Below are positions 1 to 64,000 of a stretch of 64,000 bases of DNA, piece by piece. The translations under genes were made by a program, and so were the position numbers. The stretch is from Micromonospora sp. KC723 (GTDB taxonomy: Bacteria; Actinomycetota; Actinomycetes; Mycobacteriales; Micromonosporaceae). The stretch covers positions 1 to 64,000 of the forward strand of contig NZ_SMKD01000014.1 in NCBI RefSeq assembly GCF_004348595.1, read 5' to 3'. Below the pieces are notes generated by a model. The model saw only the letters and a program-made list of their open reading frames with translations, was not told the origin of the DNA and ran no database searches. Position 1 is the first letter of the stretch, and the number at the start of each line of letters is the position of its first letter.

Positions 1-2
1 GG

Positions 3-281
3 GAGCAGGTGCTCACCACAGGTGGCGTGACCCGGCTTGTGGACCGGATGGAGATGGCCGGGTTGGTGGAGCGTGTCGCGGATCCCGGCGACCGACGGGG
101 CCGGCTGGTGCGGCTGACCCCGCTGGGCGAGGAGACGGTGGTCCGCGCCTCCCGGGTGCACGTGGAGAACATCAAGCAGTACTTCCTGCAACCGCTGCCG
201 GCCTCCCACCGCGAGCGCTTCACGGAGGATCTGCGGATCCTCAGCCACTCGGCGCGAGACGTGCTGCCGCGCCTGCGCTGA
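3..281 (+). CDS. MarR-family transcriptional regulator, 3' part
   Basis: The window opens inside this gene; the frame is open from base 3 and ends at a TGA at 279-281. The visible 92 or so residues are the second half of a MarR winged helix: recognition-helix residues TTGGVTRLVDRMEMAGLVER, then the wing with DPGDRRGRLVRLTPLGE, then the C-terminal dimerisation helix. MarR proteins are DNA-binding repressors that usually control adjacent genes and respond to small phenolic or oxidative ligands. A perfect 12-base palindrome lies 50 bases downstream, in front of the next gene, so this protein may control the DsbA/MBL/SnoaL genes that follow. The N-terminus and ligand region cannot be seen. Confidence 0.85.
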   Translation, partial: EQVLTTGGVTRLVDRMEMAGLVERVADPGDRRGRLVRLTPLGEETVVRASRVHVENIKQYFLQPLPASHRERFTEDLRILSHSARDVLPRLR

Positions 282-329
282 CCATGCTGTGACCCGCATC
301 ACCTTTCAGGCCCCCCGCTGGATGGAAAT

Positions 330-360
330 ACCTGACGCGTCAGATTCTGTTGAATCAGGT
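330..360. promoter_or_regulatory. Candidate MarR operator palindrome
   Basis: CTGACGCGTCAG at 332-343 is a perfect 12-base palindrome. A wider pair, ACCTGA at 330-335 and TCAGGT at 355-360, encloses it. It sits between the MarR gene and the start of the downstream oxidoreductase at 404, where a MarR dimer would be expected to bind. The symmetry is seen; the role as an operator is inferred. Confidence 0.4.
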
Positions 361-403
361 GAACCGCTCGCGCCGGGCGAGCGCCGCACAAGCTGGGAAA
401 GCC

Positions 404-1030
404 ATGAAGCTCGTTTACGTTTTCGACGCGTACTGCGGCTGGTCACACGGGTTCTCCCGCACCATGTCGCAGGTCGCGGCCAGGCACCCCGAGCTGCCCG
501 TCGAGGTGGTGTCCGGCGGTCTCTTCATCGGGGAACGCCGGCAGCCCATCGGAAACTTCGGGTACGTACCGGCCGCAAACGCCAAGATCAGCGAACTGAC
601 CGGAGCCGATTTCGGGGACGGCTACCACCGCCTGATCGCCGACGGCTCATTCGTGATGGACTCCGAAGCTGCTGCCCGCGGCGTGGCCGCCCTGCGTCAG
701 GCCGCCCCCGACCGAGCGGTCGAGCTGGCCGGGGCGCTCCAGCGTGCCTTCTACATCGATGGGCACAGCCTCTCCGCACCGGAGACCTACCGCACGGTCG
801 CCGAAGCGGCCGGGCTCGACGCCGATGCGGTCGTCGCCGCCTTCCAGGAGCCCGCCGCGCAGGCCGCCGCCGAGGCCGACTTCCGCCGCGCCGTCGACCT
901 GGGCATCGACGCGTACCCGACCCTGCTGGCCGCCGCAGGTCAACGAGTCGTCCCGCTCGCCTTCGGACACGCCACCGCCGACCAGATCGACCAACGCCTG
1001 GCCACCATCACAGCGACCACCACATCCTGA
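404..1030 (+). CDS. DsbA-family (FrnE-like) thiol oxidoreductase
   Basis: A 208-residue cytoplasmic protein of the thioredoxin-fold DsbA family. It begins MKLVYVFDAYCGWSHGF: a first beta strand followed directly by a single-cysteine CxWS active-site motif, as in the FrnE/2-hydroxychromene-carboxylate-isomerase branch rather than classic CxxC DsbA. The helical insert follows, and the cis-proline loop is DAYPTLL near residue 170. The start at 404 has GGGAAA upstream; an earlier in-frame ATG at 350 would add an unconserved basic extension across the palindrome. It is followed 31 bases later by an MBL-fold gene in the same direction, so a small detoxification operon under the MarR regulator is plausible. 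The substrate is unknown. Confidence 0.8.
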   Translation: MKLVYVFDAYCGWSHGFSRTMSQVAARHPELPVEVVSGGLFIGERRQPIGNFGYVPAANAKISELTGADFGDGYHRLIADGSFVMDSEAAARGVAALRQAAPDRAVELAGALQRAFYIDGHSLSAPETYRTVAEAAGLDADAVVAAFQEPAAQAAAEADFRRAVDLGIDAYPTLLAAAGQRVVPLAFGHATADQIDQRLATITATTTS

Positions 1031-1061
1031 CCACAAGTCCGCACATCCCGAGGAGCACCCA

Positions 1062-1868
1062 GTGCACACGCTCGACTTCACCATCTTCGACCTGGACTTC
1101 CCCGCCGGCAGCAAGAACAAGACCGCCGCCCTCGTCACCGGCCACAACGACGCGCTGCTGGTCGACGCCGGGTTCACCCGCGCCGACGGCCACCGACTGG
1201 TCGCCCACATTCTGGACTCCGGCAAGCGGCTGACCACCGTGTTCATCAGCCACGGTGACCCGGACTTCTACTTCGGGGCCGAGGCCGTCGCCGACGCCTT
1301 CCCCGACGCGGCCTTCGTCGCCACCCCGCAGACCATCGCGCACATCCACCACTCGTACGAGAGCAAGCTCAAGGCCTGGGCCGCGCTCGGCGCGAACCTT
1401 CCCACCCGGCTGGTCGACCTCACCCCGCTCACCGGCGACCTGACGCTGGAAGACCACCTGTTCCAGCTCCGCGGCGGACCGGCCGTGCTGCCCGACCGGC
1501 ACTACCTGTGGCAGGGGCAGCACCGCGCCATCCTCGGCGGCGTTCTGCTCTTCCAGCGCGAGCACGTGTGGGTCGCCGACACCCCCAACCTGGAGCAGCG
1601 CGCAGCGTGGATCGCCCTGCTGGACGAGATGGCCGCCCTCGAACCGCAGTTGGTCGTGCCCGGCCACCGGCTACCCGACACGCCCGCCGACGCCAGCGCC
1701 ATCACCGGCACCCGCGACTACCTGAACGCCTTCGAGGAAGAGCTGGGCAAGGCCGACGACGGCGCCGCGCTCACCCACGCCCTCACCACCCGGTACCCCG
1801 ACCACGGCATGCTGATCGCCGCCCAGATCGGTGCCAAGGTGGCCAAGGGCGAGATGAGCTGGGGCTGA
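1062..1868 (+). CDS. MBL-fold metallo-hydrolase
   Basis: A 268-residue metallo-beta-lactamase-fold hydrolase. The metal-binding signature appears as SHGDPDFYFGAE (an HxDxD-like motif in which the second histidine of HxHxDH is replaced), with later ligands in LFQREHVWVAD and VVPGHRLPD. Such proteins hydrolyse thioester, ester or lactone bonds using one or two metal ions. The GTG start at 1062 has AGGAG 6 bases upstream; the open frame extends further upstream but overlaps the previous gene with no homology. The SnoaL-like gene begins 3 bases after the stop, so translation is probably coupled. The altered HxD motif suggests a divergent metal site. Confidence 0.8.
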   Translation: MHTLDFTIFDLDFPAGSKNKTAALVTGHNDALLVDAGFTRADGHRLVAHILDSGKRLTTVFISHGDPDFYFGAEAVADAFPDAAFVATPQTIAHIHHSYESKLKAWAALGANLPTRLVDLTPLTGDLTLEDHLFQLRGGPAVLPDRHYLWQGQHRAILGGVLLFQREHVWVADTPNLEQRAAWIALLDEMAALEPQLVVPGHRLPDTPADASAITGTRDYLNAFEEELGKADDGAALTHALTTRYPDHGMLIAAQIGAKVAKGEMSWG

Positions 1869-1871
1869 GCG

Positions 1872-2291
1872 ATGACCGACTTCGCCACCTCCAGCGCCCC
1901 CGCCGACGTGGTACGCCGGCAGTACCTCGCCTCCGCCGCCGGTGACCTGGAAGCCCTACGCGCCACCCTCGCCCCCGACGTGGAATGGACCGAGATGGCC
2001 GGCTTCCCGCTCGCCGGCACCTACCGCACCCCGGAAGGGGTCACATCCAACGTGATGGAGCGGCTCGCCGCCGACTGGGACGACTGGACCGCCCACGACG
2101 ACTCCTACATCGTCGACGGTGAGAACGTCGTCGTCCTCGCCCGGTACACCGCCACCAACAAGGCCACCGGCGAACCCATCCACGTCCGCGTCGCCCACCA
2201 CTTCGTGGTGCGTGGCGGGCTCATCGTCCGCTTCGAACAATTCGTCGACACCGCCAAGGTACGCGAAGCCATGGCATCGTCGGCCGCCTGA
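1872..2291 (+). CDS. SnoaL-like / nuclear transport factor 2 family protein
   Basis: A 139-residue alpha+beta cone-fold protein. An N-terminal helix (VVRRQYLASAAGDLEALRA) is followed by the typical DVEWTEM strand, then PLAGTYRTPEGV and a closing HFVVRGGLIVRFEQFVD strand pair. The length matches the single-domain SnoaL/ketosteroid-isomerase-like group. Members bind or isomerise hydrophobic small molecules, and many have unknown substrates. It starts 3 bases after the MBL-fold gene and ends the putative operon. From 2292 to about 2580 no further gene is recognisable. Confidence 0.8.
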   Translation: MTDFATSSAPADVVRRQYLASAAGDLEALRATLAPDVEWTEMAGFPLAGTYRTPEGVTSNVMERLAADWDDWTAHDDSYIVDGENVVVLARYTATNKATGEPIHVRVAHHFVVRGGLIVRFEQFVDTAKVREAMASSAA

Positions 2292-2581
2292 CGACCGCCA
2301 GAGCCGCCGCGCCCCGGATCCTGCGAACCCCAGTCATGATCACGCACCTCAAGCCATGGGCGGTCCACTCTTCGACGGCGCGTCCAGCTGTCTGGAGCAG
2401 GGGTTCATTGGCTCCGGCTTCTTGAGCGACGCGGATGACGGGGCGTCGAGGATATGCCACAGCTGATTGAGGGAAGGGGGCTGACCTCCTGCTGGCACCA
2501 GGTGGGCGCCGTGCTGCCTACCCGTATGCAGGGTGAGCCGTATCATGACTGCAAGACGAACTCCGAGCCCTCCGGCGGGCA

Positions 2582-2811
2582 TGACGACACGACGGCGCAG
2601 CTCGCCTCGGTCGGCATCGCGGTGACTGAGGAAGGCAAGGAGCGGCGCGCCTGGTTCTGGACACCTCGGCGATCGTTGCTTTCACGGATGGCTCGGTTCC
2701 GGTGGGCAAGCTGATCGCCGAGGTGGATGACGAGGAGGGGCTCACCGGCCTGCCTGTGCTGTGTCTGGCTGAGCCGACTGGCCCGTGATGAGGCCCGCCT
2801 TACTCTGCTGG
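2582..2811 (+). pseudogene. Decayed PIN-domain (VapC-like) toxin with antitoxin scrap
   Basis: From 2651 the reading LVLDTSAIVAF, then VGKLIAEVDDEEGL and LPVLCLAE, is the N-terminal half of a PIN ribonuclease domain with its first catalytic aspartate. It meets a TGA at 2786-2788. The sequence seems to continue in another frame as SRLARDEARLTLLAMC. Just before it, in a different frame, TAQLASVGIAVTEEGKERR resembles the start of a small antitoxin. The rest of both genes is gone. This is a dead toxin-antitoxin locus with at least two frame breaks. Confidence 0.55.
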
Positions 2812-2820
2812 CGATGTGTT

Positions 2821-2937
2821 GACGGCCGCCGCTACCTGTCGACCGAGATGGCGAGCGGGTTCATCGGCCGGGTGATCGGCCTGCAAGCGCTGGGCGGCAC
2901 GATCACCCTGCACGAGGTGCGCTACACCACGCGGTGA
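2821..2937 (+). pseudogene. C-terminal scrap of a GH43-type glycosidase
   Basis: The 38-codon reading DGRRYLSTEMASGFIGRVIG and onward to a TGA at 2935-2937 resembles the terminal beta-sandwich of GH43 xylosidases/arabinofuranosidases, in which a YLSTE-aGGF-Gr-iG pattern is characteristic. It abuts the PIN remnant directly, so two unrelated gene ends were joined by deletion. No upstream catalytic propeller is present. The family assignment rests on this one motif. Confidence 0.4.
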
Positions 2938-3014
2938 ACCCCGTCATCCACCACCTGTCGCCGGGCCGGATCCGGGGGCGGGTGTCAGCGGTCCACAGCG
3001 GGCGCTCGACCTCC

Positions 3015-3239
3015 TCAGGATCTAGCAACTGGGCCGGAGCCTCGGCCGCGCCCCTTGATTCCTGACCGCCGTCCTGCGTGACGCAGGTAGGCTGCGGCGG
3101 CCGCTGCGGTGGTCGTGCCGATACCACCCACCGCGGTGTATGCGGCTGCTGGTGCGCCGAGCACCGCAAGCACCACGGTGACGGCCAGGCCGCAGCCGGC
3201 CAGCGACGCGCACAGGATGGCGATTCGATCGGCGGTCAT
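3015..3239 (-). CDS. Small two-helix membrane protein, unknown function
   Basis: A 74-residue protein beginning MTADRIAILCASLAGCGLAV, with two hydrophobic stretches (about residues 5-27 and 31-52), an Ala-rich turn between them and a basic, Gly/Arg-rich tail that probably faces the cytoplasm. A good ribosome site, GGAGGA, lies 5 bases before the ATG on the minus strand. It is divergent from the HTH-STAND NTPase gene at 3410 with about 170 bases between them, so the two may be functionally linked. No family is recognised. Confidence 0.55.
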   Translation of the reverse strand: MTADRIAILCASLAGCGLAVTVVLAVLGAPAAAYTAVGGIGTTTAAAAAAYLRHAGRRSGIKGRGRGSGPVARS

Positions 3240-3397
3240 AGTGTCCTCCAGAAGCGGTGTAGTGGCTTCAGGAGAACCCGTTCGGCGGTGTTCACCGCCG
3301 AACGGTGCACAGCGAGTGCGTCTGGGCGGTCACGACCTGGACTGACGACCGCGTCCCCGAACGCGGGCGGTGGACGCGGTGAACGGCGCAGGATCGA

Positions 3398-3410
3398 TAT
3401 TCTCGCCGAG
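3398..3410 (+). promoter_or_regulatory. Possible -10 element of a leaderless transcript
   Basis: TATTCT at 3398-3403 lies 6 bases before the GTG start at 3410, the spacing expected if transcription begins at the start codon itself, as is common in actinomycetes. No purine-rich ribosome site precedes the GTG, which fits. No convincing -35 box is seen. Confidence 0.3.
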
Positions 3411-6400
3411 TGAACACGCCAGCACTGTCCGGCTTCCACCGGGAGCTCGTTGACCTCCTTCTGCTGCTGCGTGCTGGGGCCGGTAACCCGTCCTACCGCG
3501 ACCTCGCCAGACGGTCCAACGTCGCGGTTTCGACGGTCAGTAACGTGCTGAACGGTACGAAGCTGCCGACCCCGGAGGTCGCCAGGGCGCTGGCGGCGGC
3601 CCTCGACGCGAAGCCGGACAGGCAGGAGAAGGCTGGACGGTACGCCGAACTGGCCAAGAGGGACCGCCCGGCCCGCCGGGCCGGATTGCGTCCGTTTCCG
3701 TACCTCGAACAGGTCGAGAGGATTGTCCCGCCCAAGCTGCTGGACCGCGCCGAGGAACTGCGCGAGCTGGCCGAGTTCTGCCAGGGCGCCGGCGTCGCCG
3801 ACTACACCTGGTGGCAGGCGCCGGCCTGGTCCGGCAAGACGTCGCTCATGGCCTGGTTCGTGCTGCATCCACCAGCGGGCGTGCGGATCCTGTCGTTCTT
3901 CGTCACCGCCCGCCTCGCAGGCCAGAACACCCGTGCCGCATTCGTCGAGGTGGTGACTGAGCAACTGGCCGTGATCCTCAACGAGCCAGCGCTCCGCGAC
4001 CTGCCCGAGGCGACCCGCGAGCCACACCTGCTGCGCATGCTGGACGAGGCGGCCCGCCGCTGCAAGGACCGACTCGTCCTCCTCGTCGACGGACTCGACG
4101 AGGAACGCCGCGACGACGGCCACTCGATCGCCGCGCTTCTGCCTATCCGCCCCAAGTCCGGGCTGCGAGTCGTGGTCGCCGGACGCGGGCACCCGCCCAT
4201 ACCCGGCGACGTGCCGGCGCACCACCCACTCCGCGACCCCACCATCATCCGGCCCCTTCCGGCGGTGACCGCCGCCACGGCTGTCAAGGAGGAGGCGGAA
4301 CGTGATCTCATGCGCATCCTGCGGGGCCCCGACGCAGGCCGGCGGATCCTTGGCCTGGTCACCGCCGCCGGCGGCGGCCTCACCACCGAGGATCTTGTCG
4401 ACCTCACCCGCCTCGACCCGTGGGTGGTTGACGACCACCTGACGTCCGGTCGTGTCTACCAACGCTCATACCGCGGCGCCTACCAGCTCGCGCACGAGGA
4501 GTTGGTCACCCAGGCGACGCGGTTCCTGGGCGTTCGGAACCTCGACGAGCACCGTGGATGCCTGTTCGAGTGGGCAAGCCGCTACCGCGACGCCGGCTGG
4601 CCCGCCGACACCCCCGAATATCTGCTACATGAGTACGTGCCGATGCTCGACGCCATCCGCGACCTCGACACGATGGTGGCGCTCACCACCGACAGCACCC
4701 GCTACGACCGTATGCTCAAGGCCACTGGGGGCGATGCGACCGCCCTACGCGACGTCGCGTCCGCGCTCCGGCTTGCCGTCGAGCGGTCCGATCCTGGCGC
4801 CGCCTGCCTGCTGCGCCTGCATCAGCAGCGGCTCATCGGCCGCAATGTCCACGTGCCGGTCGGGCTGCCTGCGTTGTGGGCCGCCGTGGGGCAGCTGGAC
4901 CGGGCCGTGGCGCTCGCCGACAGTCTCCGCGACGATGTCCGTCGTACGGCACGGGTCGAGATCGGGGCAGCCCTTGTCCGTGCCGGCGACCTGGCCGGGG
5001 CCGAGGCTTGGGCGGCGACGCACGATGATGACCGCCGTGAGCTGCTGCGGCGGATGGCCGAGACGGCGTGGACCGCCGAGGCACGCTCGTTGGTCGTACG
5101 GCTGGTCGAGGCGCTGCCTGCCCCTTCGACCGTGCTGCAGAGGGTCACGCGGACGGCCGTCGAGGCCGGCGACCTCGCGGGCGCCGAGGCCCTCCTCAAC
5201 CTGCACCCCGGTGATGCGGTGGAGGCGCTCGCGCCGGCGCTCGCGGCCGCTGGCCGGATCGACGACGCAGAGGCGATGGCTCGTGCCGTCGTCAGCCCAC
5301 GGGTCCGAGCCCGTGCTCTACACGGCGTGGCTCGCGCCGTCGCCGGAACTGGGAACGTCGACCGTGCCGCCGCCATCGCGGAATTGGTGCCATCTTCCTA
5401 CGGCCACCGCAACGCGCTGATCTCGGTGGCTCGGCGGCTGGCCGGGATCGGGTACTTGGAGGCTGCGATCGCGTACGGACGCCGCCTGGATGAGGCGCTC
5501 TGGCCGATGCTCGCGATCCACATCGCCGGTGGCCGGCTCGTCCATGCCGTCACCACCGCTCCGGAACGCGTCGCCGACTTGGCCGAGCGGGTCGCCGCCG
5601 AACACCCGCGGCCGGCGATTGTGGAGGAGACAGCCGAGTTGCTCGCACCGGGCGGACGGATTGTCGAAGACGCCGCCCAACTGCTCAGCGAGGATGCGGA
5701 CAGCGCATGGCTCAACTCGAACCTCATGCGACTCGCCAACGAGATCGCCCGGACCGGCCGGTACGCCGACGCGATGCGAATCGCCCGGCTCGTCGTCAAC
5801 GACAAGGAACGCGCCGAGGCTGTGGACGTCGTCGCCCGCATCGCGCCGCGGGCCGCCGCTGCGGATGCCGTCAGCCACACGCCGGAGACCTTGGTCGCCG
5901 TCGGGCGGCGGCTGGCAGCTGCGGGCCGCGACGAGGATGCGACGGAGCTGGCCGTACGCGTCGAAAGGGCTGCTCGCCAGCGTCATGACGCGGCCACCGA
6001 CCACCGCATCATCTCATCTCCGCCCAGGCGGGACCGTCGACCGTCGTCCGGAACCGGATGCCCGGCTGCCCTCGTCGGCGATCCTGACGGAATGGTCGAG
6101 CACATTCGATCCCTCGATGGCTCCCACGCCCAGGTCGATACCATCTTGGCGGCTATCGAGGCGATGTGTGAGGCCGGTGACGCCGACATCCTCGAACGCT
6201 TCGCCCGGCAGGTGGCAGGACGATCCGACGAGCTCACATCAGAGCTGGCCACAGTGGAAGCGCTCGCCTCGCTGGACGCGTTCGAGCCGGCTGAGGAATT
6301 CGCCAGGCGACTGTCGCCGCGGTACGCTCTCGCCGCCGTTGCCGAGGCACAGGCAGCACGCGGCAGTCTGGAACGCGCCGAGGCGCTCGCGGACGAGGTT

Positions 6401-6601
6401 GGCTCCGCACACCTCTACGGCACCATCGCCGCGAGCGCGGCGACCCGCGACGATGTTCCACGTGCTCGCCGTCTCCTTGCCCGCGCGGTTGCCGAGTCGG
6501 ACTGGCAGCAATGGGTTCCGGTCATCGAACGGCTTGATCCGTCGGCCGTGCGGCGGGTCCGCACGCACGCGAAACGGCTGAGCCCAGGCAGTCTGAGCTG
6601 A
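3410..6601 (+). CDS. HTH-STAND (NACHT-like) NTPase with helical-repeat C-terminus
   Basis: A 1063-residue multidomain protein. Residues 8-70 form an XRE/lambda-type helix-turn-helix (LARRSNVAVSTVSNVLNGT). Residues 135-330 form a P-loop NTPase: a Walker A-like QAPAWSGKTS at 136-145, in which Ala replaces the first glycine, and Walker B RLVLLVDGLDEE at 221-232. A winged-helix-like segment follows. From about residue 470 to the end there are tandem Ala/Arg-rich helix pairs (for example ALVRAGDLAGAEAWA, TAVEAGDLAGAEALL) resembling TPR or pentatricopeptide repeats. STAND proteins are signal-sensing switches; members serve as regulators, in antiphage defence or in cell death. Here the HTH suggests DNA binding. 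The neighbouring small membrane gene is divergent. The true role is not shown by sequence. Confidence 0.75.
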   Translation: MNTPALSGFHRELVDLLLLLRAGAGNPSYRDLARRSNVAVSTVSNVLNGTKLPTPEVARALAAALDAKPDRQEKAGRYAELAKRDRPARRAGLRPFPYLEQVERIVPPKLLDRAEELRELAEFCQGAGVADYTWWQAPAWSGKTSLMAWFVLHPPAGVRILSFFVTARLAGQNTRAAFVEVVTEQLAVILNEPALRDLPEATREPHLLRMLDEAARRCKDRLVLLVDGLDEERRDDGHSIAALLPIRPKSGLRVVVAGRGHPPIPGDVPAHHPLRDPTIIRPLPAVTAATAVKEEAERDLMRILRGPDAGRRILGLVTAAGGGLTTEDLVDLTRLDPWVVDDHLTSGRVYQRSYRGAYQLAHEELVTQATRFLGVRNLDEHRGCLFEWASRYRDAGWPADTPEYLLHEYVPMLDAIRDLDTMVALTTDSTRYDRMLKATGGDATALRDVASALRLAVERSDPGAACLLRLHQQRLIGRNVHVPVGLPALWAAVGQLDRAVALADSLRDDVRRTARVEIGAALVRAGDLAGAEAWAATHDDDRRELLRRMAETAWTAEARSLVVRLVEALPAPSTVLQRVTRTAVEAGDLAGAEALLNLHPGDAVEALAPALAAAGRIDDAEAMARAVVSPRVRARALHGVARAVAGTGNVDRAAAIAELVPSSYGHRNALISVARRLAGIGYLEAAIAYGRRLDEALWPMLAIHIAGGRLVHAVTTAPERVADLAERVAAEHPRPAIVEETAELLAPGGRIVEDAAQLLSEDADSAWLNSNLMRLANEIARTGRYADAMRIARLVVNDKERAEAVDVVARIAPRAAAADAVSHTPETLVAVGRRLAAAGRDEDATELAVRVERAARQRHDAATDHRIISSPPRRDRRPSSGTGCPAALVGDPDGMVEHIRSLDGSHAQVDTILAAIEAMCEAGDADILERFARQVAGRSDELTSELATVEALASLDAFEPAEEFARRLSPRYALAAVAEAQAARGSLERAEALADEVGSAHLYGTIAASAATRDDVPRARRLLARAVAESDWQQWVPVIERLDPSAVRRVRTHAKRLSPGSLS

Positions 6602-6641
6602 TCGGTGCCCGCCTGACAGGGCCCTCGACGACAATGCTCGG

Positions 6642-6893
6642 ATGAGCGGTACCACGATCAGCGTCGGCCCCGTCCTGTTCGTGAGCCTGGCCGCGTTGAC
6701 CCTGCTGGCGGCAGCCGTGTTCCGCTTGGCCGGGCTCGGCTCCGGCAAGGCCGTGCTACGCGCGGCGGCACGGGCGGTCCTGCAGCTCGGTGCGGTCTCC
6801 GCGGCGACCCAGCTGCTCATCCTTGTGGCGCTGCTCGCGGTCGAGGCGGTCGCCATCGGCACGACGGTCGCCCGAGGGATGCTGCGCCGATAG
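6642..6893 (+). CDS. Small membrane protein, possibly a FetB-like permease remnant
   Basis: An 83-residue hydrophobic protein with two membrane segments (about 7-30 and 48-72). The stretch FRLAGLGSGKAVLRAAARAV followed by LQLGAVS resembles the N-terminal region of UPF0014/FetB-type iron-export permeases, which carry an RaavQL motif after the first helix. FetB proteins are about 250 residues, so this could be a gene with its middle deleted, or simply an unrelated small protein. The ribosome site is weak. It is convergent with the DedA gene. Confidence 0.4.
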   Translation: MSGTTISVGPVLFVSLAALTLLAAAVFRLAGLGSGKAVLRAAARAVLQLGAVSAATQLLILVALLAVEAVAIGTTVARGMLRR

Positions 6894-6903
6894 CGCCCTC
6901 GGG

Positions 6904-7551
6904 TTAGCGGGTAACGCCCGGACGGCGACGCCGGGCACGCAACAGCTCGATCGCGATCGGCAGCACGGAGACGACGACGATCGCTACGAGGATCAGTTCG
7001 ATGTTGTCCCGGACGAACGCGATCTGGCCGAGGAGGAAGCCGAGTACGGTGACACCGCTGCCCCAGAGGACGCCACCGACGATGTTGTAGGTCAGGAAGG
7101 TCCGGTAGTGCATGTGGCCGGTGCCGGCGACGATCGGTGTGAACGTCCGTACCACCGGCACGAACCGGGCCAGCACGATCGAGCGGGCGCCGTACGCCTG
7201 GAAGAATTCCCGGGCCCTGGTCAGGTTGCTCTGTGTGAACAGCCTGGCGTCGGGCCGGCGGAACAGTGTCGCGCCCACCCGCTTGCCGAACAGGTAACCG
7301 ACCTGGTCACCGAGGACCGCCGCCACCGACACCAGCAGGCACACCGGCCACAACGGGAGATGGAGATACCTGTCGCCGGCGATCAGCAGCCCGGTGGTGA
7401 ACAGCAGCGAGTCGCCCGGCAGGAAGAAGCCGACCAGCAGGCCGGACTCGGCGAAGACGACGGTCAGGATGCCGAGCAGTCCGAACGTGGAGATCAGGTG
7501 CTCGGGATCCAGGAAACTGGGGCCCAGCGCCAGCGGGGTCTCTGTCACCAC
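6904..7551 (-). CDS. DedA-family membrane protein
   Basis: A 215-residue inner-membrane protein of the DedA/SNARE-associated (VTT) family, which includes undecaprenyl-phosphate and phospholipid scramblases. Family hallmarks are visible: the re-entrant FFLPGDSLLFTTGLL after an acidic FAESGLLVG, GDQVGYLFGKRVG, and the second re-entrant loop with ARFVPVVRTFTPIVAGTGHM. The length is typical. It lies 58 bases downstream of a PAP2 phosphatase on the same strand, and both fit recycling of lipid carriers. Two GTG codons (7551 and 7548) are possible starts. Confidence 0.92.
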   Translation of the reverse strand: MVTETPLALGPSFLDPEHLISTFGLLGILTVVFAESGLLVGFFLPGDSLLFTTGLLIAGDRYLHLPLWPVCLLVSVAAVLGDQVGYLFGKRVGATLFRRPDARLFTQSNLTRAREFFQAYGARSIVLARFVPVVRTFTPIVAGTGHMHYRTFLTYNIVGGVLWGSGVTVLGFLLGQIAFVRDNIELILVAIVVVSVLPIAIELLRARRRRPGVTR

Positions 7552-7609
7552 AGGTCGCCTTCCGGTGCGGTCGAGTTGCTGTGCGGTCGAGGGCGGGGAC
7601 GGTCAGCGG

Positions 7610-8212
7610 TCATGGACTGGCCGGCCGCCGCGACTCCCGTGCCCGGCGCATGAGTCGTTCACCGGCGACAACCAGCGTGACGGCCGCCGCGCCGATCAAC
7701 GCACCGGCGGCGATGTCGCCCGGGTAGTGCACGCCGACCCAGACCCGGGCGAACCCGATCACCGTAGCCAGCACCGTGAGCGCGATTCCCCAGGGCCGGG
7801 AGAGGAACACCCAGATCGCGAACGCCAGCGCGAAGGCCACGGTGGCGTGATCGCTGGGCAGGGAGGCGTCCGCCGCGTGCGGGATGAGCTGGTGCACCAC
7901 GTGGGTCTGGAACGGCCGTGGCTCGTGGGCGAGCCGGCCCACCACCTGCCCGATCCCGAGGGCGAGGGCGAGCGACGCCCCGACCCGGAGCGGGACGGTC
8001 CAGGCACCGGACCGGACCAGCGCGCGCCCGGGCACCACCGTGAGCGCCGCCATCACGAAGATCAGCCAGGTCGCGGCCCACTCGAACACGTCGTCGACCA
8101 GGCCATGACTGCCCGCCCATCCGTTGACCACCGCGAACAGGTGGTAGTTCAACCCCGTCACCCCCATCGTCGCGACTCGTCCCGCCATCCCCTGACGGGA
8201 TGCGCTCGTCAT
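7610..8212 (-). CDS. PAP2-family phosphatase (undecaprenyl-diphosphatase-like)
   Basis: A 200-residue membrane phosphatase. The three PAP2 signature blocks are visible: GRLAHEPRPF (motif 1; the usual lysine of KxxxxxxRP is replaced), LPSDHATVAFA (motif 2, PSDH in place of PSGH) and RVWVGVHYPGDIAAG (motif 3 with the catalytic histidine). About five membrane helices surround them. Bacterial members of this size resemble BcrC and dephosphorylate undecaprenyl pyrophosphate at the outer face of the membrane. It is followed by DedA and preceded by a two-component pair on the same strand, which could control it. GGGGAAAG lies upstream of the ATG. Confidence 0.9.
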   Translation of the reverse strand: MTSASRQGMAGRVATMGVTGLNYHLFAVVNGWAGSHGLVDDVFEWAATWLIFVMAALTVVPGRALVRSGAWTVPLRVGASLALALGIGQVVGRLAHEPRPFQTHVVHQLIPHAADASLPSDHATVAFALAFAIWVFLSRPWGIALTVLATVIGFARVWVGVHYPGDIAAGALIGAAAVTLVVAGERLMRRARESRRPASP

Positions 8213-8256
8213 AGCTTTCCCCGACTCGGCTGAGAGGACGCTGAGTGAAACAGGGG

Positions 8257-9693
8257 TCAGGGCTGCCCGCCCCGGTCATGCGTGGCCAGCGGCAGGCGGA
8301 TCCGTACGGTCAGCCCGCCTCCGCCGGGTCCGGCGGGGAGTGCGGTTACGGTTCCGCCGTGCGCGGCGACGATCTCCCGCGTGATGGCCAGCCCGAGGCC
8401 GCTGCCGCCGTCGGCCCGCGACCTGCTGTCGTCGAGTCGGACAAACCGCTCGAAGATCCGGTGACGCTCGTCGGCTGGTACGCCGGGGCCGTCGTCCCCG
8501 ACATCGAGGTAGCCGTCGGGGCCTTCGGCCCAGACCCGCAGGACCACCTCGGCGCGCGCGTGGCGGGCGGCGTTGTCGGTGAGATTGCGCAGTGCCCGTC
8601 CGAGGTCGTGCGCGTCGCCGGTGACGCGGGCCGGGCTGATCTGCGTACGTACCAGCAGGTCGGGGTGGCGTACGGCGAGACCGTTCCGCTCGGTGTACGC
8701 CAGGTCGTCCAGGTCGACATCCTCCCGGCGCGGCGACAGGCCGTGCTCGTCGACCCGGGCCAGCAGCAACAGGTCCGAGACCAACCGACCGAGCCGTTCG
8801 GTCTCCCGCCGCATGAGTTGTACGTGGTGGCCGGTCGAACCGGGCAACTCGGTCAGGGCGAGGCGCTCCAGACCGGCCTGGATGGTGGCGAGCGGACTGC
8901 GCAGCTCGTGACTGGCGTCGGCGACGAACCGCCGCTGGCTGCGGGCGGCGACCTCCAAGCGGTCGAGCATGCCGTTCATCGTCTCGGCAAGCGCTGCCAC
9001 CTCGTCGTGGGTGCCCGGCACCGGCACCCGGGCGTGCAGGTCACGCGCGGTGATGCCGGCGACCCGGCTACGAATGGCCTCGACCGGGCGCAGGGACCGC
9101 CCGACGAACCAGAACGTCGCCACGCCGACGACCACCAGCAGGATCGGCATTCCGGTGACGAGGACGGCGGTGACCACCTCCACGCTCTCGTTGACCGGTC
9201 GCAGGGACTGGCCGACGAGCACCGTACGGGGGCCGGCGGCGGTCGCCACTGCCGTGGCGACGATCCGGAACGGGTCTTCGCCGGCCACCGGAAGCACCCG
9301 CTGCTCCCGCAGACTCCGCCCGGTGGCCGGGCGCAGCGGTGACAGCGGGGCCTCGCCGGTCAGCACCGGCGAGGCGGCCTCCACCCGGCCGGCCGGGTCG
9401 AGGACCTGCACCACGGTCTGATCACCCGGGCCCGACCGGAGCAACTGCGTGACCTGCTGCTGGTCGCCGCCAGCGACGGCCGCCGCCACATCAGCGGCCC
9501 GCTGGCTCGCCGCGTCGTCGACGTTGCCGATCAGGGCCAGGCGGGCGACGAAGATGAAGATCGCGGCGCTGACCGCCAACGCGACGGCCACCACCACGGC
9601 GGCGGCCAGCGCCAGGCGCAGGCGTACGCCCATCCACCGCCGGACCCACCCGGCAGCGGCCAGGGCCGTTCGGCGCCAGCGGCGGTCAGCCAC
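8257..9693 (-). CDS. Sensor histidine kinase
   Basis: A 478-residue membrane sensor. Two transmembrane helices (about 24-50 and 172-197) flank an extracytoplasmic sensor of some 120 residues. HAMP follows (198-250), then HisKA with the phospho-acceptor His262 in FVADASHELRSPL, then the ATPase domain: N box LRNLTDNAARHA, G1 DVGDDGPGVP and G2 GGSGLGLAI. The GTG start overlaps the end of the response-regulator gene by 8 bases, so the pair is co-translated. The arrangement resembles small envelope-stress kinases. The stimulus is unknown; the neighbouring PAP2 and DedA genes hint at the cell envelope. Confidence 0.93.
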   Translation of the reverse strand: MADRRWRRTALAAAGWVRRWMGVRLRLALAAAVVVAVALAVSAAIFIFVARLALIGNVDDAASQRAADVAAAVAGGDQQQVTQLLRSGPGDQTVVQVLDPAGRVEAASPVLTGEAPLSPLRPATGRSLREQRVLPVAGEDPFRIVATAVATAAGPRTVLVGQSLRPVNESVEVVTAVLVTGMPILLVVVGVATFWFVGRSLRPVEAIRSRVAGITARDLHARVPVPGTHDEVAALAETMNGMLDRLEVAARSQRRFVADASHELRSPLATIQAGLERLALTELPGSTGHHVQLMRRETERLGRLVSDLLLLARVDEHGLSPRREDVDLDDLAYTERNGLAVRHPDLLVRTQISPARVTGDAHDLGRALRNLTDNAARHARAEVVLRVWAEGPDGYLDVGDDGPGVPADERHRIFERFVRLDDSRSRADGGSGLGLAITREIVAAHGGTVTALPAGPGGGGLTVRIRLPLATHDRGGQP

Positions 9694-10363
9694 CGTCGGC
9701 CGCCAGGCGGTATCCCACGCCGCGCTCGGTCTGGATCGCGGTACGACCGAACGGCTGGTCGATCTTCTTCCGTAGGTAGCCGACGTACACCTCGACGATG
9801 TTCGGGTCGCCGTCGAAGTTCGCGTCCCAGACGTTGTTGATGATCGCCCGCTTCGAGACCACGTCCCCCCGGTGCCGCATCAGGAACTCGAGCAGCGCGA
9901 ACTCCCGGGCGGTGACCTTGATCTGCGTCGAGCCCCTGGCCACCTGGCGCCGGGCGGGATCGACGCTCAGGTCCCCGGCGACCAGCACGACCGGACGTAC
10001 CGGGGCGCCCCGCCGGACCAGTGCCCGTAGCCGGGCCACCAGCACCAGGAAGGAGAACGGTTTGGTGAGGTAGTCGTCCGCACCGAGATCGAGGGCGTCG
10101 ACCTGGTCGTACTCTCCGTCCTTCGCGGTGAGCATCAGGACGGGAGTCCAGACGTCGCGTTCGCGCAGCTGCCGGCAGACCTCGTAACCGCTCATACCGG
10201 GCAGCATGACGTCCAGGATGATCACGTCGTACGGGTTCTCGGTGGCCGCCCAGAGCCCGTCCACTCCGCTGTGCTCGACGTCGACGGCGAATCCCTCGTC
10301 GACCAGGCCGCTCCGGACGATCTCGGCGAGGCTCGTCTCGTCCTCGACCACCAGCACGCGCAC
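9686..10363 (-). CDS. OmpR/PhoB-family response regulator
   Basis: A 225-residue two-domain regulator. The receiver domain (1-120) has the acidic pocket VVEDE at 6-10, the phosphorylation site Asp51 in VIILDVMLPG, and the conserved Lys after LTKPF. A winged helix-turn-helix of the OmpR type follows (GDLSVDPARRQVARG, EFALLEFLMRHRG, VEVYVGYLRKKID, GVGYRL). The GTG start has GGAGG at good spacing. It is the first gene of the pair with the kinase and acts as a DNA-binding transcription factor. Confidence 0.95.
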   Translation of the reverse strand: MRVLVVEDETSLAEIVRSGLVDEGFAVDVEHSGVDGLWAATENPYDVIILDVMLPGMSGYEVCRQLRERDVWTPVLMLTAKDGEYDQVDALDLGADDYLTKPFSFLVLVARLRALVRRGAPVRPVVLVAGDLSVDPARRQVARGSTQIKVTAREFALLEFLMRHRGDVVSKRAIINNVWDANFDGDPNIVEVYVGYLRKKIDQPFGRTAIQTERGVGYRLAADGG

Positions 10364-10498
10364 TCCGTACCTCCTCCGGCCGCCCGGCCGTCACCGGCCC
10401 GCACCGGTCGACACGTCTCCTACCAGGGTTATCCAGGACCGCTGAGTTTTCGCTGAGACTTCCGGAGAAGTGCGACTTCATCCAACGGACGGAAACGG

Positions 10499-10895
10499 TC
10501 ACGGAGCATCAGCACGCCCCGCCGGCTCCGCGTCGCACGCCGAGTCGAACATCAGCTCGGCGGTCAGGGCGTCGTCATCGGCCGGCGGCCACGGCTCCAC
10601 CACGGTCACCTCCGTTCGTGCGGGTCGCCGCCGCTCCGAGGAACGGGGCCAGCGCCGGGCACTCGCGCAGCCGGCGCAGGCAGCGGGCCTGGGTGGCCCG
10701 ATGCTGCCGACCGGCATGCCCAGCCGTTCGGCGATCTCCCGGTAGCTCGGCGGCGGGTCGGCCGTCAGCTCCCGCGCCCCGGACGCGGCGGGCCCGGACG
10801 AGGAACTGCTGCGCGCGGAGCGGCGGCAGGCGCTGCGGGAGGGCTTCGCGCAGCTACCGCCGCGCTGTCAGGAGCTGCTGTCGCTGGGCGGCTGT
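10499..10895. pseudogene. Sigma-70 factor gene broken by inversion, plus frameshift
   Basis: Two pieces of one sigma-factor gene lie side by side on opposite strands. On the plus strand (about 10780-10890) the reading DEELLRAERRQALREGFAQL and PPRCQELLSL is the linker and first helix of sigma region 4. On the minus strand, from about 10770 downward, TADPPPSYREIAERLGMPVG followed by SIGP is the rest of region 4 with its helix-turn-helix; after SIGP one base is missing and the frame moves to QARCLRRLRECPALAPFLGA. A 36-codon minus-strand reading (10609-10499, starting VTVVEPWPP) follows with a ribosome site, as is usual for the small gene behind such sigma factors. The 5' part (region 2) is absent. 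Confidence 0.6.
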
Positions 10896-10973
10896 AACGC
10901 AACCGCCGGCCCGGCCGATATAAGCGGCAGACAGACTTTCGTCGGTCTTCCCTCCAAAGAAAGGGGAACCCGC

Positions 10974-13900
10974 GTGTCCATCAAGACACGAGGCGCCCTC
11001 GTCACGGCCGGTGTCGTGACACTCGCCCTGATCGTCGCCACCCCACCGGGCACCGCCGGCGCGGTGACCTCGGCAACGGTGACGGTCGCCACCGTCGGCG
11101 GCAATCCCGTGAAGAACGGCAGGGTGTCGGCACCGTTGTCGGGTACGGTCGCGGTCGCCGGGAGGGCCAACCCCTCCGCCACGATCCCCGCCCCCTCGCC
11201 GACGCCGCTGGTCGCCGACGCCGGTGACAGCGCGTTCGTCGCCGCCGGCGAGCGTGCCGTCCTGCTCGGCTCGGCGTACGGCGGCACCGCCCCCTACCAG
11301 TTCACCTGGTCCAGCCCGAACGGCAAACTCGTCAGCCCCGACGCGTCCAGCACCGAGCTGGACACCGCCGGCCTGGCCGCGGGCAGCTACCCGGTGACCC
11401 TGACCGTGCGCGACGCAGCCGGGAAGTCCAGTTCGGACAGCGTACGCGTGGTGGTCTTCCGGTCCGGCCAGACCACGCTGCTGGACCGGACCGACAGCGA
11501 CCTCACCCCGGGAACCGTCGCGACCGGGGAGCGGCTGGAGTTCGGCTTCACGGTGCCGACCGGGACCCGGCGGATCACCGTCAAGCTCTCCTTCACCAAC
11601 GCCGCCAACGACTACGACCTGGAGGTGTACGACCCGACAGGCGTCCGGGTGGCGTCGTCCGGCGCGTCTGCCGGACAGCCGGAGGAGGCGGTGGTTTCCT
11701 CGCCCTCGCCCGGTGCCTGGCGGGCGGTCGCGGTCAAGTTCGCCACCGTGCCGCCGGAGCAGGTACGGGTCGTGGTGACCGGCGAGACCGGTGCCACCGA
11801 CCCGCGGCCCGAGGTGGTGTCCGGCGGGCCCTACGCGTTCGCGACCGGTGCCGAGCAGGCGCTGCGCGGCACGGTCCGCGGCGGAGCAGCGCCGGTCGTC
11901 GCGGGCTGGGACCTCGACGGCGACGGGGTGTTCGAGAGCGCTGGCGGCTCGGTTACCGCACACCTGCCCGAGGGGCGGCACCTCGTGACGCTGAAGGCCA
12001 CCGACGCGGCGGGACTCGAACGGCGCGAGACCACCAGCGTCCTGGTGGCCGACCCGGCGGTGATCGCTTCGAAGACCACACCGCTGACCGTGATCGGCAT
12101 CGCCGACACCGGCATCAACCCGTACCACCTCGAATTCTCCGCGCAGACCTACCCGGACCCGGACGTTCTCGCGCTGACCAAGAACTTCACCCGGCACCCC
12201 AGCGACTACATCCCCGGCTATCCGAAGGACGCCAAGGCGCTGGACATCACGCTCGGCCGAGGCTACTTCCCGCCGGAGGACACGAAGCTCTGGTCGGGCA
12301 ACACCACGATCCAGCCGGGCTCGATGTACTGGATCCCCGGCACGAAGATCATCGGAGCGGTGGACTCCGGCGGCTCGACCGGGGTCACCTCATCCGACGA
12401 CCCGCATCCGATCCTGGACGACAACGGGCACGGCTCCGGGTCGGCCTCGGTCTCCGCGGGCAACCGGTACGGCTACTGTCCGACCTGCCTGCTGGTCGTG
12501 GTCGAGGCACTGGACGAATCCGTCGTGGCCCAACTGCCCTGGGTCGACATCTCCAGCAACTCGTTCGGCTACGTCGGCGGCGCGCCCGTCGGTCCGGTCT
12601 CCAACGGCCAGGAGGTGACCAAGCGGGCGGCGGAACGCGGCCAGACCACCCTGTTCGCCGCCGGCAACGGGGTCGGCAACGCGTTCGACGTTCCGGTGAG
12701 CACCTGGCACTCCGACCAGACCGGCCCGGACTGGAACATCACCGTGGGCGCGATCCGACGCGACAACCAGCGGGCGATCGTCGGTGACGGCATCCCGGTA
12801 CACCTGTCGTCCTGGGGTGACGGCAACCTGCCCTCAGCCTGCCGGTCCGGCACCGTCGGTCAGTGCGCCTTCGGCGGCACCTCCGCCGCCACGCCGTACA
12901 CCGCAGGGGTTTTCGGCGCGGTGCTCGGCCAGGTTCGCGCCGCTCTCGGCGACGGCGCCGCGGGGCAGCGCCCCGGACAGGCGGTGGCGGTGGGCGTGCC
13001 CCGCACGGAGAGCGTCTACCTCGCCGACGGCAAGCTGACCCGCGACGAGCTGCGGCAAGCCGTACTCAAGAGCGCGCTGCCGCTCGGGCGGGACAACACC
13101 GGGGCGCCGTACGCGTACCCGCTGACCGCGCCGTACACGGGCGAGCCGAACGTGCTCTTCGAGGGGTACGGTGCCGCCACCCCGGCAGCCGCCCAGCGGG
13201 CGATCGCCGTCCTGCTCGGCGAGACGCAACTGCCCGAGCGGCCGTTCGAGGACCAGTTCTTCGCGTACGACCGGGCCGTGCGGGACACGCTGTGGGGTGG
13301 CTTCGACCGCGACGGCGACGGCAAGGCCGACTCCTCGGCGCTCGCCAGCGGGCTCGGCGTGGACCTCGCCGACGTGGCCACGTCCGCCGGCGCGCTGTCC
13401 GTACTGCAGAAGGTCGCGGCGGCCACGTCGCCCGCGGCACAATCCAGGCTCCAGCCGCTCGGTGACAACACCCTGTCGTACTGGCTGCACCGCCGTGTCG
13501 CGTCGACACCCGGCGTGACGGGCTGCGCGGCGACGAACAACGAGCAGTACATGGACCGCGCCAACCGCCCGGGCGACCTGGAACCCTGCTTCGAGTCCCG
13601 GGTCACGTCGGTGGTCGCGGCGTTCCGGCCGGTGGGCATCTTCGCCGGTACGGACACCCTCGACGCACCGCTGCCCGCCGGGTCGACGGTCAACGTGGAG
13701 CTGTACATCGCCGGTGAGACACCCACCGTGATCCGGCCGGTCGGCGTACTCATGGCCACCGACCGCGAGATCGGCACCGGCGAAGGGCTGGCCCAGCCGG
13801 TGCTCGGCAGCGGGCCGGGCGGCGCGGCCTGCGCCACCCTCGGCGAGACCTGCTGGACCCGGTACGCCTTCTCGTACCGCACCACCCGGCCGGCGTTCAC

Positions 13901-14546
13901 CGGGGAGCAGCTCACGTTCCAGGTGCAACTGCTCGGAGCGCGGTCGTGGGCATTCGGGTTCGAAGGCCAGCACGCTTCCCGCGTACAGATCACGCCCGCG
14001 CCGCTGCCCCCGGCCGGGCTGGATTTCGGGGTGACGGTCGACTCGCCGGCGGGCGGGAGTGCGGTGTCCGAGGACGAGACGGTGTTGGCCGGCGGGAGGT
14101 ACGCGGTCCCTGACCTGGGCGAGGACCCGACCGGCGCGGGCGACCACCCGAGCCAGCGCCGGGTCGAGGTATCCGTCGACGACGCGTCGTTCGGCAACCC
14201 GGTGAAGGCGGTGCTCGACCCGGCGACCGGCACCTGGTCGCTGTCGCTCGGCAGGCTGCCGGTTGGTGAGCACACCATCTACGCCCGGGCGCGTGTGGAC
14301 AGCACCACGTCGGCGGTTACGGCGAGCACGTTCAGGGTGGCACCGAACGCGGTGGTGCAGTGGCAGGTGGTGGACCGCAACGGCGCGGCCGACCACACCG
14401 GGTGGCGGGCAGTCGAGGGTCTGACGGACTGGACCTTCAACGTCGACACCCACAGGTACGACTCCGGCCCGAAGATGATCCTGGTCCGCTTGGTCGAGCG
14501 GGACATCGAGACGGCACGCGACGCCGTGCAGGTCAGGTTCCGTTAG
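10974..14546 (+). CDS. Large secreted S8 subtilisin-like serine peptidase
   Basis: A 1190-residue exported protease. A Sec signal peptide covers about residues 1-30 (ALVTAGVVTLALIVATPPGT, ending near AGA). PKD-like and other beta-sandwich domains occupy roughly 60-360 (GGTAPYQFTWSSPNGKL, AGWDLDGDGVFES). The subtilase domain spans about 365-740 with the triad Asp378 (IADTGIN), His486 (DNGHGSG) and Ser637 (FGGTSAATP) and the oxyanion Asn in FAAGNGVGN. The C-terminal 400 residues are further beta-rich modules. GGGGAA precedes the GTG start. It is preceded by a broken sigma gene and followed by a strong terminator, so it is a single-gene unit. Its substrate is unknown. Confidence 0.9.
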   Translation: MSIKTRGALVTAGVVTLALIVATPPGTAGAVTSATVTVATVGGNPVKNGRVSAPLSGTVAVAGRANPSATIPAPSPTPLVADAGDSAFVAAGERAVLLGSAYGGTAPYQFTWSSPNGKLVSPDASSTELDTAGLAAGSYPVTLTVRDAAGKSSSDSVRVVVFRSGQTTLLDRTDSDLTPGTVATGERLEFGFTVPTGTRRITVKLSFTNAANDYDLEVYDPTGVRVASSGASAGQPEEAVVSSPSPGAWRAVAVKFATVPPEQVRVVVTGETGATDPRPEVVSGGPYAFATGAEQALRGTVRGGAAPVVAGWDLDGDGVFESAGGSVTAHLPEGRHLVTLKATDAAGLERRETTSVLVADPAVIASKTTPLTVIGIADTGINPYHLEFSAQTYPDPDVLALTKNFTRHPSDYIPGYPKDAKALDITLGRGYFPPEDTKLWSGNTTIQPGSMYWIPGTKIIGAVDSGGSTGVTSSDDPHPILDDNGHGSGSASVSAGNRYGYCPTCLLVVVEALDESVVAQLPWVDISSNSFGYVGGAPVGPVSNGQEVTKRAAERGQTTLFAAGNGVGNAFDVPVSTWHSDQTGPDWNITVGAIRRDNQRAIVGDGIPVHLSSWGDGNLPSACRSGTVGQCAFGGTSAATPYTAGVFGAVLGQVRAALGDGAAGQRPGQAVAVGVPRTESVYLADGKLTRDELRQAVLKSALPLGRDNTGAPYAYPLTAPYTGEPNVLFEGYGAATPAAAQRAIAVLLGETQLPERPFEDQFFAYDRAVRDTLWGGFDRDGDGKADSSALASGLGVDLADVATSAGALSVLQKVAAATSPAAQSRLQPLGDNTLSYWLHRRVASTPGVTGCAATNNEQYMDRANRPGDLEPCFESRVTSVVAAFRPVGIFAGTDTLDAPLPAGSTVNVELYIAGETPTVIRPVGVLMATDREIGTGEGLAQPVLGSGPGGAACATLGETCWTRYAFSYRTTRPAFTGEQLTFQVQLLGARSWAFGFEGQHASRVQITPAPLPPAGLDFGVTVDSPAGGSAVSEDETVLAGGRYAVPDLGEDPTGAGDHPSQRRVEVSVDDASFGNPVKAVLDPATGTWSLSLGRLPVGEHTIYARARVDSTTSAVTASTFRVAPNAVVQWQVVDRNGAADHTGWRAVEGLTDWTFNVDTHRYDSGPKMILVRLVERDIETARDAVQVRFR

Positions 14547-14617
14547 CCGTACGCCGGTCGCCGGCCGGGTTGGTCAGCTTCTTGGCCCGGCGAGTGTCGT
14601 CCCACGTGCCTGATCAG

Positions 14618-14655
14618 AGCGTCCCCCACGTAGCTCCTGCTAGGTGGGGGACGCT
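14618..14655 (+). terminator. Rho-independent-type terminator after the subtilase
   Basis: A perfect 12-base stem, AGCGTCCCCCAC (14618-14629) and GTGGGGGACGCT (14644-14655), with a 14-base loop, 70 bases after the peptidase stop. There is no long U tract, as is usual in actinomycetes. It could also serve transcripts from the other strand. Confidence 0.75.
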
Positions 14656-14688
14656 TCGCTCTGTCACTCCGCTCCTGGGAGCGGGCTG

Positions 14689-15120
14689 TCAACTGGCACC
14701 ATTGGCGAACCGAACCCCCAACACCGCCGTACCGGCCGCCGACGGGGCGAAGCCGGCCGGCAGGTTGACCCCGACGCTGTTGACGTGCAACGCGGTGTCG
14801 GTGAGCTGGCTGCCGTTGAACAGCCGCCGCACCGGTGGGGTGACCAGAACCGGCACGCCGCCCCTGTCCCGCACCTGACCGACCGTGGAGGTGAGGTTGC
14901 TGCGGAAGGCCGACGCGGTCCGCACCGGCCGACACGTGCCGGGGCAGGACCTGTCCCCACCCGGTGTACGGGGCGGTCGGCTGGTCGAAGAACCGTAAAG
15001 TCGCCGGCCAGGCAGACGCCGAGCGGATTGCTGGCCGCCTGGACGGTCAGACCGGACAGTGTCGGCGCGGCCCCGGCGAAAGGTGATGCTCGACCCCGGG
15101 TAACCGGCGCCCACCAATCG
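14689..15120 (-). pseudogene. Decayed rhamnogalacturonan acetylesterase (CE12) with CBM tail
   Basis: Read on the minus strand in shifting frames, the region contains successive family landmarks of SGNH rhamnogalacturonan acetylesterases: LAGDFTV (normally GDSTV, the nucleophile block, here Ser changed to Phe), then DQPTAPYTGWGQVLPRHVSA, then RDRGGVPVLVTPPVRRLFNG and SQLTDT. It then jumps to GTAVLGVRFANGAS and a stop, which is the CBM35 core seen in the intact enzymes at 52-64 kb. The catalytic middle is deleted and the nucleophile is lost, so it is non-functional. It marks an older copy of the pectin-degrading gene set. Confidence 0.6.
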
Positions 15121-15184
15121 GCAGATTGGAATGGCTTGGGCCGGGGTGCCGGAACCGGCCCGGCCGGGGGGTGCGCAGCCCGGC

Positions 15185-15985
15185 TCAGCCCGGCAGGTCG
15201 CCGGCGGACGGCGGCAGCCCGGGCAGCACCGGCAGCAGCGTCGGTGCGCCCGACGGCGGCAGCAGGGTGGGCAGGGGCAGCGAGCCGCCGTCTGGGAGAG
15301 GGGTGCGACCACCCGGCGTCGGCGAGGGCGCCGGCGAGGTGAGCTTGGGGGTCGTGCCGCCGGGGGCAGGTTCCCGGGTCAGGGTGGGGCCGGGCGTCGG
15401 GATGCCCGCGGAGGGCACGCCGGGCGATCGCGTCGACAGCGCCTCGAGCAGGTCACGGTGCACCGCGTCGAGTTCGGCGCCCAGGCGGGCGGTGGTGGCG
15501 GGATCGTCGATCGCCGGGAGGTCGCCGCGCGCCCGGTCCACCAGCTGCCGCGCATTGTCGAGCTGACCCGAGTCGACGGCGGCGCGGGCGCGGACGAGGC
15601 TGTCCTCGACGCTGCGTACCTCGGCCTGCCCCGGATACAACACGCGGGTCAGCGACCACAGCGGGCTGCCCGGCCCGGCCGTACGGCTGGCCACGCCCAG
15701 CCCGACGGCGAGGGCGGCGAGGGCGACCACGGCTGCGGCGACCCGCAGGAACCGGCCCCCGAGCCGCGCCGGCGTGGCCGCAGGCGTGGCGGCCCACGGA
15801 TCGACGGCGGGCGGGGCCTCCTGCGGATCAGCGCCGAGATCGGCGTGCCAGGCAGCCAGCATCGAGGCGAGGTCGTCGCCGGCCGGGACCGGCTCGCCGC
15901 GGCCGAGCGCGTCGAGCAGCCGGTCGTCCCGGGCGATCGTCGCCAGGTCCAGCTCCTCGCCGCCGTCGGGCCTGTGCTCCCTCAT
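15185..15985 (-). CDS. Anti-sigma factor, RsdA-like
   Basis: A 266-residue single-pass membrane protein. The N-terminal cytoplasmic part (LDLATIARDDRLLDALGRGE, then DLASMLAAWHADL) matches the sigma-binding region of RsdA, the SigD anti-sigma factor. A transmembrane helix spans about 80-100, followed by a 70-residue helical region (SLVRARAAVDSGQLDNARQL) and a long Pro/Thr/Ser-rich extracytoplasmic tail. It overlaps the sigma gene by 4 bases, the normal arrangement for a sigma/anti-sigma pair. It would hold the sigma factor inactive at the membrane until cleaved. Confidence 0.85.
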   Translation of the reverse strand: MREHRPDGGEELDLATIARDDRLLDALGRGEPVPAGDDLASMLAAWHADLGADPQEAPPAVDPWAATPAATPARLGGRFLRVAAAVVALAALAVGLGVASRTAGPGSPLWSLTRVLYPGQAEVRSVEDSLVRARAAVDSGQLDNARQLVDRARGDLPAIDDPATTARLGAELDAVHRDLLEALSTRSPGVPSAGIPTPGPTLTREPAPGGTTPKLTSPAPSPTPGGRTPLPDGGSLPLPTLLPPSGAPTLLPVLPGLPPSAGDLPG

Positions 15986-16560
15986 GCCGCCACCTCGCCG
16001 AGTGTGTCGCCTGCCAGCGTACGGAGGCGGGCGAGCGCCCGGGACTGGGCCACCCGGACCGCGGCCGCGGTCATGCCCACGATCGTGCCCACCTCCTCGG
16101 CGGACAGGCCGACCGCCACCCGCAGGACGACGATCTCCCGCTGCGCCTCCGGCAGGCGGTTGAGCAGCACCGTCAGTCGGCGGGCGAGGTCGGTGGCGAC
16201 GGCTCGCTGCTCCGGCCCCGGCTGCGTGTCCGGTGTCTCCAGCGGCGGTTCGGCGGCGGAGACGGTGGCGGCACGTACCGCCGCCCGCTGCGCGTCGGCC
16301 ACCTTGTGCCCGGCGATTGCGTAGACGAACGCCGAGAACGGCGTGCCCTGGTCGCGGTATCGCGGCAGGGCGCGAAGCACCGCGAGGCAGATCTCCTGGG
16401 CGACGTCGTCCGCGGTGGTGTACCCGCCGCCGATGCGACCCAGCCGCGCCCGGCAGTAGCGCACGAGCCCGGGCCGGACCTCGGCGAGCAGGGCCGCGAG
16501 GGCCGTCTGGTCGCCGCGGGCGGCCCGGTGCACGAGCTCGGGCTCGGTCGTGGTGGTCAT
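15982..16560 (-). CDS. SigD/ShbA-like ECF sigma factor
   Basis: A 192-residue group 4 sigma factor. Region 2 (residues 5-80: VRPGLVRYCRARLG, TTADDVAQEICLAVLRALPR, FSAFVYAIAGHKVADAQR) and region 4 (125-185: LPEAQREIVVLRVAVGLSAE, MTAAAVRVAQSRALARL) are complete. The sequence and the partner gene match the SigD (Mycobacterium)/ShbA (Streptomyces) type, which drives housekeeping-related genes such as the principal sigma factor gene. It is divergent from the mce operon with a 158-base gap containing several GTAAC motifs on its own strand, possibly self-regulation. Confidence 0.88.
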   Translation of the reverse strand: MTTTTEPELVHRAARGDQTALAALLAEVRPGLVRYCRARLGRIGGGYTTADDVAQEICLAVLRALPRYRDQGTPFSAFVYAIAGHKVADAQRAAVRAATVSAAEPPLETPDTQPGPEQRAVATDLARRLTVLLNRLPEAQREIVVLRVAVGLSAEEVGTIVGMTAAAVRVAQSRALARLRTLAGDTLGEVAA

Positions 16561-16718
16561 CGCGTCGGGGGCACCTTCGTTACCAGCGGGTTACGGGGCA
16601 CGGTATCGAGCCCTGCCCTTCTTGCATAGCTCACGGTCGGTGCGCGGCCATCACCCAAAGTAGTTGTTACGCCCGAGCGGGCCGCCGCGATGTCCCAGTA
16701 GCGAGAGGGGAGGGGCGC

Positions 16719-17720
16719 GTGGGCGTCGAGGTGGCGGTGCGCGGGCTGACCAAGTCCTTCGGTGGCCAGCCGGTCTGGTCCGACATCAGCCTGACCCTGC
16801 CGGCTGGTGAGATCTCGGTGCTGCTCGGCCCCTCCGGCACCGGCAAGTCGGTGTTCCTCAAGACCCTGGTCGGGCTGCTGCGGCCGGACCGGGGTGAGAT
16901 CTGGATCGAGGACAAGAATCTTCCCGCGCTCTCCGAGCGTGGCCTCTACGAGGTCCGCAAGCTGTTCGGCGTGCTGTTTCAGGACGGCGCGCTGTTCGGT
17001 TCGATGACCATCTACGACAACGTCGCCTTCCCGTTGCGCGAGCACACCCGCAAGACCGAGGCCGAGATCCGGGCGGTGGTCGACGAGAAGCTGGACATGG
17101 TCGGGCTGACCGGCGCCGAGCGGAAACTGCCGGGTGAGATATCGGGCGGCATGCGGAAACGTGCCGGGCTCGCCCGGGCGCTCGTCCTCGACCCGCGGAT
17201 CATCCTGTTCGACGAGCCGGACTCCGGACTCGACCCGGTGCGCACCGCGTACCTCAACCAGCTCATCATCGACCTCAACCAGCGCACCGAGGCGACGTTC
17301 CTGATCGTCACGCACGACATCAACACCGCCCGGACCGTGCCGGACAACATCGGGCTGATCTACCACGGGCACCTGGCCATGTTCGGGCCCAGGGAGATGC
17401 TGTTGTCCAGCACCGAACCGGTCGTGCGGCAGTTCCTCAACGCCCAGCGGATCGGACCGATCGGGATGGCCGAGGAGAAGGACGCCGAGGAGTTGCAGGC
17501 CGAGGCGCAGGCCGGAGCGGAGCTGCCGCCGCTGCCGCCCATCCCGCCGCAGTTGCGGCCCACCGACGGTCTGCCCCGTCGCGCCGAGCGACCCGCCGGG
17601 CAGTGGTGCCGGGAACACGGCATCACGCCACCGCCCGGTTCCTTCACGGGCACACCGGCCGCCGAACGTCCCACCGGGGGGGAGATCCCGGTGCAGCCTC
17701 GCCGAGAGGGTTCCGGATGA
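16719..17720 (+). CDS. mceG: Mce-system ABC ATPase (MceG/Mkl-like)
   Basis: A 333-residue ATPase that energises Mce lipid import. Walker A is LLGPSGTGKS (35-44), the Q loop lies in LFGVLFQDGALF, the signature is EISGGMRKRAGLARAL, Walker B is RIILFDEPDSGLDP, and the H loop is VTHDINTA. A Pro-rich C-terminal extension of about 90 residues follows the ABC domain, as in Mkl. The GTG start at 16719 follows AGGGGAGGGG; the longer open frame upstream overlaps the sigma-factor gene on the other strand. The next gene starts inside its stop codon (ATGA). Unlike many mycobacteria, where mkl is unlinked, the ATPase here heads the mce operon. Confidence 0.93.
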   Translation: MGVEVAVRGLTKSFGGQPVWSDISLTLPAGEISVLLGPSGTGKSVFLKTLVGLLRPDRGEIWIEDKNLPALSERGLYEVRKLFGVLFQDGALFGSMTIYDNVAFPLREHTRKTEAEIRAVVDEKLDMVGLTGAERKLPGEISGGMRKRAGLARALVLDPRIILFDEPDSGLDPVRTAYLNQLIIDLNQRTEATFLIVTHDINTARTVPDNIGLIYHGHLAMFGPREMLLSSTEPVVRQFLNAQRIGPIGMAEEKDAEELQAEAQAGAELPPLPPIPPQLRPTDGLPRRAERPAGQWCREHGITPPPGSFTGTPAAERPTGGEIPVQPRREGSG

Positions 17721-18487
17721 GCGACACCCGAGCCCCCGTCCGCGAGGTGGGCCAGTTCCTCGCGTTCTGCCTGGACACCCTGCGCGGGCTCGGGCGGCGG
17801 CCGGTGCAGGTCCGTGAGTTCGTCCAGCAGGCGTGGTTCATCAGCTCGGTCTCGATCCTGCCGGCCGCGCTGGTGGCGATCCCGTTCGGCGCGGTCATCG
17901 CGTTGCAGCTCGGCTCGCTGGTGCGGCAGCTCGGCGCGCAGTCGTTCACCGGGGCGGCCTCGGTGCTCGCCGTTGTCCGCGAGGCCGGGCCGATCGTGAC
18001 CGCCCTGATCATCGCCGGCGCGGGCGGCTCGGCGATCTGCGCGGACCTCGGCTCCCGGAAAATCCGCGAGGAGCTGGACGCGATGCGGGTGCTGGGCATC
18101 GATCCCGTCCAGCGACTCGTGGTGCCCCGGGTGCTCGCCTCGATGCTGGTGGCGGTCCTGCTCAACGGTCTGGTCAGCGTCGTCGGCGTCACCGGCGGAT
18201 ACCTGTTCAACGTGGTCATGCAGGGCGGCACCCCCGGCGCGTACCTGGCCAGCTTCCAGGCCCTCGGGCAACTGCCCGACCTGGTGGTCGGTGAGATCAA
18301 GGCGCTGTTGTTCGGTGCCACCGCCGGGCTCGTCGCCTCGTACAAGGGGATGACCGCCCGGGGCGGCCCGAAGGGCGTCGGCGACGCGGTCAACCAGAGC
18401 GTGGTGATCACGTTCATGCTGCTGTTCGCGCTGAACTTCGTCGTCACCGCCGTGTACTTCCAGGTCGTACCGCAGAAGGGGACGTGA
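17717..18487 (+). CDS. yrbEA: MlaE/YrbE-family permease, first
   Basis: A 256-residue membrane protein of the MlaE/YrbE family that forms half of the Mce transport channel. After an N-terminal amphipathic segment (FVQQAWFISSVSILPAALVA) there are about five helices and the conserved cytoplasmic loop GSAICADLGSRKIREELDAM, which contacts the ATPase. The start overlaps mceG by 4 bases (ATGA), and the second permease begins 1 base after its stop. The family name is secure; the letter follows gene order. Confidence 0.93.
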   Translation: MSDTRAPVREVGQFLAFCLDTLRGLGRRPVQVREFVQQAWFISSVSILPAALVAIPFGAVIALQLGSLVRQLGAQSFTGAASVLAVVREAGPIVTALIIAGAGGSAICADLGSRKIREELDAMRVLGIDPVQRLVVPRVLASMLVAVLLNGLVSVVGVTGGYLFNVVMQGGTPGAYLASFQALGQLPDLVVGEIKALLFGATAGLVASYKGMTARGGPKGVGDAVNQSVVITFMLLFALNFVVTAVYFQVVPQKGT

Positions 18488-18488
18488 C

Positions 18489-19292
18489 GTGCCGGTGCTG
18501 CGACAACTCGACGACCTCGGCGGCCAGCTCGCGTTCTACCTGCGGGCGTTCGCCTGGGCGCCGCGCACGGTCCGCCGCTACCGGCGGGAGGTGGTGCGGC
18601 TGCTGGCCGAGGTCAGCTTCGGCACGGGCGCCCTCGCGGTGCTCGGCGGCACCGTCGGCGTCATCTGCTTCCTGACCTTCTTCACCGGCACCGAGGTCGG
18701 CCTACAGGGCTACCAGGCGCTCAACCAGATCGGCAGCAGCGCGTTCACCGGCTTCATCTCGGCGTACTTCAACACCCGGGAGATCTCGCCGCTGGTGGCC
18801 GCGTTGGCGCTGTCGGCCACCGTCGGCTGTGGGTTCACCGCGCAGCTCGGTGCGATGCGCATCTCCGAGGAGGTGGACGCCCTGGAGGTGATGGCCGTGC
18901 CATCGCTACCGTTCCTGGTCACCACCCGGATGATCGCCGGGTTCATCGCGGTGATCCCGCTGTACGTGATCGGCCTGCTCTCCAGCTACCTGGCCACCCG
19001 CACCATCGCCGTCGGCTACTTCGGGCAGTCGGCCGGCACCTACGACTACTACTTCCACCTCTTCCTACCGCCCGGCGACGTTCTCTGGTCCTTCGGCAAG
19101 GTGCTGGTCTTCAGTCTGATCGTGGTGCTCGTCCACTGCTACTACGGCTACACCGCCAGCGGCGGGCCCGCGGGCGTCGGCGTCGCGGTCGGGCGGGCCG
19201 TCCGGCTGGCCATCGTGGCCGTCAACATCGTCGACTTCTTCCTGTCGCTGGCCATCTGGGGAGCGACCACCACCGTCCGGATCGCGGGGTGA
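18489..19292 (+). CDS. yrbEB: MlaE/YrbE-family permease, second
   Basis: A 267-residue partner of the preceding permease. The conserved loop is GCGFTAQLGAMRISEEVDAL, and the helices continue through FLVTTRMIAGFIAVIPLYVI. It starts with GTG 1 base after the previous stop, and the first Mce gene follows 1 base after its own stop, so the genes are translationally coupled. Together the two permeases and MceG make the inner-membrane ABC core. Confidence 0.93.
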   Translation: MPVLRQLDDLGGQLAFYLRAFAWAPRTVRRYRREVVRLLAEVSFGTGALAVLGGTVGVICFLTFFTGTEVGLQGYQALNQIGSSAFTGFISAYFNTREISPLVAALALSATVGCGFTAQLGAMRISEEVDALEVMAVPSLPFLVTTRMIAGFIAVIPLYVIGLLSSYLATRTIAVGYFGQSAGTYDYYFHLFLPPGDVLWSFGKVLVFSLIVVLVHCYYGYTASGGPAGVGVAVGRAVRLAIVAVNIVDFFLSLAIWGATTTVRIAG

Positions 19293-19293
19293 C

Positions 19294-20574
19294 ATGAAAA
19301 ATCGGGTCCTCGGTGTCGTCTTCATCGTCGTGCTGACCGCGGCGCTGACCGCCTCCGTGCTGCAGTACCAACGGGCGTTCACCCCGGTCGCCTGGGTCAC
19401 CCTGCACGCCGACCGCGCCGGGCTGCAGCTCAGCGACGGCGCCGACGTCAAGGTACGCGGCGTGCGCGTCGGCGACGTCCGTTCGGTGCGCAGCGACGGT
19501 GCCGGGGTTGTCCTCCGGCTCGCCATCGACCCGGCGTCGACCGCCCGGATCCCCGCCGACACGACCGCCCAGCTGCTACCCAAGACGCTCTTCGGCGAAC
19601 GCTACGTCGAGCTCGTCCCGCCGCCGGCCAGCACCGCCGGGCCGATCCGCGACGGCGCCGTGATCACCCAGGACCGCAGCCGCACCGCCGTCGAGCTGGA
19701 ACGGGTACTCGACGAGGCGCTGCCCCTGCTGCAGGCCATCCGCCCCGATCAGCTGGCCACCACGCTGGCCGCCCTGGCGACCGCCCTGGAAGGGCGGGGC
19801 GACCAGCTCGGCGCGAACCTGGCCGCACTCGACGCGTACCTCAAGCAACTCAACCCGGCGATGCCGGCGATCGCCGAGGACATCCGCACGCTGGCGATAG
19901 TGCTGGACAGCTACGACGCGGCGCTGCCCGACCTGCTGGCGTTGCTGCGCGACGTCACGGTCACCGCCCGCACCGTCGCCGACCAGCGCACCCAACTGGC
20001 GGCGTTCCTCGCCACGACCACCGGAGCGGCCGACGTCACCCGGGGTTTCCTCGACCGGCACGGCGACCAGCTCATCCGGCTGGGCGCGGTGAGCCGGCCG
20101 GTGCTCGAACTGCTCGCCGTCTACGCCCCCGAGTACCCGTGCCTGATGAGCGGCCTGGTCGCCCTGCAACCCCGGGTGGAGGAGGTGTTCGCCGGCGGCC
20201 GGATGCACATCACCCTGGAGGTCACCCGCGACGGTGGCAGGTACGAGCGGGGCCGCGACGAGCCGGTCTACGGCGCCGACGACGGGCCGAACTGCCGTGG
20301 CCTCCCCCGGCCCGCCGGAACGGCCCCGGAGGTTCCGGTCGACGACGGCTACGACTACTCCGGCGAGCGTCACCGCCCGAGGCTGCCCGTCGGCGTGCCG
20401 GCCGCGCCCGTCGGCGCCTCCCCGGAGATGGGCCGGGCCGCCACCAGCGAGGAACGGGCCCTGGTCAAGCCCCTCGTGGGTGCCCTCACCGGCACCCCGC
20501 CGGCGGAGGTGCCCGACATCGCGGTGCTGCTGTGGGGGCCGCTGCTGCGCGGCGCGGTGGTGCACGCGCGATGA
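19294..20574 (+). CDS. mceA: Mce-family substrate-channel protein A
   Basis: A 426-residue protein anchored by one N-terminal helix (about 4-24). The MCE/MlaD beta-barrel domain follows (about 33-112: ADVKVRGVRVGDVRSVRSD, TLFGERYVELVPPP), then a long helical region (120-260) that in characterised Mce complexes builds a tube across the cell wall. The C-terminal 120 residues are acidic and Pro-rich. It is the first of six consecutive mce genes, assigned the letter A by position. Confidence 0.9.
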   Translation: MKNRVLGVVFIVVLTAALTASVLQYQRAFTPVAWVTLHADRAGLQLSDGADVKVRGVRVGDVRSVRSDGAGVVLRLAIDPASTARIPADTTAQLLPKTLFGERYVELVPPPASTAGPIRDGAVITQDRSRTAVELERVLDEALPLLQAIRPDQLATTLAALATALEGRGDQLGANLAALDAYLKQLNPAMPAIAEDIRTLAIVLDSYDAALPDLLALLRDVTVTARTVADQRTQLAAFLATTTGAADVTRGFLDRHGDQLIRLGAVSRPVLELLAVYAPEYPCLMSGLVALQPRVEEVFAGGRMHITLEVTRDGGRYERGRDEPVYGADDGPNCRGLPRPAGTAPEVPVDDGYDYSGERHRPRLPVGVPAAPVGASPEMGRAATSEERALVKPLVGALTGTPPAEVPDIAVLLWGPLLRGAVVHAR

Positions 20575-21602
20575 GCCAGAAGACGATCGCGCCGCTGGTC
20601 AAGCTGGCCATCTTCGCCGCCGTGACGCTGCTGCTGACCGGGCTGCTCGCGCAGACCCTCGGCGCCTTTCCTGCCGGCGGTGTCACCTACCGGGCCCGGT
20701 TCACCGACGTCACCGGGCTGCTGCCCGGCGACGACGTGCGCATCGCCGGGGTGCGGGTCGGCCAGGTCAGCGACATCCGGGTGGTCGACAACACGGTCGC
20801 CGAGGTGGCCTTCACCGTCCGCGACGAGGTGCCCCTGGTCACCAGCGTCCGCGCCAAGATCCGCTACCGGAACCTCGTCGGCCAGCGCTACCTGGCGCTG
20901 AGCGAGGGACCGGGAGACCGGCGCCCGCTGCGGCCGGACGGGCTCATTCCGGTCGGCCAGACCACCCCGGCGCTGGACCTGACCGCGCTGTTCAACGGAT
21001 TCCGGCCACTGTTCGCCGCGCTCGACCCGGACGACGTCAACAAGCTCGCCTACGAGATCATCCAGGTGCTCCAGGGCGAGGGCGGCACGGTCAGCAGCCT
21101 GCTGAGCCGCACGGCGTCGCTGACCAACACCCTCGCCGACCGGGACGCCGTCATCGGCCGGGTGATCACCAACCTCAACGACGTCCTGGCGACCCTGGCC
21201 ACGCGCGACCGTGACCTCGACCGGACGATCCGGCAGTTGCAGGAGTTCGTCTCCGGGCTGGCCGCCGACCGGAAGGCCATCGGCCAGGCGCTGGTCAACA
21301 TCGGCGACCTCACCGCCGCGACCTCGTCACTGCTGGCGGAGGTGCGGCCGCCACTGGCCGCGGACGTGCGGGCCCTGGACCAGCTCGCCGGCACCCTCGA
21401 CCGCAACTCGGCGGTCATCGAGGGCACCCTCGGCCGGCTACCGCAGCGGTACGAGGCGCTGACCCGGGTCGCCTCCTACGGATCCTGGTTCAACTTCTAC
21501 CTCTGCGACTTCGACGGCCAGGTGACGGCCGCCGGCCAGACGCTCAACCCCGTGACGTTCAGCGCACCGGCCGCCCGCTGCGCCGGCGGAGGCAGCCGAT
21601 GA
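20571..21602 (+). CDS. mceB: Mce-family protein B
   Basis: A 343-residue Mce protein with one N-terminal membrane helix (LVKLAIFAAVTLLLTGLLA), an MCE domain (DVRIAGVRVGQVSDIRV, RNLVGQRYLALSEGPGD) and a helical needle region. It ends near a conserved Cys-containing segment (FYLCDFDGQV) typical of MceB. The ATG overlaps the mceA stop by 4 bases. Confidence 0.9.
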   Translation: MSQKTIAPLVKLAIFAAVTLLLTGLLAQTLGAFPAGGVTYRARFTDVTGLLPGDDVRIAGVRVGQVSDIRVVDNTVAEVAFTVRDEVPLVTSVRAKIRYRNLVGQRYLALSEGPGDRRPLRPDGLIPVGQTTPALDLTALFNGFRPLFAALDPDDVNKLAYEIIQVLQGEGGTVSSLLSRTASLTNTLADRDAVIGRVITNLNDVLATLATRDRDLDRTIRQLQEFVSGLAADRKAIGQALVNIGDLTAATSSLLAEVRPPLAADVRALDQLAGTLDRNSAVIEGTLGRLPQRYEALTRVASYGSWFNFYLCDFDGQVTAAGQTLNPVTFSAPAARCAGGGSR

Positions 21603-22582
21603 AACCGTTCAGCGAACGCAATCCCGTGGTCACCGGCGCCGTCGGGCTGACCGTGATCGTCGCCGTGCTGCTCGGCGCCTTTCAGCTCGACCGGCTCGCG
21701 GGGCTGACCGGTCGCGCGTACCAGGCTGCCTTCCACGACGCCAGCGGTTTGGCCGTCGGCAACGAGGTGCGGGTCGCCGGCGTACGGGTCGGCAAGGTGA
21801 CCACCGTGGAACTCGCCCGCGACGGCGGCACGTTCGTGCGGGTCCGCTTCCGGGTCGACGACGACGGCGTACGCCTCGGCGACCAGACCGGTGCGACCAT
21901 CCGGATCAAAACCGTGCTCGGCCAGAAGTACCTCGCCCTGTCTCCCTCCGGCGGGGGACGGCTGCCCGAGGGCGCGCTGATCCCGCTGGAGCGCACCGCC
22001 GCCCCGTTCGACGTGTTGCAGGCCGTCACCGGGCTCGCCGACACCCTCGACCGGGTCGACACCGAGCAGCTCGCCGCCGCGTTCGCCACCCTGTCCGAGA
22101 CGTTCGCCGACACCCCGGCCAGCGTCGGCTCCGCGCTGGGCGGGCTGTCCCGGCTGTCCCGGACCGTCGCCGAGCGCGACGCCGAACTGCGGTCCCTGCT
22201 GGCCCGGGCCCGGAAGGTCACCGGGGTGCTCGCCACCCGCGACGAGGAGTTCCGCAGGCTGGTCACCGACGGCGAGGCGCTGCTGGCCGAGGTGAGCCGC
22301 CGCCGGGACGCCATCCACAAGCTGCTCGTCGGCACCAGCGACCTCGCCACCCAGCTGTCCGGCCTGGTCGCTGACAACCGCGCCACGCTCACCCCTGCCC
22401 TGAACAAGCTGCGTGAGGTGATCGCCGTGTTGCAACGCAACCGGGACGACCTGGAGCTGACCATCGAACGGATGGCGCCGTTCGTGACCGCGTTCGCCAA
22501 CGTGGTCGGCAACGGCCGGTGGTTCGACTCGTACGTGCACGGGATGGTGCAGCCGTTCCAGCCAACGACGGGAGGACGATGA
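21599..22582 (+). CDS. mceC: Mce-family protein C
   Basis: A 327-residue Mce protein: an N-terminal helix (VVTGAVGLTVIVAVLLGAF), an MCE domain (EVRVAGVRVGKVTTVELAR, VLGQKYLALSPSG), then a long helical region (FATLSETFADTPASVGSALG, TVAERDAELRSLLARARKVT). Its C-terminus is GNGRWFDSYVHG. It overlaps both neighbours by 4 bases. It is one subunit of the presumed hetero-hexameric lipid tube. Confidence 0.9.
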   Translation: MKPFSERNPVVTGAVGLTVIVAVLLGAFQLDRLAGLTGRAYQAAFHDASGLAVGNEVRVAGVRVGKVTTVELARDGGTFVRVRFRVDDDGVRLGDQTGATIRIKTVLGQKYLALSPSGGGRLPEGALIPLERTAAPFDVLQAVTGLADTLDRVDTEQLAAAFATLSETFADTPASVGSALGGLSRLSRTVAERDAELRSLLARARKVTGVLATRDEEFRRLVTDGEALLAEVSRRRDAIHKLLVGTSDLATQLSGLVADNRATLTPALNKLREVIAVLQRNRDDLELTIERMAPFVTAFANVVGNGRWFDSYVHGMVQPFQPTTGGR

Positions 22583-23823
22583 TGCCCGGCCGGATCCTGC
22601 GGTGGCGGCGTCCGGTCGCCGCCGCGACCGTCCTGTTGACCGCCGTCGCCGCCACGGTGGTGGTCCTCCGCCCCGAGACCCCGCAACGGCAGCTGGTCGC
22701 CCACTTCACCCGCGCCGTCGGCGTGTACCCCGGATCCGACGTGCGGGTGCTCGGCGTCCGCGTCGGGGAGGTGACCGCCGTGACGCCGCAGGGCGCCACC
22801 GTGCGGGTCACCATGCGCTACGACCCGGAGGTGGGCGTGCCCGCCGACGCGCAGGCGCTGATCGTTCCGCCCAGCGTGGTCAGCGACCGTTACGTGCAGC
22901 TGACCCCCGCGTACTCCGGCGGGCCGGCGCTGGCCGACGGAGCGGAGATTCCGGTCTCCCGGACCGCCGTTCCGATGGAGATCGACGACATCTACCGGGC
23001 GTTGGACGAGTTCAACCGGGCGCTCGGGCCGAAGGGGGCCAACGCCGACGGCGCCCTGTCCGACCTGGTCGCCACGGGACGAGCCAACCTGGAGGGCAAC
23101 GGCGACAATCTTCGCGACGCCCTCGACGGGCTGTCCCGGGCGCTCGCCACCGTCGCCGACGGCCGGCAGGACCTGTTCGGTTCGGTCGCCAACCTGCAAC
23201 GGTTCACCACCACCCTGGCCCGCAGTGACCAGCAGGTCCGCGCGTTCAACCAGCAACTGGCCGACGTGGCGCAGCAGCTCGCCGGCGAGGGCGACGAACT
23301 GACCGCCGCGTTGCGCAACCTCTCGGTCGCCCTGGCCGACGTCACCGCGTTCGTGCGCCAGAACCGCGAGGTGCTCACCGCCGACGTCGCGGCGCTCGCC
23401 GACATCACCGGGGTGCTGGTCCGCCAGCAGCGGGCGGTCATCGAGATCCTCGACGTCGCGCCGCTGACCGTGAGCAACCTCGCCCTGGCCTACAACCCCC
23501 GCTCCGGCACGCTCGACACCCGAAACAACGCGACCGGCCCGTACGACCCGGCCGGGTTCGTCTGCTCTCTGATGGTGGACCAGCTGCCGGCGACACGGGT
23601 GCCCGAGACGTGCCGCGCGCTCGCGCAGACCCTGCACGCACGCGGCCTGCCCATGACCGATCAGCTGCGGAGGCTGCTCAAGCTGCCGCCCGGCGCCCCG
23701 GCGACCGGTCCGGTCCCACCGGGAGCCCCCTCTCCCGGAGGGCCGGCCGCCGATGCGGCGTCGGGCGGCCCCGACATCGCCCCCGACCTCACCCTCGGCG
23801 GCATCCTGCGGGGGCCGGCATGA
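22579..23823 (+). CDS. mceD: Mce-family protein D
   Basis: A 414-residue Mce protein starting at an ATGATG doublet behind GGGAGGA. It has an N-terminal helix (VAAATVLLTAVAATVVVL), an MCE domain (DVRVLGVRVGEVTAVTPQG, SVVSDRYVQLTPAYSGG), and a helical region with repeated Gln-rich heptads (QQLADVAQQLAGEGDELTAA). The C-terminal tail of about 60 residues is Pro/Gly-rich, as in MceD. It is coupled to its neighbours by 4-base overlaps. Confidence 0.9.
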   Translation: MMPGRILRWRRPVAAATVLLTAVAATVVVLRPETPQRQLVAHFTRAVGVYPGSDVRVLGVRVGEVTAVTPQGATVRVTMRYDPEVGVPADAQALIVPPSVVSDRYVQLTPAYSGGPALADGAEIPVSRTAVPMEIDDIYRALDEFNRALGPKGANADGALSDLVATGRANLEGNGDNLRDALDGLSRALATVADGRQDLFGSVANLQRFTTTLARSDQQVRAFNQQLADVAQQLAGEGDELTAALRNLSVALADVTAFVRQNREVLTADVAALADITGVLVRQQRAVIEILDVAPLTVSNLALAYNPRSGTLDTRNNATGPYDPAGFVCSLMVDQLPATRVPETCRALAQTLHARGLPMTDQLRRLLKLPPGAPATGPVPPGAPSPGGPAADAASGGPDIAPDLTLGGILRGPA

Positions 23824-25217
23824 TCGCCCGGATGCGCCAGCTGGCGGCCGGCGTCCTGGTCGCGGCGCTACTGCCCGCCGGGTGCGGCCTGCCGGAGGTG
23901 ACCGACCTGCCACTGCCCGGTGGCGAGCCGGCCGGCGCCGGATACCGGGTCACCGTCGAGTTCAGCGACGTACTCGACCTGGTGCCGCAGGCCGCCGTCA
24001 AGGTCGACGACGTGACCGTGGGCAGCGTCGAGAGGATCTCGCTGGCCGGCTGGACGGCGCGGGTGACCCTGCGCATCGACCGCGAGGTCCGTCTGCCGGC
24101 CAACGCCACCGCCGCCGTCCGGCAGAGCAGCCTGCTCGGCGAGAAGTACGTGACGGTGGCCGCGCCGCCCACCGAACCGGCGCGCGGCCGGCTCGCCGAC
24201 GGTGACGTCATCCCGCTGGTCCGTACCAGTCGCGGGGCGGAGGTCGAGGAGGTGCTCGCCGCCCTCGGGCTGCTGCTCAACGGCGGTGGACTGGCGCAGC
24301 TGCGCACCATCAACCAGGAACTGGCGGCGGCACTGGACGGCCGCGAGCCCGCGGTCCGCGACGCGCTGCGCCAGCTCGACACCTTCATCGGCGGGCTGGA
24401 GCGGCAGAAGAGCGACATCGTCCGGGCCGTCGAGGCGCTCGACCGGCTCACCGGCCGGCTGGCCCGGCAACGGCAGGTGGTCGGCGACGCGGTCGACTCC
24501 CTCGCCCCCGGGATGACCGTGCTGGCCAGCCAGCGCGCCCAGCTGACCAGCGCGCTGACCGCGCTCGGTGAGCTCGGCCGGGTCGGCACCCGCGTCGTGG
24601 AGCGCAGCCGCGACGACACCCTGGCCAGCGTACGGGCGCTGCAACCGATCCTGGAGCAGCTCGTCCGCGCCGGCGACGACCTGCCGAAGTCCCTGGACTT
24701 CATGCTGTCCTTCCCGTTCCCGCCGAACGTGACCGGGGCGATCGTCGGCGACTTCGTCAACCTCTCCGTCACCGCCGACCTCGACGCCGCCGGCATCCTG
24801 GCCAACCTGGTCGCTGCGGCGCCCGCACCGCCCGCCACGGCACGCCCGCCCAAGTCCGGCGCGTCCCGGCCGGGTGGCCCGGGCGGGCCCCGGCCGGACG
24901 CCGGCCCGCTGCCCCTGCCCGACCTGCCACTGACCGGGTGCCTGCCCGATCCGAAGAATTTCCCGGCGACCTGGACGCCACCGAAGGACTGCCGGCTGCC
25001 CGAGGGATGCGTGCTGCTCAAGCCCGGCTCGCCGGTGCCGGTGGACGGCCTGATCCTGCCGAAGGGGCTGGTGCCCCCCGGCACCGCGTTCCCCGCCGGA
25101 ACCGAGCTGCCGTCCGGCACGGTGCTGTCGGGGCAGTGCGTGCTGCCGGTGACCGGGGCGATCACCGGCCAGACCGGTGACCTGACCGACGTCCTGAAAG
25201 GGGGCTTGCTGCCGTGA
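23820..25217 (+). CDS. mceE: Mce-family lipoprotein E
   Basis: A 465-residue Mce protein with a lipoprotein signal peptide: a basic N-terminus, then GVLVAALLPAGCGLPE with the lipobox cysteine near residue 19. This matches MceE/LprK, the lipoprotein subunit normally fifth in order, which supports the lettering. The MCE domain covers about 40-125 (AVKVDDVTVGSVERISLAG, SLLGEKYVTVAAPP), then a helical region. The C-terminal 100 residues are Pro-rich with paired cysteines. It overlaps both neighbours by 4 bases. Confidence 0.92.
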   Translation: MIARMRQLAAGVLVAALLPAGCGLPEVTDLPLPGGEPAGAGYRVTVEFSDVLDLVPQAAVKVDDVTVGSVERISLAGWTARVTLRIDREVRLPANATAAVRQSSLLGEKYVTVAAPPTEPARGRLADGDVIPLVRTSRGAEVEEVLAALGLLLNGGGLAQLRTINQELAAALDGREPAVRDALRQLDTFIGGLERQKSDIVRAVEALDRLTGRLARQRQVVGDAVDSLAPGMTVLASQRAQLTSALTALGELGRVGTRVVERSRDDTLASVRALQPILEQLVRAGDDLPKSLDFMLSFPFPPNVTGAIVGDFVNLSVTADLDAAGILANLVAAAPAPPATARPPKSGASRPGGPGGPRPDAGPLPLPDLPLTGCLPDPKNFPATWTPPKDCRLPEGCVLLKPGSPVPVDGLILPKGLVPPGTAFPAGTELPSGTVLSGQCVLPVTGAITGQTGDLTDVLKGGLLP

Positions 25218-26458
25218 TCGGGCGTGGCACGAAACTCAAGGTTTTCGTCTTCGTCGTGGTGAGCCTGCTCGGCGTCACCTACGTGGGGGTGCGATACGTC
25301 GGTCTCGGCGACCGGCTGCTCGGCGGCGGGTACGTCGTCCACCTCGACCTGGCCCGCGCCGGCGGCATCTTCCCGCACGCCCCGGTCACCTACCGCGGCG
25401 TGCCCGTCGGCCGGGTCACCGCGGTCACCCTGCGCGGCGACGGCGTCCGCGCCGACCTGCGGATCCAGCGGGGCGTACGGGTGCCGGCGCAGTTGCGCGC
25501 CGTGATCGCCCAGCGTTCCGCCGTCGGGGAGCAGTACGTGGATCTGCGCCCGGACCGCGACGTCGGGCCGTACCTGCGCGCCGGTGCGGTGATCCCGGCC
25601 GACCGCACGGGCGTCCCGCTCGCCCCCGAGGTGCTGCTGTCCAACCTGGACGCGCTGGTCCGGTCGGTCGGGCCGGACGATCTGGCGGTGCTGGTCACCG
25701 AGCTGGGCACCGCCTTCGCCGGCAACGAGCAGGCGCTGGCGCGGATCCTCGATGCCGGTGACGCGCTGCTCGCCGACGCGACCGAGGCTCTGCCCGAGAC
25801 CCTCACACTGATCGAGGACGCCCGGACCGTCCTCGCCACCCAGGCCGAGTCGGCGGAGGCGCTGCGGCGGTGGGCGGCCGGGCTGGCCCAGCTCGCCGCC
25901 GCCGTCCGGGCCGCCGACCCCGACCTGCGCCGCCTGCTCGCCGCCGGTCCGCCAGCCGGGCAGGAACTGGTGGCGCTGCTGCGCGGGCTGGAACCGACCG
26001 TGGGCACCCTGCTCGGCAACCTGATCACCGTCAACGGCATCGCCGCCCGGCGGCTGCCCGGCATCGAACAGTTGCTGGTGGTCTACCCGATCACCGTCGC
26101 CGGCGGGTTCACGGTCACCCCGGGCGACGGTACGGCACACCTGGGCCTGGTCCTGAACGCCAACGACCCGCCGGCGTGCGTGTACCGGAGCCCCGAACGG
26201 GGGTGCAGCGCGGCGGACCGCGCGGCCGGCGCCGGCGTACGCGGCGCCGCGAACGCGCCGCGGCCCTCGGGGGCCGAGCCGGCCTTCACGGGCGGCGCGT
26301 CCCGGGCGGGGGCCGGCACGGCCGGCTACGACCCGGTGACCGGGCTGGTGCTCGGCAGCGACGGCCGGCCCCTGCAGTTCGGCGGGACGGGCGGCCAGTA
26401 CCGGACCGCCGGGGACCAGTCGTGGAAGCAGTTGCTGCTGGCCGGGGTGACCCCGTGA
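25214..26458 (+). CDS. mceF: Mce-family protein F
   Basis: A 414-residue Mce protein, last of the six. It has an N-terminal helix (KVFVFVVVSLLGVTYVGV), an MCE domain (PVTYRGVPVGRVTAVTLRG, SAVGEQYVDLRPDRD), a helical region, and the terminal domain with YPITVAGGFTVTPGDGTAHL and CVYRSPERGC that is typical of MceF. The GTG start overlaps mceE by 4 bases. Confidence 0.9.
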   Translation: MIGRGTKLKVFVFVVVSLLGVTYVGVRYVGLGDRLLGGGYVVHLDLARAGGIFPHAPVTYRGVPVGRVTAVTLRGDGVRADLRIQRGVRVPAQLRAVIAQRSAVGEQYVDLRPDRDVGPYLRAGAVIPADRTGVPLAPEVLLSNLDALVRSVGPDDLAVLVTELGTAFAGNEQALARILDAGDALLADATEALPETLTLIEDARTVLATQAESAEALRRWAAGLAQLAAAVRAADPDLRRLLAAGPPAGQELVALLRGLEPTVGTLLGNLITVNGIAARRLPGIEQLLVVYPITVAGGFTVTPGDGTAHLGLVLNANDPPACVYRSPERGCSAADRAAGAGVRGAANAPRPSGAEPAFTGGASRAGAGTAGYDPVTGLVLGSDGRPLQFGGTGGQYRTAGDQSWKQLLLAGVTP

Positions 26459-27297
26459 CCGGTGGTGGGGAGGAGGATGTCGTGCAGACACCCAGGGACG
26501 GCAGGCTGAAGGTGATCAGGGGTGCGAAGCTCGCGGTGCCCGGCAGGCCGGCCCGCCGGCGGCTCGTCAGCCGGCCGGTGAACCGGGCGACGGCCATCGA
26601 GGACGTGCTGCGGCGCCTCGACCGGGAACCGGTCGAGGCGCCCATCGAGGTCGAGGACCGGGAACCGGTTGAGGATCTGCCGTGTGATGGCGGCCGTGTC
26701 GAGGACCGGGAACCGGTCGATGGCCTGCCGCGTGACGGCCGCCGTCCCGGTGTCGTCAAGCCTGCCGCCGATCCGGACACCGCCACCGGCGACGGGCGTC
26801 GAGCCGGGTCGCCGGCCGGCCGGGCGCTGGTGGGCATGCTGGCGGTCGCGCTCGCCGCCACCCTGGCCGCCGCTGTCGTGTACGGCCACCGCTGGTACGC
26901 CGACCGGGCGGTGGAGGAGGCGCGCCAGGGGGCGCTCGCCGCGGCCAAGCAGGTCGCCGTCAACTTCGTCTCGGTCAGCGCGGCGAGCGTCGACCGGGAC
27001 CTGCAACGGATCTCCGCCGGGGCGACGGGCGACTTCAAGGAGGAGTTCGCCCGGGGCCAGTCGCAGGTCCGGGCGGCCGTGGTGGAGAACAAGGTGGAGT
27101 CACAGGGGTCGGTACTGCGGGCGGGAATGGTCTCCGGAGACCGCCGCCGGGCTGTGGTCCTGGTCGCCGTGGACGCGACGGTGAGAAACGTCAAGGCCCC
27201 GGAGGGGCGGCCGTCGCACTACCGGATCCAGATGGACCTGGTCCATGAACCGGAGTCGGGTCAGTGGCTGGTGTCCCGCCTGCAGTTCGTCGGTTGA
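26455..27297 (+). CDS. Mce-associated membrane protein with N-terminal repeats
   Basis: A 280-residue protein of the Mce-associated (Mas/Mam) type: a long cytoplasmic N-terminus, one membrane helix at about 122-143 (ALVGMLAVALAATLAAAVVY), and a C-terminal NTF2-like domain (EEARQGALAAAKQVAVNFVS, LQRISAGATGDFKEEFA). The N-terminus has near-perfect repeats built on VEDREPV(E/D)xLPxDG. The GTG at 26455 overlaps the mceF stop; another GTG at 26482 with AGGAGG 5 bases upstream may be the main start. These proteins stabilise Mce complexes. Confidence 0.82.
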   Translation: MTGGGEEDVVQTPRDGRLKVIRGAKLAVPGRPARRRLVSRPVNRATAIEDVLRRLDREPVEAPIEVEDREPVEDLPCDGGRVEDREPVDGLPRDGRRPGVVKPAADPDTATGDGRRAGSPAGRALVGMLAVALAATLAAAVVYGHRWYADRAVEEARQGALAAAKQVAVNFVSVSAASVDRDLQRISAGATGDFKEEFARGQSQVRAAVVENKVESQGSVLRAGMVSGDRRRAVVLVAVDATVRNVKAPEGRPSHYRIQMDLVHEPESGQWLVSRLQFVG

Positions 27298-27323
27298 CGC
27301 CCACCTTCGATCAAGGAGAATCG

Positions 27324-27836
27324 ATGCGTACTCTCGACCCGGCCCGCTGGCGGCCCGACCTCCGCCGCGTCCGGCCGATCCCGGCGTTGGTCACGGCGAT
27401 CCTGCTGGCGGCGGCCGTCGCCGGCCTGGGCTGGCACGGCGACCGCGGCGCCGAGCGGCGGGACGCCGCCGTCCGGCAGGTGCTGGCTACCGCCCCCGCC
27501 GCCGCCAAGGCGATCTTCTCCTACGACCACCGCACCTTCGACGACAGCGTCGCGAACGGCCGCAGCTTCGTCACCGGGCCCTTCGCCCGGGAGTACGCCC
27601 AGACCACGGCGACGCTCAAGCAGACCGCCGTCAAGCAGCAGGCGGTGGTGCTGGCGGAGGTCTCCGCGACGGGGGTGGTGAGCGCCACGGCGGACCGGGT
27701 GGAGCTGCTGGTCTACATGAACCAGTACCGGCGCAACGTCAACACCGCCGGCGAGAAGGTGGACCAGAACCGGGTGCTGCTCACGCTGGTGCCCGACGGG
27801 GGCGCCTGGAAGGTCAGTGCGGCGTCCGCCATCTGA
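27324..27836 (+). CDS. Mce-associated membrane protein, second
   Basis: A 170-residue single-pass protein: a short basic N-terminus (ARWRPDLRRVRPIP), a helix at about 21-40 (ALVTAILLAAAVAGLGW), then an extracytoplasmic NTF2-like domain (AKAIFSYDHRTFDDSVANGR, LVYMNQYRRNVNTAGEKVDQ). AAGGAGA precedes the ATG by 5 bases. It ends the mce operon. The stretch from 27837 to about 28055 carries no recognisable gene. Confidence 0.85.
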   Translation: MRTLDPARWRPDLRRVRPIPALVTAILLAAAVAGLGWHGDRGAERRDAAVRQVLATAPAAAKAIFSYDHRTFDDSVANGRSFVTGPFAREYAQTTATLKQTAVKQQAVVLAEVSATGVVSATADRVELLVYMNQYRRNVNTAGEKVDQNRVLLTLVPDGGAWKVSAASAI

Positions 27837-28055
27837 GGGCCCGTCGGCGGCGGGGTGGTGGTCGCCGGCCTGCCGGCCGAGTCAGGGCGTCTCCGGCTGT
27901 TTCCTGGTCACGCCGGAGCCGCCCTGACCGGGGTGGGTCGACACGTGGTCGGTCCGCGGTTACGGGGTGACCACCCGGCCGCCGAGGGTCACCACGAGGC
28001 GACCGTCGAAGGCGAAGGACCAGCCCAGAGGGCATGGACGAGAAGGGCTGCCCGG

Positions 28056-28841
28056 GTGCGGGTGCGGCTGGAGGAGTTCGCGGGGTTGCCGCGGTCGGAT
28101 CAGCGGGTGACTGGTCCGCGGTATCTGCGCGGGTTGATGCTGGATGGCCGGCGTAAGTCGATGCAGCCGATGGCGCAGCGTCTCGGGGTGGATCACCAGC
28201 AGTTGCAGCGGTTCCTGACTTCGTCGACCTGAAATGTGGCCGGTGTGCGGCGACGGGTGGCGGTAGCTGCTGTTGGGGCAGTGGGTCCGCAGGTGTGGGT
28301 GGTCGACGACACCGGGTTCCCCAAGGACGGCAAGGCCTCGGCGTGTGTGGCCCGGCAGTACTCCGGCACCCTCGGCAAGGTCGCCAACTGCCAGATCGGC
28401 GTCAGTGTCCACGCCGCGACTGACACAGCGTCAGCGGTGCTGAACTGGCGGCTGTTCGTGCCCGAGTCCTGGGACGAGACGTGCGTCCCGGACGCCGACG
28501 GCAAGATCGCCAACCCGCACTCCCGCAGGCTGCGACAACAGCCCGTCACCCGCGACCAGGCCGGAGCGAAGAAGCCCCACACACGCCCACGGCTGCACCC
28601 GCCGAGCAGATCGACCAGATTCGACGACGACGGGCGGCATCAGGGGGCAGGTGACAAGCCGTCAACACTGGCTGCTCGCCGGCGCAGCATCACCACCAAA
28701 GAGATCGCCTACCACATCTGCTACGGACCCCGCCGCACCCGTCTGGTCGACCTGGTCCGCAGCGCCAGCACCCGGTGGGCGATCGAGGAATGCTTCCAAC
28801 AAGCCAGGAACGAAGCCGGCCTCGTAGATGCCGCAGCTTGA
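28056..28841 (+). mobile_element. IS701-family transposase, decayed
   Basis: The reading starts RVRLEEFAGLPRSDQRVTG and GLMLDGRRKSMQPMAQRLGV, the IS701 N-terminus, then hits an in-frame TGA at 28230-28232 where Trp is expected (a TGG to TGA change). It continues in the same frame as PQVWVVDDTGFPKDGKASAC, holding the first DDE aspartate. Past about residue 150 the sequence is scrambled by a deletion and recovers at ITTKEIAYHICYGPRRTRL and WAIEECFQQARNEAGL, then ends early. Inverted repeats were not located. It cannot encode an active transposase. Confidence 0.8.
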
Positions 28842-29031
28842 GAGCTCCCATGACGTGCGACGGCAACGACGCCTGCTGGCCGGGTTCGGGGTGAGACGTA
28901 TGCAGACTAACGGGCGTCGATGGCCGAGCCGTTACACACCCATATCGGATCGCCGACAGTGGCCCCGAGACTCGCCCCGTAGTTTGCCCAGGCGGGGGCC
29001 GCATCAGGCGGCCAACACACCGGGAGGCACC

Positions 29032-29439
29032 ATGCGCAGAGCCAGCACGTGGAAACCAGCCACCGCCGCCGCCGCGATGCTCCTCGCCACCGCAGGCACC
29101 GTCGCCGCGACAGCGTCGCCAGCCGCAGCTGCCACCACGATCAGCGGCCGGATCACCTGCGGCGCGAACTCGCAGGGCAGGGTGGTCGGCATGTGGGTGT
29201 CCACCAACGCGGGCGGTAACGGCTGGGCGTCGTGGACGGCGACCTCCGACCCGATGATCGCCAACTATTCGAAGGCGATCCCGTCAGGCGCGACCAGCGT
29301 GAGTGTGGCGGTCGGCTGTGGTGGCAGCCCGGCGAGTTGGGCGCGCACCTACTACGGGTCGACGAGGGTGCCGTCGGGCGGCGGTGCCGCATACAAGGAT
29401 TGGATTTGCTACACGTACGGCACGGACGTCTGCATCTGA
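29032..29439 (+). CDS. Small secreted protein, unknown function
   Basis: A 135-residue exported protein. The signal peptide covers about 1-34 (AAAAMLLATAGTVAATASPA, cleavage near AAA-TTIS). The mature part of about 100 residues has four cysteines, two in the pattern ITCG...VGCGG and two near the end (WICYTYGTDVCI), suggesting two disulphides. It is Gly/Ser/Trp-rich with beta-strand character. GGGAGG precedes the ATG. It stands alone between IS remnants. No family is recognised. Confidence 0.65.
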   Translation: MRRASTWKPATAAAAMLLATAGTVAATASPAAAATTISGRITCGANSQGRVVGMWVSTNAGGNGWASWTATSDPMIANYSKAIPSGATSVSVAVGCGGSPASWARTYYGSTRVPSGGGAAYKDWICYTYGTDVCI

Positions 29440-29789
29440 CCTACCTGAATAGCAGGGCCCCGGCCCGCCCGTGTTAGGGGTCGGGGCCTCGCCACGTCCC
29501 GAACTGCCCGAGGAACGCCCGCAACCGCCCGATGGACCGGTCGGGGTGGGGTGCTGTGTGGTCGGCGTCGGTCACGGGGTGCTCCCGTCAGTGACTGGCT
29601 CGTGCGCGTCGCGCCGGGCACAGCGAACGTCGAACCCGGAGTGGGGCGAACTATCACTCCGTTGGCCCAGGCCCGCGCTTCGTTGTCGGCTTCGGCCAGA
29701 GAGCCGTCGGAGCGCGAGAGCGCCTGCGTCAGGCGCCAGCCATCGGGGTAGCGGCGCACGAAGTACAGGTTGGCTGAGATCGCGTTCAT
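29409..29789 (-). CDS. Hypothetical protein or fragment
   Basis: A 126-codon minus-strand frame. Only its first 50 residues (NLYFVRRYPDGWRLTQALSR, then AEADNEARAWANGVIVRP) look like real protein; the rest is Arg/Pro-rich and probably out of frame. It overlaps the end of the secreted-protein gene on the other strand and follows the IS481 remnant directly. It is likely a scrap of a small actinobacterial gene of unknown function. Confidence 0.25.
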   Translation of the reverse strand: MNAISANLYFVRRYPDGWRLTQALSRSDGSLAEADNEARAWANGVIVRPTPGSTFAVPGATRTSQSLTGAPRDRRRPHSTPPRPVHRAVAGVPRAVRDVARPRPLTRAGRGPAIQVGQMQTSVPYV

Positions 29790-29952
29790 GGGAGTCCGAC
29801 TTCATTGTGGCGTCGCCAGCGATTGACCCACTTGCTGGCGCAGGCCCGCGAGATCCCCATCTCGGCGGCGACATGAGCGATTGGGCGGTTCGGCAGCGCT
29901 CGATGAGTCGCCGCCGTCCCTCGACACAAAACGGAGCGTTCGCGTGGCTCAT
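29786..29952 (-). mobile_element. IS481-family transposase N-terminal remnant
   Basis: On the minus strand MSHANAPFCVEGRRRLIERC starts in one frame and continues after a one-base slip as RPIAHVAAEMGISRACASKW, the helix-turn-helix that opens IS481 transposases. Everything after about residue 55 is missing. Its ATG overlaps the stop of the MFS transporter (ATGA), so the insertion point is exactly at the end of that gene. Confidence 0.65.
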
Positions 29953-31130
29953 CGAATCGCCTGACCGACGCGGGGTGCGATGAATCGCCGGAGCGGCAGG
30001 GCGATGAGCAGTGCGACCGTGACCAGGAGGCCGCTGACCCACACCGGGCCAAGGTCGCCGGCATCGGCCCCGAGGGCCGCTGCTGCAACGACGGGGCCGC
30101 CAGCGGCACCGATGTTGAGCGCCGCGGTCGCATACGACCCTCCCATGGTGGGGGCGCCTGCTGCCTCGTAGAGCACCCTGGCGATCAGGGTGCCGCCCAA
30201 CGCGAAGGAAAGCGTGCCCTGCACGAATACGAGGAGCAGAAGCGCCACCGGCTGGGCAGCGAGGGTCGCCAACGCGACCCAGCCGAGCAACAACAACGGG
30301 CCACCGACTGCGATCACGATGCCGGGACGCTGATCGGAGAGCCGTCCCGCGAGGGTGACGCCGAGGAAGGACCCAATACCAAAGAGCACCAGCACGACCG
30401 AGACCCACAGCTCGCCCAGGCCGGCGGTGTCAGTCACGATCGGTGCTAGGAAGGTGAATGTGGCGAAGGTGGCAGCGTTGACGAGGGCACCGAGCAGCAT
30501 GACCAGGACCAGCCTGGGCATCGTGAGCTGGGCAATCTCGTGGCGAAGAGACGAGCCAACCGGAGTGTCCCGAGGGGTCTTTCCGGCACGGGCCGGGATG
30601 CCCTTCATGACGCCGAAGGCAGCGGGAAGACAGAGCAGTGCGATCGCCCAGAAGGTTGCCCGCCAGCTGAGCACCGTGCCGAGGACTGCGCCGCCGGGAA
30701 CTCCAGCGATGGTGGCCACCGTCGTACCCGAGAGCAGCACCGCCAGCGCGCGCCCTTTCTGGTCAGATGCGACGAGCGTGGCCGCCGTGCTCAGTGCCAC
30801 AGCAAGGAAGCCCGCGTTGGCCAGGGCGGCGATCACCCGGGTAATAAGCAGAACCGCGAAACTCATCGTGAGAGCGCCTACGACGTGGGCTACGGCGAAA
30901 ACCAGCACGAAGCACAGCAGGCTGGCCCGGACAGGCCACCAGCGCGCAAGCGCCGCCATCAGCGGCGCGCCGAAGATCATCCCGACAGCGAACGCCGAGG
31001 TCAGAAGCCCGGCGGCCCCGACCGACACGTCGAGGCTAGTGGCGATGTCCGGCACCAAGCCGGCAAGCATGAACTCCGAAGTGCCCATGGCGAAGACCGC
31101 CACGGCAAGCAGGTACAGCGGCAGAGGCAT
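29949..31130 (-). CDS. MFS exporter, Cmx/Cml-type chloramphenicol efflux
   Basis: A 393-residue, 12-helix major facilitator of the DHA1 group. It closely follows the pattern of actinobacterial chloramphenicol exporters (Cml of Streptomyces, Cmx/CmrA): FAMGTSEFMLAGLVPDIA in helix 1, AGLLTSAFAVGMIFGAPLMA, FLAVALSTAATLV, and the antiporter motif C region GVPGGAVLGTVLSWRATFW. It would expel chloramphenicol-like drugs with proton exchange. The ATG at 31130 has GGAG 6 bases upstream; a TTG one codon earlier is less likely. It sits between IS remnants, so acquired resistance is plausible. Drug specificity is inferred. Confidence 0.82.
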   Translation of the reverse strand: MPLPLYLLAVAVFAMGTSEFMLAGLVPDIATSLDVSVGAAGLLTSAFAVGMIFGAPLMAALARWWPVRASLLCFVLVFAVAHVVGALTMSFAVLLITRVIAALANAGFLAVALSTAATLVASDQKGRALAVLLSGTTVATIAGVPGGAVLGTVLSWRATFWAIALLCLPAAFGVMKGIPARAGKTPRDTPVGSSLRHEIAQLTMPRLVLVMLLGALVNAATFATFTFLAPIVTDTAGLGELWVSVVLVLFGIGSFLGVTLAGRLSDQRPGIVIAVGGPLLLLGWVALATLAAQPVALLLLVFVQGTLSFALGGTLIARVLYEAAGAPTMGGSYATAALNIGAAGGPVVAAAALGADAGDLGPVWVSGLLVTVALLIALPLRRFIAPRVGQAIR

Positions 31131-31812
31131 CAAGAACTCCGAGGTGAGAGAGAACGAGGAGACGTCTCGTCACCGCGGCCAGCGCCCAAGGATGCGCGCA
31201 ATGCCCATGCAGCGAAGGCTGCTGGGAAGCGGGCTATGAACTCAGTGGTTCAGGGGGCTGACGGCGTGACCGAAAGCCCCCACCTTGGATGCCTCAGGGC
31301 TCGACATGGCGCAAACACTACTCAAACCCGCCGGTCACCACGCAACCGGGTTCCGCCTGGGCGCGTGTCGTCAACCTTGTGCCCCACAACAGCTAACGAG
31401 TCCCTCCTCCCATGCCTTGCTCATTGGTCGGATGCTCCGAACAAGTGAGTGAGGCACGAGTACGACGACGACACGCACGTATCCCTGGTGATACGCAACG
31501 CCGTGCGGGCGGTCTACTTCTTCGGCGTGAAGCCGTAGACCCTCGGTTGATTGTTTTCCGAGAAGCGCCTGGTCAACCCCCGGACTGACACCGACGCTGC
31601 GCGGCGGCGGCTGGATCTGCCCCATTCGTGGGCCCGGATCCACCTCGCTGGGGGCGGGTCTGTGCTGATCTGTCCGTACTGTGGCCGGGTTGCCGGCCAG
31701 GTTCGCCTGGGCGCGGCGTGAGCTGCTTGAGCCGTCGGCTCGGGCGGGCGGCGGGCCGCGTCGGACGGGTGCCCGACGCGGCCCGGAGATTGGTGCCGGC
31801 CGACTCTGGGCG
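31131..31812. other. Non-coding stretch upstream of the MFS gene
   Basis: About 680 bases with no convincing gene. The exact palindrome GAGACGTCTC lies at about 31158-31167, 30 bases ahead of the MFS start, and could be an operator. A short plus-strand tail (HEYDDDTHVSLVIRN to VYFFGVKP and a stop near 31538) looks like the end of a lost gene. Confidence 0.35.
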
Positions 31813-32289
31813 TCAGCACGCCAGGGTGGAGATCGGTACGCCCGTCAGGCCGTCACCCCGGACGAAGCCGGTGACGCCGGTGCTGTTGTTCCTGACGTAG
31901 TACCAGCCCCACCCGTCGTCACCCACCGCGCCGCACCGCAGGGTCGCGCTTTGGCCCGCGTAGCCTAGGCCCAGCACGGTGCAGGTCGTCGACGGGCCGC
32001 TGCGCAGGCGGATGCCGGCGCCCGAGAAGCCGACGTTGTACGGCTCGTAGGCGCCGGGCAGCCAGCCGCAGCGCGGTGCCATCGCGGGGCCGGTGTCGGC
32101 TCGGTCGCCAGCGGAGATCCGTGGTGCCGGGGCGGTACCATCCGTGTTGCCGCCCGGGCCTGGGGCGGTCGCGATCTGCGGGGCGGACTGCGCGGTCGCC
32201 GGGCTGGCGGCCAGGACCGGCCCGGCCAGCAGCGGTAGGCTGAGGGCCACGGTGAACGCCGCCCGGCGTGCGACTGCGGTGAGTTTCAT
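31813..32289 (-). CDS. Secreted SH3b-domain protein
   Basis: A 158-residue exported protein. The signal peptide covers about 1-33 (AAFTVALSLPLLAGPVLA). A disordered Pro/Gly/Thr linker follows to about residue 85, then a bacterial SH3 domain at 85-158 (GIRLRSGPSTTCTVLGLGYA, DDGWGWYYVRNNSTGVTGFV) with cysteines at both ends. Bacterial SH3 domains bind cell-wall peptides or mediate secreted-protein interactions. AAGGAG lies 6 bases before the ATG. It is not obviously in an operon. Confidence 0.8.
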   Translation of the reverse strand: MKLTAVARRAAFTVALSLPLLAGPVLAASPATAQSAPQIATAPGPGGNTDGTAPAPRISAGDRADTGPAMAPRCGWLPGAYEPYNVGFSGAGIRLRSGPSTTCTVLGLGYAGQSATLRCGAVGDDGWGWYYVRNNSTGVTGFVRGDGLTGVPISTLAC

Positions 32290-32419
32290 CTGCTACTCCT
32301 TGTCTCGTGGTCGTCCCCGCCCATGTGGCACTGCCCGTAGCAGCGGGAACGGCGGCGAAATATCGAACTACTTGATCCTATGGGCGCGCCCGGTCCAGTC
32401 GGTTGTCGTGGCGTGCTGT

Positions 32420-32662
32420 TCACCGAGGGTTGGTCTGCTGGCTGGGAACCCAGATGTACAGCCACGGCGGACCAGCACCGGCGACCGGTTCCAGCTCGTA
32501 CGCGCCGTCAACGTCGGCGTCCAGCAGTTCACCGCCGTACTCGACCCATAACCAAGACTGGTTGATCACCGGGGGTGGTACACCCTCGTCGTCGAGGGGC
32601 ACCAGTAGGTTCCGGCCGTCGACCGGGCCGCCGACGGCAGGCACGTCGACCCGCTCCCACAC
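32420..32662 (-). CDS. Small hypothetical protein of an integrative element
   Basis: An 80-codon minus-strand frame (ERVDVPAVGGPVDGRNLLVP, ELEPVAGAGPPWLYIWVPSQ) with natural composition and an in-frame stop just upstream of its GTG. Acidic and aromatic, it resembles the short orphan proteins carried by actinobacterial phages and integrative elements. It lies directly downstream of the DUF4913 remnant. No function can be assigned. Confidence 0.4.
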   Translation of the reverse strand: MWERVDVPAVGGPVDGRNLLVPLDDEGVPPPVINQSWLWVEYGGELLDADVDGAYELEPVAGAGPPWLYIWVPSQQTNPR

Positions 32663-32757
32663 GCTCTGATCATCAGCCGGGCGTCGCCGGGATCACGGGT
32701 GTTTCATGAACAGCGATCAGATGCGTGGCCCCGACCTGGACGCGTGATGACACGGAA

Positions 32758-33040
32758 TCAGAGCGCGTCGACGTCGGGGAGCTGGGCGAGGACTTCTGCC
32801 GGTGCCGGCTCGACAGGCAGGGATTTGGGTTCTGTCTGCTTGTCTGGGCTGCACCGGCTGAAGGGCCCGTACTCGCGGCGAGCGCGGCGAGGTGGGGGTC
32901 GAGGTGGTCGCGCCACCAGATGCTCATGCCGGTCTGCGGGTCGGACACCCGCAGTGTTTCCCAGGGCCCGCCATAGTGCGTACAGGCGGGAGATCGCCTC
33001 AGGGGCCCACCAGCGTGGGCACCCCCGGAGGTAGGTCCGG
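32758..33040 (-). pseudogene. DUF4913 protein, frameshifted
   Basis: Three minus-strand frames in succession give the parts of one DUF4913 protein: CPRWWAPEAISRLYALWRAL, then after a slip RVSDPQTGMSIWWRDHLDPH with LAALAA, then after a second slip EYGPFSRCSPDKQTEP and the C-terminal tail to a stop at 32758. WWRDH-DPH is the most conserved block of the family. DUF4913 genes occur in actinomycete integrative and conjugative elements. Two frame breaks make it a pseudogene. Confidence 0.65.
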
Positions 33041-33052
33041 TGGCGAGGCGCC

Positions 33053-33165
33053 GACCCCGCCCAGGTCCAAGCCCTGTTTGGCCATGCCTCTCTCGACACG
33101 ACCGCCCGCTACTTCCGCGCCGGCCCGCCGAACAGGCCGCCGTCGTTGCGCGGATCTTTGATTAG
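33053..33165 (+). pseudogene. Tyrosine recombinase (integrase) C-terminal remnant
   Basis: The plus-strand reading DPAQVQALFGHASLDTTARY with the following FRAG is the end of the catalytic domain of a phage-type integrase: the GHASLDTTARYF motif contains the last histidine and the nucleophilic tyrosine. One missing base then shifts the frame to AEQAAVVARIFD and a stop at 33163-33165. Everything upstream is gone. This is the excision/integration enzyme of a dead integrative element. Confidence 0.7.
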
Positions 33166-33509
33166 CGGACGGTGACCCGAGGACCGATAGGTAGACGTAG
33201 CTGCCAGGCGGAGCGTCGGCCCATGAGATGCGACCAGTCGTTCGGTGGTTGGACTCCCAGAACATTCGTTGGATCAGGGGAGCGGCCCGATGAGCTGCAC
33301 GAACGCAGGTTGGAACAGCTGTATCTCTCCTGACCCTCCAGCTCGCCCAGATCGCTGTGCCTCGCCGCCTCGGTGATGGGACTTTCGGCGTGAACTCGAA
33401 GTGGGCTAAGTGGCGATACATGGGTGAGAGCCGGCAGGTATCGAAGGACTGACATGGGACGAGCGGGTGCAGCCTGCTGAACTCCACCCGGCCGTGCACG
33501 CCAACCCCG
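33166..33509. other. No gene recognised
   Basis: About 340 bases between the integrase tail and the CU044_5270-type fragment. Neither strand gives a convincing protein, and no repeat or hairpin was noticed. Confidence 0.4.
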
Positions 33510-33905
33510 GCCTATCTGAAAAATCTGCCGACCGACGCCACCAGCATGCTCAACTATCTGCGGCGGATGAATGGCCGCACCACGGCGAGCGACGAAGAGA
33601 CCTTCGCCAACGTGGGAGAGCTGATCCGCGGATACCCGCCCGCACAGTCACGGGCCGCCCTGTACGAGGCGGCGACGAAGATCCCCGGAGTAGTGGCCTC
33701 TCGGTCCATGACGGACGCTGCAGGCCGCTCCGGCACCGCAGTGTCCCTCGTGGGAAACACCGACCGGTACGACCTCATCTTCGAGCCACAGACGTACCGG
33801 TTTCTCGGCTGGCAGGTCGTACCAAAGGACGAGAGTCGTGGGCCAGTCCGCTCACAGGTGATCTTGAGCGTTACCATCGTCGACCGTGCCGGCCAGGTCT
33901 CGTAG
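33510..33905 (+). pseudogene. CU044_5270-type protein, C-terminal fragment
   Basis: The reading PAYLKNLPTDATSMLNYLRR and onward (LIRGYPPAQSRAALYEAATK, IPGVVASRSMTDAAGRSGTA, YDLIFEPQTYRFLGWQVV) matches the C-terminal half of the CU044_5270 family, membrane proteins encoded beside ECF sigma factors in actinomycetes. The membrane helix and N-terminal half are absent and there is no sigma gene next to it. A GC-rich hairpin follows at 33929. Homology extends upstream of the first ATG at 33546, so this is a truncated gene. Confidence 0.6.
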
Positions 33906-33928
33906 CACCCAGAACAGACGTCGACAAC

Positions 33929-33973
33929 GAGCAGGGGGGCGGCCGCCGAGGCGATGGCCGCCCCCCCCTGCTC
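33929..33973 (+). terminator. GC-rich hairpin terminator
   Basis: GAGCAGGGGGGCGGCC at 33929-33944 pairs with GGCCG followed by eight C and TGCTC at 33956-33973, with an 11-base loop and two unpaired C residues. It lies 24 bases after the CU044_5270-type fragment. Confidence 0.65.
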
Positions 33974-34059
33974 ACGGTCAGACGATCACCGGAGGTACTG
34001 GACGGGCTGCTGCCGCCCCCGATCGACGAGCCGTTCTGGTTGAAGGTGTCGACAAGGGT

Positions 34060-34553
34060 GTAGCCGATCCGTCGCCACGCCGTCACGAGGTCTGCGGTCG
34101 TGACTGGTCGGGTCAGCCACCGGTAGTAGGGCTGACGAGCGATGTTCCACACCCGGCACGTCACCGCCACGGGGATCCCGTCAGCGGCCAGCTCGCTCAC
34201 GAGCGGGTAGAGCCTCTTCCCGGCAGATGCGCCTGCGACAAGTAGGCAGCCGCCCGGCGCAGGACCTCGTTCTCCTGCTCCAACAACCTGATGCGCTTAC
34301 GCGCCTCGCGTAGCTCGGCCGACTCGCTGCTGGCCGTCTCGGGCGTGGCACCGGCGTCGACGTCGGCCTGGCGCAGCCACTTGAACAATGTCATCGGGTG
34401 TACCTCGAAGTCCTTCGCGATCTGCTCGATGGTCACTCCCGCCTCGCGGTCACGAGCGACACGCACCACGTCATCACGAAACTCACGGGGTAGGGCTTGG
34501 GCACGGCGACATCCTTCCAGCCCGCCCACAGGGCAAGCCGTCGCAGATGTCAC
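34060..34553 (-). mobile_element. IS3-family element remnant (orfA and start of orfB)
   Basis: On the minus strand, 34553-34197 encodes most of an IS3 OrfA: helix-turn-helix (REAGVTIEQIAKDFEVHPMT, FKWLRQADVDAG) and leucine-zipper end (RKRIRLLEQENEVLRRAAAY). OrfB begins at 34200 (ELAADGIPVAVTCRVWNIAR, QPYYRWLTRPVTTADLV) and is cut off after about 45 residues, before any catalytic DDE residue. The OrfA start is also disturbed: the natural start reads in a neighbouring frame. Programmed frameshifting cannot rescue it, since most of orfB is missing. Confidence 0.8.
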
Positions 34554-34598
34554 CTATCGGTGCGGCAGGCCCGAGATGCTAACCATCGGATGGCAACC

Positions 34599-34633
34599 TT
34601 GAGCGGCACATGCTAGCTTCTATTGGCATGTGC
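34599..34633 (+). promoter_or_regulatory. Promoter and inverted-repeat operator of the ArsR gene
   Basis: TTGAGC (34599-34604) and TATTGG (34621-34626) form a plausible -35/-10 pair with a 16-base spacer. An exact inverted repeat, GCACATGC (34606-34613) and GCATGTGC (34626-34633), overlaps it, with 12 bases between the arms. An ArsR dimer bound there would block RNA polymerase. The repeat is seen; autoregulation is inferred. Confidence 0.5.
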
Positions 34634-34644
34634 AGGGTTCGGTT

Positions 34645-34986
34645 ATGAGCGCGGATGCTCCGACCGGAGACGAGCTGGTGCGGGTCATGGCCACGTTGGC
34701 TAACCCGCACCGGGTGCGGGTCGTCGCGGCGTTGGTGCGTGAGCGCAACTACGTAAGCCAGCTCGCCCGGGAGCTGGGTATCAGCCGTGCGCTGCTGCAG
34801 GTCCACCTGCGCAAGTTGGAGGCGGCTGGCCTGGTGTCGGCGCACCTGGAACTGTCCGAGGACGGGAAAGCGATGAAGTTCTACGAGGTCAACCAGTTCA
34901 TGTTCACAGTCACCCCAGAAGCGCTCGCAGCTGCCGCGGAGACGCTCACCGCTTCTGACGGTGCCGGCGAAGGACCGCAGTCGTGA
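34645..34986 (+). CDS. ArsR-like winged-helix transcriptional regulator
   Basis: A 113-residue regulator with the ArsR-type winged helix: ANPHRVRVVAALVRERNYVS, recognition helix ELGISRALLQVHLRKLEAAG, wing ELSEDGKAMKFYEV, and a C-terminal helix. No cysteine metal site (CxC or similar) is visible, so it probably senses something other than arsenic or zinc. It is translationally coupled by a 4-base overlap (GTGA) to a membrane coiled-coil gene and then an MMPL exporter. An inverted repeat overlaps its promoter, and it likely represses its own operon. Confidence 0.85.
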   Translation: MSADAPTGDELVRVMATLANPHRVRVVAALVRERNYVSQLARELGISRALLQVHLRKLEAAGLVSAHLELSEDGKAMKFYEVNQFMFTVTPEALAAAAETLTASDGAGEGPQS

Positions 34987-35252
34987 GCGGCCAGGACTGG
35001 ACGGAGGTCGTCGGAGCGATCGGCCTGTTCGCACTGGTGATCACGGTGATTGTTGTGGCGGTCACGCAGTTGACGGCCGTCTGGCGGGCGAAGGCGGCCC
35101 TCTCACGGGAGGCGGAGTACCGCAAGATCGCTGAGGCCGCGGTGCGGACACAGGAGACCAACGAGCGCCTGCTCGCCGACCTCGTCCAGCGTTCCGAGCA
35201 GACGCAGGCCCGGCTGGGCTCGATCGAACAGATTCTCAAGCAGGTCGAGTAG
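34983..35252 (+). CDS. Small membrane-anchored coiled-coil protein
   Basis: An 89-residue protein with one membrane helix at about 10-32 (AIGLFALVITVIVVAVTQLT) and a cytoplasmic helical tail (AALSREAEYRKIAEAAVRTQ, ERLLADLVQRSEQTQARLG) with heptad character. The GTG start overlaps the ArsR gene. Its place between a regulator and an MMPL transporter suggests an accessory or sensing subunit. No named family is recognised. Confidence 0.7.
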   Translation: MSGQDWTEVVGAIGLFALVITVIVVAVTQLTAVWRAKAALSREAEYRKIAEAAVRTQETNERLLADLVQRSEQTQARLGSIEQILKQVE

Positions 35253-35369
35253 CTCGAAGAAGGCCCTGGGCCGTCGAGCGCCAACTCGACGGCCCAGGTG
35301 GAAGCAGCATCACCTCGCCCGCAGGCGAGCTTCTCGCGCAATGCCCCTTCGTGGAAAGGACAGCATCTC

Positions 35370-37535
35370 ATGCTGCGCATGAACAGGTCCTCGGGTGACC
35401 CGCCCGGGCGTCCGCTGACCGAACGGGTCGCCGGTTGGTCGGTGCGGCACAGGAAGATGGCGATTGGCAGCTGGTTCCTCCTGGTCGTCTTGGCCGTCTT
35501 GGCCGGCGCGTTGATACCGGGCGATGAGGCACGCTCCACCGATCCCGGCGAATCCGGCCAGGCGCAGCGCGTGCTGAGGCAACAGCAGGGCCAGCCGCCG
35601 ATCGTCGAGAACGTTCTGGTGCAGGCGGACGACGACGCCCTGCTCCGTCCGGCGGTCGAGGACCTCGTCACGTCGTTGCGGACTGTCATCGACGACGTCC
35701 GCTCACCCTTTGAGCCGGGTGGCGATCGACTGGTTTCTGCCGACGGACGCTCCGCTCTGGTCTCTTTCCAGTTCGACGGTGTTGCCGGCGAGGTGCGGAC
35801 TCGCTACGACGCCGCCGTGCGGACGGTCAACGAGGTGGCCGGACGCCATTCGCGGGTGCTGGTGGCGCAGGCGGGCGACCGGAGCCTCGCGGTGGCTGTG
35901 GATCAGGGAATCCAGGACGACTTCAAGCGCTCCGAGGCCATCTCGCTGCCTCTGACCGTGGTCATCTTGCTGGTGGTGTTCGGCTCGTTGGTCGCCGCCG
36001 GCATCCCGTTACTGCTCGCGGCGACCACCGTGGCCGGCACCTTCGGTCTGTTGCAGGTCGTCGGTCACTGGGTGCCGATCAACAGCGCGACCTCCTCGAT
36101 GGTGCTGCTCATCGGCGTCGCGGTAGGCATCGACTATTCGCTGTTCTACCTGCGCCGGTTTCGGGAGGAACTGGCCGCCGGACGCGACACCGTCGAGGCG
36201 CTGCGCATCACCGCGCGCACGTCCGGGCACGCTGTCGTGGTCTCCGGCCTGACCGTGATGCTGTGCCTTGCTGGCCTGCTGTTCACCGGCCTCGACAACT
36301 TCCGTGGGCTGACCATCGGCGCGGTGCTCGTGGTCGGCTTGGCCATGGCCGGGTCGGTGACGGTGCTGCCAGCGCAACTAGCCGCGCTCGGTAAGCGGGT
36401 GGACACCGGCCGCCTGCCCTGGCTCGGCCGCCGTCGCACCACAGCGACCAGGTCGCGGCTGTGGTCGGGGGTCGCGCGGGCGGTCGTCCGCCGGCCTGTG
36501 CTCTGGGGCGCAACGGCGATGCTGGCCCTCGTCGTCGTGGCGCTACCCGCGCTCAGCATGAGGTTGCAGGACGCCTCCGTCACCGACAGCCTGCCGCGAA
36601 GCGTCCCCACCGTCGACGCCGCGGCCCGGATGCAGGAATTGTTCCCGGGCGTGGCCAGCCCAGCGCGGGTCGTCATCTGGAACGTCGACGGTGAAGCCGT
36701 CGACAACGCTGACGTGCAGACCGCACTCGACAACCTGCAGCGCCACATCGCCGGTCCGGTCACGTGGACCAAAGTGGACCACGCGATGGTGGTACGCGTA
36801 CCGCTGGCCGGCTCGGGCACCGACCCCACATCGAACCGGGCGTTGAAAGAGCTACGCGGCGACGTGCTGCCCGCCACTCTCGGTGGAGTCGACGGCATCG
36901 ACTACGCCGTCGCCGGTCGCACCGCCGTCGCCCACGACTTCACGTCTGTCGTGACCGCCCGGACTCCTTTCGTCTTCGCGTTCGTGCTCGTGCTGGCGTT
37001 CGCGCTGCTGGTAGCAGCCTTCCGTTCGCTGGCCATTGCCACCGCGTCGATCGTCCTCAACCTGCTGTCGATCGGCGCCGCCTACGGCGTACTGACCTGG
37101 GTATTTCAGCAGGGGCACTTCTCGTCAGTGCTCGCGTTCACCCCATACGGCGGTGTGGTCGGCTGGCTACCGCTGTTCATGTTCGTCATGCTGTTCGGCC
37201 TCAGCATGGACTACCACATCTTCATCCTCAGCCGGATCCGCGAACGCAGGACAACCACCGCCGACCCCCGCGACGCCATCGTCGACGGCATCGCCGCCAG
37301 CGCCGGCGTCGTCACCAGCGCCGCCGTCATCATGACCGCCGTATTCACGGTGTTCGTCACACTCAGCGCTATCGAGTACAAGATGCTGGGAGTCGGCATG
37401 GCAGTTGCCGTCGTCATCGACGCAACGATCGTGCGCGGTGTTCTGCTCCCGGCGGCGCTAGCCATATTGGAACGTCGCACCCAGCCCATGTCACCCTCCG
37501 TGGCGCCCCCGTCGGCGGCGCTCGAGCCCGTCTGA
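35370..37535 (+). CDS. MMPL/RND-family membrane exporter
   Basis: A 721-residue MMPL transporter with two repeats of one plus five helices and two extracytoplasmic porter domains. Seen are the first helix (SWFLLVVLAVLAGALI), the loop with DPGESGQAQRVLRQQQGQ, the conserved helix 4 IGVAVGIDYSLFYLRRFREE, and its counterpart LFGLSMDYHIFILSRIRERR with the proton-relay aspartate and tyrosine. MMPL proteins export lipids, peptides or drugs using the proton gradient. It lies 117 bases behind the coiled-coil gene and is probably co-transcribed with the ArsR regulator. A strong terminator follows. The substrate is unknown. Confidence 0.9.
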   Translation: MLRMNRSSGDPPGRPLTERVAGWSVRHRKMAIGSWFLLVVLAVLAGALIPGDEARSTDPGESGQAQRVLRQQQGQPPIVENVLVQADDDALLRPAVEDLVTSLRTVIDDVRSPFEPGGDRLVSADGRSALVSFQFDGVAGEVRTRYDAAVRTVNEVAGRHSRVLVAQAGDRSLAVAVDQGIQDDFKRSEAISLPLTVVILLVVFGSLVAAGIPLLLAATTVAGTFGLLQVVGHWVPINSATSSMVLLIGVAVGIDYSLFYLRRFREELAAGRDTVEALRITARTSGHAVVVSGLTVMLCLAGLLFTGLDNFRGLTIGAVLVVGLAMAGSVTVLPAQLAALGKRVDTGRLPWLGRRRTTATRSRLWSGVARAVVRRPVLWGATAMLALVVVALPALSMRLQDASVTDSLPRSVPTVDAAARMQELFPGVASPARVVIWNVDGEAVDNADVQTALDNLQRHIAGPVTWTKVDHAMVVRVPLAGSGTDPTSNRALKELRGDVLPATLGGVDGIDYAVAGRTAVAHDFTSVVTARTPFVFAFVLVLAFALLVAAFRSLAIATASIVLNLLSIGAAYGVLTWVFQQGHFSSVLAFTPYGGVVGWLPLFMFVMLFGLSMDYHIFILSRIRERRTTTADPRDAIVDGIAASAGVVTSAAVIMTAVFTVFVTLSAIEYKMLGVGMAVAVVIDATIVRGVLLPAALAILERRTQPMSPSVAPPSAALEPV

Positions 37536-37544
37536 GCACGGACA

Positions 37545-37591
37545 CGTGCACGGAGGCCGCGCCACTTCGAACGGCGCGATCTCCGTGCACG
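37545..37591 (+). terminator. Strong hairpin terminator after the MMPL gene
   Basis: CGTGCACGGAG (37545-37555) pairs exactly with CTCCGTGCACG (37581-37591), and inside this CGCGCC (37558-37563) pairs with GGCGCG (37573-37578), leaving a 9-base loop. It begins 10 bases after the stop codon. Confidence 0.8.
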
Positions 37592-38245
37592 CTCTTCTAC
37601 AGGCCAGCACGCCGCAGTTGAGCGATTCATAGTTCGTGACCACCCGACCGCGGCGACCGACACCATGATCGCGGCTCCTGTGATCTCGACCATCACTATT
37701 TCAAGTGTTCAGATAGGGCAGGAACGGCCGGTCGCGACGGTGGGTGCCGCCGATGTCGGGTGTTTCCTCGTCATCGGCGGCTACCGGGTGCGCATGCGTG
37801 TAGGCATAGCCAGCTCGTGTCGTACCCGATCGCGGCCAGGTCGGTTTCCCGACATCGAACCCGCGCCGGGTTCTCTCTGGCTCGCAATGCCCGTGCGGCT
37901 CGTGAGATGTCGTGGCGGCGCGAGACTCCGCCGGATCGTTGCTGTTGCATTGGCGGATCGGTGGGCATGTGGAGCCATGTCAGTGGCTCTGGTCAGATCG
38001 CTTGGGCGAGTTTAGTGAACGCGGCGGCCACCCCGGGTGGCTGCCCCGCGCCTGGCGCGGGGTGTCGCTCTACCGGGGCCCGATCGCTGGCGGCGCGACC
38101 GCCTCGACCCGCACCTCGCCGCCGAGTACGGACCGTCCAGCGGGCTACGACGACGGAGCCAGCGGCGGGTGATAGGTAGGTGGCCACCCCGCAGCTTCCA
38201 GCGAAACAACGCCAAGGCCCATTGGCGTTCGCGTTCGTGGCGCGC
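37592..38245. other. No intact gene recognised
   Basis: About 650 bases between the MMPL terminator and the universal stress gene. A near-perfect palindrome CCCCGCGCCTGGCGCGGGG lies at about 38043-38061. A short plus-strand reading (IGGSVGMWSHVSGSGQIAWA and SLVNAAA near 37950) has natural composition but no clear start and may be a gene scrap. Confidence 0.35.
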
Positions 38246-38728
38246 TCACGCTCGCCGTGGTCGATGCGGGGGCGGCGGCATGGTCTCCAAGCCCGGTGGC
38301 GGTTCGGGCCAGAGCAGCAGCACCCGGCAGGGCGCGTGGTCGATCACGAACCGGGTGTGTGGGCCAATGCTGCGGGGCCCGAGCCGGCCGCGGTCGCCGT
38401 CGCGGGCCAGCACGAGCAGGTCCGCGGTGGTGCAGGCGGCGACGACCTCCCGTTCGGGACGCCCGTGGCGGGCCTCGCGCTGTGTGGGGCGGCCGAGGCG
38501 GGCTTCGGCGGCGTCGAGCAGCCGGGCCTGCGCCGCTGTCAGCGTGCCGGTGGTGGCCGTGTTGTCGGCGAGGCCGCGCCCGAGCAGCCCGGCCCGCGCT
38601 CCCTCGGCCGCCTCGATGCTGTCCGCGTCGATGACGTGCAGCAGCACGGTGTGGTCGGCGGGCAGGTCGCGGGCGGCGTCCACGCAGGCTGTCCAGGTGC
38701 CCTCGGTCACCCAGATGACGATCTTCAT
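38246..38728 (-). CDS. Universal stress protein family
   Basis: A 160-residue UspA-like protein: first strand MKIVIWVTEGTWTACV, the strand DHTVLLHVIDADS, the helix carrying AAQARLLDAAEARLG, and strand TTADLLVLARDGD followed by the C-terminal nucleotide-loop region GPRSIGPHTRFVIDHAPCRV with LLLWP. The usual G2xG9xGS/T loop is altered (no clear GS), so ATP binding is uncertain. It is 21 bases downstream of an ArsB/SLC13-type transporter on the same strand; the two form a likely operon. Confidence 0.82.
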   Translation of the reverse strand: MKIVIWVTEGTWTACVDAARDLPADHTVLLHVIDADSIEAAEGARAGLLGRGLADNTATTGTLTAAQARLLDAAEARLGRPTQREARHGRPEREVVAACTTADLLVLARDGDRGRLGPRSIGPHTRFVIDHAPCRVLLLWPEPPPGLETMPPPPHRPRRA

Positions 38729-38749
38729 CGTCGACCTCCCAACGCTGGT

Positions 38750-40003
38750 TTAGGGCAGTCCGACCAGGTGCAGGCTTGCCCACAGTGTGCCGACTCCCAC
38801 CAGCAGACACGCGGGAACCGTCACGATGCCCAGCCGCAGGAACTCGCCGATGCCGGGCGAGTGGTCGCGGGTGTGCAGGACCTGCCGCCACAGCAGCGTC
38901 GCCAGGGAGCCGACGTAGGTCAGGTTCGGGCCGATGTTCACCCCGATCAGCACGGCGAGGACCAGGCCCGGTGAGTGCGCCACCAATGGCACCAGCATCA
39001 GGGTGGCGGGCAGGTTGTTGACCAGGTTCGCCAGCACGGCGGCAAGCAGCGCCGCCGCGAGCAAGCCGAGCAGCCCGGTATCGCCGGGTACGAGGTGGTC
39101 GACCAGGTCGCCGACCGGGCCGGAGCGGACCGCTTGCACGACCACCCCCAACCCGAACACGAACGCGCAGAACGGCAGGTTCGCCGCCCGCACCAGCCGG
39201 CCCGCCTCACCCAGGGGTTTGCGGGCGAGCCGCGGCACGGCCAACGCCGCGGCGCCGACCGCCGCCACCCAGGCCGGGTGCACCCCGACGGGTTCGGCCA
39301 GCGCGAACCCTGCCAGAGTCACCACCAGTACGCCGATCGCGTACCACGGCGGGTGCGCTGACCGTCTCGCCGGTGTCAGCGGCGGTGCCGTCGCGGTGAG
39401 GTCCAGGGCGAACATCCGCCGGAAAATGACGTATTCGACGGTGATCACCGCCAGCCACGGCAGCACCATCAGCGCGGCGAACCGGGTGAAGCCCAGGCCG
39501 CTGGCGGTGAAGGCCAGCAGGTTGGTCAGGTTCGAGACCGGCAGCAGCAGCGACCCGGTGTTGGCCAGGTGCCCGCACGCGTACAGGTGCGGTTTCGGTC
39601 GCACGCCGATTCCGGTGGCGGTGGCCAGCACGATCGGGGTCAACAGCACCACGGTGGCGTCCAGGCTGAGCACCGCGGTCACGACCGAGGCCAGCACGAA
39701 CACCAGCCGGAGCAGCCGCTGCGGCGAGCCTCGGCTCGCCGCGCCGACCAGTGTCCCGGCGTAGGCGAACACGCCGTGCTCGTCGGCCAGGTGCGCCAAC
39801 ACGAGCACCGCGGCCAGGAACCCGACCGTCGGTGCGAGCGCCGCCACCTCCGCCCGTACCTCGTGCCAGGGCACCAGGCCAGCGGCGACCACCACGGCCG
39901 CGCCGGGCAGCGCGGCGGCCGCTTCCGGCAGCCCACGGGGACGGGCCACCGCGAAGCCGAGCACCCCAGCCAGCACCAGCAGCCCTACAGCGGTGTTCAC
40001 CAT
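38750..40003 (-). CDS. ArsB/SLC13-type ion transporter
   Basis: A 417-residue membrane protein with about 11 helices of the ion-transporter superfamily that includes ArsB and SLC13 carriers. Features seen: VLSLDATVVLLTPIVLATA and VLANLVNNLPATLMLVPLVA, the two re-entrant hairpins with conserved Asn-Asn-Leu-Pro and Asp-Ala-Thr signatures, and NIGPNLTYVGSLATLLW near the end. It could expel arsenite or antimonite, or carry dicarboxylates; the NNLPA motif and overall pattern favour the ArsB side. No arsenate reductase is adjacent. It shares an operon with the universal stress gene. Confidence 0.8.
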   Translation of the reverse strand: MVNTAVGLLVLAGVLGFAVARPRGLPEAAAALPGAAVVVAAGLVPWHEVRAEVAALAPTVGFLAAVLVLAHLADEHGVFAYAGTLVGAASRGSPQRLLRLVFVLASVVTAVLSLDATVVLLTPIVLATATGIGVRPKPHLYACGHLANTGSLLLPVSNLTNLLAFTASGLGFTRFAALMVLPWLAVITVEYVIFRRMFALDLTATAPPLTPARRSAHPPWYAIGVLVVTLAGFALAEPVGVHPAWVAAVGAAALAVPRLARKPLGEAGRLVRAANLPFCAFVFGLGVVVQAVRSGPVGDLVDHLVPGDTGLLGLLAAALLAAVLANLVNNLPATLMLVPLVAHSPGLVLAVLIGVNIGPNLTYVGSLATLLWRQVLHTRDHSPGIGEFLRLGIVTVPACLLVGVGTLWASLHLVGLP

Positions 40004-40252
40004 GCCACCCTCGACCCGCCGTCACCTGGACACCCGCAGCCGCACACGATCACGCAGGCTACGGCGTCGTACGCTGCCAGTTCGGGTCCGCCACCGACCT
40101 TGTGACCAGCACCGCGCCCCGATCAACGCCCGCGGAGGCAGCGCCGACCGGCGCCGCGCGGTCGAGCTGCTACCCACCGACCGATAGCAGCGGCGTTCGC
40201 GTTCAGCGAACAGCCCACGCCGCGCGACTCGACGCCCTCCGCAGGACTCTCC

Positions 40253-40557
40253 CTAGACCGGTGCGCCGCACCGGCAGGTCCAGGTGTGGTGGCCTCGATG
40301 GGTGCGCGGGGGCGGGCACGGGCAGGGCGCCCAGGACACCTGGTAGCTCCCGACGGTGAGCGGGTGCCCTGTCGGGTCCGGAGCATCGGACCGGGGTCGG
40401 CGCGGGTGAACTCGCGGCGGCCGTCGCGGGCGAGGTGGACCTGGCGCCCCCGCGACCACCGCAGCTGACCAGCCCTCGACCTGACCCGAAGTGGCCGGCG
40501 GCGGACCCGCGCCGACGGCCACGACGGCCTATCCACAGGCCGATCGGAGAGCACCAT
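40253..40557 (-). pseudogene. Possible frameshifted small element protein
   Basis: On the minus strand VHLARDGRREFTRADPGPML in one frame and HPLTVGSYQVSWAPCPCPPP with HRGHHTWTCRCGAPV in another look like consecutive parts of one small Cys-rich protein, a zinc-ribbon-like type common on actinobacterial mobile elements. One base slip separates them. The 250 bases before it (40004-40252) show nothing recognisable. Confidence 0.3.
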
Positions 40558-40999
40558 GACCTACCAGCCCGGCCAGCGCGTCGCCCTGGTCCACACCAGC
40601 GACCCGTACACCCGGTTGCGGCCCGGCGACACCGGCACCGTCCGCCGCCACGACCAGCGGCGCAACATTGTCGAGGTCACCTGGGACAGCGGCTCGACGC
40701 TGTCGATGTGCCTCGACGACGGCGACCGCATCGCACCCGCCACCACCCCGCCGCCCACCGGCGATCCGGTCGGCGAGACTGCCGGTTGGGCCGCCGCGCT
40801 GCAGCGGATGCGCGCCGCCGGCACCGATGCCGGCCGCACCGCCGCCGAATGGTGGGCGCAGGACACCAGCGGCGCCCGCGCCACCGGCGACAGGCGCCTG
40901 ACCGCGCGCCGGTTCCTGGCCGGCATCGACGACGGGGATTCGCGGTCGGGTTCGTCGGCACCCTCATCGACCATTTTCCCGAACCACGGTGATCGTTGA
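40556..40999 (+). CDS. DUF4314-domain protein
   Basis: A 147-residue protein whose first 65 residues match DUF4314 (YQPGQRVALVHTSDPYTRLR, PGDTGTVRRHDQRRNIVEVT, DSGSTLSMCLDDGDRIAP), an SH3-like barrel usually found on actinobacterial integrative elements. The C-terminal half (GWAAALQRMRAAGTDAGRTA, AEWWAQDTSGARATGDRR) is a common companion segment, but the protein stops soon after FLAGIDDGD in a Ser-rich tail, probably a frameshifted end. The function is unknown. Confidence 0.65.
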   Translation: MTYQPGQRVALVHTSDPYTRLRPGDTGTVRRHDQRRNIVEVTWDSGSTLSMCLDDGDRIAPATTPPPTGDPVGETAGWAAALQRMRAAGTDAGRTAAEWWAQDTSGARATGDRRLTARRFLAGIDDGDSRSGSSAPSSTIFPNHGDR

Positions 41000-41180
41000 T
41001 GTACCCAATCCTATTGCGGACCGACTGCAATGTCGGCCTTCCGACAACTGAACGCCGGATGTCTGGTGACATAGTGGCTGTTCAGTTGCTCCGGTATCGT
41101 CAGCCGCTCCTCAGGTAACCGGGGAAACGATCCACTAGCGAATGCGCCGGTATGCCGGGTTTGGTACAGTGGGAGGCTGT

Positions 41181-41585
41181 GTGGAAACTGCGGTAAAGCG
41201 AGGAGTTGCCGCTGCAGGAGCCGTGGTAGCAGCGGCTGCGGTGAACGTGACGGCAGGAATGCTGACTCAGCATTGGGCGGTCGCGTGGTGGGCGGCGACA
41301 GCGGCGCTTGTGATGGTTGGCGGGGGCCTGCAGTGGTGGTTGACCGTGGTCCAACCGTCCGCAGGATCATCGGTGTCGGCATCTGGGGAAGGGTCGATTG
41401 TCGCTGGCGGGTCAGTTCGCGACTCCTCGACCAAGGTGGTTCGCTCTCAGCCGGGTTCCTCGCAGCGATCACGCCGCGTTCATCGTGAAGGCGTCAGCGC
41501 TCCCGGACTCGGAGCGATCGCAGCCGGCTCAGACGTCGAAGGTAGTCACACGGAGGTCACTGGCGAAGAGCAGGCTGGGAAGTGA
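41181..41585 (+). CDS. Membrane partner of the NACHT protein, with AG repeats
   Basis: A 134-residue protein. Two hydrophobic helices (about 9-26 and 32-57) are followed by a soluble tail that carries one motif twice: SGEGSIVAGGSVRDSSTKV (68-86) and GLGAIAAGSDVEGSHTEV (109-126). The NACHT protein encoded next has the same motif near its N-terminus. The genes overlap by 4 bases (GTGA), so they are co-translated. GGGAGG lies just before the GTG. No known family was recognised for the helical part. A membrane effector or anchor for the NACHT switch is the simplest idea. Confidence 0.6.
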   Translation: METAVKRGVAAAGAVVAAAAVNVTAGMLTQHWAVAWWAATAALVMVGGGLQWWLTVVQPSAGSSVSASGEGSIVAGGSVRDSSTKVVRSQPGSSQRSRRVHREGVSAPGLGAIAAGSDVEGSHTEVTGEEQAGK

Positions 41586-43726
41586 AGCGGCGTCGCGGTG
41601 GCCGGCCGGCCGGCAACAGGGAGGTACACGCCTTTGGCGAGGCCTCCATCGCGGCAGGCCGTGACGTCATCAATTCGCCAACCTACGTGGGTGAAATCCA
41701 TCTCCACGGCGTCGCCGCAGCCGGACTTGTAGACGTGCAGTACGTGGCTATGGAACTGGCGAGGATGGTTCAAGCGCAGTGGGAGGAGGAAGCGCGCCTG
41801 CGATTGCTGTACAACCGTCGTCCGATTCCCGTCCGCTGGGAGCTACGAGCGAGTTTGTCCGATCACCCCGCCACCATCGACCGCGCTGCTGTGCGGGGCA
41901 CCGGGACGGAGGCCTTGCCACCGCTGGAATGGGAGGCCTCCAGTGGTGACATTGACGAACTGGCCCGCCGGTTTCGCGATACGCAGCGGCGTCGCTTGGT
42001 GATCGTGGGCGACGCTGGCAGCGGTAAAACAACCCTGGCAGTGCAACTACTGCTGAAGCTGCTGCAGACCCGGACCCCGGATGAGCCGGTGCCGGTGCTG
42101 CTGCCTATCGCCAGCTGGGACACCGCCCGATTTCCCACACTGCATGGATGGGTAGAGGACCAACTGCCGCGTGCCTATCCAGCCTTGCGCTCGGCTAGGT
42201 TCGCGCACGCCCTTCACGCGCTGGCGGCAGGCGGCCGCATCATGCCGGTGCTGGACGGTCTGGACGAACTGCCGGCTGCAGCTAGAGCTGATGTCGTGAC
42301 GGCGTTGAACCGGTCACTAGGCGAAGGTGATCAGCTTATCCTCACCAGCCGTACACCCGAGTTCGCCCAAGCGGTCGACGCCACTCGCGATGTCGTCAAC
42401 TCTGCGGCGGCGCTGGAGGCACGGCCACTGCTCCCCGCCATGGCGGCCGATTATCTTCAGTCGTGCGTGCGGCACCCCGACCCCGGATGGCAGCAGGTTC
42501 TCGATCAGCTACGCACCGTCGGACAGCCCTCGAGAAACGAGACTAGTGGGCAGATCGCAGCCCTAGCCGCCATCACCGCCACGCCCCTGGGGGTGTGGCT
42601 GCTGCGGACCGTCTACACGGACCCTGCTGCCGATCCCACCGAGTTGACCGACTCCTGCCCAGCCGACCATCTGCGCACCCGCCTGCTCAACGCCATTGTC
42701 CCCGCCGCCATCGCCGCCCATCCGCCCGCCAACAGAGCCCGGCAATACTTCCGGCGCCGTCGGTCTCCCGATCCAGATGAGCCCTTTCGTCCACGCCGTC
42801 GCCGCAACCCCGCCGACACCGAACGATATCTTGCCTACCTGGCCCACCTCCTCACTCACGACCGCAACTCTGATGGCACACCGCGTACTCTCGACATGGC
42901 CTGGTGGCAGTTGGCCCAGCCAGCAGAAGGCTCAGTTCGTACCCTGAGTCGTTGGGTAGGTATTCTCACGAGTGTCATAGCTACGGCGATGCTGGCTGTG
43001 CCGACGGCAATGATAAGCAGGGCCAGTAGCGCCATCCTCGGCGGTCTTGTGTTCGGCATCACCACAGGAATCGGTGCCGGCGCGGCAGTCCGCAGCTGGT
43101 CACAGAGCGAGCCCGGACATCTGCGCCAGACTCTTCGCGGAGACCTGCCCGGCCTGATCCGCGCCATAGTCAAGGCCGCTGTCGAATCGTTCTGGGCCCT
43201 CCTCGTCGTCGGGTGCGTGCTCATTTCCCTTGGGGTGAGGCCAATCAGTGTGGTCGTAGGGCTTCTTGGTGTGGCGCTCGTGACGCATGGAGCGGTCGCC
43301 GGATTCGTCCGGTGGGCTGAGGAACCGGCCTCAACTGACCGGCCGAGCGGTCCTCCCGAGCATTTGCGGGCCGACCGAAAGCTTAACTTGCTGCGTATCG
43401 TCGCCTTCGGCGCCGGCTATGGACTGGTCGCCGTGGCGGGAGTTACCTATTTCCGGAGCCTCGGCGAGGGACTGCTGATCGGCGTCGTCATGGCACTCGG
43501 CGCGGCCATCGGCCAGGGGCTCCTCGGCGGAGCGCACCGGGCGTGGCTGGCCTACGCTGCGATGGTAGCCCGCCTGTCGCGCGAGCGTGTGCTGCCGCGG
43601 GATCTGATGCCGTTCCTCGATGATATGCACCGCCTAGGGTTGCTGCGCGCGGTTGGCCCGCTATATCAGTTCCGGCACGCCGAATTGCAGGATCACTTCG
43701 CTGCCACATTCCGGTCGCGGCGTTAA
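41582..43726 (+). CDS. NACHT NTPase with C-terminal membrane domain
   Basis: A 714-residue protein. Residues 18-36 carry the motif GEASIAAGRDVINSPTYV. The NACHT NTPase spans about 135-330, with Walker A GDAGSGKTT (143-151), Walker B IMPVLDGLDEL (220-230) and a sensor-like QLILTSR. A helical winged-helix region follows. From about 450 to 680 there are six or more membrane helices (ILTSVIATAMLAVPTAMI, LLVVGCVLISLGVRPISVVV), and the last 40 residues return to the NACHT-associated FRHAELQDHFA. NACHT proteins oligomerise on sensing a trigger; bacterial ones include antiphage defence proteins. A membrane-spanning effector would fit membrane damage or gating. It lies 14 bases from a tRNA-derived attachment scar. 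Confidence 0.75.
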   Translation: MKRRRGGRPAGNREVHAFGEASIAAGRDVINSPTYVGEIHLHGVAAAGLVDVQYVAMELARMVQAQWEEEARLRLLYNRRPIPVRWELRASLSDHPATIDRAAVRGTGTEALPPLEWEASSGDIDELARRFRDTQRRRLVIVGDAGSGKTTLAVQLLLKLLQTRTPDEPVPVLLPIASWDTARFPTLHGWVEDQLPRAYPALRSARFAHALHALAAGGRIMPVLDGLDELPAAARADVVTALNRSLGEGDQLILTSRTPEFAQAVDATRDVVNSAAALEARPLLPAMAADYLQSCVRHPDPGWQQVLDQLRTVGQPSRNETSGQIAALAAITATPLGVWLLRTVYTDPAADPTELTDSCPADHLRTRLLNAIVPAAIAAHPPANRARQYFRRRRSPDPDEPFRPRRRRNPADTERYLAYLAHLLTHDRNSDGTPRTLDMAWWQLAQPAEGSVRTLSRWVGILTSVIATAMLAVPTAMISRASSAILGGLVFGITTGIGAGAAVRSWSQSEPGHLRQTLRGDLPGLIRAIVKAAVESFWALLVVGCVLISLGVRPISVVVGLLGVALVTHGAVAGFVRWAEEPASTDRPSGPPEHLRADRKLNLLRIVAFGAGYGLVAVAGVTYFRSLGEGLLIGVVMALGAAIGQGLLGGAHRAWLAYAAMVARLSRERVLPRDLMPFLDDMHRLGLLRAVGPLYQFRHAELQDHFAATFRSRR

Positions 43727-43740
43727 CGCAAACTGCTGCC

Positions 43741-43780
43741 ACGGATCAGAAGGTTAGGGGTTCGAGTCACTTCGGGCGCG
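43741..43780 (+). other. tRNA-Arg(ACG) 3' fragment, an attachment-site scar
   Basis: From the anticodon ACG (43741-43743) onward the sequence reads as the 3' half of tRNA-Arg: anticodon-stem strand TCAGA, variable loop, T arm AGGGG-TTCGAGT-CACTT (one mismatch from the expected CCCTT) and acceptor strand CGGGCGC. The 5' half is missing. Integrases of actinomycete elements commonly recombine in tRNA 3' halves and leave such a fragment at one end. No second copy was found in the window. Confidence 0.65.
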
Positions 43781-43792
43781 CTTATCTGACCA

Positions 43793-43820
43793 GGGAAGAT
43801 GGCCAATCGGCTATCTTCCC
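43793..43820 (+). terminator. Hairpin terminator behind the tRNA fragment
   Basis: GGGAAGATGGCC (43793-43804) pairs with GGCTATCTTCCC (43809-43820), 12 pairs including one G-U, with a 4-base loop. It would end transcripts of the NACHT pair, or be the terminator carried along with the tRNA gene. Confidence 0.75.
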
Positions 43821-44053
43821 TGTCGTCGTGTGAGTCGCATGTGAGTCACGCCTGTGGCACACGTCCGTGGACTCGCCCGGCACGGCTGAGCTGCTGGATT
43901 GTGTGGCGGTGCAGCGGATTCGTCAGGTGGGCACGCCCGCAGGGATTCGGACTCCGCCTTCTGAGCCGTAGTCGATTTTCTAGAAGGTTGACATCGACTT
44001 GAACTTTTGGCATAAAAAGTCCGAGCGCTGCGGTTCGGCCGTGCAGGCGACGG

Positions 44054-45137
44054 GGGTCACGTCCCGTGGCGTGGTGTAGATCGCCTGCGTGAGGCTCTGT
44101 GCGTTGTTCAGTTTTCCGGTTCGTTGTCGAGTCGACAATGGGTCTGGTGAGGCAGCGATGAGTTCGTTGGTGGGGGTGTTCGTGGGGGTGGTGATTTGGG
44201 CCATGCTGCCTTTGGCGAGGTAGCGGTGGTTGCCGGTCTGCCATTCGTCGCGGGGCTTCGACGAGGACGGCGCCGGCGAGGCGGAGCAGGGCTTCGGCGT
44301 TGGGGAACACGCCGACGACGTCGGTGCGCGTTTGATCTCCTTGTTGAGTCGCTCGAGGGGGTTGGTCGACCAGATCTTCTTCCAGTGGCTGGGCGGGAAC
44401 CCGGTGAACGCGAGGAGGTCATGCGCGGCGTCGCGGAGCATGGTTTCGACCTTGGGTGGTTGCCGTCCGAGCATGCCGGCGATGACGTCGAGTTGTTCAC
44501 GGACGTGTCCGGCGTTGGGTTGGGCGAAGATGGTGCGGATCGCGGCGGCGACCATCTCGGCGTTGCCCTTGGGGACCTGCGCCAGGACGTTGCGCAGGAA
44601 GTGCACCCGACAGCGTTGCCACGTGGCGCCGAGCAGCACCGCGGCGATGGCTTGTGTGAGGCCGGTGTGGGCGTCGGAGATGACCAGCTGCACCCCGCCG
44701 AGGCCACGCGCCTTCAGGCTACGCAGGAACGGGGTCCAGAAGGCGCCGTCTTCGCTGTCACCGACGGCGAAGCCGAGAACCTCCCGCCAGCCGTCGGCGC
44801 GGACCCCGGGTGGTCAGCGTCCGAGGCCGGTGGCCGTTGCGCTGCGCCACCCGGGTCTCGCTGCGCTGATGCGGGGCGGCGCCGATCACCGCGGTCAACT
44901 CCGCCTCGATCAACGCCGGGTAGATCGTCTCGGCGGCCTGCCGGACACGATCATTGACCTCGGCGGCCTTGAGCGCGTCCAGCACCTCCAACAAGGCAGA
45001 CTGGTCCAGGGTCATCGCGTACTCCGTTCTCTGCGTGTTCTTGGCCGTTCACACAGAGACTCACGCGATGACCCACCTCTATCCCGGCGGTACGCCGTAG
45101 CAGGTCAGCTTCTACACCACCCCGCGGGACGCAACCC
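44054..45137 (-). mobile_element. IS256-family element, internally deleted
   Basis: Imperfect 27-base terminal inverted repeats are visible at 44054-44080 and 45111-45137 (23 of 27 match; the shared core is GTGGTGTAGA). The transposase reads right to left: N-terminus TLDQSALLEVLDALKAAEVN from 45015, then a deletion after RTLTT, then DSEDGAFWTPFLRS and GGVQLVISDAHTGLTQAIAA, which holds the second catalytic Asp, then WSTNPLERLNKEIKR with the final Glu. About 90 residues with the first Asp are missing, and a frameshift follows NKEIKR. The element is 1.08 kb against the usual 1.3 kb and is inactive on its own, but its ends look usable by a transposase acting in trans. Confidence 0.8.
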
Positions 45138-45155
45138 GCGCGCCGCGCCGGCCCC

Positions 45156-46712
45156 TCAGCCCCATCGTTGGAGCAGTCGGTCGTACTCCGCCTGGGTGAT
45201 GGGCAGCACCGTGCCATGCCGTGGCCGGCCGGGCATCGTGTAGCTGGAGATCGCGGTCCACTGTCCGGAGCTCAGGTCGGTGGTGGTGAAGGGAATGTAT
45301 CCGCGGCCGCCGTACTCGTCGATGAACATGTACCACCGCTCTTCGATGTTTGATTTGAACACCGTTGGGCCCTCGCCCTGGCTGATCGTGCCTCGGCCGA
45401 TGCATTCGGCGACAAACGAGTAGCCGCGGTTGAGGATGGTGGTGGACTTCTCCTCGAGGATGAATTTGCCGCAGGCCGACTGGGAGCTGCTCCGCTCGTC
45501 TTTGGTGAGCCGGTAGTACGTGCCGTTGTGTTTGGTGAGCGTCGAATCGATGGTCGAGTAGCCCTTGTCCACCCACACCTGGGCGGTGCTGAAGGTCCGG
45601 AAGTCGCTCGTCGTGGCGTACATCATCCGGTTGTAGGTGGTGCCGGTGTGGTTCGGGTCGCTGGCGGAGTAAAGCTTCGAGGCCCAGAAGACGACGTACT
45701 GGCCGAGGCCCTCGTCGTAGTACGCCTCAGGCGCCCAGGTGTTGCCGGCCGTGTCGGGGGAGACCCGCTGCAGCCGTGGGGTGCTCCAGTTCACCAGGTC
45801 GGTAGATTCCCAGACCACGATGGACTTGCTACCGGTCCGCTGCGCGGCGTCCCAGTTGCCGTTGCCGTAGATCCGCAGGTCGGTGGCGATCTGGTAGAAC
45901 TTGTCGCCCTGCGGGGAGCGGATGATGAACGGATCCCGTACCCCGCGGGTCCCGATGCTTGAGGTCAACACGGGTCGTCCACCGTTGAGTTGGCGCCACC
46001 GGGTCGGGTCGTTGCCCTGACTGAGCGCGAAGTAGACCTGCTCACCGGCGGAGGTGTTTTCGCCGGTGAAGTAGGTGAACAGATAGCCGGCGTACTTCTG
46101 GCCGGGACCCGGGCTCGAGGTTGGAGTCACGCTCGGACTGGGGTCGGTGCCGACACGGACAAGTTGCCACTGCTGGTTTGTCGTACCGTTGTCGGTGTAC
46201 TGGGAAAGCCGCGCGCCGTCAGCGGTGGACCGCTCCCACACGTCCAGCGCCTTGCCGCTGTTGCGGTTGATCAACTTGACGTAGCCGCTGTCGGTGTCGA
46301 CGACCCGGAAATGTTGGTTGGTCCCGCCGTGGTCGGCCCACTGCAGGACGTTCGCACCGTTCGCCGTGGACGCGCTCGCCACGTCGACCACTTTGCCGCT
46401 GTGCCGCGCCCGGATCTTGTAGTAGCCGCCGCCCGCGTCGACGAACTGGAACTGTTGGCTGGTCTGCTGTGTGCGGGTCCACTGCTGAACCGTGGCGCCG
46501 TCCGCGGTGGACTGGCCGGCGATATTGATCAGCTTGCCGCTGTGCCGCGACACGATCTCGTAGTGTGCCGACGTGTCGATGGTCGCCGCGTTTGCCCCGT
46601 GCGGCGCGAGCAGCACAGTCGCGCCGGCGACGATCGCCACGCCGATCAGCGCCAGCGCAGCCGGGCGGCGGCGTTGGCGGCGGTTACGGGCCGGGAGGGG
46701 AGAAGCTTTCAT
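45156..46712 (-). CDS. Secreted ricin-type lectin plus GH43 glycosidase
   Basis: A 518-residue exported enzyme. The signal peptide covers about 1-43 (LALIGVAIVAGATVLLAPHG). A ricin-B/CBM13 trefoil (48-187) has three Q-W-type repeats (QFQFVDAGGGYYKI, HFRVVDTDSGYVKL, QWQLVRVG). A Pro/Ser linker follows, then a GH43-like five-bladed propeller (207-518) with RGVRDPFIIRSP, the Asp near 260, and SQGEGPTVFKS, the likely acid Glu. Such enzymes cleave arabinose or galactose-containing side chains. It lies 100 bases downstream of the BNR protein gene on the same strand and is probably co-transcribed from the LacI-type promoter at 48.5 kb. The substrate is inferred from the locus. Confidence 0.82.
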   Translation of the reverse strand: MKASPLPARNRRQRRRPAALALIGVAIVAGATVLLAPHGANAATIDTSAHYEIVSRHSGKLINIAGQSTADGATVQQWTRTQQTSQQFQFVDAGGGYYKIRARHSGKVVDVASASTANGANVLQWADHGGTNQHFRVVDTDSGYVKLINRNSGKALDVWERSTADGARLSQYTDNGTTNQQWQLVRVGTDPSPSVTPTSSPGPGQKYAGYLFTYFTGENTSAGEQVYFALSQGNDPTRWRQLNGGRPVLTSSIGTRGVRDPFIIRSPQGDKFYQIATDLRIYGNGNWDAAQRTGSKSIVVWESTDLVNWSTPRLQRVSPDTAGNTWAPEAYYDEGLGQYVVFWASKLYSASDPNHTGTTYNRMMYATTSDFRTFSTAQVWVDKGYSTIDSTLTKHNGTYYRLTKDERSSSQSACGKFILEEKSTTILNRGYSFVAECIGRGTISQGEGPTVFKSNIEERWYMFIDEYGGRGYIPFTTTDLSSGQWTAISSYTMPGRPRHGTVLPITQAEYDRLLQRWG

Positions 46713-46812
46713 CGTTTGCCGTCCATCGATCCGTCGTTGTCTTGCGACCCGCGCGGATCCCGAGCGCCCGCGCCGAGGAGTAGCGAATTCTTGTTAGCCA
46801 GTGCTGCCGACG

Positions 46813-48276
46813 TCAGCCAAGGCTGAAGTCGACGACTCGAATTGACGAGGGTGTGGTGCCGCTCGACCGCCGCTGGTACAGGATGGACAGAACCCCGTCG
46901 GTGGTCACTCGGGAGCGGTCGACGACGACCTCCCCGAAGGCGTTCAGGCCGGACCCGTCAAACCGGAGCGTCCAATCGGTCCAGCCGCTGGCTTTGCTGG
47001 CGGTGACGATGCGTCCGTAGGGCAGGACCACGTAGGCGTTGTCGGCGCGGTCGAGGACGATCTGGGAACGGCCAAAGGCGTTCAACGCCACCGGGATTTC
47101 GACTTTGCGCCAGGCACCCTGCGCGTTGCGGACGAGGTGGAACGCGCGCGCGTACGAGCGGCGCTGGCTGGTGAAGTTGGTGACGCACTGGGTGAATCGG
47201 CCGGGCACGTAGCTGATGATCACGTGCGGCTGGCCGGTGGAGTCGACGGTCTGGCTCTCCTGGTTGATCAGCGCGTGGTCGGCGTTCAGCGCGTCGACGA
47301 CGTGCCCGGGGGAGGTGACGGACACGAGGGTGCCGTTGGTGGTGCCGACCTGTTGGCCGGCATTGTTGCGCCAGGTACGGCCACGGTCGTCGCTGTAGAC
47401 ATAGCCTGTGTCGTGGTTGCTGAGCCCGCCGCGGTTGCACATGACCGCCGCGTTCTGCTCCCGCCAGGTGAAAGCGGCGTGCAGCCGGCCGTTCAGGCCA
47501 TATGTGAGGCCGTGCAGGTACATGTTGCGGCGCGTGCTGGTCGCGCCGTGCTGGGTCCAGTTGCCCGTGGCCGACGACCACCGGCCAAGGCGGCGCCAGG
47601 TGGAGCCGTCGTACTCGACCAGTTCGTTTGTGCCGTTGCCCGAGCCGCCGGTGCGGTAGCTGAGCTGCAGCCGGCGTTCCGGGGTGATGGCGAACTGTGG
47701 GTATGTGATGGCGCCCAGTTCCAAGCCGTCGAGCGTGCGCTGTACTGCTCCCAACGCGGTCGCCGTCCAGCTGCGGGAGCCGGCGTCGGTCAGGAGGCCA
47801 GCCTCGGACTTGACGTAGAAGACCCGGCTGTCGTGGGTATCCATCGCCACGTGCAACCGCCCGTCCGACGGCGACACCCCGAGGGAGATGGAGTTGTGCG
47901 AGTCGTTCGTCGTCAACGAGTGGGCCAGCTGCAGTGTTTGCCACGCCCCGCTCGGGAGCTGCCGGCGCGCGACGACCACTCGGCGGCTGGACGTGTACCA
48001 CGCCGCGTACTGGTAGCCGCCGAAGGTGAGGATGCCGTCCTGCTGGTAGGAGGCGTTGTTCACGAGGCCGTCGTACGACACGAAGTACAGCGCCCGTGGA
48101 TCGAGCTCGGTGTCCGCCAACCGCGTCACCGTCGGCCCCGCTGCCGCGTTGACCGCCGGCGCCGCAGCCGTCTGGGCGCTGCTTGCCGTTGCGACGGTGA
48201 CCGGGATAGCAAGCCCCGCCACGAGGATGGACGCAATCAGGGCTCTTCGGGTAGCACGCGTTCCAGATCCGATCAT
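46813..48276 (-). CDS. Secreted BNR-repeat propeller protein (PL42/GH145-like)
   Basis: A 487-residue exported protein. The signal peptide covers about 1-40 (ALIASILVAGLAIPVTVATA). The rest is a seven-bladed beta propeller of the BNR_4 type: HNSISLGVSPSDGRLHVAMD, ITYPQFAITPERRLQLSYRT, YVYSDDRGRTWRNNAG, HVIISYVPGRF. This fold includes ulvan lyases and the rhamnose-glucuronate lyases/rhamnosidases (PL42, GH145) acting on arabinogalactan-protein tips, which suits the surrounding galactanases. The ATG at 48276 has AAGGAG 6 bases upstream; the frame extends further but without a signal-like start. It is expressed from the operator block at 48531-48591. Confidence 0.75.
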   Translation of the reverse strand: MIGSGTRATRRALIASILVAGLAIPVTVATASSAQTAAAPAVNAAAGPTVTRLADTELDPRALYFVSYDGLVNNASYQQDGILTFGGYQYAAWYTSSRRVVVARRQLPSGAWQTLQLAHSLTTNDSHNSISLGVSPSDGRLHVAMDTHDSRVFYVKSEAGLLTDAGSRSWTATALGAVQRTLDGLELGAITYPQFAITPERRLQLSYRTGGSGNGTNELVEYDGSTWRRLGRWSSATGNWTQHGATSTRRNMYLHGLTYGLNGRLHAAFTWREQNAAVMCNRGGLSNHDTGYVYSDDRGRTWRNNAGQQVGTTNGTLVSVTSPGHVVDALNADHALINQESQTVDSTGQPHVIISYVPGRFTQCVTNFTSQRRSYARAFHLVRNAQGAWRKVEIPVALNAFGRSQIVLDRADNAYVVLPYGRIVTASKASGWTDWTLRFDGSGLNAFGEVVVDRSRVTTDGVLSILYQRRSSGTTPSSIRVVDFSLG

Positions 48277-48530
48277 TGCGGACTCCTTCATGCCTGGGTG
48301 ACGGGTCTGGCCGCCGGAGAGGCTCCAGGCGATGGCGAACCAGACATGCGCGTGACTGACCCCGCGCATGATGAAGTTGTTGCCCGTGGCTCCCGAGATG
48401 CCGCGTCGGTTGACGGCGTGTCCTGATCTTTCTTCATGACTCAACCTCAGGCAGGGGGTGCGGTGGAGCCCAACAGCCCGGGGCCACTATCGAGCCGGTG
48501 GCCGGTGGGCGGCCGCTCGGCCACGGTCCC

Positions 48531-48591
48531 TGTGAGCGCTCCCAGCCGATGATGTATCAGACAGTCTCCCGGCCGAACCTGTAACTGTCAA
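48531..48591 (-). promoter_or_regulatory. LacI-type operator/promoter block A
   Basis: On the minus strand: TTGACA (48591-48586), then GATACAT and the operator TGGGAGCGCTCACA (48544-48531). The same order and spacing occur at three other enzyme genes. It points toward the BNR/GH43 genes with a leader of about 255 bases. The -10 box is less clear than in the other copies. Confidence 0.7.
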
Positions 48592-48747
48592 TCGATAAGG
48601 GTCAACTCGACCGGATGGATGGCGCTGGCCGACCCGAGCAGAGTCCGGTACCCGTCACGGCCGGAGCCTCGCCGCCTGACCAGCGTGGACTGCGGCACCC
48701 GATACAGTCGGTACGACCCTTGCACCCACCGGCGTCGGGAGCGCGTA

Positions 48748-49713
48748 GTGGTACGCCCGTTTGATATCGAGGAGGTCTTCCCCGAGGTCGCCGCTGGATC
48801 GCAGCGTCGGCGGCGCCGACAGTCGGGCAGCTCGGCCCAGGGCGTGGCGGTCACCCTTATCGCCGACTACACCGTACGTACCCGGGCCTGGTTGCCTTCA
48901 GCGGCGATCGTGGCGCTGTTGGGTGAGTTCGGGGTGACCAGTGGCGCCGCCCGCACGGCCATCAGCAGGCTGGCCCGCCGGGGGATCCTGGAGGGCAGTC
49001 GGCAGGGGCGTCACAGCTCGTACCGCCTGACCGAGGGCGCCGCCAGTGATCTGACGAAAGGCGGCACCGCCATCGGCGCTGTCGGCGCAGAGTCCGAAGC
49101 CTGGGACGGATCATGGACGGTCGTGGTCTTCTCCGTGCCGGAGCAGGAGAGCACGCGACGGCGTGCGCTACGGGATCACTTGCGTTGGAATGGTTATGCC
49201 CCGTTGTATGACGGGGTGTGGATCTCGCCAGATCCGTTGCCGCCGGCAGGGCGGGCGGAGCTGGCGGCTGCGGCGCGCGGCTCGGTGACGGTGTTCCGCG
49301 CGCAGCATCAGGAGCTGCAGGCGGAGGCTGACCGCAGTCCGGTTGAGGCCTGGGACCTGCCGGGCATCGCGAAAGCGTACGAGACGTTCATCGATCGATG
49401 GTGGCCGCTGCTGCCGCGGATAGCCGCCGGCGAGGTGACCGGTGCGGCCGCGGTCCGGACGCGTACCGAGGTGATGGACGTCTACCGACGCTTTCCGGTG
49501 CTCGACCCGATGCTGCCGGTTGCCCTTATGCCGCCTGACTGGCCACGCAGACGTGCCCGGGCAGTGTTCGTCGCGATCTACGACGGACTGCTCGAACCGG
49601 CGCAGGATCACATCCGCTCGGTGGTTGCCCGTGTCGCGGACGGGCCCTGGCCCGACATCCAGGCACACACGGTCGCGCACATGGCCGCCGGGGTTCGCCA
49701 CGGCCCGGACTGA
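48748..49713 (+). CDS. PaaX-family transcriptional regulator
   Basis: A 321-residue regulator. The N-terminal winged helix (VTLIADYTVRTRAWLPSAAI, SGAARTAISRLARRGILEGS, RQGRHSSYRLTEG) is followed by the PaaX central domain (WDGSWTVVVFSVPEQESTRR, LRWNGYAPLYDGVWISPDPL) and the C-terminal helical domain (FPVLDPMLPVALMPPDWPRR). PaaX itself represses phenylacetate catabolism by sensing an acyl-CoA; distant members regulate other carbon sources. The GTG at 48748 has GGGAG upstream; the frame is open earlier but unconserved. It is divergent from the BNR/GH43 genes, and block A lies between them. Its role in this locus is inferred from position only. Confidence 0.85.
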   Translation: MVRPFDIEEVFPEVAAGSQRRRRRQSGSSAQGVAVTLIADYTVRTRAWLPSAAIVALLGEFGVTSGAARTAISRLARRGILEGSRQGRHSSYRLTEGAASDLTKGGTAIGAVGAESEAWDGSWTVVVFSVPEQESTRRRALRDHLRWNGYAPLYDGVWISPDPLPPAGRAELAAAARGSVTVFRAQHQELQAEADRSPVEAWDLPGIAKAYETFIDRWWPLLPRIAAGEVTGAAAVRTRTEVMDVYRRFPVLDPMLPVALMPPDWPRRRARAVFVAIYDGLLEPAQDHIRSVVARVADGPWPDIQAHTVAHMAAGVRHGPD

Positions 49714-49776
49714 GCGGTCCACAGCTAGACGGCGGACGGGCTCAGATGCCCTTGACGCGTATTACCCGGTCAGCAT

Positions 49777-49810
49777 GCGGGCCGCCGCGTCTCTGGGCGC
49801 GGCGGCCCGC
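49777..49810. terminator. Bidirectional hairpin terminator
   Basis: GCGGGCCGCCGCG (49777-49789) and CGCGGCGGCCCGC (49798-49810) form a perfect 13-base stem with an 8-base loop between the convergent PaaX and GH53 genes. Confidence 0.8.
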
Positions 49811-49838
49811 TCGTTTACAGTCGGTCACAGGGCCGATG

Positions 49839-51758
49839 TCAGGGAAGCGCCCCGGGACGCTCGACAACGTCGATGACCGCCGTTACGGCACCGAACCTGG
49901 TCATGCCGGTGACGAGCACCTCACCAGGCGCGTCGGTCGCTCTGGCCGGCAGCGCCTGCCATCGGACGGGGACGGTGGTGAGGGTATCCCGCGCGGTGGT
50001 GAGTACGCGGATTGCGGTGGGTAGCGCCGGAATCGTGCCGATCCTGGTGGCGGTGTAGACGGTGTCTTCCAGGATGTGCTTGGCTCGGCTGGCGTTGAAC
50101 ACGTTGATGGACGCGTGCGGCTCCCAGGTGTTGGGCAACTCGGGCACGGCCCGGAACATTGTCTGCCATCCCGCCGGTTCCCAGACCAGCACTGCGCTGC
50201 CCTGGTTGTTGACCACGTCGTTGGCGGCCTGGAAGACCCGCTGGATCGCGTCCGCCTGGCCTTGGACGGTGCGCGGGTAGGGCGAGTTGGGCAGCGGTGA
50301 GCCGTCGCCGCCGGAGGCGGGGTAGGAGGTCTCGGCGACGTCGATCTCGTAGTCGGGGTAGGTGGTCGCCATCGTGTGTAGGTTGAAGTCCAGTGCCTCG
50401 GGTGTGCCGTGCCACTCCGGGTAGTAGGAGATGGCCAGCACGTCGGGGTTTTGGCCTTTTGCCTTGACCCGGGTGAGGAATTGGTGCCAGAACTCCATGG
50501 TCTTGGCGAGGCGGTTCCTGTCGACGATCACGTGGATCTCGACCTTGGACTTCGGGGACGCGTCGCGGACGGCCTCGATCCCGGACGCGGCCAGGGTGGT
50601 GAACCGGTCCCACGCCTCGTTGTAGAGCCGCTGCTCGACCGGGTCGGTGGACTGCCAGTACCGCCACAGCAGGCCACCGCCGGGCTTGGACTGGTAGACG
50701 TCGGCTTCGTTGGCGAAGTACGGCGGGTTGGTGGTGCCGATGAGGGCTGCCTCGCTGCCGTACATGAAGCCGTTGATGATCTCGTTTCCGACGGCGACCT
50801 TGTCCGGTCTGGTGCCCTGTTGGATCAGCCGGCGCAGGTAGTCGGCGGTGAAGTCGTACACGGACTCGGTGAGGTCGTCGAAGTCCAGTTCTGCCCAGGC
50901 GCGTGGTTTGGGTTGCTTGCTCGGGTCCGCCCAGGAGTCCGCGTAGTGGAAGTCGATGCCGAGGCCCATGTCTCGTTCCTTGATCCATTGGGCTGACTGC
51001 AGGGACCGCTCCGGGCCCTGGCGGGGGATCGGCGTTAGTTGGCCGGTGGTCTCGTCTCGCGGCTCGTTGAAGATCCGCAGCCGGGCGTACTCCATGCCGC
51101 GGTCTTTGGCCACGTCGAGTAGGTGGGGCCCGGCGCCCCGGTCGGCGGCCAGAGGGCTGACCCAGTACTGCCGGGTCTGGAAGTCGTCGACCCAGGACAT
51201 GTCGGCGCCGAGGGTGAGGTCGTCGCGTAGGTAGTTGAAGACCTGTATCTCGCTGACGCCGACCTTGGCGTGCCGGGACGCGCCGGTGATGGTGAGCCGG
51301 ACGAAGCGAGTATCCGGCCGGGTGAACAGGTGCACCGCCCCCCGCGAGGCGGTTCGGTTGCGGGATCGGTTGGCGATCGTCTTCCACCGGCGAGCGTCGG
51401 ACGAGGCCTCGACGACGTACCGGTACACCGCGCCGCGGTCCGGGAAGACCACCCTGACCTTGCGGAGGTTGTCGTAGGTGCCGCCAAGGTCGACGGTCAG
51501 CCGCTGGTGGGCGCCGGGGCTGTCCGCGTACCAGGACGTCATCGGGTCGCCATCCGTGGCCAGGCGAGCGGTGGACGCGCCGCTGCTGGCCGTCGCCGAG
51601 GCCCAGGACTTGGCGGCGATGTTGCTTTCGATGGGTTTGATGTCCGCGGTGCCGAAGACGGCGTGCGCCGGAGTGGGCGCCGCAAGCATCCCCGCGCTCG
51701 CCAGGGCAGCGAATGCGGTCACCGCCACGGCTGTGCGAGCGGGGTTCCTGACCCCCAT
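49839..51758 (-). CDS. Secreted GH53 endo-beta-1,4-galactanase with CBM32-like domain
   Basis: A 639-residue exported enzyme. The signal peptide covers 1-33 (AVTAFAALASAGMLAAPTPA). An F5/8-type C (CBM32-like) domain spans about 40-175 (TARLATDGDPMTSWYADSPG, RFVRLTITGASRHAKVGVSE). The GH53 barrel spans about 180-560: GADMSWVDDF at its start, acid/base Glu326 in AVGNEIING, nucleophile Glu476 in DVAETSYP. A bacterial Ig-like group 4 domain follows (VPVRWQALPARATDAPGEVL). The enzyme cleaves type I arabinogalactan side chains of pectin. The ATG at 51758 has AGGAGAAGG upstream. It is divergent from the GH43_24 gene and shares the region that holds operator block B. Confidence 0.92.
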   Translation of the reverse strand: MGVRNPARTAVAVTAFAALASAGMLAAPTPAHAVFGTADIKPIESNIAAKSWASATASSGASTARLATDGDPMTSWYADSPGAHQRLTVDLGGTYDNLRKVRVVFPDRGAVYRYVVEASSDARRWKTIANRSRNRTASRGAVHLFTRPDTRFVRLTITGASRHAKVGVSEIQVFNYLRDDLTLGADMSWVDDFQTRQYWVSPLAADRGAGPHLLDVAKDRGMEYARLRIFNEPRDETTGQLTPIPRQGPERSLQSAQWIKERDMGLGIDFHYADSWADPSKQPKPRAWAELDFDDLTESVYDFTADYLRRLIQQGTRPDKVAVGNEIINGFMYGSEAALIGTTNPPYFANEADVYQSKPGGGLLWRYWQSTDPVEQRLYNEAWDRFTTLAASGIEAVRDASPKSKVEIHVIVDRNRLAKTMEFWHQFLTRVKAKGQNPDVLAISYYPEWHGTPEALDFNLHTMATTYPDYEIDVAETSYPASGGDGSPLPNSPYPRTVQGQADAIQRVFQAANDVVNNQGSAVLVWEPAGWQTMFRAVPELPNTWEPHASINVFNASRAKHILEDTVYTATRIGTIPALPTAIRVLTTARDTLTTVPVRWQALPARATDAPGEVLVTGMTRFGAVTAVIDVVERPGALP

Positions 51759-51820
51759 ACCTTCTCCTAACCCGTGCGGGCTCTGCTGCCAGAACCACGT
51801 TGCACGTTGATGCCTATCGA

Positions 51821-51879
51821 TTGACAAGTGTGCGTCCGACGGTAACACTCATCGATACATTTATGTGGGAGCGCTCACA
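51821..51879 (+). promoter_or_regulatory. LacI-type operator/promoter block B
   Basis: TTGACA (51821-51826), a 16-base spacer, TAACAC (51843-51848), GATACAT, then TGGGAGCGCTCACA (51866-51879). It reads toward the exo-galactanase gene with a 183-base leader. Because the operator is palindromic and 108 bases upstream of the GH53 start on the other strand, one repressor could control both. Confidence 0.75.
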
Positions 51880-52062
51880 TGGCACACAGCGGGCACATCG
51901 AGGCGAAGGTGGCCCTGCTCGCTACCCGGCAGGCGAACGCCGCCGCGGACGGTGCCCTACGGCACGCGCCGACGACACCGTTCGCCCTCGCTGGCCGTGG
52001 CTACGCCGCAGCGCCCTGCGCGCGGCGACCAGCACAGACGACGACAAGTGAAAGGCAGCGTC

Positions 52063-54225
52063 ATGATCCATACCACGCGCGAGACATTGAAACGCGGGGC
52101 ACTGGCCGCCGCCGCGATGCTGTTCATGTCGGTGGCGGTGGCGGTGGCGGTGGCAGCTGGCGGCGCCGCCGCGGAGAGCACGCCCAGCGGCGATGCCGTC
52201 TCAGCAGAACAGGTGGGGGGCCTGGGGAGTCTGGTCGCGGACTACAAGACCCGCTCCGCGAGCAGGTACACCGGCGACTCCTGGGCGCCCTTCGCCAAGG
52301 CGTTGAAAACCGCAACCGATGTCGCCGCCGACGCATCGGCGACCGCGCCGGAAATCGCCGCCGCGAAGACGGCGCTCATGAGCGCCGCCGGCGAGCTGGA
52401 GGCGGCCGACGAGGGCACCTTCCAGACCATCACGAACAACACCTTCTGGAACGACACCAGCGGCAACCCCATCTATTCGCAAGGCGGGGGCGTCTTCAAG
52501 TTCGGCGACACCTACTACTGGTACGGCGTGCACTACCTGGGCGCTGAGAGCTACCGGGCCAACCCGACCAGGAAGTACGACAACCAGGTCTCGTTCGTCT
52601 CGATCCCCGTGTACTCCTCAAGGGACTTGGTGAACTGGAAGTTCGAGAACCGGGTCGCGACGCGCTCGACCCCGATCAACAACGGCGCCACCCTTGGTCA
52701 GGCAGGATGGGTCGGGCGGCTTGGGGTCTCGTACAACGAGAACACCGGCAAGTACGTGCTGGCCACCCAGGCCTATGTCGGAGGCGGGCACGGGGTCCTG
52801 TTCCTGCAGGGCGACTCGCCCACCGACACCTTCGACTACGCCTACTTCCAGACCCAGGTCGTCAACTCGCCGACGACGGGCACCGGGGACCAGACCGTGT
52901 TCACCGACGAGGACGGCAAGGACTATCTGATCTTCTCCAACCGAGAAGGACGTTCTCGCGCCTTTGTCAGCAAGTTCAGGGAGTCCGACTCGCTGCGGAT
53001 CGAGCCGGGAGCGGAGATCGGTCGCAACTCCTCCGGACGCGAGGGCAACGCCATGTTCAAGCTCGACGGCAAGTACTACCACGCGGCGTCGGACCTGCAC
53101 GGCTGGAACACTTCAGTCAACTACGTGATGGAGTCGAGCAGCGTCCAGAGCGGTTACTCGGGTGAGTACGTTCTCGCCGGCACTGAGATGGACTACAGCC
53201 ACGTGACCCAGACCGGGTTCTTCGTGACGGTCAAGGGCACCAAGCAGACGACGGTGATCTACGCCGGTGACCGGTGGGCGGACTTCGCGTGGAACGGGAT
53301 CGGCTACAACCAGTGGGTGCCGATCACCAGGACCGGCTCGCGGCCGCAGTTCCACTCGGTGAGCCAGTGGCAGTTCAACGCCACGACCGGGGAGTGGCGG
53401 GTCGGTCCGGCCAACAACTACATCCTGAACCCGAACTTCCAGGCCGACCGGGTTGTTGTGTCGCAGGTGCGGGGGTGGACCAACACCGGCGGGGGCGTGA
53501 CCAACGTCAGCCCTGGCGCGAACGGCAGCCGCTTCGCGCTGCAGCTCGGCTCCGGATCGGCCGGCGTCCGGCAACAAATCACCGTGCCGGCCGGCACCTA
53601 CCGACTGTCCACGTACGCCAAGACCTCCGGCTCGGTGAGCGGCGCGCAGCTGTCGGTCACCGACGCGAGCGGCGCCACGCGTACGTTGAGCATCCCGTCG
53701 TCCAGCGGCTGGACCCGGCGCGACTCCGCGGAATTCCAGCTGGCCGCTGGCGCCGCCACCGTCACCATCCGCACCAGCAGCGGAACCCTCACCGTCGACG
53801 ACCTCGCACTGGTCAGGACGTCCGGCGTTCCGACACCGGGGCAGCGGTACGAGGCGGAGACGGCGCCGGCGGTGTGCCAGGGCACGATCGACTCCAACCA
53901 TGCCGGCTTCACCGGCACCGGATTCTGCAACGCCAGCGCCGCGATCGGCGCGTACGCGCAATTCACGGCCACCGCGGCGGCGGCCGGCACCGCGACGCTC
54001 GGGGTCCGGTTCGCCAACGGTGCCAGCGGGCTGCGGACGGCGAACCTGATCATCAACGGTTCGACCGTAGCGACGGTCTCGTTCGAGACCACCGGAGGGT
54101 GGACGACATGGGCTACCAAGACGCTGACCGCCTCGCTCAACGCCGGCAGCAACACCATCCAGCTGAGTCCAACCGTTGCCGACGGACTGCCCAACATCGA
54201 CCACCTCCACGTGGGCGCCGCCTGA
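52063..54225 (+). CDS. Secreted GH43_24-type exo-beta-1,3-galactanase with CBM35
   Basis: A 720-residue exported enzyme. The signal peptide covers about 1-36. A FIVAR-like helical domain spans about 45-110 (LVADYKTRSASRYTGDSWAP). The GH43 propeller spans about 115-450, with NDTSGNPIYSQGGGVFKFGD and TYYWYG, the pattern of subfamily 24 galactan 1,3-beta-galactosidases, which lack the usual catalytic base. A CBM4/9-like beta-sandwich spans 452-580 and a CBM35 about 585-720 (YEAETAPAVCQGTIDSNHAG, ATLGVRFANGAS). It would remove galactose from beta-1,3-galactan main chains of arabinogalactan proteins. It is expressed from block B and followed by a strong terminator. Confidence 0.85.
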   Translation: MIHTTRETLKRGALAAAAMLFMSVAVAVAVAAGGAAAESTPSGDAVSAEQVGGLGSLVADYKTRSASRYTGDSWAPFAKALKTATDVAADASATAPEIAAAKTALMSAAGELEAADEGTFQTITNNTFWNDTSGNPIYSQGGGVFKFGDTYYWYGVHYLGAESYRANPTRKYDNQVSFVSIPVYSSRDLVNWKFENRVATRSTPINNGATLGQAGWVGRLGVSYNENTGKYVLATQAYVGGGHGVLFLQGDSPTDTFDYAYFQTQVVNSPTTGTGDQTVFTDEDGKDYLIFSNREGRSRAFVSKFRESDSLRIEPGAEIGRNSSGREGNAMFKLDGKYYHAASDLHGWNTSVNYVMESSSVQSGYSGEYVLAGTEMDYSHVTQTGFFVTVKGTKQTTVIYAGDRWADFAWNGIGYNQWVPITRTGSRPQFHSVSQWQFNATTGEWRVGPANNYILNPNFQADRVVVSQVRGWTNTGGGVTNVSPGANGSRFALQLGSGSAGVRQQITVPAGTYRLSTYAKTSGSVSGAQLSVTDASGATRTLSIPSSSGWTRRDSAEFQLAAGAATVTIRTSSGTLTVDDLALVRTSGVPTPGQRYEAETAPAVCQGTIDSNHAGFTGTGFCNASAAIGAYAQFTATAAAAGTATLGVRFANGASGLRTANLIINGSTVATVSFETTGGWTTWATKTLTASLNAGSNTIQLSPTVADGLPNIDHLHVGAA

Positions 54226-54290
54226 CCTGCTGTCCGCAGGCACGGTGACCTGACCACCGCCAACGAAACCCGACCTATCCACTGGTAAGG

Positions 54291-54345
54291 CCGGAGCGTC
54301 CGCGGCACCGCTGGATCCGGGCAAGCGGCGCCGCGGACGCTCCGG
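54291..54345. terminator. Strong hairpin terminator
   Basis: CCGGAGCGTCCGCGGC (54291-54306) pairs perfectly over 16 bases with GCCGCGGACGCTCCGG (54330-54345). The 23-base loop contains a further CCGCT/AGCGG pair. It lies 65 bases after the exo-galactanase stop. Confidence 0.85.
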
Positions 54346-54507
54346 CGACTCTGACAGCCGTATCACGGGATCCGCCCTGCCGCCCCCGCATCGCAGGAGG
54401 CGATGAGGTGCACCCTTCTCGGCAAACGCTCACCCGCCGCGCCGGAGCCAGGGCCATCGTCCTCACCGCGCGGCTGCCCTGGTCGTCGTGCCGGTTCGGT
54501 CGCGTCC

Positions 54508-54537
54508 GGGCCCCGCGCGCGTTCTGCGCGCGGGCCC
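54508..54537. terminator. Hairpin terminator at the 3' end of the GH42 remnant
   Basis: GGGCCCCGCGCGC (54508-54520) pairs with GCGCGCGGGCCC (54526-54537) with one bulged C and a 5-base loop, just beyond the end of the minus-strand beta-galactosidase remnant. Confidence 0.65.
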
Positions 54538-54544
54538 AAGCTCA

Positions 54545-55750
54545 CGAAGCAGTGCGCAGGACGCGGTCGTCTCCGGTGGTACCGGTACTGTCCTCGTGGC
54601 ACGGGGCGCCGGTGATCAATTCCTTACCGGTCGCGGCCAGTTTTACGTCGCGGTCGATGTGGTTGATGGCGATGATGTAACTGGCGGAGTCGCCTGCCCG
54701 GTGGACCAGCTCCACGTCGTCCGGCACGCCGTCACGGGGGACCAGCCCGGCCTCGGCCAGCACGGCGTCGTGGTCGCGGCCGTTCAGGCGGGTGGATACA
54801 TACCAGGCGGTGCCCGCGCACAGACGATGGTGATGTCCGGCACGACCCTGGTGCCGACCAGCTCGTCCTGATTAGACGGGTCTGTGCCCAGGCGCACGAC
54901 GTCGCGCCACATCCGGGCGCTGGTGCCGCAGTGGGGAAGCATCGTGGAGTGAGACTTCTCCGCGCCGAAGCGGGACGCCCGCCATCGGAAGAAGGGGGCG
55001 AAGTCGGCGCCGCGGGCGATGTGGGCAAAGCTGTTGCGGCGCATCTCACCGGGTTCCTTAGCGATGTTGCGGGGCTGCCAGTTGACCGCGCCGGTCGAGT
55101 GTTCCATGAGCAGCCTCGGCCGGCCCCGGGCCACGGACCGGGTGAGGTCGGCGCCATGGCGAGCTCGATGTGGTTGTCGGACCGCTCGGCCTGCAGGTAG
55201 TGGTCGTTGGAGATGACGTCCACCTCGGCCGTCCATCGCCAGTACTCCATCCACTTGCAGTTGGGCACCATGAAGTTGGTCGTCACAGGTACGCCCGGTG
55301 CGATCCGGTGCAGCACGTCGCGCTCGGCGCGGAAGCACGCCAGGAACTCGTCGGAGAAGAACCGAAGGAAGTCGAGCTGCTGGGTCGGGTTGACGCCAGG
55401 CGGCGCGAGGCGGGGCGGGTCGATCTCGGTCCAGTCGCCGTACCGCTGGCCCCAGAAGGTGGTGCCCCACGCGGTGTTGAGCGCGTCGAGCGCGCGCGCA
55501 GCCAGTGGCGGAAGGCGGTTGCCGAGGTCTCGCAGTAGCAGGACGAGGTGGCTCAGCCGTACTCATTGTGCGCGTGCCACAAGACCAGTGCCGGGTGGTC
55601 GCCGCACGTCCTCGCGCCACACCGGCTCGGGCCACTGCTCGGGGTTGTGGTCCCGCCATACCCGATCTTCCCGAGGCGGGGCAGCGCCCGCGTGCCGCCG
55701 TTCGTAGGCCTCCAGGTTCTGCGCGCCCACAGAGATGCCCGTCATCATGA
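54545..55750 (-). pseudogene. GH42 beta-galactosidase, multiply broken
   Basis: Minus-strand frames give GH42 landmarks in order. RVWRDHNPEQWPEPVWREDV is the N-terminus. A deletion of about 100 residues follows, then VLWHAHNEYG with the acid/base Glu, then an in-frame TGA. Next come CYCETSATAFRHWLRAR, then RIAPGVPVTTNFMVPNCKWM and VDVISNDHYLQAERSDNHIE, then after another frame change RPRLLMEHSTGAVNWQPRNI with the nucleophile Glu. The C-terminal domain ends at SYIIAINHIDRDVKLAATGK. At least three frame breaks, one stop and a deletion rule out function. An intact copy would have released galactose from imported or extracellular galactans. Confidence 0.8.
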
Positions 55751-55789
55751 CACAACACTCAACGCTTACGGGACCGACAGGTGTGCGTA

Positions 55790-55833
55790 TTGACACACGC
55801 GCGAGGTGAGGCGAACATTGTGAACGCTCACAA
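55790..55833 (+). promoter_or_regulatory. LacI-type operator/promoter block E (ABC importer)
   Basis: TTGACA (55790-55795), 17 bases, GAACAT (55813-55818), then TGTGAACGCTCACA (55819-55832), extending to TTGTGA...TCACAA (55818-55833). The operator overlaps the -10/start region, only 34 bases before the binding-protein gene, unlike the long leaders at the enzyme genes. Confidence 0.7.
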
Positions 55834-55866
55834 AATATTTCCGCCGGGTTAACGGAGGAGAGCTCC

Positions 55867-57222
55867 ATGCTCGATAGAGACATCAGCCGGCGCCGCTTCC
55901 TCACCGGTTCGGCGCTCGTCGCGGGCGGCGCCTTCGGTGTGCCGCTGCTCGGCGCGTGTGACGCGAGTTCGGGTGGTGATTCGTCCGGTGACGGCAAGAC
56001 CGTGACGCTCACCGTCATGTACAAGAACAACGAGCTGACCAAGGAGCACATCGCCGATTTCGAGGCGAAGCACCCCGGTATCAAGATCAGCTTCATTGAG
56101 TACGACGAGACGCGGCTCAACGCGATGCTGGCTTCCAACGAGCCGCCGGACTTCGTCCGCGCGCCGGCGGTGGGCAGCGCCGCCAGCAACGCCCAGGGCT
56201 TGACCACCGCGCTCGACCCGTACCTGGACAAGAGCACGGTGCTGAAGAAGGACAACCTGATGGCGGTCAACGAGAGCTTCCGCTGGGACGGCACGCGCAC
56301 CGGCCAGGGTCCGTACTACGGCATCACCAAGGACTGGAGCCAGGACGCGACGCTCTGGTACAACCGGGCGCTGTTCGAGCAGGCCAAGATCCCGCCGCTG
56401 AGCACCACCGAGCCCATCTCGTACGACGAACTGCTGGAGATCGCCAAGAAGCTGACCAAGAAGAGCGGCGGCAAGACCCAGGTGTACGGCCTCGGCGTGG
56501 AGTGGGCGTGGGGACTGTCCTCACCGATCTTCATGATGATCCTTCAGCAAGGTGGGCAGGTCTACAACGCCGACCTGACCGAGACCGACATGACCACGCC
56601 GGAGGCCAGGCGGGCCATCCAGTGGTACGTCGACTTCGGGCAGGCGGGCGTCGGGCCGACCACCCTCGACCCGGCCCCGGACGGCGCCGACCTGTCGCTG
56701 TTCTTGGCCAAGCGGATGGCGATCACCCAGGACGGCTACTGGTACGGCGGCAACTTCGTCAAGGAGTCCGAGGAAATCAAGAACAGCGTGGCGATGGCGC
56801 CGGCGCCGGTGATGGGCGACAAGCGGATCAGCCCAACGTACGTCGGTTGGGGGGCCATGATCCCGGCCAAGGCCAGGCACAAGGACGAGGCCTGGAAGCT
56901 CATGGAGTACTTCATGGCCGGGCCACCGTCGGAGGAGCGGGCCGGGAGTGGGTGGGGCTTGCCGGGCCTGAAGTCGCAACTGTCGCTGTTGCCGCAGGAT
57001 CTGCCGTATCAGAAGCAGGCCTACCAGACCACGCAGGCCGAACTGCCGCACGTCGCGCAACTGCCGGACTCGCCATACATAACGGGGGGCGGCTGGTTGC
57101 CCGTGCTCGACAAGCACATCACCCGCGCGATCAAGAAGGAGATCACCGTCGACGCCGCCGGCAAGGCGATCACCGACGAGATCAACAAACTGCTCAAGCA
57201 GGGCAAGGATCAGATCGGATAG
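55867..57222 (+). CDS. ABC sugar-binding lipoprotein
   Basis: A 451-residue extracellular solute-binding protein of family 1. The signal peptide combines a twin-arginine motif (ISRRRFLTGS) with a lipobox (VPLLGACDA), so it is probably Tat-exported and lipid-anchored. Binding-protein features are WYNRALFEQAKIPPLS, the hinge region, LFLAKRMAITQDGYWYGGNF, and SPTYVGWGAMIPAKARHKDE with AWKLMEYFM. GGAGGAG precedes the ATG. The two permease genes follow at once and no ATPase is present, so a shared MsiK-type ATPase elsewhere is likely. Ligands are probably galacto-, arabino- or rhamno-oligosaccharides from the neighbouring enzymes. Confidence 0.9.
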   Translation: MLDRDISRRRFLTGSALVAGGAFGVPLLGACDASSGGDSSGDGKTVTLTVMYKNNELTKEHIADFEAKHPGIKISFIEYDETRLNAMLASNEPPDFVRAPAVGSAASNAQGLTTALDPYLDKSTVLKKDNLMAVNESFRWDGTRTGQGPYYGITKDWSQDATLWYNRALFEQAKIPPLSTTEPISYDELLEIAKKLTKKSGGKTQVYGLGVEWAWGLSSPIFMMILQQGGQVYNADLTETDMTTPEARRAIQWYVDFGQAGVGPTTLDPAPDGADLSLFLAKRMAITQDGYWYGGNFVKESEEIKNSVAMAPAPVMGDKRISPTYVGWGAMIPAKARHKDEAWKLMEYFMAGPPSEERAGSGWGLPGLKSQLSLLPQDLPYQKQAYQTTQAELPHVAQLPDSPYITGGGWLPVLDKHITRAIKKEITVDAAGKAITDEINKLLKQGKDQIG

Positions 57223-57230
57223 TGGTCGCC

Positions 57231-58175
57231 ATGGAAGCGGAAAGGGCGGGACGCGGGCGGCGGCGCTGGTCGCGGTATCCCAGCCGGACCTTCTACCTGT
57301 TCGTCTCGCCCTGGGTCCTCGGTTTCGCGTTGCTCACCGCGTTGCCGCTCGGGTACGCGCTGCTGGTCAGCTTCACCAACTTCAACGGCCGCAACAGCCG
57401 GTGGCGTTGGGTCGGCCTGCGCAACTACACCGAGCTGGTACGCGACGCGGACGTCATCGCCAGCCTGGTCCGCACGCTGGCGTACACGGCGATCACGGTG
57501 CCGTTGATGGTGGGCGGCGGGCTGGGCCTGGCCGTGCTGCTCAACCGGCGGCTGAAGGCCGTCGGTCTGTTCCGGACGATCTTCTTCCTGCCCTCGGTGG
57601 TGCCGGTGGTGGCCATGGCGATCATGTGGAAGCTCATCTTCAACCGGGACGCCGGCATCCTCAACGCGATACTCGAGAGGGTCAGCGTGGGACCGACCGC
57701 CTGGTTGGTCGATCCGAACGCGTTCTACGCGCTGATCATCCTCACCCTGTGGGGACTGGGCGGTGGCATGGTCATCATGCTCGCCGCTCTCCAGGGTGTG
57801 CCGGCCGAGCTGGAGGAGGCGGCGGTCGTCGACGGCGCCAGCCGCTGGCACGTGTTTCGCCACGTAACCGTGCCGATGATCTCGCCGGTCATCTTCTTCC
57901 AGGTGGTCACCGGCATCATCGCGTCCTTCCAGATCGTCATCCAGCCGCTGCTGCTCGCCGAGTCCAACCAGGTCGGCTCGGTGGCCCTGGTGCCGCAGAG
58001 CACCCACCTGTACATGGTGCAGGTCTACGAGGAGTTCTTTAACAACAACCGGTACGGCTACGGCTCCGCCATGCTTTGGGTGTTCTTCGTGGTCATCCTG
58101 GCCATCACCCTCGTGGTGCTGCGGTCCAGCCGGCTGTGGGTGCACTACCAGGTCGACAGCGAGGGCGAACGATGA
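57231..58175 (+). CDS. ABC sugar permease, MalF-type
   Basis: A 314-residue membrane protein with six helices. It starts with a basic tail (RAGRGRRRWSRYPSRTFYLF), and the EAA loop that contacts the ATPase reads ELEEAAVVDGASRWHVFRHV. It matches the MalF/LacF half of carbohydrate importers. The ATG lies 8 bases after the binding-protein stop; a GTG at 57222 overlapping that stop is an alternative start. It overlaps the next permease by 4 bases. Confidence 0.92.
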   Translation: MEAERAGRGRRRWSRYPSRTFYLFVSPWVLGFALLTALPLGYALLVSFTNFNGRNSRWRWVGLRNYTELVRDADVIASLVRTLAYTAITVPLMVGGGLGLAVLLNRRLKAVGLFRTIFFLPSVVPVVAMAIMWKLIFNRDAGILNAILERVSVGPTAWLVDPNAFYALIILTLWGLGGGMVIMLAALQGVPAELEEAAVVDGASRWHVFRHVTVPMISPVIFFQVVTGIIASFQIVIQPLLLAESNQVGSVALVPQSTHLYMVQVYEEFFNNNRYGYGSAMLWVFFVVILAITLVVLRSSRLWVHYQVDSEGER

Positions 58176-59065
58176 CGATTGTCCGTGACCCCGCACGCCC
58201 GGCGATCAAACCGGCCTCGCCGGCACCGGCGCGGCGACCCCGGCGCAGGGCCAACGCGGTGGGTACCTACCTTTTGCTGATGACGCTGGCGGTGCTGTTC
58301 GCCGGACCGTTCGCCTGGCTGGTGCTCGCCGCGTTGAAGACCAAGACGGAGTGGGTCACGATCCCGGCGAAGATCCTGCCGGAAGATCCGCAATGGGGAA
58401 ACTTCACACAGGCGCTCACCGAAATAAACTTTACGGCGTACCTCGGGAACTCGCTCTTCCTGTCGTTTCTGTACGCGGTGCTGGTGACCTTCTCCAGCGC
58501 GGCCGTCGGCTTCGGTTTCGCACGGCTACGCGGGCGGGGCAAGCGTCCTCTGTTCATGGTGCTGCTCTCCACCATGATGTTGCCGCAGATCCTCACGCTG
58601 ATTCCCACCTATGTGCTGTTCGCGCGGGTCGGGCTGGTCAACACGTACTGGCCGTGGGTGCTGTGGGGCCTCGCCGCTTCGCCGTACCTCGTGTTCCTGT
58701 TCCGCCAGTTCTTCGCCGCCATCCCCGCGGAGCTGGAGGACGCGGCGGTCATCGACGGCTGCGGATACGGCCGGATTTTCCTGCAGATCTTCCTGCCACT
58801 GTCCCGGCCCGTGCTGGTGACCTCGTTCCTGCTTTCGTTCACCTGGATCTGGGGCGACTACATCGCCCCCGCCCTCTTCCTCGACCCCGACCACACCACG
58901 CTGTCCGTGGCCATCTCGGCGTTCTACCGCGACCCGCACGGCAACCCCGACACCACGCTGCAAGCGGCCGCCGCCACGCTCTACGTGGTACCCGTTCTGG
59001 TCATCTTCCTGTTCGCGCAGCGCTACTTCATCCGCGGCGTCCTCAGCTCCGGTGTGAAGGGATAA
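58172..59065 (+). CDS. ABC sugar permease, MalG-type
   Basis: A 297-residue six-helix membrane protein, partner of the previous permease. Features: FAGPFAWLVLAALKTKTEW, GFGFARLRGRGKRPLFMVLL, and the EAA loop ELEDAAVIDGCGYGRIFLQI. The C-terminus RYFIRGVLSSGVKG is typical of MalG/LacG proteins. It is last in the importer operon. No clear terminator follows before the next promoter block at 59237. Confidence 0.92.
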   Translation: MTIVRDPARPAIKPASPAPARRPRRRANAVGTYLLLMTLAVLFAGPFAWLVLAALKTKTEWVTIPAKILPEDPQWGNFTQALTEINFTAYLGNSLFLSFLYAVLVTFSSAAVGFGFARLRGRGKRPLFMVLLSTMMLPQILTLIPTYVLFARVGLVNTYWPWVLWGLAASPYLVFLFRQFFAAIPAELEDAAVIDGCGYGRIFLQIFLPLSRPVLVTSFLLSFTWIWGDYIAPALFLDPDHTTLSVAISAFYRDPHGNPDTTLQAAAATLYVVPVLVIFLFAQRYFIRGVLSSGVKG

Positions 59066-59236
59066 CTCACGACGCACCGACACCGTTGACGTCTTCGTCG
59101 CCCGGGTCGACCACGTCCCAGCCGCGTCCAAGGACGCCGCTTCGTGGTGACGTCAGGCGGACCGTTGACGTCGTTCGGGCAGGTGGAGAGCGTGATCGGC
59201 ATTCCGGCACTCAGCAAGCGCGCTGACGTCTGTCGA

Positions 59237-59294
59237 TTGACAAGTAGCTGTCTGACGGTGACACTATTGATATATATGAATGGGAGCGCTCGCG
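59237..59294 (+). promoter_or_regulatory. LacI-type operator/promoter block C
   Basis: TTGACA (59237-59242), a 16-base spacer, TGACAC (59259-59264), GATATAT, then TGGGAGCGCTCGCG (59281-59294). It reads toward the PL11 lyase with a leader of about 335 bases. It is almost identical to block D over the first 28 bases. Confidence 0.72.
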
Positions 59295-59629
59295 GCACGT
59301 TCTCATCAGGGCACCAGAACGAGGGCCACACTGTCCTGAGCGGCCGACCACGGACGCAGCTGCCCGCCGAACGCTTGGGCCGTTTCCGTGCCGGTGCTGG
59401 CGTGTCCTGATCCGCTGCGAGCGGTAGCCGGTGGGGCGGGGCCGGTTGAGGTACCCAATGGATCCCACGAAGGAGTCATCGTGTCGATGCAACGCGCGGC
59501 CTTCGTCAAGGACGCGGACGTCGGGATCGACGACGTTCGGTTTCATCGGCGGCGGAACGCCGGCCACCCCCAATACCCACCCGCACAGCCCGTGATGGGC
59601 TTCGCCATCACCTGACTCTGGAGATCATC
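59295..59629 (+). pseudogene. Leader with relic start of a Tat-exported protein
   Basis: This leader is related to that of the alpha/beta hydrolase at 62.5-62.9 kb. Both contain GGCCGACC-CGGAC, GATCCGCT, and the ribosome site and start CCACGAAGGAGTCAT followed by a GTG. Here the start at 59481 gives VSMQRAAFVKDADVGIDDVR and stops at 59615, whereas the intact gene reads VQMQRRTFLKAGAAGAV. It looks like the head of a lost paralogue, whose promoter now serves the PL11 gene. Confidence 0.5.
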
Positions 59630-61900
59630 ATGTTTCCACGCAGACAACGCGTCGCGTTGCTGTCCGCCGGCGCGGTGATAGCGGTGGCGGGCGCAGGGGT
59701 GCTCACCGCCGCGGCGGCTTCCGCGGCGGCGACCCGCTACGAGGCTGAAACCGCACCCTCCACATGTGACGGTGTCATCGAGTCCAACCACACCGGCTAC
59801 TCCGGCATTGGATTCTGCAACGCCAACAACGCGGTCGGGGCGGTGGCGCAGTTCACGGTGACCGCGTCCGTCGCCGGGGAGGCCACCGTAGCGGTGCGGT
59901 ACGCCAACGGCGCGACCAGCAACCGTCCGGCGGACGTGCTGGTCAACGGCGCGGTCGCGCAGTCGGGTGCCGCGTTCAACGGCACCGGCGCGTGGACGAC
60001 CTGGGCCACCACGACGCTGACCGTATCGGTGAACGCCGGCAGCAACACGATCCGGCTCAGCCCGACCACGGCCAATGGCCTTGCCAACATCGACTACGTC
60101 GACTTCGAGGTGGGTGGCTCGCCACCCACGTCGCCACCGCCCAGTTCGCCGCCGCCCGGATCGGGCAAGCAGATGGAGGACCTGAACCGCGGCCTGATCA
60201 GCGTGCGGTCGGGCAGCGGCAACCTAGTCTCCTGGCGGCTGCTGGGCACCGAGGCCGCGAACACGGGCTTCAACGTGTACCGCGGTTCGACGAAGGTGAA
60301 CTCGTCGCCGATCACCAACTCCACCAACTACTTGGACTCCGGCGCCGCGGCCGACGCGTCGTACACGGTCCGCGCGGTCGTCAACGGGGTCGAGCAGGCG
60401 GCGTCGGAGGCCTCGCTGCGGTTCGCCGGCGGCAACTACCTGGACGTGCCGATCTCCCGGCCGGGCAGCAACTACACCGCCGGCGACGCCAGCGTCGGTG
60501 ACGCGGACGGCGACGGCCAGTACGAGATCTTCCTCAAGTGGGACCCCTCAGATCAGAAGGACCCTGCCCAGGACGGGGTCACCAGCAACGTCTACATCGA
60601 CGCCTACCGGCTCAACGGCACCCGGCTGTGGCGCATCGACATGGGCCGTAACATCCGGGCCGGCGCCCACTACACCCAGTTCCAGGTCTATGACTACGAC
60701 GGCGACGGCCGGGCTGAGATGGCGGTCAAGACCGCCGACGGGACCCGCTCCGGCACCGGACAGGTGATCGGCGACGCCAACGCCCTGCACCGCAACTCGA
60801 CCGGGCACGTCAACGCCGGACCGGAGTTCTTGACGATGTTCGACGGGCTTACCGGTGCGGTGCGCTCGACGGTGAACTACGAACCGGCCCGGGGCAACAT
60901 CGCCGACTGGGGCGACACCAAGGGCAACCGCGGTAACCGGTTCCTGGCCGGGACCGCCTACCTCGACGGTCAGCGTCCCACTCTCATCATGAGCCGCGGC
61001 TACTACGAAAAGACCGCGATCGCGGCCTACGACTTCCGCAACGGTCAACTGTCACTGCGGTGGAAGTTCGACTCCCGCACGGCCGGTAGTCAGTGGACCG
61101 GCCGGGGGGCGCACTCGCTGTCCATCGCCGACGTCGACGGTAACGGTACCGACGAGATCATCTTCGGCGGTATGACCATCAACGCCAACGGCACCGGCCG
61201 CTACACCACCAGCTTCTACGGTCACGGCGACGCGCTGCACGTCGGCGACCTCGTCCCCAGCCGGCCTGGCCAGGAGATCTGGATGATCCACGAGTCGAGC
61301 TCCAGCCCGGCGGCGACGTTACGGGACGCCAACAACGGCTCGGTCATCTTGCAGAGGAACAACTCCTGCGGCTGCGAGGGCCCGGCCCGTGGTGTGGCCG
61401 GTGACATCTACGCCGGTAACGCCGGCGCCGAATTCTGGGGCACCGGCACCGGACTGGGCAACCTGCTCAACGCCTCGGGCACCAACGTGGGTCGCAACCC
61501 GAGCAGCTACAACTTCCTTGCCTGGTGGGACGGCGACCCGATCCGGGAACTGCTCAACGGCAACTACGTCGACAAGTACGGCACCGGCGGCGACACCCGC
61601 CTCATGACCGGCTCCGGCGCCCACTCCGTCAACGGCAGCAAATCCACTCCGTCGCTGTCGGGTGACCTGTTCGGCGACTGGCGCGAAGAGATCATCCTGC
61701 CGCGTGACGACAACAACGCCCTGCGCATCTACTCCACCCCCATCCAGACCGACCGGCGCATCTACACACTCTTGCACGACGCCCAGTACCGCGTCGCGGT
61801 CGCCTGGCAGAACACCACCTACAACCAGCCGCCGCACCCGAGCTTCTTCCTCGGCAACGGCATGACCACCCCGCCGCAACCGAACATCCACGTCCGCTGA
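59630..61900 (+). CDS. Secreted CBM35-PL11 rhamnogalacturonan lyase
   Basis: A 756-residue exported enzyme. The signal peptide covers about 1-33 (VALLSAGAVIAVAGAGVLTA). A CBM35 (35-163: RYEAETAPSTCDGVIESNHT, TIRLSPTTANGLANIDYVDF) and a Pro/Ser linker (164-180) follow. The PL11 eight-bladed propeller runs from about 183 to the end: QMEDLNRGLISVRSGSGNLV, DADGDGQYEIFLKWDPSDQK, DYDGDGRAEMAVKTADGT and IADVDGNGTDEIIFGGM, with calcium-binding DGDG loops. It cuts the rhamnose-galacturonate backbone of rhamnogalacturonan I by beta-elimination. It is transcribed from block C and followed by a hairpin terminator. Confidence 0.95.
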   Translation: MFPRRQRVALLSAGAVIAVAGAGVLTAAAASAAATRYEAETAPSTCDGVIESNHTGYSGIGFCNANNAVGAVAQFTVTASVAGEATVAVRYANGATSNRPADVLVNGAVAQSGAAFNGTGAWTTWATTTLTVSVNAGSNTIRLSPTTANGLANIDYVDFEVGGSPPTSPPPSSPPPGSGKQMEDLNRGLISVRSGSGNLVSWRLLGTEAANTGFNVYRGSTKVNSSPITNSTNYLDSGAAADASYTVRAVVNGVEQAASEASLRFAGGNYLDVPISRPGSNYTAGDASVGDADGDGQYEIFLKWDPSDQKDPAQDGVTSNVYIDAYRLNGTRLWRIDMGRNIRAGAHYTQFQVYDYDGDGRAEMAVKTADGTRSGTGQVIGDANALHRNSTGHVNAGPEFLTMFDGLTGAVRSTVNYEPARGNIADWGDTKGNRGNRFLAGTAYLDGQRPTLIMSRGYYEKTAIAAYDFRNGQLSLRWKFDSRTAGSQWTGRGAHSLSIADVDGNGTDEIIFGGMTINANGTGRYTTSFYGHGDALHVGDLVPSRPGQEIWMIHESSSSPAATLRDANNGSVILQRNNSCGCEGPARGVAGDIYAGNAGAEFWGTGTGLGNLLNASGTNVGRNPSSYNFLAWWDGDPIRELLNGNYVDKYGTGGDTRLMTGSGAHSVNGSKSTPSLSGDLFGDWREEIILPRDDNNALRIYSTPIQTDRRIYTLLHDAQYRVAVAWQNTTYNQPPHPSFFLGNGMTTPPQPNIHVR

Positions 61901-61902
61901 CT

Positions 61903-61945
61903 CCGTTGGGGCCGCGCCGGCCCAGCGGCCGGCGCGCCCCAACGG
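61903..61945 (+). terminator. Hairpin terminator after the PL11 lyase
   Basis: CCGTTGGGGCCGCGCCGGCC (61903-61922) pairs with GGCCGGCGCGCCCCAACGG (61927-61945) with one bulged C and a 4-base loop, starting 3 bases after the stop codon. Confidence 0.85.
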
Positions 61946-62063
61946 GCACCCCTGGGCCGTGTTTCGTAGAGCGTTGATGTTGCGGCGTGGCGGTGATCGG
62001 TAACTGAAGAGGTCTCCGGTAGTTGGTTCAGCGGCCAAGCTGGAACTTCACACCGGAGACCTC

Positions 62064-62460
62064 GTGCCGAGCGTGGCGGCCGCGAGGCGACACGGCCTCA
62101 CCGATGGGCGGTGGGTGGTCCTTGAGTCGTTGCCGCTGGCCGGAGCGGGTCGTGATCGGCCGCGCAGATGGACATTGAGAGCACTCATCGACGGGATTCG
62201 GTGGCGGGTGCGGACCGGCTCACCGTGGCGGGATGCCGTCGGTGTATCCGCGGTGGCAAACCTCGTATCGATGGTTTCGCCGGGGCAGCGTGACGGCGTC
62301 TGGGCCCGGTTCCTGGCCTTGTTGCCGGCTCGGTCGGACACGGTCGGGTTGAATGGGGTGGACGCTGAGCGTGGACTCGACCATCAGCCGTGCCGATCAG
62401 CACGCTGCCGGAGCCCGCTGTGACGCGAGGTGCAGAAGGAGCTGTCCGGTGGTGTGCAGG
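62064..62460 (+). mobile_element. IS5-family transposase remnant
   Basis: The reading RRHGLTDGRWVVLESLPLAG, RWTLRALIDGIRWRVRTGSP and WRDAVGV is the N-terminal DUF4096-type domain of an IS5-family transposase. It runs on with small frame slips through RDGVWARFLALLPARSDTVG to a DSTISRAH-like scrap that retains the first DDE Asp, then stops. The second half is absent. Sequence resembling an IS end (CACACCGGAGACCTC) lies just ahead of the start. It separates the PL11 gene from block D. Confidence 0.7.
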
Positions 62461-62486
62461 CCGGGCCGGTGAGCTGGCGTCGTCTG

Positions 62487-62545
62487 TTGACAACTAGCTG
62501 TCCGGCGGTAACATTTATCGATACATATCGATGTGAGCGTTCACA
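62487..62545 (+). promoter_or_regulatory. LacI-type operator/promoter block D
   Basis: TTGACA (62487-62492), a 16-base spacer, TAACAT (62509-62514), GATACAT, then the perfect palindrome TGTGAACGCTCACA in reverse form, TGTGAGCGTTCACA (62532-62545). It reads toward the alpha/beta hydrolase gene with a 374-base leader. Confidence 0.75.
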
Positions 62546-62919
62546 GCAATGGGCGAACTAACTCTGGCAAGGGCCGCGCTGGCCGGGGCCGACCGCGGAC
62601 CGAGCCGCCCGACGGTCAAGGAGGCATGTGATCACGCCGCGTTGACAGGCGTGAAGCGATCGCGTTGCGGCAATCCCACTACGCCAAGCCGGTCTAGCGG
62701 GTGACAGCCAAATCCCGCCCCGCAATCCGGCCGCGTTCTCACGCGCACCGAACCGCGACGAGTAGCACAAAGACCCCAGCCGATCGCGGCTGGACGGTCT
62801 GCGACCACCTCAGAGATAGCGCCAGGCCGTCGGCCTGCCGGACGTGGCGTGCCCGATCCGCTACGCCGGCACCTGGGCGGCCGTACCGCCGAACTGTCTA
62901 ACCCCACGAAGGAGTCATT
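62546..62919 (+). other. Long leader of the alpha/beta hydrolase gene
   Basis: About 370 bases between operator D and the GTG start with no convincing gene. Its beginning and end resemble the leader at 59295-59500; the middle (about 62620-62830) has no counterpart there. No clear riboswitch or stable hairpin was recognised. Confidence 0.4.
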
Positions 62920-64000
62920 GTGCAGATGCAACGACGGACGTTTCTGAAGGCGGGTGCCGCGGGTGCGGTGGCCGTGGGAGGCGCGGCCCTGCTTGGTGGC
63001 TGGCAGGCGCACGCCGCACCGGTTGGTGCCCTGGACACCGCGCCGACCACGCCGTTCAGGGTAGGCGTGCGCCGGTACAACTGGACGCGGGGTAGCCGTC
63101 CGTGTACCACGTATGTCTACTATCCGGCGACCGGCACCCCGGGTGGGAACCCCGTCGCCGACGCCCCCGTCGCCGCGGGCGTGTTTCCGGTCTACAACTT
63201 TACCCACGGCTATGGCAGCAGTCCGCAGAACTCGCTGTTCATCATCCGGGCGTTGGCCGCGGCCGGGTTCATCGTGCCGGCCCCGCACTTCCAGCACAAC
63301 TTCAGTGATGTCAACAACGGCAACACCTCCAAGGATGTCTCGGAGATCCTGACCCGGACCCTGGCCCTCAACGGCAGTGGGCCGCTTGCCGGGCACATCA
63401 ACACCAGCATCGGTGTGGGCGTGTCGGGACACTCGCTGGGCGGCATGACCACGCACGGTCTGCTGACCTCCTGGCCGGACAGCCGGATTATCTCGGCCAA
63501 CCCACAGTCCTGTGTCGACATGGGAAACCCAGCCAGCTCGGTCAAAGCCAAGGTGTTGTTCGTTCACGGCGATCGGGACTCGACCACGCAGTACTCGTCG
63601 GCGCGGCAGGCTTACACGGAGATGCCCGCACCGAAAGCGTTTCTGACCTTCGTCGGCGGCAGCCACACCAGCTTTTGGAGTGACAGCCGCTTCCCGGCCA
63701 CGGTCGTGGACTGGGCACGCTGGAGCATGTACGGCGACACCGCCGCCCGCGACCGCCTCCCCTCCGACGCAGCCGGCCCCAACACCAGATGGGAAGCCAA
63801 CCTCGGCACGCCGCCGGGGCAGCGGTACGAGGCGGAAAACCCGCCGGCGGTGTGCCAGGGCACGATCGACTCCAACCACACCGGCTTTTCCGGCAGCGGA
63901 TTTTGCAACGGCAGCGCGGCGGCGGGCGCTTACTCCGAACTCACGGTGAACGCGGTGGCGGCCGGCACGGCAACGCTCGGAGTCCGCTTCGCCAACGGCA
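62920..64000 (+). CDS. Tat-exported alpha/beta hydrolase with CBM35, 3' end missing
   Basis: The frame is open from 62920 to the window end (360 codons seen). A twin-arginine signal (QRRTFLKAGAAGAVAVGGAA) leads to an alpha/beta hydrolase domain (about 45-285): oxyanion loop FTHGYGSS, nucleophile GVSGHSLGGM, acid Asp in FVHGDRDSTT, His in VGGSHTSFW. It resembles secreted PETase/dienelactone-hydrolase-like esterases. A linker is followed by a CBM35 (RYEAENPPAVCQGTIDSNHT, ATLGVRFANG) that runs off the end. GAAGGAG lies 5 bases before the GTG. In this locus it may remove acetyl or feruloyl esters from pectin; that role is inferred. Confidence 0.85.
   Translation, partial: MQMQRRTFLKAGAAGAVAVGGAALLGGWQAHAAPVGALDTAPTTPFRVGVRRYNWTRGSRPCTTYVYYPATGTPGGNPVADAPVAAGVFPVYNFTHGYGSSPQNSLFIIRALAAAGFIVPAPHFQHNFSDVNNGNTSKDVSEILTRTLALNGSGPLAGHINTSIGVGVSGHSLGGMTTHGLLTSWPDSRIISANPQSCVDMGNPASSVKAKVLFVHGDRDSTTQYSSARQAYTEMPAPKAFLTFVGGSHTSFWSDSRFPATVVDWARWSMYGDTAARDRLPSDAAGPNTRWEANLGTPPGQRYEAENPPAVCQGTIDSNHTGFSGSGFCNGSAAAGAYSELTVNAVAAGTATLGVRFANG

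Follow-up and report, generated by a model that had tools for sequence, protein, structure and literature searches.

A preliminary description of the window (64,000 of the 67,496 bases of contig C55, genome G000) proposed that a block of about 60 bp, repeated in front of five transcription units, is a single promoter design repressed by a LacI-family protein. This raises the question of whether the repeated DNA is one regulatory element or several. Our sequence comparisons indicate that it consists of two adjacent switches, a widely shared promoter element linked to a PaaX-family regulator, next to which some genomes have a distinct site for a LacI repressor (Table 1). The PL11 lyase of the window is 99% identical to that of Micromonospora sp. 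KC213, a close strain.

Table 1. Predicted regulatory elements and associated genes in the window. E values of the blocks are from profile R2.
Feature	Position	Strand	Remarks
PaaX-linked promoter block	48551..48607	-	Before BNR_4 gene, divergent from PaaX-like gene; E 7.5e-12
LacI-type operator TGGGAGCGCTCACA	48531..48544	-	+47 from first T of TTGACA
PaaX-family regulator	48748..49713	+	PF07848, PF20803, PF08223; start codon approximate, open frame from 48619
Target: BNR_4 protein, PL42/GH145-like	46813..48444	-	PF15892 E 3e-84; NF052497 below cut-off
PaaX-linked promoter block	51805..51862	+	Before GH43-CBM gene, divergent from GH53; E 1.8e-11
LacI-type operator TGGGAGCGCTCACA	51866..51879	+	Palindrome match
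Target: GH43 with CBM6/35	52063..54225	+	Putative ATG start; mechanical open frame from 51865
GH53 galactanase with F5/8C domain	49839..51758	-	PF07745; putative ATG after AGGAGAAGGT
LacI-type operator TGTGAACGCTCACA, ABC importer promoter	55819..55832	+	TTGACA at 55790; no PaaX-linked block
Sugar ABC importer, solute-binding protein	55867..57222	+	PF01547
Sugar ABC importer, permease	58076..59065	+	PF00528
PaaX-linked promoter block before PL11	59221..59279	+	E 2.6e-11
LacI-type operator TGGGAGCGCTCGCG, degenerate	59281..59294	+	Palindrome match
Target: PL11 rhamnogalacturonan lyase with CBM35/6	59630..61900	+	PF21348, PF18370
PaaX-linked promoter block before esterase gene	62475..62531	+	E 9.4e-10
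LacI-type operator TGTGAGCGTTCACA	62532..62545	+	Palindrome match
Target: esterase-like protein with CBM35/6	62920..64000 (to C55:64197, beyond window)	+	PF07224, PF16990, PF03422 (L058)

The block is roughly 57 bp long and is organized as ATCGA-N6-TCGATTGACA (-35), a 17-bp spacer containing GTCC-N4-GG, nACACT (-10), N3 and TGAYACA, the last falling at the predicted start site. The arrangement TTGACA, 17 bp, nACACT and TGATACAT is found at four of the five palindromes in the window. One design had been claimed for all five sites, and these four do share it, but the 'short form' at 55790 has the palindrome and a TTGACA only. In an unfiltered scan of positions 45000-64000, the four blocks score 40-47 bits and everything else at most 5.1 bits. 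Their E values in a whole-genome search with profile R2, which had these sites in its training set, are 7.5e-12 to 9.4e-10.

Among 46 non-redundant sites, A24 is present in all 46 and T28 in 45, and positions outside -15 to +41 carry at most 0.35 bit each; the model that selected the sites spanned about -15 to +40, which inflates the conservation inside that span. Promoters of the sigma-70 type consist of TTGACA, 17 bp and TANNNT. The -35 and the spacing of the block match this pattern, but the -10 differs at its first base, as position 23 is never T in the 46 sites. The element contains neither an internal dyad nor a direct repeat at a level exceeding chance (p 0.68 and 0.55, respectively), and the idea of a covarying dyad or a spacer RNA hairpin was therefore discarded. 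A pattern with a 15-base spacer and three mismatches was too loose to be useful (1322 forward matches versus 673 in the reversed control). The best matches of this pattern revealed the copies on contigs C29 and C140.

The distribution of the block was surveyed with two profiles, R1 (18 training sites, palindrome left out) and R2 (51 training sites). Many of the training sites recur in the searches, and the link to PaaX was not used in training. Excluded from the site sets are L155 (chance), L078 (weak), and L156, L160 and L268 (duplicates of the L065 and L085 sites). With the palindrome-free profile in place of a matrix of the five sites, the genome-wide scan that had been suggested gives 11 clear sites for R1, four of them untrained (C154, C226:25079, C226:116277 and C270); for R2, the range of E values between 4.3e-8 and 0.17 is empty. 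Across the family, R1 has 87 matches in 48 of 121 genomes. In a search of the class, matches are found in seven of 296 genomes, three from genus g1 (including our own), three from g66, and G222, whose match (short, in a 1.4-Mb genome) is taken as chance.

The genes behind these sites are mostly of one kind. Outside our genome, 33 of the 36 targets scanned (from 76 family matches) are cell-wall enzymes, cellulose-binding proteins or (secreted) esterases, counting L280, which scored below the cut-off. For chance-level matches, only one of 20 target genes is of this type (23 control genes listed, 20 scanned). The target is the nearest called frame, or the best-scoring one in a subset, with frames called by a codon-position GC rule. 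These results support the earlier view of the sites as predicted promoters of plant-polysaccharide genes. In our own genome, one of the 11 sites (C226:58532) is oriented away from the adjoining GH30-like gene, and the C29 site stands before a decayed frame.

A PaaX-family gene, missed in the preliminary description, begins roughly 140 bp away from the block at 48.6 kb. The protein contains the N-terminal winged helix (PF07848, 54.6 bits), the central Cas2-like domain (PF20803, 73.9 bits) and the C-terminal domain (PF08223, 69.1 bits) of the family, all above cut-off. It is homologous to the solved structure in PDB entry 8a39, which we take to be E. coli PaaX (E 6.8e-23, residues 30-265 of the 304 given). 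With the phenylacetate PaaX equivalog model TIGR02277 it scores 154.8 bits, below the cut-off of 264.55; five other CAZyme-type PaaX proteins score 143.0-163.4 bits and the C270 PaaX 188.9 bits, also below. The gene is not beside phenylacetate genes, its closest called neighbors being the BNR_4 and GH53 genes. Our genome has three paaX genes of the CAZyme type (on C55, C226 and C236), and the protein shares 28% identity with the genome's fourth PaaX. A literature search, with subscription journals mostly outside its coverage, gave no report of PaaX tied to polysaccharide enzymes; the passages returned on PaaX, from papers that also name 'glycoside hydrolase' or 'Micromonospora', deal with phenylacetate genes and with a deletion in Pseudomonas.

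The presence of this regulator is closely linked to that of the block. A close PaaX (at least 55% identity in the survey of 121 family genomes, with G001 counted although its match is split) is found in 39 genomes. All 39 have a block match, compared to nine of the 82 genomes without a close PaaX (Fisher 2e-23, with phylogeny ignored). In the nine genera that are polymorphic for PaaX, regulator and block agree in 47 of 51 genomes, a value reached in none of 20000 within-genus permutations, which correct by genus only. Of the nine genomes with a match but no close PaaX, four have a convincing one: G052 (1.4e-6), G101 (1e-5), G059 (2.7e-4) and G113 (1.5e-3).

The two are also neighbors. A block is located 22-221 bp from 36 of 45 close PaaX genes, with 32 in divergent orientation. 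Unfiltered scans of the remaining nine genes add six blocks, all divergent, bringing the total to 42 of 45; none was detected at C236 of our own genome, G077:C3 and G039:C31. In the 41 genomes of a second genus, which entered the analysis through a match in G231, a close PaaX is present in four, and block matches (E<0.05) are found in three of these and nowhere else. The PaaX of G426 in this genus, at 52% identity, has no adjoining block.

Based on these observations, a PaaX-type regulator very probably controls the block promoter, with a LacI repressor as a second lock at some of the sites. The block would be a regulated promoter that drives secreted enzymes for plant cell-wall polysaccharides. 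By analogy with E. coli PaaX at Px, a PaaX-type dimer most likely covers the -35, the -10 and the start site, excluding RNA polymerase, and an inducer, probably an acyl-CoA, would free the promoter. The lack of internal symmetry, unlike a textbook dimer site, argues against this reading, and PaaX genes could adjoin CAZyme genes for reasons of function, with no binding to the block.

It is unlikely that PaaX instead acts on the block as an activator. The -10 without its first T and the conserved bases directly upstream of the -35 would suit such a role, but the element spans the region from the -35 to the predicted start site, and in E. coli, PaaX is a repressor that blocks RNA polymerase, according to a review (PMC9493321). 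Still less probable is that the block is only a strong promoter form, recognized by the main sigma factor or an alternative one and lacking a transcription factor of its own, and that PaaX genes merely cluster with CAZyme genes. TTGACA, 17 bp and nACACT do resemble a promoter, A24 and T28 hardly vary, and the asymmetry of the element fits recognition by sigma alone. However, conserved bases extend beyond the promoter core (upstream ATCGA/TCGA, GTCC..GG in the spacer, and TGAYACA), the -10 departs from the standard at position 23, most targets are cell-wall genes, and inside genera the presence of the element varies together with that of a close PaaX.

The LacI-type palindromes are a separate matter. 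All five lie where the preliminary description had placed them (Table 1). LacI-type operators are even palindromes with a central CG, according to an excerpt of PMC4052901, and the window palindromes have this form and lie near sugar-gene promoters. With up to three mismatches, the 14-mer has 20 matches in the window, self-complementary places being scored on both strands, versus 10.1 expected, and 20 is reached in none of 100 shuffles. The strict palindrome TGNGARCGYTCNCA occurs at eight places in 6.1 Mb, four of them in the window, with no control matches. The preliminary description is supported in that the 14-bp palindromes are predicted LacI-type operators whose distance from the promoter is almost constant.

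Many blocks, however, have no such operator. A palindrome with up to two mismatches follows 27 of 77 block sites (one of 77 for a control stretch) and is absent at 50; in 24 of the 27, it is located at +44 to +51. Nine of the 77, from the second genus, were hand-picked for a recognizable core, and leaving them aside gives 18 of 68. L272 and L275 duplicate L137 and were not included in this count. Outside our genome, KC213, CPCC 205371 and the second genus, an operator follows the block in just four of 47 sites (43 without).

The window contains no LacI gene, as had been stated (the sole PF00356 match, at 3497-3562, has 23.1 bits, below the 27-bit cut-off), and the search for one beside a site elsewhere in the genome, also proposed earlier, was successful. 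A 443-residue frame on contig C154 (L033) is divergent from a block followed by TGGGAGCGCTCAGA. It is a candidate partner of the operators, together with L009, L010, L015, L021 and L023, five LacI proteins of the same genome that have the recognition helix QTVSR. This helix presumably resembles that of E. coli LacI.

That the whole 60 bp is one LacI-repressed promoter is largely refuted and seems very improbable. The palindrome at a near-fixed distance after all four window blocks and the C154 gene speak for it, and the palindromes are indeed of LacI type. But the block recurs in the family and in another genus, conserved and often without a palindrome, its presence is tracked by that of a close PaaX, and the operator at 55.8 kb has no block; the block itself is therefore not a LacI element.

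The preliminary description also offered recent duplication or strong constraint as the reason for the similarity. Constraint explains most of it, as one profile is common to the 46 non-redundant sites. Local duplication is real in the leaders downstream of the operators, which are homologous for 62.5 kb and C29 (75% over 155 bp), 59.2 and 62.5 kb (90% over 31 bp), and 51.8 and 62.5 kb (78% over 67 bp); two of them look like remnants of the start of the esterase gene. Copying of one promoter with its leader accounts for some copies in our genome but has scarcely any standing as the general explanation, which is refuted by the cross-genus profile, as the same element precedes different leaders in many genera, and no homology was found upstream of the block among six own-genome sites compared.

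In the two-switch arrangement, a subset of the promoters, including the four in the window, would carry a LacI-family repressor on an operator of its own, which lies some 45 bp downstream of TTGACA and just within the transcribed region. With this operator on top of the PaaX lock, both locks would have to be released; at 55.8 kb, the ABC importer would have the LacI lock only. A tentative and rather doubtful extension is that this PaaX clade is a dedicated controller of cell-wall breakdown in actinomycetes, acting through an asymmetric promoter site and sensing an acyl-CoA (aromatic or other, for example from hydroxycinnamates) freed by its own esterases, with LacI as a two-signal gate at pectin and galactan genes.

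Control in this actinomycete family has so far been interpreted mainly in terms of LacI proteins, CebR among them. If the proposal is correct, the breakdown of plant biomass would gain a regulator, in the form of a PaaX clade linked to secreted enzymes for pectin, galactan and xylan, together with a promoter code that can be searched for, and one promoter would be able to bear two independent locks. The leaders suggest that promoter-leader pieces are copied onto new genes.

As in the CebR regulon of Streptomyces, LacI-type 14-bp operators are found on cell-wall enzyme genes. The CebR box is TGGGAGCGCTCCCA in the accessible text of PMC4898821, whereas the window operators lean to TGTGAGCGCTCACA; none of the five is an exact match, and their identity as CebR boxes was therefore rejected. 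Exact boxes are present elsewhere in the genome (C36:5345 and C226:64400), and a likely CebR is encoded at C214:38456; two CebR-like boxes, located about 5 kb away, lie in front of a sugar ABC operon. The block and its PaaX partner are both left unexplained by CebR. The BxlR xylan regulon of Streptomyces SirexAA-E likewise places secreted xylanases under LacI-type control, with a motif (CGAANNTTTCG, from the portion of PMC12772271 seen) that differs from the window operators.

PaaX regulators are known mainly for phenylacetate and styrene catabolism. The PaaX of the phenylacetate pathway in E. coli and Pseudomonas has the same three Pfam domains, with detectable homology to 8a39, and its targets are paa genes, unlike the secreted polysaccharide enzymes here. 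Its site in E. coli, given as TGATTC(N27)GAATCA in the accessible part of the review (PMC9493321), is only loosely like the window element. As in the phenylacetate system, the regulator gene is located beside its target promoter, and promoter occlusion is proposed here too.

The promoter block in the window reaches wider than the LacI-type palindrome. All five palindromes of the preliminary description are present at their reported positions (C55:1-64000 of the 6.1-Mb genome), and there is indeed no LacI gene in the window. Four of them are located directly 3′ of a common promoter block, while the supposed short form at 55790 has TTGACA but lacks the block even in an unfiltered scan. The ABC importer in the window has an operator without a block. 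A NACHT/STAND-type ATPase gene (41582-43726) and a Mutator-family transposase fragment (43980-44693) lie beside the polysaccharide locus.

Features of the window and target genes of the block in the genome of strain KC723 (C, contig)
Feature	Location	Strand	Remark
Promoter block	48551-48607	minus	R2 profile match
Promoter block	51805-51862		R2 profile match
Promoter block	59221-59279		R2 profile match
Promoter block	62475-62531		R2 profile match
LacI-type palindrome without block	55819; TTGACA at 55790		unfiltered scan
PaaX-like gene	~48748-49713	plus	all three PaaX domains
Targets	window		BNR_4 (PL42/GH145-like), GH43-CBM, PL11, esterase-like CBM35 protein
Target	C29		decayed frame, then GH43-CBM
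Target	C140		CBM2-GDSL esterase
Target	C154		GH5-CBM2
Target	C226:25 kb		GH53-CBM35
Target	C226:116 kb		GH59-like protein (weak)
Target	C270		CBM2 protein
Eleventh site	C226:58 kb		directed away from GH30-like gene (below model cut-offs), toward LysG-type regulator ~0.8 kb off

A matrix restricted to the promoter part was scanned against the surroundings of PL11 relatives, which comprised 80 named loci and stretches of the own genome; it gave matches in other genera, part of them without the operator. In the own genome, a sequence-only profile that excludes the palindrome (R1, 18 sites) finds 11 strong sites, four of them outside the training set; across the family it gives 87 matches in 48 of 121 genomes (own included). 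The refined profile (R2, 51 sites) finds the identical 11 sites at E≤4.3e-8, the next match having an E value of 0.17. A weak match with a good core before a sugar-binding protein gene (C270:58313-58368, locus L203, E 0.17) is possibly a twelfth site.

Among 46 non-redundant sites, every position outside -15 to +41, relative to TTGACA, carries at most 0.35 bit. The conserved elements are ATCGA at -15 to -11, TCGATTGACA at -4 to 5, TT (7-8), GTCC (13-16) and GG (21-22) in the spacer, nACACT at 23-28 (A24 in 46/46, T28 in 45/46) and TGAYACA at 32-38, although this conservation is somewhat inflated because the sites were picked by a model of about the same span, which does not affect the low values outside. 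The block tested showed no internal symmetry beyond chance. It reads as a promoter with a 17-bp spacer, and from this spacing the start site should fall within TGAYACA.

Outside the own genome, 36 targets from 76 matches were scanned, and 33 are cell-wall enzymes, cellulose-binding proteins or esterases (5/6, 10/10, 9/10 and 9/10 by batch), counting a truncated esterase under the Pfam cut-off (L280); the other three are at L157, L275 and L283. In comparison, 20 control genes downstream of chance-level matches include one of the cell-wall kind (L204, where the match is apparently within its own gene) and one sugar-binding protein. At C29 (L062, 2748-3700), a full block and operator precede a frame without a Pfam match; by eye it has scraps resembling a Big_4-type protein, and it is probably a decayed enzyme gene. 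Secreted proteins in which DUF3237, a domain of unknown function, is fused to the cellulose-binding module CBM2 follow the block at five loci (by Pfam at L167, L170 and L284, by eye at L168 and L172).

The distribution of regulators across genomes points to a PaaX-family protein as the partner of the block. Compared against the own genome's PaaX and LacI regulators, 20 of 29 best-per-genome loci (L156-L184) had a relative of the window PaaX-like protein. Close PaaX relatives (at least 55% identity) are present in 39 of the 121 genomes; the block is matched in all 39 but in only 9 of the 82 others (Fisher 2e-23). In nine genera polymorphic for close PaaX, 47 of the 51 genomes have either both block and close PaaX or neither; 20000 within-genus permutations never reached the observed overlap. 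Moreover, a block lies within 22-221 bp of 36 of 45 close PaaX genes (32 divergent, 4 tandem). Unfiltered scans beside the other nine found adjacent divergent blocks at six (one in G098), giving 42/45, and no block at own C236, G077:C3 or G039:C31. Matches without a close PaaX are convincing in G052, G101, G059 and G113, and weaker in G107, G023, G046, G085 and G119. Genome G093, without a block match, has a PaaX remnant (C1:1714317-1714619) with one stop and 55% identity across 101 residues; regulator and element may have been lost together there.

The window protein is homologous to the solved PaaX 8a39 (E 6.8e-23) but does not reach the equivalog cut-off for phenylacetate PaaX. Three such genes are present in the own genome; the window copy shares 68% identity with the one on C226 and 72% with the one on C236. 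The C236 copy (18962-19861) is located between apparent pectate lyase frames (by eye); neither the R2 genome search nor the unfiltered scan found a block near it, and it may use a different site. A fourth PaaX, on C270, is 28% identical and adjoins an enoyl-CoA-hydratase-like frame (read by eye).

A second genus (g66), which we infer to be Streptomyces-like, further supports the PaaX-block link. Among its 41 genomes, only G138, G231, G422 and G426 have a close PaaX (at least 52%), and only the first three have block matches at E<0.05; no block was found beside the PaaX of G426. At two places in each of G138 and G422, paaX is followed in tandem by a block after 43-105 bp; by themselves, two of the four matches are weak (E 0.22 and 0.45). 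Nine hand-picked targets comprise three GH53, two GDSL esterases (one below cut-off), three window-type esterases and one sugar-binding protein.

The LacI operator appears from its distribution to be a second module, separate from the block. With up to two mismatches it is found downstream of 27 of 77 block sites; a control stretch upstream gave 1 of 77. Twenty-four of these 27 operators fall in the interval +44 to +51 relative to TTGACA, just within the predicted transcript. Its distribution is uneven: it accompanies 6/11 sites in the own genome, 4/5 in KC213, 4/5 in CPCC 205371, 9/9 chosen sites in g66 and 4/47 elsewhere. The own genome encodes 28 LacI proteins as candidate partners.

Of recent duplication and strong constraint, the latter explains most of the similarity, with local duplication seen in the leaders. 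Downstream of the operators, the 62.5-kb leader is homologous to those of C29 (75% over 155 bp), 59.2 kb (90% over 31 bp) and 51.8 kb (78% over 67 bp), whereas the upstream flanks of the own-genome blocks compared show no homology. What look like remnants of the esterase gene at 62.9 kb, from the signal region, start or ribosome-binding site at its 5′ end, are present in the PL11 (59281-59630) and GH43 (51866-52063) leaders, which suggests that promoter and leader were copied together to new genes in this genome. Micromonospora sp. KC213 has a PL11 protein with 99% identity to the one in the window.

E. coli PaaX is described as repressing its own Px promoter by excluding RNA polymerase, and phenylacetyl-CoA as releasing it (PMC9493321). 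Because the element covers -35 through the predicted start site, occlusion is the simplest model: a PaaX-type dimer would occlude the block, an inducer would relieve this, and on some promoters a LacI roadblock would be added. Activation in place of repression by the PaaX-type protein is less likely, given the repression described at Px and an element that reaches from -35 as far as the predicted start site.

The window operators lean to TGTGAGCGCTCACA, unlike the Streptomyces CebR box, reported as TGGGAGCGCTCCCA (PMC4898821). Exact TGGGAGCGCTCCCA is found elsewhere in the genome, at C36:5345, directly before a GH9-CBM2 cellulase gene. At C214:33400 and 33453, TGGGAACGCTCCCA and its complement precede a sugar ABC operon that includes a LacI gene and is likely the ceb locus. 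A CebR-like box at C226:64400 is inside a coding frame. The PaaX family, LacI operators and CAZyme regulons are already known. As the literature searched gave no PaaX protein linked to polysaccharide enzymes, the predicted novelty lies in the regulon and the form of site of this regulator family.
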